Below, in pieces: positions 1-33,128 of a DNA stretch of 33,128 nt. This stretch comes from a virus: positions 1 to 33,128 of the IMG/VR virus record IMGVR_UViG_3300021513_000015. One strand, 5' to 3'. The notes beneath the pieces were generated by a model. The model made no database searches. It saw only the letters and a list, made by a program, of their open reading frames with translations, and was not told the DNA's origin. The stretch's first letter is position 1; each line of letters opens with the position of its first letter. The position numbers were made by a program, and so were the translations under genes.

Positions 1-112
1 GCTCATCTATGGCAGACATAAGCGCAATTTCTCTATCTGATCCATTGCCCGTTCTCGCACACCAATCTTTGAGTGTTTTAAGTCGTTTTTTGATTTCTGC
101 TTCAGATTTCAT
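1..112 (-). CDS. Hypothetical protein, truncated by the window edge
   Basis: This is the N-terminal part of a gene that runs off the left edge; 37 residues are visible (MKSEAEIKKRLKTLKDW...). They are charged and probably helical, and no family is recognised. The ATG at 112 has GGAGG about 11 nt upstream. An in-frame ATG at 172 would add 20 residues but has no clear Shine-Dalgarno site. The gene is last in the leftward operon as far as the window shows. Confidence 0.5.
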   Translation of the reverse strand, partial: MKSEAEIKKRLKTLKDWCARTGNGSDREIALMSAIDE

Positions 113-235
113 TCTGAATGCAACCTCCGCCACACCATAACGTCTGTGTTCTCTCCAAATCCATCTCGCCATTTCTGAGAGTACTAATACCTATGTTTCA
201 TAGCTGCTCGCATCATTTAAACAGTGTTGTTCGTG

Positions 236-508
236 TCATTCAAGTGTCCACTGCAATGTTTCCATATTTGTCAACCGTTCAACAAGTTCTGGAGACACTT
301 GTAAAGCATCAAATATCTCCTCTCGCTCGTATCCGTGCATGAACATCTCCACAAATTCGAGAAGACATGCACAGTATGTTCTGTCAAAAGAGCTTTCAGC
401 AATGGCTTTTTCTATTCGTTCGTTTCCAAGCAAAACCACTTTACGTACACCGTTCGCGATACCCAGCAATTCTGCCAACAATTTTTCATGTTCGTTTTCG
501 GTTGTCAT
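236..508 (-). CDS. Hypothetical small acidic protein
   Basis: A 90-residue protein (MTTENEHEKLLAELLG...) rich in Leu and Glu, probably all helical. No family is recognised. The frame stays open upstream to 721, but I chose the ATG at 508: it has GAGG at suitable spacing, and the upstream extension would run over a tRNA-like non-coding segment (527-582) and over a separate small gene. The role is unknown; the early-operon position suggests a host-takeover or regulatory function. Confidence 0.6.
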   Translation of the reverse strand: MTTENEHEKLLAELLGIANGVRKVVLLGNERIEKAIAESSFDRTYCACLLEFVEMFMHGYEREEIFDALQVSPELVERLTNMETLQWTLE

Positions 509-526
509 GTTTTGTGCCTCATTAAT

Positions 527-582
527 AGCCCGCAACGGAATCGAACCGAGACCAGCGCAACGCACAGGCATCCAATCGGGCT
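527..582 (-). other. tRNA-like 3' half; candidate attachment-site remnant
   Basis: On the minus strand this 56-nt element begins AGCCCG and ends CGGGCT, giving a 6-bp acceptor-like stem. It contains a T-arm-like GGTTCGATTCC. It lies in a roughly 120-nt gap between two small genes. There is no D-arm and the T-stem pairs poorly, so it is not a working tRNA. Archaeal integrases often use the 3' end of a tRNA gene as attachment site, so this may be an att core or a captured tRNA fragment. No integrase is seen in the window, so the reading is tentative. Confidence 0.3.
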
Positions 583-632
583 TTGATGTGTTTTCTTGTG
601 AACAATACTCATCGATGCACTGATCCCTTATG

Positions 633-800
633 TCACCTGAACTGATCATAATCCCTAATCTTCCGATTGAGCCAAATAAAAAACGGTCGTGGATATTGAT
701 CCCACGCATGCTCAAGCACATACTGAATTACTGCTGCATCATTGGTGGGATTCTCTTCCAATACTTTCTGCAGCCCAGCTCGAAATTCCATATCCAACAT
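633..800 (-). CDS. Hypothetical small protein
   Basis: A 55-residue protein (MLDMEFRAGLQKVLEENPTN...) with a helical N-terminus and a C-terminal stretch rich in Trp, Arg and Tyr. No family is recognised. It fits the gap left by its neighbours in the leftward operon and is shorter than usual gene-calling limits. No strong Shine-Dalgarno site is visible before the ATG. Confidence 0.55.
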   Translation of the reverse strand: MLDMEFRAGLQKVLEENPTNDAAVIQYVLEHAWDQYPRPFFIWLNRKIRDYDQFR

Positions 801-809
801 AAGTATTCT

Positions 810-941
810 CTAAATGTGTTTGTTTGTGTCATCGAGACGATTGTTTGGTGTATCCGTGTTCGGTACACCACGGGGGATAGATGGTTCAGGACCTGGTTTT
901 CCGCGACCGCTTGCTTTCTTCCAAACAATGTCATCAGTCAT
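810..941 (-). CDS. Hypothetical small basic Pro/Gly-rich protein
   Basis: A 43-residue protein (MTDDIVWKKASGRGKPGPEP...) that is basic and rich in Pro, Gly and Asn, so probably disordered. The ATG follows a purine-rich AAGGGCGG segment. It lies 9 bp before the gene at 633 and 10 bp after the one at 952, consistent with operon packing. Function is unknown and coding status is moderately supported. Confidence 0.45.
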   Translation of the reverse strand: MTDDIVWKKASGRGKPGPEPSIPRGVPNTDTPNNRLDDTNKHI

Positions 942-951
942 AGTGCCGCCC

Positions 952-1191
952 TTATATTCCGAGCTCTTCTGCGAGTTCCTCGAAATCCCGAATTTCAGCA
1001 TCGTCTCTTTTCCCTTCTTCGATTTGCTCCAAGATGTCATCATCAATGTCGGTCTCTGCCTCACATACGTATAGATCGATGAGCTTCTTGAGTATCTCGG
1101 CTTCCCGCCGAGTCATCCTGTCAGGCACGCTTATGACTGCATGTCTGTTCGATGGGAGCGGGATACGTGCGTTTATGTTCATGTTATTCAT
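952..1191 (-). CDS. Hypothetical protein with acidic C-terminus
   Basis: A 79-residue protein. Residues about 18-42 (AVISVPDRMTRREAEILKKL and following) read as a short strand and a long helix, reminiscent of small DNA-binding or antitoxin-like proteins. The C-terminal third is very acidic. The ATG at 1191 overlaps the previous gene by 8 bp and has GGAG directly before it; the internal ATG at 1182 is a possible alternative. No family is assigned with certainty. Confidence 0.65.
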   Translation of the reverse strand: MNNMNINARIPLPSNRHAVISVPDRMTRREAEILKKLIDLYVCEAETDIDDDILEQIEEGKRDDAEIRDFEELAEELGI

Positions 1192-1372
1192 TCTCCATTG
1201 TCTCTAAAAGATGTTTACACTTCATTAAAATTCGATATAATGTTACATGATTATCTATAATAATGTCCATAATTTCTGAGAGCGATTCATTATTTTTTTC
1301 GGATGTCTCAAAATTATCACCTACGCTGATCGCTGTTATCACGATTTTGATTTTTCGTCTATCGCTCATCAT
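1184..1372 (-). CDS. Hypothetical small protein
   Basis: A 62-residue protein (MMSDRRKIKIVITAISVGDN...). It starts with a basic strand-forming segment, KIKIVITAISV, followed by a helical C-terminus. An AGAGGTG motif sits directly before the tandem ATGs at 1372 and 1369, so I prefer one of these to the in-frame ATG at 1390. It overlaps both neighbours by a few bases, indicating translational coupling. No family is recognised. Confidence 0.55.
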   Translation of the reverse strand: MMSDRRKIKIVITAISVGDNFETSEKNNESLSEIMDIIIDNHVTLYRILMKCKHLLETMENE

Positions 1373-1547
1373 CACCTCTTGGACATCCATATTTCGAGTT
1401 CGTTAGACACACTAAATGCCTATCATGATTCCAATCATGCGGACTGAAACACGATCGATTCAAACATTCTTCTTCCTTGATATATAAATCAATTGCGTTT
1501 GAATGCCCGAATTTCTCTTTAAGTTTTTTAGTCCATTTTATGTACAT
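1359..1547 (-). CDS. Small Cys-rich protein, possible zinc finger
   Basis: A 62-residue protein whose C-terminal half has four Cys with intervening His (C-x4-C ... C-x6-C), a pattern that could bind zinc. The N-terminus is strongly basic (MYIKWTKKLKEKFGH). The start is set by GAAGGAGGTT just before the ATG at 1547; the in-frame ATG at 1589 lies upstream of this Shine-Dalgarno site and is less likely. A nucleic-acid-binding role is possible but unproven. Confidence 0.6.
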   Translation of the reverse strand: MYIKWTKKLKEKFGHSNAIDLYIKEEECLNRSCFSPHDWNHDRHLVCLTNSKYGCPRGDDER

Positions 1548-1569
1548 TTTTAACCTCCTTCCGTCAATC

Positions 1570-2088
1570 TTATTCTGTCTTTGGTTCAAAGTATCTTTCC
1601 AACCATCCGTCCCACCGGATCACGTACCACGTACGATCCAGCCAGTCGTCTCCGTAACGAGACCTGAACCATGTGTCTGCAAGTTCGAGAGGGGTGAATT
1701 CCAAATTAGCCGAGTCCTCGAACCCGTCTGCCTTCGCCCATGCTCGAATATCTTCTTTGCTCATTTCATAGGGATAGATATCGTACACCTCTGTGATCTC
1801 GACTTTCCCGAGAAAGTGCGCGTAGTACCATGATAACTCGAATGATATATTATATGGTTCAAGTTCAACTGATGCCGGATATCCATAAGCATTAATACGA
1901 TAGGAGATTTCTTGCCGTCCCTCGAACGTTGTTTTCCTCAATGGCTTGGCAGTGATCCGCTTACGTTGCTCGTTATACATGCTACAAATATTACCAACCT
2001 TGATTCGATTATTCGCTCGTGTGGTCTGCCTCTTGCACCCCGATAGCAGATCATCGAGCCACATTTCTTGAAAGCTTAATGCTGGCAT
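1570..2088 (-). CDS. ASCH-domain protein
   Basis: A 172-residue protein. Its start (MPALSFQEMWLDDLLSGCKR, then QTTRANNRIKVGNIC) matches the ASCH pattern: a hydrophobic strand, a short helix ending in G-x-K-x-Q-T-x-R, then a basic strand with K-V-G. The middle part (LGKVEITEVYDI) and the Trp-rich end complete a plausible beta-barrel. ASCH/PUA-like folds bind RNA or modified bases and are frequent in phage genomes. A strong GAGGAGGAG site before the ATG at 2088 sets the start. The exact ligand is unknown. Confidence 0.75.
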   Translation of the reverse strand: MPALSFQEMWLDDLLSGCKRQTTRANNRIKVGNICSMYNEQRKRITAKPLRKTTFEGRQEISYRINAYGYPASVELEPYNISFELSWYYAHFLGKVEITEVYDIYPYEMSKEDIRAWAKADGFEDSANLEFTPLELADTWFRSRYGDDWLDRTWYVIRWDGWLERYFEPKTE

Positions 2089-2091
2089 GAT

Positions 2092-2253
2092 TCACTCCTC
2101 CTCGATCTTTACAACTTGTTTCGTATCATAGCATTGGCATCCCCATCTTGGTTCGCCGCAAAATAAACAGATGTCCGTATTGATGATCCAAACCGGCTCT
2201 ATGTCTCCTTCTTTATAGCACGTGGTTCGTAATTTTTGCTTATTGGATCTCAT
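2092..2253 (-). CDS. Small zinc-ribbon-like protein
   Basis: A 53-residue protein with a C-terminal C-x2-C-G-x5-C-x-C cluster (ICLFCGEPRWGCQC), probably a zinc site. It ends 3 bp before the ASCH gene, and its last codons form that gene's Shine-Dalgarno site. It overlaps the upstream gene by 14 bp. It is too short for usual ORF cut-offs but fits the tight packing. Function is unknown. Confidence 0.6.
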   Translation of the reverse strand: MRSNKQKLRTTCYKEGDIEPVWIINTDICLFCGEPRWGCQCYDTKQVVKIEEE

Positions 2254-2455
2254 AACTCTGCATCCTCTTCAATTCCATCGATTGTGTCATGTCCCATCCA
2301 ATCCACCCGTCCGTGTTCCAATCACAATTCCGTTTTTTCGCTTCGATGTCACCTCTTTTCTCGTCACACCATTCTTTGAGTCGGTCGCATTGCGTCATGA
2401 CTACATACGAGCATGGCGCGATTTCACAAGTGTCACATGGAGAGGCGGGATTCAT
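2240..2455 (-). CDS. Small Cys-rich hypothetical protein
   Basis: A 71-residue protein with an N-terminal cluster of Cys (C-x2-C-x4-C, then two more) within MNPASPCDTCEIAPCSYVVM, suggesting metal binding. Trp and Met residues follow. The start at 2455 has GAGGCAAAG upstream; a longer frame to 2530 overlaps the next gene completely and is less likely. Several genes of this operon share the small Cys-rich character. Confidence 0.6.
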   Translation of the reverse strand: MNPASPCDTCEIAPCSYVVMTQCDRLKEWCDEKRGDIEAKKRNCDWNTDGWIGWDMTQSMELKRMQSYEIQ

Positions 2456-2660
2456 CTTTGCCTCGCGTGATGTATCCCCGGTACCAGCGGATTGCTGCTG
2501 CCGGATTCTCTTTGAGCAGATTCCGCCCAAATTTGCTTTGCATCGCTATGTTGCGGATACGTTGGTGTAGTTTGCAGCAGCATTTCTGTCGATAGTGTTT
2601 GGGAGAAAAGACTCTTCCACATACCAGACACTTCTTCGGTTCGCGCCACGCTTTCATCAT
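2433..2660 (-). CDS. Small zinc-finger protein
   Basis: A 75-residue basic protein (MMKAWREPKKCLVCGRVFSP...). A C-x2-C-G-x-x-F pair is followed by a CCC-x2-H cluster, resembling small treble-clef or MYM/FCS-type zinc fingers that bind nucleic acids. The ATG overlaps the preceding stop codon as ATGA, a typical translational coupling. The in-frame ATG at 2771 would overlap the upstream gene by over 100 bp and is rejected. Confidence 0.65.
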   Translation of the reverse strand: MMKAWREPKKCLVCGRVFSPKHYRQKCCCKLHQRIRNIAMQSKFGRNLLKENPAAAIRWYRGYITRGKDESRLSM

Positions 2661-2941
2661 GCGATTGCTTCCAGCTGATCGAGTCTTGCGTTGGTGTCGC
2701 GCAAGGACAATGTCTTCGCTATTCTCGGCGCGTTGATTCCGATCTGCTCCAGTGTCGCCGCCATCGCACATTTGATCGTGACCCTGACCTCGAGTATGTC
2801 AGTGAGATCATAATCATCATCTATGTCTACTGTGATGCCTTTCTCGCCTTTCAGAGTCACCGTCATGATTCTACCATCGTCCGTATCAACTTGTTGCACC
2901 TTGTCGACTCGTAAGTCGCATTCGATGTTATTGTTGTTCAT
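2657..2941 (-). CDS. Hypothetical protein
   Basis: A 94-residue protein that appears to be a small beta-rich domain (alternating hydrophobic segments such as RIMTVTLKGEKGITVDI) followed by a helical C-terminus. A GGAGGAAG Shine-Dalgarno site precedes the ATG. It overlaps both neighbours slightly. No family is recognised. Confidence 0.7.
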   Translation of the reverse strand: MNNNNIECDLRVDKVQQVDTDDGRIMTVTLKGEKGITVDIDDDYDLTDILEVRVTIKCAMAATLEQIGINAPRIAKTLSLRDTNARLDQLEAIA

Positions 2942-3068
2942 AATCTTCCTCCTTTGGCAGCCTGACGTTCTTGTGACAGTCGGGGCATGCCACCCATGCG
3001 GGGTAATGTTTCGAGCCTTTGTAGTCCCATTCGCGTCCGCATTCAGGGTTCGTGCATTTCAGCTTCAT
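2928..3068 (-). CDS. Small rubredoxin-like zinc ribbon protein
   Basis: A 46-residue protein with two zinc knuckles, CTNPECGREW near the start and CPDCHKN 24 residues later, the usual geometry of a zinc ribbon. Such mini-ribbons are common in viral genomes as nucleic-acid or protein-binding modules. It overlaps the 3' end of the small-terminase-like gene by 26 bp in another frame and the next gene by 14 bp. Its own codons carry the next gene's GGAGGAAG site. Confidence 0.65.
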   Translation of the reverse strand: MKLKCTNPECGREWDYKGSKHYPAWVACPDCHKNVRLPKEEDYEQQ

Positions 3069-3552
3069 TGATAGTATTATTATCAACGGGGATACTTAAA
3101 CTTTCCGGCTCATCGGCATCCTGGTTGGGGCTGATGTCGATGGTAGGTGGCTCTGGTTTCGAGGAGTCGGGAAGAACAAACTCGATCTGCACATTCTGCT
3201 CAATGTCCTGCGTGGTTTGCTCGCCCATGAGAGATCGCAGTTCCTTGATCAGCATGACAAGGTCTTTTGTGTTCTTTGGGGTAATGTCTTTTGCGGCTTG
3301 AATCTTCTCCCAGAGCATGTTGAAGATCATGAGCCGTATCTCTTTCCAGTCATCTTCCATCTTTTGCTGGATGTCCTGGATGAGTGCTTCGTTGCGTTTA
3401 CGGAGACGGGAGTCCCAGTTGTATTTTGTGCTCCATAATTTGACTGTAGATTGCGCCACCCCCAGCTCTTGTGCAGTCTGTGCGTAACTGCGGTTCACAA
3501 AGTATATCTCAAACGCTTGCAACTGTTGGGGAGATTCCGGTGCCGCTGGCAT
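3043..3552 (-). CDS. Terminase small subunit-like protein (second copy)
   Basis: A 169-residue protein. Residues about 20-45 (SYAQTAQELGVAQSTVKLWS) form a helix-turn-helix, followed by a W-D-x-R segment and helices ending in ELRSLMGE. This order matches the small terminase at 12937, whose equivalent segments are SLAKVAQKFGVSETSINKWN and EARSIMGE. The two are clearly paralogous. The C-terminal third is acidic and disordered and differs between them. TerS proteins recognise DNA and guide TerL, but this copy sits in the leftward operon next to the helicase, so it may instead act as a DNA-binding regulator. Leaderless expression is plausible, as CTTTTTAA lies about 30 nt before the ATG. Confidence 0.7.
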   Translation of the reverse strand: MPAAPESPQQLQAFEIYFVNRSYAQTAQELGVAQSTVKLWSTKYNWDSRLRKRNEALIQDIQQKMEDDWKEIRLMIFNMLWEKIQAAKDITPKNTKDLVMLIKELRSLMGEQTTQDIEQNVQIEFVLPDSSKPEPPTIDISPNQDADEPESLSIPVDNNTINEAEMHEP

Positions 3553-3629
3553 GGAGTGATATATACAAGTCGGCGATTAAAAAGTTTTGCGCAATATTTA
3601 TGAGCACTGGAAGTGAGATTGTGTGGCAT

Positions 3630-3687
3630 GCGTCGGCGCGGATCGGCTGGGCACGGCTGATTCTGAAAACGGACATGGCGCCGACGC
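3630..3687. other. 10-bp inverted repeat in the helicase to TerS-like gap
   Basis: GCGTCGGCGC at 3630-3639 is perfectly repeated in inverse orientation at 3678-3687, around a 38-nt loop. It lies in the 148-bp non-coding gap between the helicase stop and the TerS-like gene. It could form a GC-rich hairpin in the leftward transcript, acting as a terminator, processing site or small RNA, or it could be a DNA operator. Confidence 0.4.
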
Positions 3688-3689
3688 TA

Positions 3690-3708
3690 GCTATCTCGAT
3701 TCACGAGA
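3690..3708. other. Hairpin over the helicase stop codon
   Basis: TATCTCG and CGAGATA form a 7-bp stem with a 5-nt loop, directly over the stop codon of the helicase-like gene. It could end or stabilise the leftward transcript. The GATATCTC-like bases also recall the repeats before the RHH gene, so protein binding is an alternative. Confidence 0.35.
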
Positions 3709-5233
3709 TATATCTCTCCTGGAGATATTCCAACTGTGCCTCGTTGTCGCCATCAAAAAGGTCGAGCACTTTTCCAGACTTAGTGTGACGTGTCTGCAAG
3801 CCCATTGCTTTGAGAGATCTCCCCAAACGTGTTGATGTGCTGCGATCTCGATCCCACCCCAACATGTCGAGCAATTCACTGACATATATGAACACCCGCC
3901 CCCCTGTGAGAGTTCCGGAAGTTTGTTCTGCAAGTTCATTTATCGCCGCAACGATTTCAGCCTCAGTTGATTGACGATCATCTGCTTTTCTTGTTTGCAT
4001 CGATTCTTCGAGCATCTTCTGAAGATTCTCTTTCGCTTCGTTGTCGAGTAAGCGAGATATCGTGAATAGAGGCGAATACAGTTCTCTTATCCGTCCATCA
4101 TCACTTTGAGGATATATAATTTTGTGTTTATGAAGATTAGTGAATCTGAACCATAACAGCATGCTCCGCAATCGCAGACCATCTGATTGGGTGAAAAGAT
4201 CGTACTTCGGTCTTGCTTTCCGCATCCGGAATTCGATGGATCGAGATGCAAGTGTTGGCAAAACAATCTTGGTTCCCGAGAACGCTTTGAATCCAAACAG
4301 ATCGAAAGAAGTGGGCATCCAATCCTCCCCCTGTTTTTCTGCGCGCATCGCCCCGATTCCCCGTTTGTACCCCGCCAACAAACAAGCATAGATCGCCTGC
4401 CCTGACTCAGTGTTTGTGCCGATCTGGTGTTCTGCTTCATCGATGCAGAGCGTGAGCCGCCACATTTCGATTGCCCGGAAGATTGCCGCCGGTGTGACGG
4501 ATGCGAGACCATAAGCTCGATATGCCGTCTGCCGGATGGCTTCGAGCACCTGTGTTTTTCCGGAACTCATCGGAGCGATGAGGGCAAGATATGGGCATGT
4601 GTGGAAATCATCCACGAGCCAGGATGCCATTACCCACGCAGCAAGTGTGTGATATTCCTGTTCCCGTAAGACGATATGATCACGATAGAAATCCAGGAGT
4701 TCATCGTATATTTCCATCGGCTGCGATTCGATTGGCTTTTCACCGAGTAGCCACACTGGTTTTTCAAGTTCAGTAGGATAGTTCGCTTTAAAAGAGTTTT
4801 TTCTACCACACCCCGGATTTGTGCATATTACCGGTTTTGCACCTGCGCGTGATATCTTGTCATCGCCGCAGAACATACAGGAATATAGAAACATGGGATT
4901 GTATGCAAGGATGTTGCCTTCTTGCGCAGGCTTCACGTACTTCAATTTGTTGTTCTCAATGTACACTTCTGCGCCGCCTCTGAATTTGCGTTCGTCATCA
5001 GGTAATATGAGATCGATGATGCCTTTTTCGTATAGAGAGAAAAGAAGAGAGGTGGGTGCCGCGTCATATACCATCGCAGGAATGCCGTTGTTTTCCTGCC
5101 GCATTGCTTTTGTCAGCGTATTTGTTGCACGATCATCAAGATGATCCGCAAGGGCTTGTCTGAATTCGGATGGTTTGAGGATTTCGAACCTTGTATAGCC
5201 ATCACTATCGGTTGTGTTTGTCGAGTCTATCAT
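3701..5233 (-). CDS. AAA+ replicative helicase-like ATPase
   Basis: A 510-residue protein. A four-Cys zinc ribbon lies at about residues 119-142 (CMFCGDD ... CTNPGCG). A Walker A motif follows at about 220-227 (APMSSGKT, Lys226), a Walker B at about 261-266 (LTLCIDE), then a sensor-like stretch (FKAFSGTKIVLPTLASRS). The C-terminal 90 residues look like a winged helix. This layout fits viral and plasmid AAA+ helicases that open replication origins. The gene lies beside a repeat-rich putative origin. The start is the ATG at 5233, which has GGTGAG upstream; the ATG at 5380 lies upstream of the promoter and is rejected. No primase or nuclease motif is seen. Confidence 0.7.
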   Translation of the reverse strand: MIDSTNTTDSDGYTRFEILKPSEFRQALADHLDDRATNTLTKAMRQENNGIPAMVYDAAPTSLLFSLYEKGIIDLILPDDERKFRGGAEVYIENNKLKYVKPAQEGNILAYNPMFLYSCMFCGDDKISRAGAKPVICTNPGCGRKNSFKANYPTELEKPVWLLGEKPIESQPMEIYDELLDFYRDHIVLREQEYHTLAAWVMASWLVDDFHTCPYLALIAPMSSGKTQVLEAIRQTAYRAYGLASVTPAAIFRAIEMWRLTLCIDEAEHQIGTNTESGQAIYACLLAGYKRGIGAMRAEKQGEDWMPTSFDLFGFKAFSGTKIVLPTLASRSIEFRMRKARPKYDLFTQSDGLRLRSMLLWFRFTNLHKHKIIYPQSDDGRIRELYSPLFTISRLLDNEAKENLQKMLEESMQTRKADDRQSTEAEIVAAINELAEQTSGTLTGGRVFIYVSELLDMLGWDRDRSTSTRLGRSLKAMGLQTRHTKSGKVLDLFDGDNEAQLEYLQERYIS

Positions 5234-5235
5234 GT

Positions 5236-5276
5236 TCTCACCATATCTCTTCTTCCCACCATAATATATGGTGAGA
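5236..5276 (-). promoter_or_regulatory. RBS-sequestering stem-loop of the helicase mRNA
   Basis: TCTCACCATAT at 5236-5246 and ATATGGTGAGA at 5266-5276 form a perfect 11-bp inverted repeat with a 19-nt loop. In the minus-strand mRNA the downstream arm contains the GGTGAG ribosome binding site, 2 nt before the ATG. Pairing would hide the site from the ribosome. A dimeric repressor operator is the alternative reading. Confidence 0.55.
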
Positions 5277-5282
5277 GGTGGA

Positions 5283-5302
5283 CGCGGCATCCCGCGTCCA
5301 GA
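5283..5302. other. GC-rich hairpin in the helicase leader
   Basis: GGACGCGG and CCGCGTCC close a tight GC-rich hairpin in the leader between the helicase promoter and its start codon. It could protect the 5' end of the mRNA or act with the RBS stem-loop just downstream. Confidence 0.4.
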
Positions 5303-5329
5303 AGAGTGTACATGGGTATTATGTTTTGT

Positions 5330-5345
5330 GAGTATATAAACTTTT
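5330..5345 (-). promoter_or_regulatory. TATA-box promoter of the leftward helicase gene
   Basis: On the minus strand this reads AAAAGTTTATATACTC, a good archaeal TATA box with an A-rich upstream element. It lies about 100 nt before the helicase ATG, leaving a leader that holds the hairpins. The same 16 bases recur exactly before the operon starting at 9895, so both operons may share timing and factors. Confidence 0.65.
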
Positions 5346-5371
5346 GCAATCTCGAGCAGAGATGTTGAGCG

Positions 5372-5684
5372 GTGACACATAAAGTGACACTTCTTTTTAA
5401 AAAAACGATGTCGGTAGAAGGGTAGGGTGACACTTCTAACAGAGGTGTCACCAAAAAACGCTAGCTGGTGACACGTGACACTTTTTCTCTAGTGTAGTTG
5501 AATAAAAATTTAATACTAGGTAAGTGTCACATAGCACGTATACACGTGTCTCCTTATACCCCCCGAAATAAGTGTCACGTGTCACCTCACAGTCTCCTGC
5601 TATTGATTTCATGGTGACACCTGTTTTTAGGTGTCACCCTTACAGTCGCTCGATATCGATTCGTGAGTCACCACGAAGTGTCAC
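5372..5684. repeat. GTGACAC iteron array, probable replication origin
   Basis: Twelve exact copies of GTGACAC or its complement GTGTCAC start at 5372, 5384, 5427, 5445, 5468, 5475, 5524, 5572, 5579, 5614, 5631 and 5678. Some form inverted pairs (5426-5452; 5613-5638). A tandem pair at 5467-5483 is perfectly mirrored at 5570-5586, a 17-bp inverted repeat with 86 bp between the arms. The array lies between divergent genes, beside the helicase gene and an AT-rich tract. This is the usual look of an iteron origin; a partition site or multi-site operator is also possible. Confidence 0.7.
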
Positions 5685-5704
5685 CAGACTCATGAAGATG
5701 ATGC

Positions 5705-5757
5705 AAAACCATAACAATATATTAATTAAAATAAAAATCAATGAGGATATTAGTCGA
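5705..5757. other. AT-rich tract, candidate DNA unwinding element
   Basis: The tract runs through ATATATTAATTAAAATAAAA with almost no G or C and directly follows the heptamer array. Easily melted DNA next to iterons is a standard part of replication origins. No open frame is supported here. Confidence 0.45.
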
Positions 5758-5810
5758 AAGACGTGACAAAGGGAATCGGTTGACACCACCTGGTAGTCGA
5801 ATAGATTTGT

Positions 5811-5936
5811 TTGACGTGGCAGAAGGATAATCGACATAGGAAACTCACGAAAAAGTCTGTCGGTATGTGGTTGCGAGACAACGGATACGAGGTCGGTCAG
5901 CGTAGGTGGAAAGATAAGCATGGCGAATGGGCGTGA
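5811..5936 (+). pseudogene. Possible gene remnant or tiny ORF
   Basis: A TTG-initiated frame of 41 residues includes RKLTKKSVGMWLRDNGYEVG followed by a basic, Trp-containing tail. The tail resembles the short winged-helix end seen in some viral helicases. No ATG with a ribosome binding site precedes it, and the frame ends at TGA, after which similar residues continue. It may be a decayed 3' end of a replication gene or a chance frame. Confidence 0.25.
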
Positions 5937-5951
5937 TTGGAATGGTGGAGA

Positions 5952-6006
5952 GATGTCTGTTAGATGTCTCAGAAATGTCTCAGAGATATCTCGGAGATAT
6001 CGCACA
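5952..6006. repeat. Five tandem 11-bp repeats, likely operator
   Basis: Five units of exactly 11 bp follow each other, consensus GATGTCTCAGA: GATGTCTGTTA, GATGTCTCAGA, AATGTCTCAGA, GATATCTCGGA, GATATCGCACA. They end 44 bp before the RHH-like gene. Helical-turn-spaced direct repeats are typical of operators bound cooperatively by ribbon-helix-helix proteins, so autoregulation by the next gene is a natural guess. Confidence 0.65.
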
Positions 6007-6050
6007 GAACATCGAAACCTTTGTAACATGTCGCACTGAGGGAATAATGT

Positions 6051-6317
6051 ATGACTAAAATACAAGTGGACATACCTGACGCATGGTTGGATGACCTCAG
6101 AAGAATCTTCGATAAGCGTGTCGGAAGCACAGAGATACCTATTGCGAACTGCCACTTGGTTCGGTGGTGTGTTGAGCAGTATAGGAAAGGCGCTTCTTTA
6201 GGAACTTCGGAGGACATTCCAGAAACTCATGAGGCACACGAAGAGACTCCATACAATCCGGAAGATGACATTCCGATAGATGAATGGATGGAGATGCGAA
6301 GAACCGAAAACCTTTGA
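6051..6317 (+). CDS. Ribbon-helix-helix-like DNA-binding protein
   Basis: An 88-residue protein. The N-terminus (MTKIQVDIPDAWLDDLRRIF) has a short strand of alternating residues, then a helix with Leu spacing, as in CopG/Arc-type proteins. The second half is acidic and probably disordered. GAGGG lies about 10 nt before the ATG. Tandem 11-bp repeats just upstream suggest it controls its own promoter; it may also bind the nearby heptamers. The RHH assignment rests on pattern only. Confidence 0.55.
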   Translation: MTKIQVDIPDAWLDDLRRIFDKRVGSTEIPIANCHLVRWCVEQYRKGASLGTSEDIPETHEAHEETPYNPEDDIPIDEWMEMRRTENL

Positions 6318-6697
6318 GATATCCCGGTAGTATCTCCGGGAATATCTCAGATATTTATCAGCACATTGTTATGTTTTATCCCGAAAAACCAGTCCACGCA
6401 CATGTGGAACGGATCGTCAACACCTTGCTCGAAGACGATCATAGATATGATGCGCAACACATCATCGAGTGCGTGATGTCGATAGTCCCTGATATCAAAA
6501 TAGGATCGACCCACAACCGGTCGATAGCTGCTGCCGCGGTGTGGTTGGCAAGCCAGATAGGTTGCGTTTTGTACGATCCGATTTGGGATGGTGTGGATTT
6601 TCCTCGATGGACACAGCTGGAAATCAGCAAAGCGGCAGGCGTAGCGAAAATGACGATCCGTAACGCTGCGAGACAGCAATTCCGCAGAGATGGTTGA
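6284..6697 (+). CDS. TFB/TFIIB-like single cyclin-repeat protein
   Basis: A 137-residue protein. Residues about 80-135 contain STHNRSIAAAAVWLASQIG and TQLEISKAAGVAKMTIRNAA. These match the end of a TFB cyclin repeat, where archaeal TFB has an SIAAAALYLAS-like helix and a TQxExAxVAGVTxxTIRN helix-turn-helix. There is no N-terminal zinc ribbon or B-finger and only one repeat, so it could bind TBP-DNA without recruiting polymerase correctly. It may be a viral initiation factor or an inhibitor. The start is uncertain: 6284 overlaps the RHH gene by 34 bp, while an ATG at 6371 would follow a strong hairpin. Confidence 0.7.
   Translation: MDGDAKNRKPLRYPGSISGNISDIYQHIVMFYPEKPVHAHVERIVNTLLEDDHRYDAQHIIECVMSIVPDIKIGSTHNRSIAAAAVWLASQIGCVLYDPIWDGVDFPRWTQLEISKAAGVAKMTIRNAARQQFRRDG
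6316..6348 (+). other. Hairpin at the RHH stop codon
   Basis: GAGATATCCCGG pairs with CCGGGAATATCTC, 12 bp with one bulged A and an 8-nt loop. It begins at the RHH stop codon. It could separate the two overlapping genes or modulate the TFB-like gene if that starts at 6371. Confidence 0.5.
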
Positions 6698-6708
6698 CGC
6701 CATGTTAT

Positions 6709-6730
6709 TTTTTTAGTTATAACTAAAAAA
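6709..6730. repeat. GTTATAAC palindrome, copy 1
   Basis: A perfect 22-bp palindrome centred on TTTAGTTATAACTAAA, 11 bp after the TFB-like gene. Similar palindromes precede three late genes (23381, 29129, 31782). It may be an operator, a paired TATA-like element, or, on RNA, a terminator hairpin. Confidence 0.6.
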
Positions 6731-6753
6731 CGAAACCCGCGCTCACAAGTTTT

Positions 6754-6798
6754 TTACAGACACAGCGCAAGAAAACCCCGATGCTTTAGCATGGGGAG
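6754..6798 (+). mobile_element. IS200/IS605-end-like hairpin repeat, copy A
   Basis: A 45-nt sequence (TTACAGACACAGCGCAAG..., ending in a CCCCGATGC-TTTA-GCATGGGG hairpin) is identical to the copy at 12790. The hairpin shape is characteristic of the right ends of IS200/IS605-family elements, which also form the scaffold end of TnpB omega-RNAs. No tnpA or tnpB is present, so it is a remnant, a MITE-like element or a domesticated RNA element. Confidence 0.55.
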
Positions 6799-6877
6799 GA
6801 TGTCAAAAAAAGTTTGTATATTAGCGAGTAACACCACATTCTTGTTTTGGTACGATCCGGATAGCGGATGTGACGAG

Positions 6878-6952
6878 ATCAAGATTTGTTTCGCATCGTT
6901 CCTGAAACGAAAGGATTTTTCGATGTTTCGCGATCAGCGATCAAATCTTGAT
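6878..6952 (+). promoter_or_regulatory. Structured inverted repeat upstream of an operon promoter
   Basis: ATCAAGATTTG at 6878-6888 and CAAATCTTGAT at 6942-6952 form a perfect 11-bp inverted repeat. The bases between can pair further (CATCG with CGATG). It ends 4 bp before two TATA-like boxes and could be an operator or a small structured RNA. The gap 6698-7203 holds no convincing gene. Confidence 0.45.
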
Positions 6953-6956
6953 TGCG

Positions 6957-6987
6957 TATATACCCAACAGAAAGGTTTATATACCCA
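6957..6987 (+). promoter_or_regulatory. Tandem TATA boxes of the small-gene operon
   Basis: TATATACCCA occurs at 6957-6966 and again at 6978-6987, spaced 21 bp, or two helical turns. The second is preceded by AAAGGTT and reads as a good archaeal TATA box. They would drive the genes from 7204 on, with a leader of roughly 190 nt. Confidence 0.55.
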
Positions 6988-7203
6988 CAAGATGATGTAC
7001 AATCAGAGAAGGAAAACGCGAAACACACCGCTGACCGCGGCGCCAGATCCCTTCCCCACCAGATCCCTGCGGGGATATGACGGGTCGCACAAAACAAGAG
7101 ACTACACACGACACCAAACGACTTCTTCTTTTTTTGATCGGCAGATACGCATCTGTCCTGATGAGTCACGACATAACGAAATCAGAAAAGGAGGTCCAAC
7201 AAC

Positions 7204-7326
7204 ATGATAAGTACAACAACAACCCCGGTGGACTGGAAACCCGGGAAAACAATCCAGCAGGACAATTACTATCGCCCGAGTGGCATATACATTCCACCAG
7301 ACCCCGAGCTTGATATCGGGGTCTAA
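7204..7326 (+). CDS. Small hypothetical protein
   Basis: A 40-residue protein (MISTTTTPVDWKPGKTIQQD...) with a Pro- and Tyr-rich end. The start is strongly supported by AAGGAGGT at good spacing. Its last codons form the 9-bp hairpin of the following terminator-like element. Too short for family assignment. Confidence 0.6.
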   Translation: MISTTTTPVDWKPGKTIQQDNYYRPSGIYIPPDPELDIGV

Positions 7327-7332
7327 TTTTTT
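7299..7332 (+). terminator. Hairpin plus T-run at gene end
   Basis: AGACCCCGA and TCGGGGTCT form a 9-bp stem with an 8-nt loop, followed within 3 nt by six T. This resembles an intrinsic terminator, or a processing hairpin since genes continue in the same direction. Related hairpins occur after the next genes. Confidence 0.55.
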
Positions 7333-7522
7333 GCCCCTTCGGCGTATGGCAGGCGCCGGAGCACGTTATCCCCCTGTGGGCACAGGGGAGATCGTGGCTG
7401 CGGAAGTGGTGCTCTGCAGTCGTCTACAGTGTCGAACGGACGCGGACTGGTCCCCCGCAAGCGTTCTCTTGCGTGCAAGTCGCAAGCGGCGCATGCTCCA
7501 ATGGAGCAAGGAGAAGAAAACA
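7327..7522 (+). other. GC-rich structured leader, possible ncRNA
   Basis: The roughly 195 nt before the next gene contain several small perfect hairpins: CCCCTGT/ACAGGGG, CTTGCG/CGCAAG and TGCTCC/GGAGCA. GC content is above that of the neighbours. The frame is open upstream of the next ATG, but the residues are not protein-like and no ribosome binding site supports it. A structured leader or small RNA is more likely; no known riboswitch class was recognised. Confidence 0.4.
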
Positions 7523-8059
7523 ATGTCGGAAGACAACACACAGAAAACAGTCTCGGAAGAGACAATAGCGTCAATCGTTGACGCAGCAACGCACATCGCA
7601 GAAGACAGTGACGCGATGAGAAAGAATCTGATTGCAGTTGCGGAAGCACTGCAACCAATAATCGAGAGAGCAGGAATTAGATTTGGCTCGCTCGAAGATT
7701 CTCAGATGTGGAGTACATATCCTGAAGACCCATACGCCGTCACAAAACGTATCGGCATTCGCAAAGTGTATGATGGTTGGATGATCGGGATAGAGAGTAC
7801 AGAACTATCGCGGGAATGGTGGGATGGATCAAACTGGTGTGGATATGCTGATCCATTCCAAGAATCCGCCTTCGATCACGGTGCAGCGAGAATTCTTCCA
7901 TTCTCAAGAGTGTCACGTGAGAACATCGAGAAAGCAATCGAGCGCCTGCCCGCCTTCATTGATGCATACGCGGCAGAACTGAAGTGCAGACATAAGAGGT
8001 ATGCAGATATGCGGAAGAAAGCGGAGCAGATCAGGGCAGTCTTGGAGGAGACAGCGTAG
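7523..8059 (+). CDS. Hypothetical protein with a shared EW-DGS-CGY motif
   Basis: A 178-residue protein. The N-terminal 60 residues are helical; a central domain contains REWWDGSNWCGYADPF; the C-terminal 50 residues are a basic helix. The same central motif occurs in the next protein (GEWLDGSSMCGYPIYY), so the two are related. The start has AAGGAGAAG upstream and MSEDN is a natural N-terminus; the frame continues to 7280 without support. Function is unknown. Confidence 0.7.
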   Translation: MSEDNTQKTVSEETIASIVDAATHIAEDSDAMRKNLIAVAEALQPIIERAGIRFGSLEDSQMWSTYPEDPYAVTKRIGIRKVYDGWMIGIESTELSREWWDGSNWCGYADPFQESAFDHGAARILPFSRVSRENIEKAIERLPAFIDAYAAELKCRHKRYADMRKKAEQIRAVLEETA

Positions 8060-8091
8060 GCGGGATAACCCGTCTACATTTTCAAGAGGTG
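8058..8091 (+). repeat. Intergenic hairpin/T-run/RBS module 1
   Basis: A stem AGGCGGG/CCCGTCT (one G-T pair) begins in the stop codon. It is followed by a T-rich ACATTTTC and then the GAGGTGAG ribosome binding site of the next gene. The same order recurs at 8342 and 8589. Confidence 0.55.
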
Positions 8092-8097
8092 AGAACA

Positions 8098-8361
8098 ATG
8101 AAAAAATATACAGCAGAAGAAATTCTCAAAATGAAATTCACCGGCTATGTTCGCGGTGAATATTTCTCAGGGGAATGGCTCGATGGCTCAAGTATGTGTG
8201 GATATCCGATCTATTACGTTGAGGATGGCGTGATAGACGAGTATGGCGAGTTCTCTGAAACTGGAGAACCGACTGACTGCGAATATGCGGGAGATTTGTG
8301 TATGAGGCATTACTGCACATGGTTTGAGATCATCGAAGGTGAGGCGGAGCAACCCGCCTGA
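8098..8361 (+). CDS. Hypothetical acidic protein
   Basis: An 87-residue acidic protein rich in Tyr and Glu. GEWLDGSSMCGYPIYY near residues 21-36 matches the motif in the preceding protein, suggesting a small shared domain. Three further Cys lie towards the end. GAGGTGAG provides the Shine-Dalgarno site for the ATG at 8098; the GTG at 8089 lies inside that site and is unlikely as start. Function is unknown. Confidence 0.7.
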   Translation: MKKYTAEEILKMKFTGYVRGEYFSGEWLDGSSMCGYPIYYVEDGVIDEYGEFSETGEPTDCEYAGDLCMRHYCTWFEIIEGEAEQPA

Positions 8362-8373
8362 CTTTTTGAGGTG
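8342..8373 (+). repeat. Intergenic hairpin/T-run/RBS module 2
   Basis: AGGCGG-AGCAAC-CCGCCT overlaps the stop codon and is followed by CTTTTTGAGGTG, the next gene's ribosome binding site. It is nearly identical to module 3. Confidence 0.6.
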
Positions 8374-8379
8374 ATGAAG

Positions 8380-8586
8380 ATGAGAGAAGATGTAGAAAGA
8401 CTACAAGGCAAAATAAGCAGCCTGGAAAAAGAACTGGACAGAATGCGCACCCAGTGCATCCACAGTGATGAACTGGGGCGATGCAAGTTAAACGATGCGT
8501 CGTGTCCGTTCTACGGCTGCGATTGCTCACAGTCGTATGAAGACGGCGTGAAAGAGGCAAAGGAACGAGGATTCGAGGGGTTCTGA
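8380..8586 (+). CDS. Hypothetical coiled-coil and Cys-rich protein
   Basis: A 68-residue protein. The first 25 residues (MREDVERLQGKISSLEKELD) have the Leu spacing of a short coiled coil, and four Cys follow plus a CDC pair, probably metal-binding. The start at 8380 is set by GAGGTG six bases upstream. Function is unknown; a small DNA-binding regulator would fit. Confidence 0.65.
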   Translation: MREDVERLQGKISSLEKELDRMRTQCIHSDELGRCKLNDASCPFYGCDCSQSYEDGVKEAKERGFEGF

Positions 8587-8588
8587 AT

Positions 8589-8622
8589 AGGCGGAGCAAT
8601 CCGCCTAAATTTTTCGAGGTGA
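8589..8622 (+). repeat. Intergenic hairpin/T-run/RBS module 3
   Basis: AGGCGG-AGCAAT-CCGCCT is followed by AAATTTTTCGAGGTGAAG. The stem is identical to module 2 and the loop differs in one base, showing recent duplication or shared selection. Confidence 0.6.
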
Positions 8623-8626
8623 AGAA

Positions 8627-8941
8627 ATGAGCATAAAAGAACGGTTGTTAGAACTTCCGTCACCTGCCCAGGTCAATTCTGGGTCAGAGTGGCGGAACAT
8701 AGTATGTGCCGTATGTTCGAGATGTTTTGAACACGCGAACAGTGCGCCGCATAACAACTATCACTCTTGCCTCTGCCCGCTCTGCAGAGCAGAGATTGAG
8801 CAGTGTAAAGACGATGATGAAGTGAATGATGTCATCGATCGTCTGTGGAAAGAAGCTGATGATCGAGGTGAGGTTTGCGCCGAATACAGCTACTATGCTG
8901 CACTCGAAGAAGAAAAACTCATCAAAGAGGCAAATAGGTGA
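8627..8941 (+). CDS. Hypothetical zinc-binding protein
   Basis: A 104-residue protein. Cys pairs C-x2-C-x2-C (VCAVCSRC) and C-L-C-x2-C (SCLCPLC) around a His-rich stretch look like a small zinc-ribbon or treble-clef domain. The C-terminal half is acidic and helical. GAGGTGAAG precedes the ATG. Function is unknown. Confidence 0.65.
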   Translation: MSIKERLLELPSPAQVNSGSEWRNIVCAVCSRCFEHANSAPHNNYHSCLCPLCRAEIEQCKDDDEVNDVIDRLWKEADDRGEVCAEYSYYAALEEEKLIKEANR

Positions 8942-8946
8942 AATAC

Positions 8947-9087
8947 ATGTCAGGCAAACCCACACGTCCGCGTCCGTCTCAAATCTTCTGGTGCCGTGAA
9001 TGTGGAAGGCAGGGCGACATCAATGATATGTTTGAGTCAGGGAATGACTGCTGCATTGCTACAGTCATCGATGACCTCGAGAGGTAA
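8947..9087 (+). CDS. Small zinc-knuckle protein
   Basis: A 46-residue protein with one C-x2-C (WCRECG) and a later CC pair after a basic Pro-rich start. It follows the previous gene by 5 bp with AGGTGAAA as ribosome binding site. Its end carries the ribosome binding site of the membrane protein that follows. Confidence 0.5.
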   Translation: MSGKPTRPRPSQIFWCRECGRQGDINDMFESGNDCCIATVIDDLER

Positions 9088-9089
9088 GC

Positions 9090-9233
9090 ATGACAGGGCA
9101 GCAAACTCAAGACCTGCTCATGCTGGTCGGCTGCCTGGCGGTTCTGTGGCTCTTTGGCTTTCTGCCCTTCTTGGGATTCCTGTTCACCGTTGCGGTGGCG
9201 AACTCGATCCAGGAGTGGCGGAAAGCCCATTAA
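9090..9233 (+). CDS. Small single-span membrane protein
   Basis: A 47-residue protein. Residues about 9-38 are almost wholly hydrophobic (LLMLVGCLAVLWLFGFLPFL and following), one transmembrane helix, with a short polar tail. GAGGTAAG precedes the ATG. Size and shape would allow a holin-like or envelope role, but nothing proves it. Confidence 0.55.
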   Translation: MTGQQTQDLLMLVGCLAVLWLFGFLPFLGFLFTVAVANSIQEWRKAH

Positions 9234-9585
9234 TTTTTTTTGCAAGACTTTTATCACTTCCTAAATATGTTTAGTCTTCGTAAATCGCCTGTGTGGCGCG
9301 ATCTTTTCAGCCATGTTATGCACTGCACTCATCCGAGATCGCCGCATAGGCGGGCTGCTGCGAACCCCGTTTCTGCGCCTCTCGTCACCCGCCACACTTC
9401 TCCCGCCTGTAAAATAATCACTCCCCAATAATATTTAGTTTCGGATAAAACTATTTCCGGTCAATTCTATCGCCTCATATCAATATTTAGTTCTCATTCG
9501 CAAAAGTAATATTGTTTGTTTTTTATAATTCCCAAGTTATATTTGTTTTTTTATAAAAAGAAAAAAATAAAAAAGAAACCCGTCC
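9234..9585. other. AT-rich non-coding region
   Basis: No convincing gene is found. AATATTTAGTT occurs at 9430 and 9482, with a relative (AATATGTTTAGT) near 9266. The last hundred bases before the periodic repeats are nearly pure A and T. This could be a second origin, a recombination region or a long promoter region. Confidence 0.4.
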
Positions 9586-9770
9586 GTCTTGGGCATTCCA
9601 GCTTTCGTGGCATCTGACAGCTTTTATATTTCAAATTTTTTAAAATCCCCGCCGGTCTTGGGCATTCCAGAACCATTTCATCTTGACATCTTTATATTTT
9701 CAAAATCAAAAAACTGGTGCTGGCTTGGACATTCCAGGATCGCTCCCTTCTGACATTTTTTTCGCATTTG
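9586..9770 (+). repeat. Three periodic repeats with TATA-like tails
   Basis: GTCTTGGGCATTCCAG is present at 9586 and 9655, and GGCTTGGACATTCCAG at 9722, periods of 69 and 67 nt. Copies 1 and 2 are followed after 10-12 nt by a TGACA-CTTTATATTTT-like tail; copy 3 keeps TCTGACATTT. The interval is constant but its sequence is not. This is not a CRISPR array. It may be three tandem promoters, an iteron set or an array of small RNAs. Confidence 0.55.
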
Positions 9771-9843
9771 TCCGGATTGTGAAAAATCTTTCCGCCTGCA
9801 TCACAATCTCCGCACAATTTTTCACCGTCCTGTGTGCACACCA

Positions 9844-9859
9844 AAAAGTTTATATACTC
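9844..9859 (+). promoter_or_regulatory. TATA-box promoter of the recombination operon
   Basis: AAAAGTTTATATACTC is identical, base for base, to the helicase promoter on the other strand at 5330-5345. It lies about 40 nt before the first gene of the operon, which has its own Shine-Dalgarno site. Confidence 0.7.
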
Positions 9860-9894
9860 TCGAGATGAATTGTGTTTAAAGGAGGTATAACAGA

Positions 9895-10218
9895 ATGCCC
9901 AGACTAAAATCGAAGATTGCGGGGCGGATCGTTCTTGCCCTGCGTGGAAAAGAAACCATAAGTGATGAAGACATCGATGAACAGCTTCATGCTCTCGACA
10001 TTTGGGGACAGCGTTCAATCGATGAGTACCACGAGATGCTGAAAGCGCAGTATCTCGAGCGGACCCCGGGCGGATGGACTCTGAAGCCCGAGTCACGGAA
10101 AGATGCAGAGATCGTGATCAGAGTCTCTCCTGCACAAAACGCGGGTGAGGTCATGAGGCGGCTGGATGTCGTGTTGAACCAATTCCGCCCACTGATCACA
10201 ATCGAGATGGAGGTGTGA
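9895..10218 (+). CDS. Hypothetical protein, possibly winged helix
   Basis: A 107-residue protein. The first 65 residues look like a small winged-helix domain, with helices around SDEDIDEQLHALDIWGQRSI and a hairpin YLERTPGGWTL. The rest forms two strands around a helix. AAGGAGGT precedes the ATG. It heads the recombination operon, so a regulatory role is plausible but not shown. Confidence 0.7.
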   Translation: MPRLKSKIAGRIVLALRGKETISDEDIDEQLHALDIWGQRSIDEYHEMLKAQYLERTPGGWTLKPESRKDAEIVIRVSPAQNAGEVMRRLDVVLNQFRPLITIEMEV

Positions 10219-10353
10219 ATGACATATCAATACTATATCACGCCGAACGGCACAGGACAGTTCGAGGAGGCCACGCCGTTCGAGCGTAAAATCCTGAATA
10301 CTATCAGGGAGAAAGTGAGACGAGACGGACAAGCGTGGGTTCGTATCGATTAG
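10219..10353 (+). CDS. Small hypothetical protein
   Basis: A 44-residue protein (MTYQYYITPNGTGQFEEATP...). It begins immediately after the previous stop and has GGAGGTG upstream. Its stop codon lies within the AGGAGGT site of the next gene. No family is recognised. Confidence 0.6.
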   Translation: MTYQYYITPNGTGQFEEATPFERKILNTIREKVRRDGQAWVRID

Positions 10354-10366
10354 GAGGTTGGACAAC

Positions 10367-11788
10367 ATGGAAGGTGAGAACATGAAATACTTGACAGACG
10401 TAACAAAAATGCTTCCAGTCGTGGAAGCGAAACCGAATGTCGCGGAGGAGAACAAGGCGATAGCGAAGATGGGTAAATACTCGTGGCATAGAATATCTTT
10501 CTTCGACCACGAGGCATATTACGCCTGCATCGATGGAGATACGTGCACAGTCATACGTGTCATCGGTGAGGATGGAGATATGCAACTCGGCTGTGCTTGT
10601 GGCAAAACCAACGACTCGTTCTGCGAGCATCTGTACGCGTTCAGGATGCTCAAAAACCCACCACAGGGAAAACCGGAGCGGTGGCTCGAGGGATGGTTGC
10701 TTGATGGCGAGGGATGGCGTCTCAAGAACGGACAGCTTGCACCTCCGCGAAAAGAACCGGAGGTAGTGGCAGAACTGCCACCGCTTAACATTCCTGACAG
10801 CGAAGATGTGGATGGGCAAGATGCAGAAGCGCGGAAGGCACACATCTGCAAGGGGTGCGGTGCGGAATTCGCTGACATCGATGCATTGCTGGCGCACATC
10901 GAGACCTGCGATGCTGTGAATATGGCAAAAGCACGCAAAGTAGAGGAGAAAACCAATTCTCTTAAACGGGTACAAGGACTTGCCGAGCGAGTCGGGATGA
11001 TCGAGGATGGTGAGGTCGATCCGGACGAGCATGAACCGGTCCCCGAACCAGAACGGAAACCAAGCGTACCAGAACCGAAGCCGACTCCGGAGCCGAAGCC
11101 ACACATCTGCAAGATATGCGGCAAAGAGTGCAAGGACATTGACGATCTGTTGAATCACCAGGAGAGATGCAAGCAGAAGCAGATCAATGAGAAAGAGGAA
11201 GAAACTCTCCCCGCTCTGCTTGCAGACATGGAGTGGTCGGCATCCCAGATCGAGGTGATGCGAAAGACCGTCGCAGTCGGAACAACGATGGAAGAATTCG
11301 CATACTTCCTGAATGTCGCGAAGGCTGCCGGATTGAATCCATTCCTCCGCGAGGTGTACTGCTGGAAATCCGAGAGGACTGGGCAGCTGACAATCGCAAC
11401 CGGCAGAGATGGGTATCTCGCCATCGCAAAACGTGATCCGAGATTCCGCGGGCTACAGTCAATGGAGGTCTGCGAGAACGATGAATTCGAGATGGAGTTC
11501 GTTGGCGGGCAGCTGACCATCAAGACTCACAAGATCGTTGATTTCAAGAATCGCGGAAAAGTGATCGGTGCATGGGCGAGAGCAGAATTCGAGGGGCAGG
11601 ACCCGATTGTGGCATACGCATCGCGGGATGAGTACGACACAAAAAAGAATGTCTGGATCAGAAACCCGTCAGCGATGATGCGGAAAGTCCCTGAGGCAAT
11701 CGTTCTGAAGCGAGGGGCGGGCATCAGCGGGCTTGTGACGGAAGCGGAAGTCGAATCGCCGCACATCATTGACGCGGAGGTACTGTGA
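10367..11788 (+). CDS. RecT/Bet-like recombinase with SWIM and C2HC zinc fingers
   Basis: A 473-residue multidomain protein. A SWIM-type zinc motif lies at residues 76-88 (C-x-C ... C-x-H). Two similar C2HC fingers follow at 161-181 and 248-268 (HICKGCGAEF and HICKICGKEC), separated by a Pro/Glu linker. The C-terminal 180 residues match the RecT/Bet single-strand annealing family: LNPFLREVYCW, TIATGRDGYLAIA, and a final AMMRKVPEAIVLKRG. The protein would anneal single-stranded DNA during viral replication or recombination. The AGGAGGT site supports the ATG at 10367. The added zinc domains are unusual for RecT. No exonuclease partner is seen. Confidence 0.85.
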   Translation: MEGENMKYLTDVTKMLPVVEAKPNVAEENKAIAKMGKYSWHRISFFDHEAYYACIDGDTCTVIRVIGEDGDMQLGCACGKTNDSFCEHLYAFRMLKNPPQGKPERWLEGWLLDGEGWRLKNGQLAPPRKEPEVVAELPPLNIPDSEDVDGQDAEARKAHICKGCGAEFADIDALLAHIETCDAVNMAKARKVEEKTNSLKRVQGLAERVGMIEDGEVDPDEHEPVPEPERKPSVPEPKPTPEPKPHICKICGKECKDIDDLLNHQERCKQKQINEKEEETLPALLADMEWSASQIEVMRKTVAVGTTMEEFAYFLNVAKAAGLNPFLREVYCWKSERTGQLTIATGRDGYLAIAKRDPRFRGLQSMEVCENDEFEMEFVGGQLTIKTHKIVDFKNRGKVIGAWARAEFEGQDPIVAYASRDEYDTKKNVWIRNPSAMMRKVPEAIVLKRGAGISGLVTEAEVESPHIIDAEVL

Positions 11789-11813
11789 TGGATGAAGCTT
11801 TTAGGAGGTAGAT

Positions 11814-12191
11814 ATGAAATCAAAACTCGAATCAAGGATTGACACAGAATTTGAACGCATCGGTGTAAAACCATACGTGTATCATATTCGGGTACTGTAT
11901 CCTGGCAGATACCGCCGTTCGCTCCGGTTATTCGAGGGAATCACAATCGCAACCGAGTCCCCACAGAAAGCCTCTGAACTGAAGCTAACGGTATTTGGAT
12001 TAGACGATGCTTGTGCATTGCTATATCCCGAGTTTGTCACTGCGCCGTCTGCATGGATGCAGAAAGAACTCGCTTATCGCGGGTTCTATGGGGTAGCCAT
12101 CTGCAACCGCAAGGATCAATATAGCCGTAAGCGCGGCAGAATCATTGCGAAGGGACGACTTCTGCAACATTTGAAGGAGCAGAAAACATGA
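11814..12191 (+). CDS. Hypothetical basic protein
   Basis: A 125-residue basic protein (MKSKLESRIDTEFERIGVKP...), mixed alpha/beta in appearance, with a very basic C-terminus (RKDQYSRKRGRIIAKGRL). TTAGGAGGTAG precedes the ATG. It overlaps the next gene by 4 bp. No family is recognised; a nucleic-acid-binding role would fit the operon. Confidence 0.7.
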   Translation: MKSKLESRIDTEFERIGVKPYVYHIRVLYPGRYRRSLRLFEGITIATESPQKASELKLTVFGLDDACALLYPEFVTAPSAWMQKELAYRGFYGVAICNRKDQYSRKRGRIIAKGRLLQHLKEQKT

Positions 12192-12445
12192 ACATACCGG
12201 ACACAAAAGCAGACTGTGTGGCAATCTGCACCGAGCTACGTAACGCGGGATTTGATGAGCATGGCGTGCTGTCCACCATTCCCGAAGCAATATTGATTGA
12301 TGCGATGCTTCGCCACAATTGGCACACCAGCACGCGGGCAGAATACTTCTCGAGAATCCTGGTTGTGTACAATCATCTCATCGATCAGGGGTATCTCGAG
12401 AAGGTTGAAAGAGGGTACAGGCTCACGGGGGAGGACATACGATGA
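12188..12445 (+). CDS. Hypothetical protein, winged-helix-like
   Basis: An 85-residue protein. The second half (SRILVVYNHLIDQGYLEKVE, then RGYRLT) reads as a recognition helix followed by a beta hairpin, typical of winged-helix domains. The ATG overlaps the preceding stop (ATGA) and has AAGGAG upstream. It probably binds DNA, but no family is named. Confidence 0.65.
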   Translation: MNIPDTKADCVAICTELRNAGFDEHGVLSTIPEAILIDAMLRHNWHTSTRAEYFSRILVVYNHLIDQGYLEKVERGYRLTGEDIR

Positions 12446-12672
12446 CTCAACAAAAGGAGATCAACGCACAATATGCGCGCGAGCGGATCAAGCAGATCGA
12501 CCGGATGATCGTGAAGATCAAGGCGGCGAGAACCGATGCGATTGCGAGATCGAATCCACAGGCGAACGAGCGCACCCGCGAATTCGAGCAGCGGGAAGCA
12601 CAGCGATACGAATCCATGCTTGCGGATCTGCAAGCAGAACGGGCGGTGCTCTCCCGCAGAGCGGAAGTTTAA
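12442..12672 (+). CDS. Small coiled-coil protein
   Basis: A 76-residue highly charged helical protein with Arg, Glu and Gln spaced as in a coiled coil, ending in LADLQAERAVLSRR. It is coupled to the previous gene by a 4-bp overlap and closes the operon. Function is unknown. Confidence 0.65.
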   Translation: MTQQKEINAQYARERIKQIDRMIVKIKAARTDAIARSNPQANERTREFEQREAQRYESMLADLQAERAVLSRRAEV

Positions 12673-12789
12673 TATAGGGTGACATCCAAGTTGAAGTTGT
12701 TGTTGGATACCCCCATTACTTCCACGACCTCCATTCCCCATTGGTAGCATGGCGCGGCGTGGGCGTGCTGTGCTGCCGTTTTTTTCTTG
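12673..12789 (+). terminator. Operon-end region with T-run
   Basis: No gene is seen. TCCAA and TTGGA flank a small hairpin near the start. A GC-rich stretch (GGCGCGGCGTGGGCGTGCTG) is followed by seven T near 12780. This would serve to end the recombination operon. Confidence 0.4.
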
Positions 12790-12834
12790 TTACAGACACA
12801 GCGCAAGAAAACCCCGATGCTTTAGCATGGGGAG
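12790..12834 (+). mobile_element. IS200/IS605-end-like hairpin repeat, copy B
   Basis: All 45 bases equal copy A at 6754, including the CCCCGATGC-TTTA-GCATGGGG hairpin. Flanking bases differ right after GGGGAG, so the shared unit has sharp ends. The two copies bracket the 6-kb small-gene and recombination region in the same orientation. Confidence 0.55.
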
Positions 12835-12907
12835 TAGTCACGCAAGTATCTCTGATGTGCAGACTATTTTTTTGGAAGTTCCACAGCAACTTTAATAAGC
12901 AGCCTCC

Positions 12908-12916
12908 GATATATCT
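12908..12916 (+). promoter_or_regulatory. TATA box of the packaging genes
   Basis: GATATATCT lies about 25 nt before the ATG at 12937, the spacing expected when transcription starts at the start codon. No Shine-Dalgarno site precedes that ATG, which supports a leaderless transcript. Confidence 0.5.
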
Positions 12917-12936
12917 TTAGTTAAGTGAAGTTAACC

Positions 12937-13386
12937 ATGAAGGAACAACCACGACACGTTGCCGCATACGAGTTTTACCGCGACATGCCAAAACGGAGTT
13001 TAGCGAAGGTTGCACAAAAGTTTGGTGTGTCCGAAACTTCGATCAACAAGTGGAATAAGGCGTTCAACTGGCAGGAACGAGTCATGCTGCACGATCAGGA
13101 GGTGCAGAAAGGCGTACGAGAAAAGATGATGCCAGAATGGATTGAGACGAAAGCATATCTCCTGAAAGTTGCGCTGGAGCAAGTCAAGAAGGGGCGGGAT
13201 GCAGGGGTGATCCCGTCTTCCACGCGAGATATGATGGCGGCGATTAAGGAGGCTCGCTCAATCATGGGCGAGACGGATAAAGTCGAAATCACAGGATCAT
13301 TCCAACACGAAATAACTGCTGATCCCGACGTTTTGAAAACTGCGAACGAACTGGCACGAAAACTATCGCGTAATAAAGATGTATGA
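12937..13386 (+). CDS. terS: Terminase small subunit
   Basis: A 149-residue protein. It carries a helix-turn-helix at about residues 22-43 (SLAKVAQKFGVSETSINKWN), then a W-x-E-R segment and a helical oligomerisation region, as in PBSX-type small terminases. It lies directly before the large subunit and overlaps it by 8 bp. It recognises viral DNA and passes it to TerL at the portal. I chose ATG 12937 as a leaderless start; GTG 12925 is an alternative. A paralogue is encoded at 3043-3552. Confidence 0.8.
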   Translation: MKEQPRHVAAYEFYRDMPKRSLAKVAQKFGVSETSINKWNKAFNWQERVMLHDQEVQKGVREKMMPEWIETKAYLLKVALEQVKKGRDAGVIPSSTRDMMAAIKEARSIMGETDKVEITGSFQHEITADPDVLKTANELARKLSRNKDV

Positions 13387-14761
13387 ACCCGTAACCCCTG
13401 CTCTCTTTGCGATCACTGCCAGCCGTGGTAGATGGCAGGCGGCAGATCATCTTTTAATGCTCTCCGATAAATTGGTGCAAATAGCGGCTGGCAAACTTAA
13501 GCGATTAATGGTTTTTATGCCGCCCCGCCATGGGAAGTCAGAGATGATCAGCAAGTACTTTCCGGCGTGGTATCTTGGACATCACCCAGATCACAGGATC
13601 ATCCTGTCGAGCTACGAGGCAGATTTTGCAGCATCGTGGGGGTGGAAAGCGCGTAACATCATCGAAGAGTATGGTAGAGATATCTTCGGCATCTCGGTGG
13701 CTTCGGATTCGTCCGCGCGTAACCGGTGGGATATCGCGAATCATGACGGAGGCATGAACACCGCAGGGGCAGGGGGCCCGATCACTGGGAAGGGTGCGCA
13801 TCTGTTCCTAATCGATGATCCTATTAAGAATTCCGAAGAAGCGCACAGTGAAGTTAAGCGAGATAAGTTATGGGAATGGTACCAGAGTACAGCGTACACC
13901 CGGCTTGAGCCAGAGGGCGCGATTATCCTAATCCAGACACGTTGGCATCAGGATGATCTTGGAGGGCGGTTATTGAACGAGATGGAACGTGGTGGGGAAC
14001 AGTGGGAAGTTCTGAACTTTCCAGCAATTGCGGAAGAAAACGATATACTCGGGCGCAAGATTGGCGATCCGCTCTGGAGTGAACGGTATAACCTCCAATC
14101 GCTTGAAAATATCCGGGAGACCGTTGGACAATATTATTGGTACGCGATGTATCAGCAATCTCCGTATACCAAGACCGGGGGCATGTTCGAGCGCGCATGG
14201 TTCGAGATCGTTGACACCGTGCCCCCCGGACGACAGGTGCGTTTCTGGGATTTGGCTGCAACCGAAGCGAAACAAGGCAGCGATCCAGACTGGACGGTGG
14301 GCGTGCTGATGGTTGAATCAAGTGGTTCGTATTACATCAAGGACGTGGTTCGTGTCAGGAAGAAACCAGGAGATGTAGAGGCGCTCATCAAACAGACAGC
14401 ACAGATGGACGGCATCGAGACACAAATCTATATGGAGCAGGAACCAGGATCATCAGGAAAAGGTGTGATTGCCACGTACGCCAAACTCCTTTCCGGATAT
14501 GCATTCTACGGCGTTCCGAGCACAGGCAGTAAGATGGTTCGAGCGCAACCATTGAGCGCAGCAGCATCGAGAGGTGATGTCAAAGTCGTGAATGCGGTGT
14601 GGTTGAACGCGTTCTTATCGGAACTCGAATTGTTTCCGAACGGCGCGCATGATGATCAGGTGGATGCCGCCGCCGGAGCATTCTTGCAGCTCAATGCCCC
14701 CAATGAAATTGTCGATCTCTCCGACACATTTGAGGGGTACTTCGTGAACTCGCGCGGATAG
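13379..14761 (+). CDS. terL: Terminase large subunit
   Basis: A 460-residue protein with the full TerL set. Walker A lies at residues 48-54 (PPRHGKS), Walker B at 142-147 (LFLIDD), and a coupling motif around QTRWH. The RNase-H-like nuclease has acidic residues at D291 (FWDLAATE), E353/E355 (EQEPGSSGK) and D425-D429 (HDDQVDA). It pumps DNA into the prohead and cuts it. Length is normal for the family. It identifies the element as a tailed virus of the HK97/Caudoviricetes lineage. The portal gene usually follows directly; here about 3.5 kb of CRISPR-type genes intervene. Confidence 0.95.
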   Translation: MYEPVTPALFAITASRGRWQAADHLLMLSDKLVQIAAGKLKRLMVFMPPRHGKSEMISKYFPAWYLGHHPDHRIILSSYEADFAASWGWKARNIIEEYGRDIFGISVASDSSARNRWDIANHDGGMNTAGAGGPITGKGAHLFLIDDPIKNSEEAHSEVKRDKLWEWYQSTAYTRLEPEGAIILIQTRWHQDDLGGRLLNEMERGGEQWEVLNFPAIAEENDILGRKIGDPLWSERYNLQSLENIRETVGQYYWYAMYQQSPYTKTGGMFERAWFEIVDTVPPGRQVRFWDLAATEAKQGSDPDWTVGVLMVESSGSYYIKDVVRVRKKPGDVEALIKQTAQMDGIETQIYMEQEPGSSGKGVIATYAKLLSGYAFYGVPSTGSKMVRAQPLSAAASRGDVKVVNAVWLNAFLSELELFPNGAHDDQVDAAAGAFLQLNAPNEIVDLSDTFEGYFVNSRG

Positions 14762-14778
14762 AAGTTTCCTAAAAAATA

Positions 14779-14826
14779 GATGCGGCTGCTAAACGAATTT
14801 GGAGCCATCCAAAACCAAACCGCATC
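14779..14826 (+). ncRNA. Two-stem RNA element in the csf leader
   Basis: GATGCGG at 14779-14785 pairs with CCGCATC at 14820-14826. Within it TTTGGA-GCCA-TCCAAA at 14798-14813 forms an inner hairpin. The inner hairpin contains repeat copy 1. The shape suggests a regulatory RNA or a small guide-like RNA. Confidence 0.45.
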
Positions 14827-14881
14827 CATAGTTTTATGTGATGTACTCTCTAATAAGGATATTGCTAAACGAATTTGGAGC
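14787..14881 (+). repeat. 19-nt direct repeat pair upstream of csf1
   Basis: TGCTAAACGAATTTGGAGC occurs at 14787-14805 and again at 14863-14881, with 57 nt between. The second copy holds the GGAG ribosome binding site of csf1. The repeat is shorter and the interval longer than in CRISPR arrays, and only two copies exist, so it is better read as a regulatory repeat. I saw no further copy in the window. Confidence 0.65.
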
Positions 14882-14888
14882 GTATTAG

Positions 14889-15548
14889 ATGACACTTCCA
14901 ACAGAGCTAATATATCGAGCAGCAGGATCACTTACAATTGAAACTGAACCCGCAGACAGCATTTGTGCTGTATGCGGAAAAGAGATCAGCGAGGGTATAC
15001 CGATCAAAAAAGTGATGAGTAACTCGTTCACGGATTGGAATTTCCTCGCAGACATGACTGCATCACACGTTTGCGCTGCGTGTACCTGGTGCATCAAAGA
15101 GCCAAAGATGCGGCGATCACAGTATATCGCAACAGAGAACGAATTACTCTATTTCAAGCGAGAGGACATAGAGACATATCTATTTGATCCACCAGAGCCG
15201 CCATTTGTGTTTTTTGTCACAGCCTCATATAAAAAACACGGGTCGTTCCGGGCACGGGTAAATGATTCGCGACATCTTTTTTACATCCAGTTCGAGGATC
15301 GGCAAATACTTTTTAGTCCGAATAAGTACCGAGAACTGTTCAATACGATGAAACGAATGTACACGGTATTTAACAAGATGAAAGAGATTGCGAGAGGTGA
15401 TTACATTCAGAAACGAGTGATGGAGTATGGTCTACAAAAATGGAGGGAAGACGAAGAGATTCTTAAGCAATACAGGGGCTCGCAAGTCTTTGAATTGTTG
15501 TTATACGCGCTGAACAAACCAGAAGAGGCGAAAAATGATCGAATGTGA
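14889..15548 (+). CDS. csf1: Csf1, type IV-B CRISPR large-subunit-like protein
   Basis: A 219-residue protein. A zinc module with C26/C29 (CAVCG) and C62/C65/C68 (CAACTWC) is separated by a loop holding SFTDWNFLADMTASHVC. The pair of Cys clusters around an SFTDW segment is the hallmark of Csf1 (Cas8-like) in type IV systems. The rest is helical. The gene stands first in the order csf1-cas11-csf2-csf3-cysH, the known IV-B order. The RBS lies inside a 19-nt repeat. In the complex, Csf1 is expected at the 5' end of the bound RNA. Confidence 0.8.
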   Translation: MTLPTELIYRAAGSLTIETEPADSICAVCGKEISEGIPIKKVMSNSFTDWNFLADMTASHVCAACTWCIKEPKMRRSQYIATENELLYFKREDIETYLFDPPEPPFVFFVTASYKKHGSFRARVNDSRHLFYIQFEDRQILFSPNKYRELFNTMKRMYTVFNKMKEIARGDYIQKRVMEYGLQKWREDEEILKQYRGSQVFELLLYALNKPEEAKNDRM

Positions 15549-15921
15549 AATACTTGACGAACATCTTAGGGAACATGCCGTAACGCTCATTAATAGTGTG
15601 TGGCACGGTATCAACTGGGACAACGTAAGCAGTCGGCGGAGAATGCGCATATATGACGAATTCACGAATAAGATTCGCAGCGCAGCACACGCAGGACGTA
15701 TAAGCAAGTTCTACGACAAACTCTGTCGTAGCATGGACAGCACCCCCTCGGAGATGTGGGGGATGAACGCGCTGAAGACGATCAAAGACATCGAAGAGAA
15801 CAAGTACGATCTCGATATCCTTGAGTTAATTCTCAGCGAAACACAGTATCTCGTATTACTGATGCGAGAACAAAACGATGAGCTGAAAACAGACAGAAAA
15901 CAGCAGAAACTAGGAGTATAA
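15535..15921 (+). CDS. cas11: Cas11-like small subunit of type IV-B
   Basis: A 128-residue all-helical, charged protein between csf1 and csf2, overlapping csf1 by 14 bp. Cas11 sequences are poorly conserved, so the call rests on position, size and predicted helicity. In IV-B complexes Cas11 packs along the Csf2 filament. GAGGCG precedes the ATG. Confidence 0.65.
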   Translation: MIECEILDEHLREHAVTLINSVWHGINWDNVSSRRRMRIYDEFTNKIRSAAHAGRISKFYDKLCRSMDSTPSEMWGMNALKTIKDIEENKYDLDILELILSETQYLVLLMREQNDELKTDRKQQKLGV

Positions 15922-15923
15922 TT

Positions 15924-16859
15924 ATGTACGAGAGAATAGAAGGAATAATTGAGGCACAAGAGCCGATCAGCCACATCGGCGAGACATTGAGCACCGTTGC
16001 ACAGTTCAAACGAGAGAAGACCTTATTCCGCGGGAAAATCATCGAAATTCCGGTGGTCAGCGGCAATGCGCTCCGCGGGATCATGCGCAGGCGGGGATCG
16101 TATCATCTCATGAAGATGCTCGGTATCCGGAAAGAAATGCTTGGCGAGGATGTGCAGCACGCTCTCTTCAGTGGCGGAATGCTCAAGAAAGGCGCAGGTG
16201 GAGGAACGATCGATATGAACTTCATCAAGGAACTCAGGACGATGCTGCCGCTCATGAGCGTGTTCGGCACCACAATCGGACAGCAGATGATTGGCGGCAA
16301 GCTCGATGTCGGGCAGCTCATACCGATCTCCTGCCAGACGGTGCAACGGACTGGCATCGAGAGCGATATAAGCATCCACAGCCTGCTCGATGAAGTATCG
16401 CACACCCGTAGGGACGACATGGAGGATCGCACAAAAGGAATCGACACAGACGATCAGAAACAGCAGATGAGGTATCAGACCGAGGTGCTGGCAGCCGGAA
16501 CGCAATTCAGCCACTACTTCACTCTGAAGGACTGCAGCGATCTGGAGAGAGGCGCGTTCATGAGCACCCTCTATCAGTTCATGCAGTATCCGAAGATCGG
16601 AGGCATGGGAGGGCGAGGCTTTGGCATGATTAAGATGGACTATGTGGTAGATGAGTCCGCGGTCGAGATGTATGAGACATGGGTCAGCGAGAACGCAGAG
16701 CAAATCCGGGCATATCTTACCACACTCGACTATGTAGGCGAGTCAAAGACGGGGAAAGCGAAAAAACTCCAAAATGTGCCGCTCTCTGGTACACCAATAT
16801 CGCATTATGCAAAGGGCGAGTACAAACGTGAAAGTACTGGGAACTCGATGAAACTATGA
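15924..16859 (+). CDS. csf2: Csf2 (Cas7-like backbone protein)
   Basis: A 311-residue RAMP-superfamily protein. The N-terminal segment VVSGNALRGIMRRRG (about 44-58) has the G-x-x-L-R-G pattern of RNA-binding Cas7 proteins. A glycine-rich loop, KIGGMGGRGFGMIK, occupies about 224-237. Length is as expected for Csf2. It would polymerise along a short RNA as the backbone of the IV-B complex. GGAG precedes the ATG. It overlaps csf3 by 4 bp, so the two are translationally coupled. Confidence 0.85.
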   Translation: MYERIEGIIEAQEPISHIGETLSTVAQFKREKTLFRGKIIEIPVVSGNALRGIMRRRGSYHLMKMLGIRKEMLGEDVQHALFSGGMLKKGAGGGTIDMNFIKELRTMLPLMSVFGTTIGQQMIGGKLDVGQLIPISCQTVQRTGIESDISIHSLLDEVSHTRRDDMEDRTKGIDTDDQKQQMRYQTEVLAAGTQFSHYFTLKDCSDLERGAFMSTLYQFMQYPKIGGMGGRGFGMIKMDYVVDESAVEMYETWVSENAEQIRAYLTTLDYVGESKTGKAKKLQNVPLSGTPISHYAKGEYKRESTGNSMKL

Positions 16860-17551
16860 TTCACATATCAGAACTCGATGAATACGAAGGGCACATCAGC
16901 GGAATCCCCCACGAGCCGATGAAGGTCACTTTTGAGATGCGGTCGTCGGTGGTGACGACCGATTACATCTTTTTAGATGGGCTGATCTCTTCAGCAGTGT
17001 TCAAGGATTGTGTGCCGAATTATTATGATATACCGGAGAATCGCAATGAACTGATCCACATCCCGCTCCCGCTAAAGCAGTATGGAACGAAAGAGCCATT
17101 CTATGCCGCAAGCATCGGGTTCGCGGATAAGATCGTTGAAGGCATCGATCACTGGCGTAAGCGCACTGAAATCGAGAGCAAGAAGAAGATCCAGGTTGGT
17201 AGCGGACAGTACAAGATGTACGACATGCCGATGCCGACCATGTGGGCAGAATCCTGGATATTCTATGCGAATGGCAACGCCGACGAAGTGCGGCGGCTTT
17301 TGACAACTCATATCAGCGCAATTGGTAAGAAGTGCTCGCAAGGATTCGGGGCTGTTAAAAGTATCACAGTCGAGCCGTCGGCGCACGACTGGAGTGTGGT
17401 CAAGGACGGCGTGCCAATGCGCCCGATACCCGTGAGCGGCGCATACGGATCCAGCCTTGATTGCGATGTCAAGATGTACTACGCGTACCGACCGCCATAT
17501 TGGCATCGACTGAACATGACACAATGCTATATGCCGATGTGCAGAGTATGA
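16856..17551 (+). CDS. csf3: Csf3 (Cas5-like protein)
   Basis: A 231-residue RAMP protein with a glycine-containing loop at about 158-170 (KKCSQGFGAVKSI) typical of Cas5/Csf3. An aromatic-rich C-terminus follows. Cas5-type subunits cap the 5' handle of the guide RNA. It follows csf2 with an ATGA overlap and is followed by cysH with another ATGA overlap, so the five genes form one transcript. Confidence 0.8.
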   Translation: MIHISELDEYEGHISGIPHEPMKVTFEMRSSVVTTDYIFLDGLISSAVFKDCVPNYYDIPENRNELIHIPLPLKQYGTKEPFYAASIGFADKIVEGIDHWRKRTEIESKKKIQVGSGQYKMYDMPMPTMWAESWIFYANGNADEVRRLLTTHISAIGKKCSQGFGAVKSITVEPSAHDWSVVKDGVPMRPIPVSGAYGSSLDCDVKMYYAYRPPYWHRLNMTQCYMPMCRV

Positions 17552-18297
17552 ACCCAGAAACCCAACGAAAGGCTGATCTGCTTCATGCAAGAACGCAAGA
17601 ATATCAAACTGTAGTCGCATCTGCAAAACAAACGATCTATCACGCTTTGCAGCACATGAAAAACCCGTATGTGAGTTTTTCAGGCGGGAAAGACAGCCTC
17701 GTAATGCTGCACCTCGTCCTCGAACAAAAACGAGTCCCCGTAGTGTATTGGGATGCTGATGCAAGCAATCCCGATACAGAAAATTTTCTGGAACTGATCG
17801 TAGATAAATGGGATCTGGATATGATCCGATTCAAGACAGAATCGATGATGAGCGTATTTCGGAAATACGGAATCAACCATCCAAAAATCGAAGAGAAGAC
17901 CATGCTTGCAACAGTATACCGCCCGATCAAGAAATTGATGCGGGATTATGATTTTGACGGTGTTTTTGTGGGCTTAAGGGAAGAAGAGAGTTTCGGCAGG
18001 CGGCAGTTGATCCGACATAAAGGATCGGTATTCTGGAATAAATCACAAGGCATATTAGAATGTCTGCCCGTGGCATATTTTTCAGTGCAGGATATCTGGG
18101 CATATATCACATCGCATGATTTGCCATATAATGCAGTATATGATCGGCAATCCCTCCCACGAAACGAGATTCGTGTAAGTTACTGGTGTGGTGAGAGCGC
18201 AAGGGAATTCGGGCGGTTTGTGTGGCTCAAAAAAGAATATCCTGATCTATATAATAAGTTCGCGGCAGAATTTCCAGAAGTACGGGAATGGTGTTGA
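17548..18297 (+). CDS. cysH: CysH-like PAPS-reductase family protein of type IV-B
   Basis: A 249-residue protein with the PP-loop SGGKDS at residues 45-50, followed by helix LVMLHLVLEQK and the pattern VVYWDADASNPDT, as in the adenine-nucleotide alpha-hydrolase/PAPS reductase family. The catalytic Cys motif of true sulfate reductases is not evident; WCGESAREFG near the end is the nearest. A cysH-like gene is the standard companion of type IV-B CRISPR loci; its activity there is unknown. The start overlaps csf3 as ATGA; longer in-frame starts from 17461 are rejected. Confidence 0.85.
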   Translation: MNPETQRKADLLHARTQEYQTVVASAKQTIYHALQHMKNPYVSFSGGKDSLVMLHLVLEQKRVPVVYWDADASNPDTENFLELIVDKWDLDMIRFKTESMMSVFRKYGINHPKIEEKTMLATVYRPIKKLMRDYDFDGVFVGLREEESFGRRQLIRHKGSVFWNKSQGILECLPVAYFSVQDIWAYITSHDLPYNAVYDRQSLPRNEIRVSYWCGESAREFGRFVWLKKEYPDLYNKFAAEFPEVREWC

Positions 18298-18308
18298 TGT
18301 TGAGAAAC

Positions 18309-18319
18309 ATTAATATAAT
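18309..18319 (+). promoter_or_regulatory. TATA box of the portal gene
   Basis: ATTAATATAAT lies about 25-30 nt before the portal ATG, and no Shine-Dalgarno site is present, suggesting leaderless transcription. A separate promoter here means the csf-cysH operon need not be co-transcribed with the structural genes. Confidence 0.5.
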
Positions 18320-18343
18320 CATCCTCACAAACAACTACTAAAG

Positions 18344-20617
18344 ATGAACATCCGGGCACTTCTACAAAAAGCGAACATCATCGGGCGCATCAACAATCTC
18401 GAGAAAGCCAGCTCGGTAAAACAACTGGATACGCGTCCGTATGGCGGGCTAACCACCTTCGAGTCGCGGCAGAAGTTCCCGATCCCGTATTATGATCATC
18501 TACGTTATCTCGCCAAGCGCAACACATCACTCCGAACGATCCATCATGTCCTGCAGGATAAGATTCTGGAGCGCGATCCGGAGTTCATTCCGCGGTTCGG
18601 CAGCAAGTGTATGGAATGCGGGAAGGAGTTCAAGAACCAGACAGACATCTGTGATTGTGGGGGGATGACACGGGAGCCGGATCAGGCACAACTAACACTC
18701 ATCAAAGAATTTTTCAAGGACTGCAACGACAACGATCAGTCCTTCAAAGCAGTGCTCCGGGAATGTGAAGACAATCTCAATACTCTCGATGATGCTTTTT
18801 TAGTTATAATCAAAAAATACTACTTCAATTCCGATAACGAGCTGACATTCTCTCAAGTTCGAGAAATCCTCTCTCTCGATCCGGAGTGGATGAACTTCGA
18901 CCTCGATGACAAGATGCGGCAGGGCACGTCTCACTGGACATGCGTTGAGCACAGGACACTCCATGATGAGGAAGGCGTCTGCCCGGAGTGTGGCAAGCCA
19001 CTGTTCCCAGTCTGGTACATCTATGACGAAGGCAGCCAGCCGATGCCATATCTGAAAGACGAGATCATCCACTGGAGCCGGTATTCACCATCCAAAACGC
19101 ATGGTTATCCTCCAGTCGCCACCGTATTCGAGGAGGCGATGATTGAGCTCAACGGGAACATCCTGCTCAACGATACCTACCGTGAGCAGCGTCCACCGAA
19201 AGGCATCCTGGCAATCGTCACCAAGAACCTCGCCAGCCTCCAGAAGTTCTGGGAGAAGGAGATGGATCGGGTACGCGTCAATCCGAACCACATGCCAGTG
19301 ATGGGCATCGAGAGCGATACCGGACGGGGCTCGGCGCAGTACACGGCGCTACTCAACTCGGTAGCCGATATGGATGTGCTGAATGTCTCGGAACGAATGC
19401 GGGAGTCGATCAGCGGACTGTACCGGATCAGTCCTATGTATCGTGGCAGCACCGAAGGAGTGGGCGGTCTGAACGCGGAGGACATCCAGCGCGCAGTCAC
19501 CGCCGAACCTGTCGCCGCGGCGCATCAGGGATATCACGAAGAAGTGTTCCCGAAACTGCTCGCCATGTTTGGGATCACCGACTGGAAACTGGAGTTCCCG
19601 TCACCGTATCCAGCAAATGACGATGCCGAACTTGACAAGCGCATGAAGGAGACACAGATCGCCACCATGATGCATGGCATGGGATTCAGCATCGATCTGG
19701 ATGATGAGACCGGGGAGTTCGTCTACAGTGGCTCGGCGCAGCCTGCGCAACCGGATATGGGTATGGGCGGGGGCGAAGATGGCGAGGACTTTGATGGGGG
19801 GGGTGGCTATCAAGACGAACTGTTATTGGGGAAAGAATTGCAGAAAGCCCGCAGGTATATCAAGAACCCCCGCGATGCGCCTCCGGGGGCGAAAGTACAA
19901 CGCGGTAAGCGCGGTGGGTATTTTTATGAAAGCACTGTGCCAAATGGCGAAAAGACGCCTGCACCCAAGAAGGCAGCACCAAAAAAACATGTTAAATCGT
20001 TAGCTGTCAAGCAAGCTAAAAAAGAAATGAACGCGCACATCGGGAAGCTCCATAAAACGATAGAAGGAAAGGCATTGCTAGACCGTGTAGAAAGTTATAC
20101 CGGTGGGGATTACAAATCATTCAATGAATATCTACGAACTGGTAAAATGGCACTCAGGGATTTGCATGGAAAGGTGCGTGTTGTTAAACCACCAAAAGCA
20201 AAGAAAGAGCAACTGGATCGACAAATAAACCAAGTAAGTGAGTTCCTTAAAACAGCTCCAAAGATAGAAGGCACGATGTATCGTGGCATGATCTGGAAAA
20301 AGGACAAAAAGCAAACAAAAGCATTTAAGGAGTTTATGGCACAGATGAAGCCAGGTGCAGAGATTACGTTCCCAACGTTCACCTCAACTTCGACTGACGA
20401 AGCTACCGCACTGGAGTTTGCCACACTTGCATCCAAAAAAGAACCTGTGCATTCGGTGGTAATCACTATGGAGCAAACCAAATCAGGCGTTTATCTGGAT
20501 GGCGCATCCGCGTTTGAAGTCGAGGACGAGGTGTTATTCGATCGGCAAAGCAAGTTTGAAGTTGTGGGCGTAGATTACAGTGAAGTCCCCATCAGGCTCA
20601 CAATCAGGGAGGTATAG
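18344..20617 (+). CDS. Portal protein fused to ADP-ribosyltransferase domain
   Basis: A 757-residue protein. Residues 1 to about 470 look like a portal, with a clip/stem region in the stretch LNDTYREQRPPKGILAIVTK and RGSTEGVGGLNAEDIQRAVT. Two zinc-ribbon-like Cys clusters are inserted (near 89-105 and 205-220). A glycine-rich linker leads to a 28-residue motif at 501-528. The C-terminal 115 residues match mono-ADP-ribosyltransferases of the R-S-E class: YRG at R647, STS at 681-683, E-x-E at E727/E729 in EDEVLF. The portal channels DNA; the extra domain could modify host proteins after injection. Twelve copies of the enzyme would sit on each virion. Confidence 0.8.
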   Translation: MNIRALLQKANIIGRINNLEKASSVKQLDTRPYGGLTTFESRQKFPIPYYDHLRYLAKRNTSLRTIHHVLQDKILERDPEFIPRFGSKCMECGKEFKNQTDICDCGGMTREPDQAQLTLIKEFFKDCNDNDQSFKAVLRECEDNLNTLDDAFLVIIKKYYFNSDNELTFSQVREILSLDPEWMNFDLDDKMRQGTSHWTCVEHRTLHDEEGVCPECGKPLFPVWYIYDEGSQPMPYLKDEIIHWSRYSPSKTHGYPPVATVFEEAMIELNGNILLNDTYREQRPPKGILAIVTKNLASLQKFWEKEMDRVRVNPNHMPVMGIESDTGRGSAQYTALLNSVADMDVLNVSERMRESISGLYRISPMYRGSTEGVGGLNAEDIQRAVTAEPVAAAHQGYHEEVFPKLLAMFGITDWKLEFPSPYPANDDAELDKRMKETQIATMMHGMGFSIDLDDETGEFVYSGSAQPAQPDMGMGGGEDGEDFDGGGGYQDELLLGKELQKARRYIKNPRDAPPGAKVQRGKRGGYFYESTVPNGEKTPAPKKAAPKKHVKSLAVKQAKKEMNAHIGKLHKTIEGKALLDRVESYTGGDYKSFNEYLRTGKMALRDLHGKVRVVKPPKAKKEQLDRQINQVSEFLKTAPKIEGTMYRGMIWKKDKKQTKAFKEFMAQMKPGAEITFPTFTSTSTDEATALEFATLASKKEPVHSVVITMEQTKSGVYLDGASAFEVEDEVLFDRQSKFEVVGVDYSEVPIRLTIREV

Positions 20618-20619
20618 TC

Positions 20620-21624
20620 ATGCCACGAGATCCCACGAAATTTCAGGCAATCCCAGAAGATTTTATCGTTACACCACCAAAACTCGAAAAGAGTATCGAA
20701 GCCAGAGCATGGGCAATTCTCGGCAGGCCTCTTGAAAAAGCCCGCAAATACATTTCCGATCCGTCACAAGCACCAAAAGGTGTCAAAGTGCAGCGCGGGA
20801 AAAAGGGCGGCTACTACTACGAGGCGGAGCCCGTGCGCACATCACTGAAGACGCAACCGGACGAAGTCAAGAGAGCGGTGAAAGACATGTATGACAAGGG
20901 CATGGATGCGAAGGCGATTGCAGACGAACTCGAAAGCGAGCATGGTGTCAAGGTGCATCCCGAGACAGTGAATCGGTTTCTTGAGCGAGAAGGTATCTCG
21001 GTTAGACCAAAACGGGAGACCGTGAGCCGCCGTGATGTCGAGGCACAGCAGAAGACGATCGAGGAGCAGGCGAAGCAGATCGAGGATATGAGTAGCAAAC
21101 TCAAAGCACTGAAGAGTGATGTGGACTTCTATAAGGAGAAATATACCGCGCTCGATAAAGAGAATGCCGCGATGAAACAGGAGATCGCCAACCTCCGGGC
21201 GATGTACGAAGCGCTGAAGAAACCAGAGGGTGGGGCAACGGAGGAGACAACACCAGAGGAGGAAAAAGAACCGGAGCCCTCGAAAATTGAAGACAAATTA
21301 GGCATGTCCGGATTGAGCGAGAATGCATCTAAAATCGTAAAAGAACTTCAGCTTGATTTTTCAGAGGTTAAACCCTCTGGAAGTGACAACAAAGGCGGAT
21401 GGAGTCCTAAACAAGAATCAGAGATGATTCATAATGTAAACCGATTTGCCACAGCCGCGAAAAAACAATATAATGAAGGCGATTTCAAAAATGCCTATCT
21501 AAATATGCGGAATTACGTGATGGCTAAAAACAGACTTATGGGCAAGCCTATTGATGAATTCGATTTAAATGATTCTCTATACGAGATTGATAAAATGATG
21601 CGGAATACTGCGAAGGAATCATGA
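20620..21624 (+). CDS. Coiled-coil virion-associated protein sharing the portal linker motif
   Basis: A 334-residue protein. Residues 40-68 (ARKYISDPSQAPKGVKVQRG, then KKGGYYYE) repeat the 28-residue motif of the portal. A resolvase-like helix-turn-helix stretch follows at about 80-125, then a long coiled coil (about 135-200), an acidic linker and a C-terminal helical domain. It follows the portal by 2 bp. It may be a scaffold, an ejected internal protein or a DNA-binding protein. It does not look like an HK97-type capsid protein. Confidence 0.6.
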   Translation: MPRDPTKFQAIPEDFIVTPPKLEKSIEARAWAILGRPLEKARKYISDPSQAPKGVKVQRGKKGGYYYEAEPVRTSLKTQPDEVKRAVKDMYDKGMDAKAIADELESEHGVKVHPETVNRFLEREGISVRPKRETVSRRDVEAQQKTIEEQAKQIEDMSSKLKALKSDVDFYKEKYTALDKENAAMKQEIANLRAMYEALKKPEGGATEETTPEEEKEPEPSKIEDKLGMSGLSENASKIVKELQLDFSEVKPSGSDNKGGWSPKQESEMIHNVNRFATAAKKQYNEGDFKNAYLNMRNYVMAKNRLMGKPIDEFDLNDSLYEIDKMMRNTAKES

Positions 21625-22280
21625 CCACAACATACTGCACCTCATCGGACGTTGCAAAACTCATCTGGCGGAACGGCGACGGATCAGACTTCAGCGCCAC
21701 CACAAACCCCACCAAGTCTTTCGTGGAAGAGCTGATCAACGCGGCGGAGGACGATATAGACAACCTCACACACCACGCATGGCGAAGCACTCTTGTGTCA
21801 GATGAAATACATGATCTGATCCTCGATCGCGTGAACTATCGGCGATGGTGGGGATACTACGGGCGGGTTCATCTGAATCACCGGAAGATCCACGAGTTCG
21901 TTAGCGACACACATAAGATCGAGATATGGGACGGCTCGAACTGGGTTGATCTGGCACTGGATGCGAACGGATACACTGAAGGACGTGATGAGGACTACTG
22001 GATCGACTACGAGAAAGGTATCATCTACTTCGTGAACACGTACCCCCATGTGGTTCAAGAGGCAGTCAAAGTGACCTACGCTTATGGCGACACCGTTGTT
22101 CCCAGCGACATCAAACTTGCATGTATGAGAATGGTCGCCATCGATCTGGCGATGCAGGATGATCGCAGTGTGCTCCTGCCGGAAGGATCGGATAACATCC
22201 GGCAGCCGAATAAAGTCGAGATATGGCAGGCGGCAGTCGAGAAAACGCTCGAAAAGTATATGGAGATTGTGTCGGTGTAA
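21621..22280 (+). CDS. Head-tail connector protein, gp6-like
   Basis: A 219-residue protein. The N-terminal helices (TSSDVAKLIWRNGDG, then FVEELINAAEDDIDNLTHHA) match the head-completion adaptors of the HK97 gp6/SPP1 gp15 type. The middle holds beta strands (IEIWDGSNWVDL, GIIYFVNTYP) and the end a helix. Such proteins form the ring below the portal. It overlaps the previous gene by 4 bp. Confidence 0.75.
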   Translation: MTTTYCTSSDVAKLIWRNGDGSDFSATTNPTKSFVEELINAAEDDIDNLTHHAWRSTLVSDEIHDLILDRVNYRRWWGYYGRVHLNHRKIHEFVSDTHKIEIWDGSNWVDLALDANGYTEGRDEDYWIDYEKGIIYFVNTYPHVVQEAVKVTYAYGDTVVPSDIKLACMRMVAIDLAMQDDRSVLLPEGSDNIRQPNKVEIWQAAVEKTLEKYMEIVSV

Positions 22281-22281
22281 A

Positions 22282-22458
22282 TCAAATATTTCCAAGAACC
22301 AACATAATTGCGTTTGTAAGTTCTTCATCCGTATCAAATATCTCATCCTCGACACCATGAAGGATTATACACGTTTCATTAAAATCGTCTGCAATCATAT
22401 CATGTCTGCGATCATTCCCAACATTAGGACGTGTTATTTCAATCCGATCTATCTTCAT
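22282..22458 (-). CDS. Small acidic protein in an antisense accessory pair
   Basis: A 58-residue acidic protein (MKIDRIEITRPNVGNDRRHD...) encoded against the direction of the structural genes. GAGGTGA precedes the ATG. It is downstream of a winged-helix gene in the same orientation, so the two form a small operon. Function is unknown. Confidence 0.6.
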   Translation of the reverse strand: MKIDRIEITRPNVGNDRRHDMIADDFNETCIILHGVEDEIFDTDEELTNAIMLVLGNI

Positions 22459-22485
22459 TCAATCACCTCGATCGTGAAATCTACA

Positions 22486-22878
22486 TCATGCACCACCGGG
22501 GACGCTGTATGCGCACTTGGAGATAAGTCTCACCTCTAATACACCCCAATCATCCACCTTATAATCTAACTCTTTAAGCACTAATTCTTTCGCTTCGCTC
22601 TTCGTTTCGGCGATTGCGAACGCCAGCCCACCGGTGTAATCCGGACTAAAATCAGTCCATACAAACAGTTTCAACTCACCTGTGCCATACGATCCGTTCT
22701 TGATCCGGTACAGATTTCCACGCGGCTCTCGAACGATTTCCACCGTCCCTTCGGTGGCGAGTTCGTTCACCACGCGGCGCACGTATTCCTGGGTGTAATG
22801 CAACTCTTCCGCGAGTTTGCGGCTATTGTCGCATCCGGAAGCGATTGCTCGCGTGATGTCTTCTTTTGCTGTCATCAT
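22486..22878 (-). CDS. Winged-helix transcription regulator, moron-like
   Basis: A 130-residue protein. Residues about 5-45 (KEDITRAIASGCDNSRKLAE then ELHYTQEYVRRVVNELATEG) are a helix-turn-helix, followed by a wing (TVEIVREPRGNLYRI). The C-terminal 70 residues form a mixed domain that could bind a ligand. It lies antisense within the tail-gene cluster with its own promoter, like the morons of bacterial prophages that stay active in lysogeny. The tandem ATGs at 22878 and 22875 are both possible, with AGGA just upstream. Confidence 0.7.
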   Translation of the reverse strand: MMTAKEDITRAIASGCDNSRKLAEELHYTQEYVRRVVNELATEGTVEIVREPRGNLYRIKNGSYGTGELKLFVWTDFSPDYTGGLAFAIAETKSEAKELVLKELDYKVDDWGVLEVRLISKCAYSVPGGA

Positions 22879-22886
22879 GTTCCTAT

Positions 22887-22908
22887 ATCGTGACGATGGT
22901 ATTTAAAT
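22887..22908. promoter_or_regulatory. Divergent promoter with TATTTAAATA palindrome
   Basis: GGTATTTAAATATACC is nearly self-complementary around TATTTAAATA and reads as a TATA box on both strands. It lies between the antisense regulator and the rightward tail gene. The palindrome could also be the regulator's operator. Confidence 0.5.
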
Positions 22909-22959
22909 ATACCGCCGCCAAAAAGTTAATCAGTTAGTCAGTCAGTCAAGGTGAATTTA

Positions 22960-23379
22960 ATGGAACACGATGTCGTGCAGATCACAGTCGATCTGCTAAA
23001 TGACAACTGGAACGCTGCCAATGTCAGTAAACCTACAATCGGGATAAGCGAGGATATAAAGCGGCTCGATCTCAACAATAAAGACGGGATCATTGTTTAC
23101 GAAACGGGTCCGAAACTCCGTGAAAAAGGAAATCTCTTTTATTCAGTCGAGGATTTGAATTCATTCGTTTCTATCGACATCCGAACCATCAAAAACAGAA
23201 CGCGGCTTTACGATCTCATCACCGAAGTGGATCGAATCCGGACACTAAAACGCAACGATCCACATACTGACTGGCATACTATCTATCACCTCCGCAGCAC
23301 CCCATTCACGAACAAACACACTCTCCTGTGGCGTGAGGTTGTGGAATGGCGGTTTGTCAGGAGGAAGGTGAGTTTATGA
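22960..23379 (+). CDS. Tail completion/terminator-like protein
   Basis: A 139-residue protein starting MEHDVVQITVDLLNDNWNAA. It has an N-terminal helix, beta strands and a C-terminal strand after TPFTNKHTLLWREVVEWRF. Size, fold pattern and position between connector and tail tube fit a tail-completion protein. Sequence identity to a named family was not recognised. AAGGTGAA is the Shine-Dalgarno site for ATG 22960; GTG 22951 lies inside it. Confidence 0.5.
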   Translation: MEHDVVQITVDLLNDNWNAANVSKPTIGISEDIKRLDLNNKDGIIVYETGPKLREKGNLFYSVEDLNSFVSIDIRTIKNRTRLYDLITEVDRIRTLKRNDPHTDWHTIYHLRSTPFTNKHTLLWREVVEWRFVRRKVSL

Positions 23380-23380
23380 G

Positions 23381-23398
23381 TTTAAGTTATAACTTGAA
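23381..23398. repeat. GTTATAAC palindrome, copy 2
   Basis: TTTAAGTTATAACTTGAA, centred on GTTATAAC with one mismatch in the arms. It sits right after the tail completion stop codon and 15 bp before the next ATG, as with the other copies near gene starts. Confidence 0.55.
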
Positions 23399-23413
23399 AA
23401 CGAGGATACGCGT

Positions 23414-23590
23414 ATGAAACTACGAAACACAACGGGAGAAGGGCGCAAGATATGTGACGAAGATCGCTGCATACTCGTTGGCAACGGCGAGGAGTTCGAG
23501 GTCTCTGACAATCTTGGCAAAGAACTGATCAAACAGGGATTCTCGGCGATTAAACCGGAATCATCAACAACTAAAGGAGGCAAAGACTAA
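23414..23590 (+). CDS. Small hypothetical protein before the tail tube gene
   Basis: A 58-residue protein (MKLRNTTGEGRKICDEDRCI...). The central part (LVGNGEEFEVSDNLGKELIK) resembles the short beta/alpha domain of small phage head or tail decoration proteins. Its stop overlaps the tail tube start, and its last codons (AAAGGAGG) are that gene's Shine-Dalgarno site. A palindrome lies just upstream. Confidence 0.6.
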   Translation: MKLRNTTGEGRKICDEDRCILVGNGEEFEVSDNLGKELIKQGFSAIKPESSTTKGGKD

Positions 23591-24579
23591 TGGCGGAAGG
23601 CTCTTTGATTTACAGGCCAAATTTGGCACAACTGACGTGGGCAGAGGAGTCGTCTTTCAATGAAACGCCGACTCAAGGCGCACAGACGACACCGTTTGGG
23701 GTGATCGATGAGGAAGTCCGGCTTCCCGATCCAGAGATAAATTACTTCGCGCACCGGAATATCGGGGATGGTGCAGATATCTCTATCGTCACCCCTGGTG
23801 CGAGAACACTATCCGGCAGCATCCCCTTCCTTGTACAGAACGGGAAGATACTTGCGATGATGCTCGGTAGTTGTAACACCACTGGAACAGGTCCCTACAC
23901 ACATACCATCACTGGAGCGCAGATACTTCCGAGTATGTGCATCGAAGCAGTGATGAATGACGGTACGAACGATTTCCTGAGATATTTCCGGGGCGTCAAG
24001 ATATCTGGTGGCAGGCTATCGGCAGAGGAGGAAGGCGAACTGAAGGCAACGATCGATATCGAGGCGGCTCTGGCAGAGGCAAGCTCGAATACCAAATCCA
24101 CTCTCGCGGCAGTCACGACAAAACCATACGCATTTCATCAAGGCACATGTAGCTTCTGGGGCACGACATTCGCCCGCGTCCTGAACTGGTCGATCGACAT
24201 CAAGCGATCTGTGAAGCCGCGCAGGTACATCCAGAGCACAAATGGTGCATTTCCGTATGAGATCAACGAGGGAGCGCGTGATATCGAACTATCGGCAACG
24301 ATCGTAGCGGCAGATGATCTCGGTACTGGAACACACGGCACGGAAGCGATGGAAGAACTGCTATCCCCAACAGCAGCCGGATTCGATGTGTCATTGGTTC
24401 TGACTCGTGACACAAACGATACAATCACGATCTCGAATCCAACTGCTCAGAAGTGCCATCTGAAATCCGCTCCACACCCGCTTGGAACAGGCGAAGACTC
24501 TCCGATATCGCTTTCGATACTGATGAAAGGCGTGGAGATCACGGTTATAGATTCGATCTCAAGTTATCCTGCGGAATAG
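23590..24579 (+). CDS. Major tail tube protein
   Basis: A 329-residue protein. The N-terminus (AQLTWAEESSFNETPTQGAQ) has the pattern of tail tube proteins, where a conserved W-x-E-E-x-x-F/Y-N/G-T-x-P follows a short lead. TLSGSIPFLVQNGKILAMML and repeated strand pairs fit two tail-tube-like barrels. Position before the chaperone and tape-measure genes supports the call. A tube protein of this length suggests an extra domain. Confidence 0.75.
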   Translation: MAEGSLIYRPNLAQLTWAEESSFNETPTQGAQTTPFGVIDEEVRLPDPEINYFAHRNIGDGADISIVTPGARTLSGSIPFLVQNGKILAMMLGSCNTTGTGPYTHTITGAQILPSMCIEAVMNDGTNDFLRYFRGVKISGGRLSAEEEGELKATIDIEAALAEASSNTKSTLAAVTTKPYAFHQGTCSFWGTTFARVLNWSIDIKRSVKPRRYIQSTNGAFPYEINEGARDIELSATIVAADDLGTGTHGTEAMEELLSPTAAGFDVSLVLTRDTNDTITISNPTAQKCHLKSAPHPLGTGEDSPISLSILMKGVEITVIDSISSYPAE

Positions 24580-24589
24580 AGGTGAACCA

Positions 24590-24979
24590 ATGGAACAAGA
24601 CGTATTACCAATCGGGACAGACGAAAACGAGTTGTACGCAGATCAGAATGAGCGGATAGTCGTCATCCCATACAAAGGTAAGCGGTGGGAGTTCACTGTC
24701 CGCGACCTGACGTGGGCGGAACACCAGACCATTGCCTCGAAGATGGCACGGATGCGGATGGGCGGCAAAGGTGCGACAGACGCGATGGTGGACATACTCG
24801 AAGGCAATATTGCGTATCTCCTGAAAGCGATCGTCAAAGCACCGTTCCCACTGACCCGCGCATCGTTTCTACGGCTCGACAAGGAATTCGGGCGATTGCT
24901 TGTGCAATACATCATCGAGAATAACCCCGCGGAGGCTGAAGAAAAAAACTCCGAGCAGCCATCAGAGGACTCCCGGTAG
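24590..24979 (+). CDS. Tail assembly chaperone, short form (gpG-like)
   Basis: A 129-residue protein between tail tube and tape measure, the fixed place of the chaperones G and GT. It is mixed strand then helical (TVRDLTWAEHQTIASKMARM), ending in an acidic tail. GAGGTG precedes the ATG. Near its end lies A AAA AAC, a slippery heptamer in the right frame for a -1 shift, see the longer product. Confidence 0.75.
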   Translation: MEQDVLPIGTDENELYADQNERIVVIPYKGKRWEFTVRDLTWAEHQTIASKMARMRMGGKGATDAMVDILEGNIAYLLKAIVKAPFPLTRASFLRLDKEFGRLLVQYIIENNPAEAEEKNSEQPSEDSR

Positions 24980-25146
24980 ATCCCTACTACGCCGCAGCGG
25001 CGATCGAGTTCACGCTCATGCGCGAACTCCACTTACCGCTATCCGAAATCCGGAAGATGTCCGTGCGCGAGGTGATGGGACTGATGGTTTTGATAGACGA
25101 GCATGCCAGGATCATGAAGGAGAAGATGGACGATGCCAGACGATGA
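24590..25146 (+). CDS. Tail assembly chaperone, -1 frameshift long form (GT-like)
   Basis: The heptamer A AAA AAC at 24943-24949 is read as AAA AAC in the zero frame. Slipping back one base opens a frame of 65 codons directly to the TGA at 25144-25146: LRAAIRGLPVDPYYAAAAIE and then FTLMRELHLPLSEIRKMSVR. The extension is protein-like and has no start codon of its own with a ribosome binding site near its beginning. It ends 14 bp inside the tape measure gene, as in lambda-type G-GT-H. A small CGCCG-CAG-CGGCG hairpin lies about 40 nt downstream. Confidence 0.7.
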
Positions 25147-27076
25147 GATAGCCGGATTGAGCGTTGTCGTGAAGGCTGAAGTAGAGCAGGCGACAAAAGC
25201 ACTCACGAATCTGTCACGGCAGTTCGAGAATACTGCAATGGTAGCGCAAGAAGGCACTGCAATTCAGGAAGCCTCTTTTGTCGAGGTTGAGCGGGGGATG
25301 GATCACAATCTGAAGCAGCATAAGAAACACAGCGAAGGGGTGATGGGCGCGCTCAAGAAGATCGGTTTAGCGTGGACAGCGATCACCGGTGCGGCAACTG
25401 CTGGCATCTACGGACTTCTCAGAGCGTCATCTTATGGCTCGCTATATTTCGGACAATGGGGCGCAATTACAAAAGACATCGCCAATACTGCGATTAAACC
25501 ATTGATCCCCACATTAAACGATGCCACGAATGCGTACAAACGGTTCGCCGACAATCTCAAAGAAAAGGGCGTATGGGACGCGTTGAAAATCTCTATTTTA
25601 GATGCCATTGACTGGTTCAATAATCTCGATCTTGGGTTACAGGTGCTCATAGCCACACTTGCGGTATTGACGGGCGTCACTGGTATTGCAGCGGTTATAG
25701 CCGCAGTATCGGCGCTGGCTCCTGCTATCTATGCCGTAATCGCCGTCCTCACGGGACCGGTGGGGCTTGTGCTTGCGGTTGCCGCCGTGATAGCAATCTT
25801 CGCATCGTGGTGGTCAAAAACAGAGGACGGTAAGCGAGTGATCAATGATCTGAAAAACGCGTGGGATACATTTAAAAATGATGTGGAAGACGTTGGATAT
25901 CTCACTGCTGCGAAAAACGCGCTAAGTAATTTTATTGATTGGATATTCTCTCCGGAGCAGTGGGTAATTAAAGATAGTCCGTTGGATCACTTCCTGAGAT
26001 TTTTCACTGAAGATATCCCCAACGCAGTGGATGATATGATCGCTTATATCGGGGGCATAACATGGCCATCCATCCCGAATCCGTTCGACATCGATTGGTG
26101 TGCTTACATCCCGGGGTGGGTTGCTGGCATATTGGGGATATGCGAGGACAAAAAGAAGACAGATTGGACAATAACATGGCCCGAGATATCCAATCCATTC
26201 GAGGGCATCTTTGATCCGATCACCGATTTCACATCGGAAGCGGCAACATACGGTGGCAATCTAATCGACAATCTGGTGTCTGGTATCAATACGGGAATGC
26301 CGAGTCTGGAGGATGCTGTCAGTGGGATCACGGACACGTTGAGCGGAATTGGTAGTGGGGGCTCCGGAAGTGCAGGAGGCGATGCAAGTGGTAGCACTGG
26401 CGGGGGCGCAGGCGGTGGTGCGGGCACCGGGCATTGGGTACCGCGTGACTTAACTAATGCGCAAAAACGTGCACTATCAGGACAATATATGGCGGGTAAT
26501 ATTACTTACGATGAATATTATCAAGCCACGCATGAATGGGTGGGAAGCGGTGGCGCAGGAGAAGTAGAACGGCCTGAATGGCGCAAGGTTATCACCAGAG
26601 TGGGCTGCGGATACGCCTCGCACGGAAACTATGTTTGCTCGGCGGATTATAGAGAAGCAGATGAACAATATGCTTCAGAATTCGGAAAAACAAGCGCCAA
26701 AACGTTGGCAGAAGCGCAATCAGCCATGATGTCCGCTATTGCTGGTATGTATATGTTGCAATCAGTGTTTAATTCACTGACAGAAGAGCAGCAGCAAATG
26801 TTCATGGATAGGCATGGTGGACTTGTAGATGATACTTCGCTTGAGGTCACTACTCAATATGCACAGGGTGGCTATGTCCCCTCAACAAGTCCTGCATTGG
26901 TGCACGCGGGTGAATATGTGGTGCCGCGAGGCGGAACGCTCGTGAAAGAGGGCGGCCTCCCCAACGTAACAATCAACCTCACCGTTAATAACGGCACGCA
27001 GCGAGACTCGAAGGCGCTTGCAGATGATATCTCCCGAATCATCTCAACCGAGATCAGGAGGCTGGTGAAGGCATGA
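25133..27076 (+). CDS. Tape measure protein
   Basis: A 647-residue protein. The N-terminus is helical; about residues 165-225 are strongly hydrophobic and Ala/Val/Ile-rich, enough for two to three membrane-spanning helices. The middle has repeated WP-x-I-x-NPF segments (GITWPSIPNPF; ITWPEISNPF). A Gly/Ser-rich stretch follows near 400-430. The end (YAQGGYVPSTSPALVHAGEY and VVPRGG) is a signature of tape measure C-termini. It sets tail length and may cross the host membrane at DNA entry. At about 1.5 angstrom per residue the tail would be near 100 nm. Confidence 0.85.
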   Translation: MPDDEIAGLSVVVKAEVEQATKALTNLSRQFENTAMVAQEGTAIQEASFVEVERGMDHNLKQHKKHSEGVMGALKKIGLAWTAITGAATAGIYGLLRASSYGSLYFGQWGAITKDIANTAIKPLIPTLNDATNAYKRFADNLKEKGVWDALKISILDAIDWFNNLDLGLQVLIATLAVLTGVTGIAAVIAAVSALAPAIYAVIAVLTGPVGLVLAVAAVIAIFASWWSKTEDGKRVINDLKNAWDTFKNDVEDVGYLTAAKNALSNFIDWIFSPEQWVIKDSPLDHFLRFFTEDIPNAVDDMIAYIGGITWPSIPNPFDIDWCAYIPGWVAGILGICEDKKKTDWTITWPEISNPFEGIFDPITDFTSEAATYGGNLIDNLVSGINTGMPSLEDAVSGITDTLSGIGSGGSGSAGGDASGSTGGGAGGGAGTGHWVPRDLTNAQKRALSGQYMAGNITYDEYYQATHEWVGSGGAGEVERPEWRKVITRVGCGYASHGNYVCSADYREADEQYASEFGKTSAKTLAEAQSAMMSAIAGMYMLQSVFNSLTEEQQQMFMDRHGGLVDDTSLEVTTQYAQGGYVPSTSPALVHAGEYVVPRGGTLVKEGGLPNVTINLTVNNGTQRDSKALADDISRIISTEIRRLVKA

Positions 27077-27504
27077 CGCGCATAGTCAAACTCACGCCTC
27101 CGTCCGGTGTCGGCGGCGCAGATATCAAACTGAATGCGCAGCGAGTGGACTACAGTGTCCGGAATGAAATCGAAGCAGATCAGAGACCAAACGCTGCCGA
27201 ATGCCGGCAAGCACAGATGCACAGCAGCGTATGTCTGCTGACAATCACCGGAGTGTGCATCGCGGAGAACGGCAACACTGCACTCCAGAACCTCGAAGCA
27301 TTAATCACAGCGGCTTACAAGTGGTGGGAATCCATCTCGATAATGGATCAGTCCACATATCCAAAAGTCACATGGCGTGGCGAAACGGACGAATACATGT
27401 TGATACAGCGGTTTGCCTGCACGGATCGAGCGGAACTCGATGCAGATGAGTTCGATTACATCATGACGCTCGCAATCGACACAGCACCAACGGGGCGATC
27501 ATGA
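27073..27504 (+). CDS. Minor tail protein, paralogue A
   Basis: A 143-residue protein. It shares with the next protein the order: N-terminal strands, an ITGV strand (LLTITGVCIAENGN), a helix with ALITAAYKWW, then TYPKVTWRGE and a final FDYIMTLAIDT. Both are exactly 143 residues, so they arose by tandem duplication. Position after the tape measure suggests distal-tail or adaptor proteins. ATGA overlap with the tape measure gene. Confidence 0.7.
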   Translation: MTRIVKLTPPSGVGGADIKLNAQRVDYSVRNEIEADQRPNAAECRQAQMHSSVCLLTITGVCIAENGNTALQNLEALITAAYKWWESISIMDQSTYPKVTWRGETDEYMLIQRFACTDRAELDADEFDYIMTLAIDTAPTGRS

Positions 27505-27932
27505 CATTACAGGTCATACTCACGGAACCCAAAGACCTCGGCACGGACACGATCACGCTCAAAGCAGAGGAGGTGATGTATTCCATTTCGAATCCGGTGA
27601 AGTCTGATCCTGTGGCGATGATGACGGAAACTCAACAACTGCAAGTGAACGGTGGTGTGGCACAAATCGACATCACCGGTGTCATATCCGGCGCATCTGC
27701 ATCATCTGATCTGGCAGCACTGCTCACGGCAGCGAAAGAGTGGTGGTGGTATCCGGCAAATCCGGTGAACAATGATCTCACGGATAAGACGAACTTCCCC
27801 AAGATATCATGGCGCGGGAAGGAGTACTACATGCTGATCGCATCACTCAACATAACCGATCTTGCGGAAACGGATGGGAATGAGTTCGAGTACACGATGA
27901 GCATCGCAATCGACACGCGTGAGGTGGTGTGA
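27501..27932 (+). CDS. Minor tail protein, paralogue B
   Basis: A 143-residue protein matching the previous one through ITGVISG, ALLTAAKEWWW, FPKISWRGKEYYML and FEYTMSIAIDT. It differs by a short insertion after the helix and loss of the Cys residues. The pair may form a hetero-oligomeric ring between tail tube and hub. ATGA overlap with paralogue A. Confidence 0.7.
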   Translation: MTLQVILTEPKDLGTDTITLKAEEVMYSISNPVKSDPVAMMTETQQLQVNGGVAQIDITGVISGASASSDLAALLTAAKEWWWYPANPVNNDLTDKTNFPKISWRGKEYYMLIASLNITDLAETDGNEFEYTMSIAIDTREVV

Positions 27933-29125
27933 TGGCATTCGATATCAAGATCGGCGATCCTCTCACATCTGTAACGGACTTTTCGTCACTCAAGGTGATC
28001 GACACTATCGCCGGTGCGAAACGATTCGAGGCTGTGTTTGATGATGCGAACGGGAAACTCGGCACGTACAAGCAGTATGATGATGTGCAGATACTTCTGG
28101 ACAGCACGGTGATCTTCAGAGGCAGAATCGAAACCATGCTTCCCGACTTCGACACGAATACGATCGAGATCAGCGGCAAAGACTATCTCGGGGAATTGAT
28201 TGACCGGTATGTCATCGAGTCATACACATCAAAACTCCGTTCCGAAATCGTGGATCACATCGTGGAAAATTATGCCCCCTCGCTCACCAGGAACAATATT
28301 TCTTCCTCACCAGCAGATACCGAGATCACACGAACCTTCAAAACGACCGCATGGGACGTATGTGTCGATTGCGCCAATGAGGACGGATACCGGTTCTGGG
28401 CAGATACCGACAAGGACTTCCATTATGTGGAAAAAGGCTACTCAGATAGTGGTATCAGCCTCACACTTGGAAGTGACTTCATCAAGAGCATCTCCATCGA
28501 GGAGCATGGAACGGAGATCGTCAATCGCGTCACAGTGTACGGCGCCGGAACAGGCTCCTCACAGATCGCCGTGATGAAAGAAGATCCGGCATCACAGTCA
28601 CACTACGGTGTGATCAAGGAACATCGCATCATCGATACACAGATCGCGACAGAAGCGGAAGCAGAGAAGGTGGCAGACGAATACCTGTCCGAACATGCAT
28701 GGACGCTCGATATCGTGAATATCTCCACTATCGGGTTCGCATCATTGAATGCGGGCGAAAAGATGCATCTCACACTCGGACGATATGGCATCGATGACGA
28801 CTTTGTCGTGATCACAAAGACACACGAATTTCCTTCTTATTCCACAAAAATACAGGTTGCACGGTACGCGAAGCATCTGGAAGGGCTGATCGCCGATCTG
28901 ATCAACAGGATTATGTCGCTCGAACGTGCGAACATGGATGATGATGCGGTGATCGTGCGGTTCGTGAAATTCTATGAGGATATCGGACTCACGGACACGG
29001 TAATAATCACAAAACGCGATATAAACGATTCATTCCTGTTTGGATCCAGCAAGTTCGGAGTAACGAAAGTCGGGGATCGCAGATCGCAGGCGGTGGTACT
29101 GTATTCCGGAGGGGGTGCTGCGTAA
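27932..29125 (+). CDS. Baseplate hub-like protein
   Basis: A 397-residue protein. Its opening (DIKIGDPLTSVTDFSSLKVI) and the following FEAVFDDANGK and VFRGRIETMLPDFDTNTIEI resemble phage D/gp27-like hub proteins, which form a trimer at the tail tip. RFWADTDKDFHYVEKG and LNAGEKMHLTLG follow in the usual order. The end is Gly-rich. The ATG at 27932 follows the previous stop as TGATG, with GAGGTGG upstream. Confidence 0.7.
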   Translation: MAFDIKIGDPLTSVTDFSSLKVIDTIAGAKRFEAVFDDANGKLGTYKQYDDVQILLDSTVIFRGRIETMLPDFDTNTIEISGKDYLGELIDRYVIESYTSKLRSEIVDHIVENYAPSLTRNNISSSPADTEITRTFKTTAWDVCVDCANEDGYRFWADTDKDFHYVEKGYSDSGISLTLGSDFIKSISIEEHGTEIVNRVTVYGAGTGSSQIAVMKEDPASQSHYGVIKEHRIIDTQIATEAEAEKVADEYLSEHAWTLDIVNISTIGFASLNAGEKMHLTLGRYGIDDDFVVITKTHEFPSYSTKIQVARYAKHLEGLIADLINRIMSLERANMDDDAVIVRFVKFYEDIGLTDTVIITKRDINDSFLFGSSKFGVTKVGDRRSQAVVLYSGGGAA

Positions 29126-29128
29126 ATG

Positions 29129-29150
29129 TTTTTAAGTTATAACATAAAAA
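29129..29150. repeat. GTTATAAC palindrome, copy 3
   Basis: A TTTTTAA arm and an ATAAAAA arm surround GTTATAAC with one mismatch. It lies directly before the Shine-Dalgarno GAGGT of the next gene. Confidence 0.55.
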
Positions 29151-29160
29151 AGAGGTCGCA

Positions 29161-29535
29161 ATGATAGTCGATGCATGGTTACAATTGGTACGGGATATGT
29201 TTTATGGCGATTCGGTCACGCAAGTCAGTCATCTGGCAGTTGGTACTGGAACAACCAGCGAGACCGCAAACGATACGGCACTGGAAAACGAAGTGTATCC
29301 AGACGGTTCGAATCGCAGTGCAATAGCCACCAGATCAAAGCCTTCCAGTAAAGCCGTGCAGTTCCAGATGAACATATCTGCCTCGCAATTAGATGGTGTG
29401 GCGTTGACCGAATGCGGATTATTCAACGCTGCTTCAGGCGGGACGATGATGAACAGGATCACGCACGCTGCGATAAACAAAACAACAGATTTCGAACTGC
29501 GTTATCAGATTTTAGTGACTGGAAGTGATGTGTGA
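29161..29535 (+). CDS. Baseplate or tail-tip protein
   Basis: A 124-residue protein. SHLAVGTGTTSETANDTALE is a typical opening of small phage baseplate/fibre-attachment proteins with the G-T-G-x-T-x-x-x-x-x-D-T-x-L pattern. SQLDGVALTECGLFNAASGG adds the second conserved block of that group. It sits before the fibre gene. AGAGGT lies before the ATG. Confidence 0.6.
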   Translation: MIVDAWLQLVRDMFYGDSVTQVSHLAVGTGTTSETANDTALENEVYPDGSNRSAIATRSKPSSKAVQFQMNISASQLDGVALTECGLFNAASGGTMMNRITHAAINKTTDFELRYQILVTGSDV

Positions 29536-30752
29536 TGGCTATGAATGTACAATTCGATGAGGTTTTTGAACATGTGATGATGAATGCTGTCATTGCCGCG
29601 TGTGAGGGCAATGGTGTTCTGGACGGGCTTGCGGTAAGCGAAAGAGGCGCAGGCGCAAACATGAGCGTGGATGTTGCTGCGGGCAACTGTATGATAGACG
29701 GCACGAAGTATACTGAAAGCAGCACCGTGAATCTCGCCATCTCCGCGGCAGATGCCACTTATGATCGTAAGGACTTGGTGACGTATGATTCCAACACATC
29801 CAATCCGATCGTAACTACCGGTACAGCGGCAGCAACTCCCGAGCCGCCAGACATTCCCTCCGGCAATATACTACTCGCTATCATAGACGTGACAGCAGGA
29901 GCGACACAGATCACAAATGCAGATATCACGGACGGAATAGTTATTACATTAGAATCATGGTATGATGCCGACACGGTGGATGGTTACGATGCTGGCAATT
30001 CATCCGGACAAGTGGCGGTTAGCAATGGTACGGTATGTACTAATCTTAACGCCGATACAGTGGATGGGTATCATGCTGGAAACTCGTCCGGACAAGTTGC
30101 AGTTAGTAATGGCACACTGTGCACCAATCTTAATGCTGACAAGGTGGATGGTTGTGATGCGGGCGCTGCAGCTGGAAATGTGCTGAAAGTACCAGATTAT
30201 ACCTCTGGTTATATACTATACAGTCATACTGGTTTCGGAACGAATTGGCTCGCTCCCGGGACGGATGGCTATCAATTAACGACACATGGTGCATCGGCAA
30301 ATCCAACATGGTCAGCCGCATCCGATCTCATCTTTTCTGATACTCACTGTCCGAAGTGTGGCAAAAGATTCGAGACGGGAGACACACTTGTCTTATACGT
30401 AGTCGGTCACAACGAAGTCGGTGACACACTCACGATCCCGATGCATAAGGATTGCGCTGAAGCACCGAAGAAGACAGTCACGATCAAACGAAAAGTGTTC
30501 GAAGATCGACATATCCTCGACGAGTTAACTGGCAAGACAAAGATACAACGAGTGCAAAAGACACAGAAGAAGACCGTTACGAAACACAAACTAAAAGAAG
30601 GATACGAACTCGATCACAAAACTGGTAAAGCGATTAAGATCAACAAAGACGGCTCGAAGGACGAAACACAATATGATCTCTCAATCGCCCTCGAAACAGT
30701 GGAAGAGACAATTGACGAACCAGTCTACGAAGACGTGGAATATGAGATATGA
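29535..30752 (+). CDS. Tail fibre protein with 28-residue repeats
   Basis: A 405-residue protein. Residues about 145-215 hold two full and one partial copy of a 28-residue repeat containing DTVDGYHAGNSSGQVAVSNG. The DNA copies are exactly 84 bp apart (29967, 30051, 30135). DTVDG(Y/F)-A repeats are common in receptor-binding fibres. The C-terminal 140 residues hold a zinc-ribbon-like CPKCGKRF and a lysine-rich, charged tail. The N-terminus would attach to the baseplate. Repeat number may change by recombination, altering host range. Confidence 0.75.
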   Translation: MAMNVQFDEVFEHVMMNAVIAACEGNGVLDGLAVSERGAGANMSVDVAAGNCMIDGTKYTESSTVNLAISAADATYDRKDLVTYDSNTSNPIVTTGTAAATPEPPDIPSGNILLAIIDVTAGATQITNADITDGIVITLESWYDADTVDGYDAGNSSGQVAVSNGTVCTNLNADTVDGYHAGNSSGQVAVSNGTLCTNLNADKVDGCDAGAAAGNVLKVPDYTSGYILYSHTGFGTNWLAPGTDGYQLTTHGASANPTWSAASDLIFSDTHCPKCGKRFETGDTLVLYVVGHNEVGDTLTIPMHKDCAEAPKKTVTIKRKVFEDRHILDELTGKTKIQRVQKTQKKTVTKHKLKEGYELDHKTGKAIKINKDGSKDETQYDLSIALETVEETIDEPVYEDVEYEI

Positions 30753-31777
30753 CTCGATCAGACGCTGAACTCTGGCGCATCCTGCGCAGTCCGAAACACG
30801 ATGGCAGCGGTAGAGGCATCGGCGCAAACGCTGGACGCGGCGGATGTGACGAACCCGTAGCCGATCGCAGAGGGATGCGAGAACGAGAGCCACCCCGGAA
30901 CAACCTGCGGTACAAGGATGCCGAACTCTGGCGTATCCTCCGGAAAGAAGATGACCCCGATGCCATGATCTACCATCCCAGGATGAGTAAGGCGCAACTC
31001 ATGGACATTCTGAAGCGAGATTATGTGCTCACGCCAGCGTTCACGAGTCGTCTTGAAAAGATCAGTCGTGTGATGAAAAAAGACATTCTGGAAACGCTCT
31101 GGATGCTCCACAAGGCGGTCTATGCTGCCGGAGTGGCAAAGCATAAAGACGTCACGAAAACCGTCAACACGTTCATCCTCCGGAAGACAGGGAAGCGTGA
31201 TCTGGCGTTTCCTGCGGCTACCCTGAAGGCTGCCATTGAAAAAAATAATCTGTTGGACTGGCGCCCTAAATCGCCCGAAATGGTGGCACGTGACGAGCGA
31301 AAAAAACTTGAGAAGATACACAAGGATGTCCCGACTTTTGCCGACACGTCTCGCGGCGAGACACTCAAGACAGTGCGCATCATCGAGGACGAGCTTGAGA
31401 AAGGCGACTACACAGTAGACAAGATCGCTAGACGCATCGAGAAAGAGACTGGAATCGACTTCGAGCGTGCGCGGATGATCGTTCGCACGGAACACACAAG
31501 CATCGCCAACAACATGCGAGATCGAAGATATGCCGAGCGGGACCCAAACGATGAGTTCCGGTACGATTGGGTTGGTGCAGATGATCAGCGCACCACAGAG
31601 ATATGCAAAGCGATCAAGCGGCGGATAGCGAAAGAGGGCAAAGGCAAAGGTGTGCCACGAAAACGTCTGCATGAGATCGTGAAAGAAGAGAGCATCAAAG
31701 GCAATCCTCCTGGATGGAAATATCGCCCGCTGCTCCCACACATCGGCTGTCGACATTCGATGGTGCGGGTAGTCTAA
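30749..31777 (+). CDS. MuF/SPP1 gp7-like minor head protein
   Basis: A 342-residue protein. The C-terminal half carries the MuF signature: ERARMIVRTEHTSIANNMRD, FRYDWVGADDQRTTEICKAI and a final HIGCRHS. Such proteins bind the portal and enter the capsid. The N-terminus holds the segment DAELWRILR twice (near residues 5 and 57), an internal duplication with a disordered Arg/Gly link. It is normally next to the portal; here it follows the fibre gene, so the head module is split. ATGA overlap with the fibre gene. Confidence 0.8.
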   Translation: MTRSDAELWRILRSPKHDGSGRGIGANAGRGGCDEPVADRRGMREREPPRNNLRYKDAELWRILRKEDDPDAMIYHPRMSKAQLMDILKRDYVLTPAFTSRLEKISRVMKKDILETLWMLHKAVYAAGVAKHKDVTKTVNTFILRKTGKRDLAFPAATLKAAIEKNNLLDWRPKSPEMVARDERKKLEKIHKDVPTFADTSRGETLKTVRIIEDELEKGDYTVDKIARRIEKETGIDFERARMIVRTEHTSIANNMRDRRYAERDPNDEFRYDWVGADDQRTTEICKAIKRRIAKEGKGKGVPRKRLHEIVKEESIKGNPPGWKYRPLLPHIGCRHSMVRVV

Positions 31778-31781
31778 CTCT

Positions 31782-31799
31782 TTTTAGTTATAACTAAAA
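31782..31799. repeat. GTTATAAC palindrome, copy 4
   Basis: A perfect 18-bp palindrome TTTTAGTTATAACTAAAA, 3 bp before the next ATG and 4 bp after the previous stop. No Shine-Dalgarno site separates it from the start codon. Confidence 0.6.
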
Positions 31800-31802
31800 C
31801 AC

Positions 31803-32273
31803 ATGCTCAAAACAAAAGTCCAGCGGAAAAACAACATCCCGTTCACGTCTAAAAAACTCGAGGAGGGTGTGGATCGAGGGCTCGATGATCTCATCGATCT
31901 GATCTTCGAGTTGAGCCAGCGATACGTAAGGAAGGACGAAGGAACATTGCAGAAAAGCGCAGAACCGATTCTCCGGGAACATCTCCGAAAAGAGGTGATC
32001 TACCGTGCGCTTCACGCTCGATACGTGGAGTTCGGCACTGATCCGCGGGAGAAGATGCCGCCGGTGGATGCGATCGAGAGGTGGGTTGTGCGGAAAGGGC
32101 TCGCACGGAAGGGCAAAGCCTCACGGCAGACGGCATGGGCTATCGCAAAATACATCCAAAAATACGGAACAGAACCACACCCTTTTTTAAGACCCGCGAT
32201 CAATGAGGCACTGGTACGGGCGAAAGAATTCATCAAAGGCGAGATCAAGGCATCGATCAGCGATATCCGTTAG
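31803..32273 (+). CDS. HK97 gp10-like head-tail joining protein
   Basis: A 156-residue protein. ARYVEFGTDPREKMPP and PHPFLRPAINEALVRAKEF are the two blocks that define HK97 gp10-like tail completion proteins. Length is normal. It sits at the end of the rightward structural cluster instead of next to the connector. Its 3' end overlaps a convergent gene by 17 bp. Confidence 0.8.
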   Translation: MLKTKVQRKNNIPFTSKKLEEGVDRGLDDLIDLIFELSQRYVRKDEGTLQKSAEPILREHLRKEVIYRALHARYVEFGTDPREKMPPVDAIERWVVRKGLARKGKASRQTAWAIAKYIQKYGTEPHPFLRPAINEALVRAKEFIKGEIKASISDIR

Positions 32274-32631
32274 TTCCCAGTTTATCGACTCGATTCTTGA
32301 TCATCTCGTTTAACAACACCGTCCGGCTAAAATCCACATGTTGCTCCACGTATGGTGGCATTCCCGCGGAGGATATCTGAAACAATGCATCGTCATCCAC
32401 TCCGTGAATATGCACCACAACAAAGAGCCCCTTTTTCCAGCCGTGTCCATTCGCCGCGATGTGGAAATGCTCACCGTCCCATCTAAGATTTCCGCCATAG
32501 TCTATGCCATCATACGTGAATGCAAAGCTTCTGGTTTCGTTGATCTCGAAGTCATGCGATGGTTTTGTGCCGATGCACCCGCATGATGCCGCCAACAACA
32601 GAAGTAATAGCAGCAATGTCAATAGTCTCAT
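32257..32631 (-). CDS. Predicted lipoprotein
   Basis: A 124-residue protein with a lipoprotein signal: MR, ten Leu-rich residues, then a lipobox ending LAASC. The mature part (HDFEINETRSFAFTYDGIDY) is beta-rich and would face outside the host membrane. The gene is in the leftward accessory operon. Surface lipoproteins of proviruses can block superinfection; that role here is inferred from type and place only. Confidence 0.7.
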   Translation of the reverse strand: MRLLTLLLLLLLLAASCGCIGTKPSHDFEINETRSFAFTYDGIDYGGNLRWDGEHFHIAANGHGWKKGLFVVVHIHGVDDDALFQISSAGMPPYVEQHVDFSRTVLLNEMIKNRVDKLGTNGYR

Positions 32632-32954
32632 TGCGCTCCCTCTCTTTCACGCAACCGCTCGCTTGCCATCTGCGCGGCTTCATCAATGAGGCGATCCTGT
32701 CTATCCATTCCGTGTCGCACACGCGATGTCAACGAAACGCCGAGCAGCGCAAACGCAAGCGAATAGATCGCAACCTCGACAAGTTCCCACCGAAGCGAGC
32801 CTTCGTCAAACCATAGCAGCACAACCCCGAAGATCATGAGCAGCGTCATCAATGCACCAGCGATATACATCAGCCACCCAATTATATTGAGGATGCTGTC
32901 GATAACCCGGTGTATGATGCCGGCACGTTCTTGTGATTCGTTATGTTCGTTCAT
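32628..32954 (-). CDS. Two-span membrane protein
   Basis: A 108-residue protein. Two hydrophobic segments, about residues 23-48 (IIGWLMYIAGALMTLLMIFG) and 58-76 (VEVAIYSLAFALLGVSL), are followed by a charged helical tail on one side of the membrane. It overlaps both neighbours in the operon. It could be a membrane partner of the lipoprotein, or a holin-like protein, though the charged tail is long for a holin. Confidence 0.65.
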   Translation of the reverse strand: MNEHNESQERAGIIHRVIDSILNIIGWLMYIAGALMTLLMIFGVVLLWFDEGSLRWELVEVAIYSLAFALLGVSLTSRVRHGMDRQDRLIDEAAQMASERLREREGAQ

Positions 32955-33090
32955 TCAATTCCTCCAACCGCTCTTCAATAAGTTGACGGGCGGTACGCGA
33001 TGGAACAGCACCCTTCCTACCTTCACGCTTCCGAGATTCCTTGCGGAGCAAAGATGCAGTTTCATCATCGATATGCACAGTAAGTTGCAT
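32941..33090 (-). CDS. Small ribbon-helix-helix regulator
   Basis: A 49-residue protein: strand MQLTVHIDDE, then a helix TASLLRKESRKREGRKG and a second helix TARQLIEERLEELNER. This is the compact RHH/CopG pattern. It is first in the leftward accessory operon and likely controls it. A TATA-like ATTATATAC lies about 25 nt before the ATG, so the message may be leaderless. Confidence 0.65.
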   Translation of the reverse strand: MQLTVHIDDETASLLRKESRKREGRKGAVPSRTARQLIEERLEELNERT

Positions 33091-33105
33091 GATGTTATAT
33101 TCAAA

Positions 33106-33117
33106 AGAAGTGGTATA
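33106..33117 (-). promoter_or_regulatory. TATA box of the accessory operon
   Basis: On the minus strand GATTATATACC stands about 20-27 nt before the RHH start codon, a fitting distance for a leaderless start. No Shine-Dalgarno site is visible in between. Confidence 0.45.
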
Positions 33118-33128
33118 TAATCGTTTCT

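Follow-up and report, generated by a model that had tools for sequence, protein, structure and literature searches.

Type IV-B systems are RNA-binding derivatives of CRISPR and are usually treated as plasmid systems. In the virus record IMGVR_UViG_3300021513_000015, analysed over its 33,128 nucleotides (hereafter the window), an earlier note made from the letters alone had proposed a complete type IV-B effector operon with cysH, lying between the terminase and portal genes of an archaeal virus. This location raises the question of what the operon encodes and how it might serve a virus.

Gene content and type of the operon

The genes csf1, cas11, csf2, csf3 and a gene for a CysH-like protein are co-directional and nearly overlapping, and all lie within positions 14889-18297 of the window, no gap between them exceeding 2 nt (Table 1). 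Each of the five was recognized by profiles with E-values far beyond chance, and every motif that the earlier note had quoted was located (CxxC pairs around SFTDW in Csf1, GGMGGRGFG in Csf2, QGFG in Csf3 and SGGKDS in the CysH-like protein). The csf1 product also matched TIGR03114 at 1.1e-24, which is under that model's cut-off. The span that had been given for the operon, 14762-18297, is correct at its end but not at its start: positions 14762-14888 form a non-coding gap of 127 nt outside csf1, which begins at 14889, and this gap contains an exact 19-nt direct repeat. The listed cysH reading frame starts at 17461 with a TTG inside csf3; its likely start is the ATG at 17548, which overlaps the csf3 stop codon as ATGA.

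Table 1. Features of the type IV-B locus and its flanks (positions in the window).
Feature	Positions	Strand	Description	Best match
Terminase large subunit	13379-14761	+	left flank	phrog_38, E 1e-98
19-nt direct repeat, copy 1	14787-14805	+	TGCTAAACGAATTTGGAGC; non-coding gap upstream of csf1; exact pair
19-nt direct repeat, copy 2	14863-14881	+	contains GGAG, the likely csf1 ribosome-binding site
csf1	14889-15548	+	type IV large subunit (Cas8-like), two CxxC pairs, 219 aa	PADLOC Csf1_0_IV, E 7.9e-54
cas11	15535-15921	+	small helical subunit, 128 aa	PADLOC Cas11_1_IV, E 9.9e-35
csf2	15924-16859	+	Cas7-like backbone subunit, 311 aa	PADLOC Csf2_0_IV, E 4e-74
csf3	16856-17551	+	Cas5-like subunit, 231 aa	PADLOC Csf3_0_IV, E 5.2e-58
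cysH-like (CasCysH)	17548-18297	+	PP-loop ATPase family, 249 aa	Pfam PAPS_reduct, 2.1e-23
Portal protein	18344-20617	+	right flank	phrog_18178, E 5e-39

The absence of Csf profile matches, or of the RAMP fold in the csf2 and csf3 products, had been named beforehand as grounds for abandoning the proposal; both the matches and the fold were found. Csf2 resembles its counterpart in the type IV-B complex of Mycobacterium sp. JS623 (PDB 7jhy, PMC7937560) by sequence, though distantly (phmmer E 7.7e-17), and this complex was also the top fold match of its AlphaFold model (2.4e-12). The Csf3 profile matched solved Csf3 at about 1e-20, and the AlphaFold model of Csf3 gave a Foldseek match to the Csf3 of 8rc3 (1.6e-12). 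The operon combines csf1, csf2 and csf3 of type IV, as indicated by PADLOC, folds and solved structures, with the gene for a Cas11-like small subunit and an ancillary cysH-like gene lacking the reductase cysteine.

No adaptation genes, Cas6, DinG or HD-Cas10 were found in the operon or among the other scanned proteins, Csf1 being only 219 aa long. The record contains no recognizable CRISPR array, as is usual for type IV-B, and no Rfam RNA; the repeats found were the 19-nt pair next to the operon and, at a distance of 5 kb, a 14-nt core present in three copies. Type IV-A was ruled out, as the operon has none of its hallmarks (DinG helicase, Cas6/Csf5, array). Further PADLOC defence genes among the scanned proteins were not convincing. 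Csf profiles and folds bear out the type IV-B assignment, and we are nearly certain that this is a complete, canonical type IV-B effector operon. As a side observation, a 15-mer from the 9.6-kb repeats had 56 single-copy matches in IMG/VR, about the chance level.

The virus and its host

Matches at both flanks (Table 1) confirmed the placement between terminase and portal. The best named-virus relative of the terminase is vir524 (host Methanomicrobiales, 47%), and the 11 relatives of the portal protein found in the phage collection all belong to tailed viruses of archaea. Related terminases are also carried by mcrA-bearing genomes. The host is therefore likely an archaeon and, judging from these relatives, probably a methanogen. 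The terminase, portal and tail genes are related to those of archaeal viruses and identify an archaeal tailed virus (Caudoviricetes), in agreement with the origin first proposed; no major capsid protein was recognized. We regard the operon as a cargo cassette of this virus.

Relatives and distribution

Type IV-B operons were found in 24 further IMG/VR contigs, in Skermania phage SPI1 and on archaeal plasmids, the order csf1-cas11-csf2 being repeated across about 30 independent loci. All carriers seen were mobile elements or short contigs, which fits the expectation for a role between such elements (PMC11656645). Single-sequence searches returned no close IMG/VR relatives of Csf2 and CysH; the Csf2 relatives there were retrieved by an alignment query. 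No type IV-B genes were found in the flanks of the closest terminase relatives (L003-L082). In trees of Csf1, Csf2 and Csf3, the window falls on the side of the haloarchaeal and Thermococcus plasmid loci; for Csf2 this grouping with archaeal loci is favoured, and the alternative grouping with the main viral set was not rejected (AU p 0.33).

The closest precedent by description is Fuxivirus ('Fuxiviridae'), a tailed virus of Bathyarchaeia whose IV-B/CysH locus was published in 2024 (PMC10848311). Like the window virus, this archaeal virus with a genome of about 32 kb has csf1, cas11, csf2, csf3 and a CysH-like gene and lacks an adaptation module. Its locus, however, occupies genes 1-5 at a distance from terminase and portal, which are genes 27-28, and includes a mini-array with one spacer between two repeats, whereas the window operon sits between terminase and portal and has no recognizable array. 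A type IV-B operon with CysH in an archaeal tailed virus is thus not new in kind. The statement in the earlier note that reports of type IV-B loci come mostly from plasmids holds, but it leaves out Fuxivirus, the IMG/VR contigs and SPI1.

Skermania phage SPI1, a sequenced isolate, has all five genes in identical order (orf40-44), but it is a bacterial phage and its operon adjoins ribonucleotide reductase rather than lying between terminase and portal. These five reading frames are annotated as hypothetical proteins. The JS623 system shares the csf1-cas11-csf2-csf3 set and the lack of an array and Cas6, but is bacterial and plasmid-borne. The haloarchaeal and Thermococcus loci (L083, L084, L086, L087) have the gene order of the window, yet they are on plasmids, the CysH-like gene is several genes distant in some of them, and their Csf2 is only about 30% identical. 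The type IV genes csf2, csf3 and csf4 occur on a viral contig that a CRISPR spacer connects to a methanogen (PMC9723712). This contig differs from the window in having csf4 and in that neither cas11 nor cysH is reported next to these genes, which therefore do not make up a complete IV-B operon; it also resembles a deltaproteobacterial prophage.

The CysH-like protein

The CysH-like protein keeps the PP-loop SGGKDS and conserved R/E/R residues. It lacks the ECGxH motif near the C-terminus, and it has no DndC-type catalytic cysteine. An auxiliary metabolic gene for PAPS reductase (CysH) was rejected because the catalytic cysteine motif ECGxH is missing; with the PP-loop present but this motif absent, the protein is, from its sequence, probably not a sulfate-assimilation enzyme. 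Its closest relatives in a tree are virus-borne IV-B copies (support 99/99), and a CysH-like gene was found in nearly all related IV-B operons compared.

Possible function of the operon

By analogy with the solved IV-B complex, Csf2 and Cas11 would assemble along a short RNA into a helical filament; Csf3 would occupy one end, and Csf1 would be the large subunit. The solved complex builds on heterogeneous small RNA and has no target-cleavage subunit (PMC7937560); its viral counterpart would likewise bind instead of cutting, because it has no nuclease. The virus may not provide the bound RNA itself; instead, the complex would pick up host crRNAs or other small RNAs present in the cell. With its PP-loop, the CysH-like protein might spend ATP on adenylylating the bound RNA, the target or a small molecule, or on modifying it in another way, and would not reduce PAPS. 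The least certain step is the benefit to the virus, which could lie in counter-defence or in competing with other mobile elements while it infects a cell. On this analogy, we give RNA capture an even chance of being the working principle; counter-defence or inter-element conflict as its purpose is a tentative reading, a little short of that. The joint claim of type IV-B identity, an RNA-binding complex and a role in conflict we judge to be evenly poised. An RNA sponge by itself would leave the conserved CysH-like gene unexplained. The uses suggested in the earlier note (against rival elements, on host RNA, with late timing, or in modification of a guide or signal) resemble published hypotheses on type IV-B (PMC8175902).

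Alternatively, the complex could borrow guides from host arrays and repress competing viruses or plasmids, a form of mobile immunity for the resident virus. Such a role for type IV-B systems that lack arrays is a published proposal (PMC8175902), repression of plasmid genes by type IV-A takes place without cleavage (PMC11656645), and the Cas7 filament exposes RNA for base pairing (PMC7937560). Yet the sole IV-B complex to have been sequenced showed no enrichment of co-expressed crRNAs (PMC7937560), and we consider borrowed guides possible but unlikely. The IV-B structure left Csf1 and Csf3 without resolved density (PMC7937560), and true guide specificity may therefore have been missed, a point that weighs against RNA capture.

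In another reading, the filament would carry the CysH-like ATPase to nucleic acid of the virus or the host, with RNA capture serving merely for targeting; the modification made there would shield the viral genome or change expression. The near-constant presence of the CysH-like gene and its conserved PP-loop and R/E/R residues would fit such marking, ATP-dependent modification is a published hypothesis (PMC8175902), and a late-gene position would put the protein near packaging. No modified nucleic acid is known, however, a DndC-type cysteine is lacking, and gene position alone is no proof of timing, which makes this explanation improbable.

The gap before csf1 could indicate that the virus provides its own guide, the 19-nt pair being a one-spacer mini-array whose 57-nt interior would direct the complex to a rival element or host gene. 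The pair (76 nt from start to start) is exact, unique in the record and longer than every repeat in Markov nulls; we counted it, as a possible self-encoded guide, and the Fuxivirus mini-array (PMC10848311) against the capture of cellular RNA. However, the repeat is shorter and the interior longer than the CRISPR norm, there is no Cas6, and 30 of 34 other csf loci had no exact direct repeat of at least 14 nt at array-like spacing, none of the 34 sharing the window's 19-nt sequence. The 19-mer had no copy elsewhere in IMG/VR, and in 394 Halobacteriota genomes no site matched it with at most one mismatch; six matches with two mismatches in these genomes were single-copy, and their number was close to that from a reversed-pattern control. 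The gap had no match in phages and plasmids, and the longest match of the interior to the rest of the window was 11 nt. Neither a repeat nor a spacer match was found, host arrays having been sampled only in part. With the likely csf1 ribosome-binding site lying inside copy 2, the pair is better read as the duplication of a leader or operator. A guide of the virus's own is accordingly very unlikely. We give hardly any credence to an extended version, in which the complex carries this guide cassette, is produced along with the head genes and works late, on nucleic acid just replicated or already packaged, instead of in plasmid-style competition.

That a plasmid or host operon was misjoined into a viral contig, as might be suspected from the different gene that follows the terminase in L003, the most closely related virus contig (90% identity in the terminase), is extremely improbable, given the GC content of the operon genes (0.43-0.53, close to that of the window's other genes), the common strand and tight spacing on both sides, the grouping of the CysH-like gene with virus-borne copies and the position of the operon within about 4 kb of the terminase in other viral contigs.

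Implications

The window adds a further well-supported archaeal-virus example to the one archaeal virus with a IV-B set published earlier (PMC10848311). Skermania phage SPI1, an isolate with all five genes, offers a tractable type IV-B system. Type IV-B is thus present inside the assembly region of an archaeal virus and on two dozen further viral contigs, a distribution suggesting that mobile elements generally profit from it.

The type IV-B operon and the folds of Csf2 and Csf3

Five genes, csf1, cas11, csf2, csf3 and a cysH-like gene, run in one direction between the genes for the terminase large subunit and the portal in the window, which is a complete IMG/VR virus record (33128 bases). The csf3 stop is overlapped by the likely ATG of the cysH-like gene, as ATGA. 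The type IV-B genes that the earlier note placed at 14762-18297 are present, but the start at 14762 takes in a 127-nt gap outside csf1. A putative 53-codon ORF (MRLLNEFGAIQ..., 14780-14941) spans this gap and overlaps the csf1 start. The NCBIfam type IV models matched the window proteins under their curated cut-offs, which fits the divergence of these proteins from the reference set.

Coordinates of the operon and its flanking genes
Feature	Position	Strand	Best match
Terminase large subunit (left flank)	13379-14761	+	phrog_38, E 1e-98
csf1	14889-15548	+	PADLOC Csf1 profile, E 7.9e-54
cas11	15535-15921	+	PADLOC Cas11 profile, E 9.9e-35
csf2	15924-16859	+	PADLOC Csf2 profile, E 4e-74
csf3	16856-17551	+	PADLOC Csf3 profile, E 5.2e-58
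cysH-like gene	17548 (likely ATG start)-18297	+	Pfam PAPS_reduct, 2.1e-23
Portal (right flank)	18344-20617	+	phrog_18178, E 5e-39

Csf2 matched the type IV-B Csf2 of the solved complex 7jhy in phmmer (E 7.7e-17), and its AlphaFold model (pLDDT 83) retrieved the same structure as top Foldseek match (E 2.4e-12). For Csf3, the profile comparison with solved Csf3 gave about 1e-20, and the model (pLDDT 84) found type IV-A Csf3 as best Foldseek matches (E 1.6e-12). According to these models, both proteins adopt the folds expected for type IV. The earlier note would have given up its assignment had Csf profile matches or the RAMP fold been missing; the profile matches are there, and the models of Csf2 and Csf3 match type IV structures.

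The CysH-like protein

Across 23 aligned CysH-like proteins of IV-B loci, the PP-loop (S-x-G-K-x-S) and a G-x-R-x-x-E...R segment are conserved. None of the 42 CysH-like proteins scanned had the ECGxH motif known from PAPS reductases. In this 42-protein set, the closest relatives of the window protein are CysH-like genes within viral IV-B operons (support 99/99). On its sequence, "PP-loop ATPase partner" describes the protein better than "sulfate-assimilation enzyme", in line with PMC8175902, whose authors noted the missing cysteine and proposed an ATP alpha-hydrolase chemistry.

Distribution of type IV-B loci

Searching with an alignment as query turned up Csf2 relatives in 24 contigs of IMG/VR and in three genome contigs. 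At almost all of these, iterated profiles revealed csf1-cas11-csf2 together with csf3 and cysH (in either order); the same genes came up in seven records of plasmids or phages, among them Skermania phage SPI1. In this sequenced isolate, the complete operon (4831-8464, orf40-44) is deposited as hypothetical proteins. Three related viral contigs (L090, L096, L097) carry the operon on the terminase strand, 3.4-4.1 kb upstream of that gene; in three others (L100, L110, L113) the two are far apart.

Csf2 profile matches at 1e-10 occurred in 5 of 394 sampled Halobacteriota genomes. One locus (L134, G304:C191) has a full IV-B-like set, consisting of cas11, csf2, csf3, csf1 and two cysH-like genes; another, in an mcrA-bearing genome (L137, G207:C83), has only csf2, with an internal stop, and csf3. 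Two (L135, L136) encode a larger csf1-like protein and lack cysH, and the last (L138) looks like type III.

In the csf2, csf3 and csf1 trees the window falls on the haloarchaeal and Thermococcus side, though grouping of its Csf2 with the main viral set was not rejected (AU p 0.33). Since its CysH groups with the viral set, the operon may be a mosaic. The cassette also looks like movable cargo, as the operon does not follow the terminase in L003, the closest related contig (90% identity in that protein), and the terminase of the named-virus relative vir524 runs straight into the next virion-region gene.

The 19-nt repeat and the source of guides

Neither a CRISPR array nor an Rfam RNA turned up in the window. 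The gap before csf1 holds an exact 19-nt repeat (copies at 14787 and 14863), longer than any repeat in Markov nulls. It was absent from other IMG/VR contigs, was not common to the csf flanks of 34 other loci and had no match, at 0-1 mismatch, in 394 Halobacteriota genomes. The ribosome-binding site of csf1 probably lies in copy 2. The pair is more simply read as a duplicated leader or operator than as a mini-array. In another virus-borne IV-B locus (L109), csf1 is preceded, at a distance of about 700 nt, by an exact 19-nt direct repeat (GGGCTCGGCTGGGCAAGGC, spacing 45, 6241-6304) located between ORFs; it is possibly a one-spacer mini-array.

Host and other features of the record

All 11 portal relatives in the phage collection belong to archaeal tailed viruses (Haloarcula, Methanomassiliicoccales, Methanofastidiosa). 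The top terminase match among named viruses was vir524 (host Methanomicrobiales, 47%). Related terminases, up to 56% identical, occur in 14 Halobacteriota genomes, 13 of which have an mcrA match (12 above the curated cut-off). As bacterial phages also share related terminases (up to 44%), the portal is the stronger evidence, and we infer from these relatives that the host is likely a methanogen.

The C-terminal stretch of the portal (aa 535-746) matches ADP-ribosyltransferase and head-maturation-protease families, an apparent portal fusion. No major capsid protein was recognisable among the proteins scanned in the head region (18344-24979), which points to a highly divergent protein or to an incomplete record. 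Two terminase-small-subunit-like proteins are encoded, at 12925-13386 (+) and 3043-3552 (-), the latter far from the terminase and on the opposite strand. Three near-tandem copies of a unit (9586-9761, period 69 and 67, core CTTGGRCATTCCAG) lie within about 650 nt rich in A/T tracts and devoid of convincing genes, and are possibly replication-origin iterons or operators. An 84-nt tandem repeat (29967-30151, 2.2 copies) within a tail/baseplate-like gene yields repeated peptide blocks.

Proposed function and precedents

The components are seen in the sequence, and each later step of the mechanism is inferred. By homology, Csf2 and Cas11 would assemble into a filament along a short RNA, for which we favour cellular RNA captured by the complex. 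The CysH-like ATPase would act on the complex or on its target, the purpose being perhaps counter-defence or conflict with other elements.

Fuxivirus, an archaeal tailed virus with IV-B, CysH and a mini-array (PMC10848311), is a direct precedent for the window. A viral contig linked to a methanogen and carrying csf2, csf3 and csf4 has also been described (PMC9723712). What is new in the window is the different virus group, the location between terminase and portal and the lack of a recognisable array; the survey adds a wider set of viral contigs with IV-B, and Skermania phage SPI1 may offer a test bed for type IV-B.
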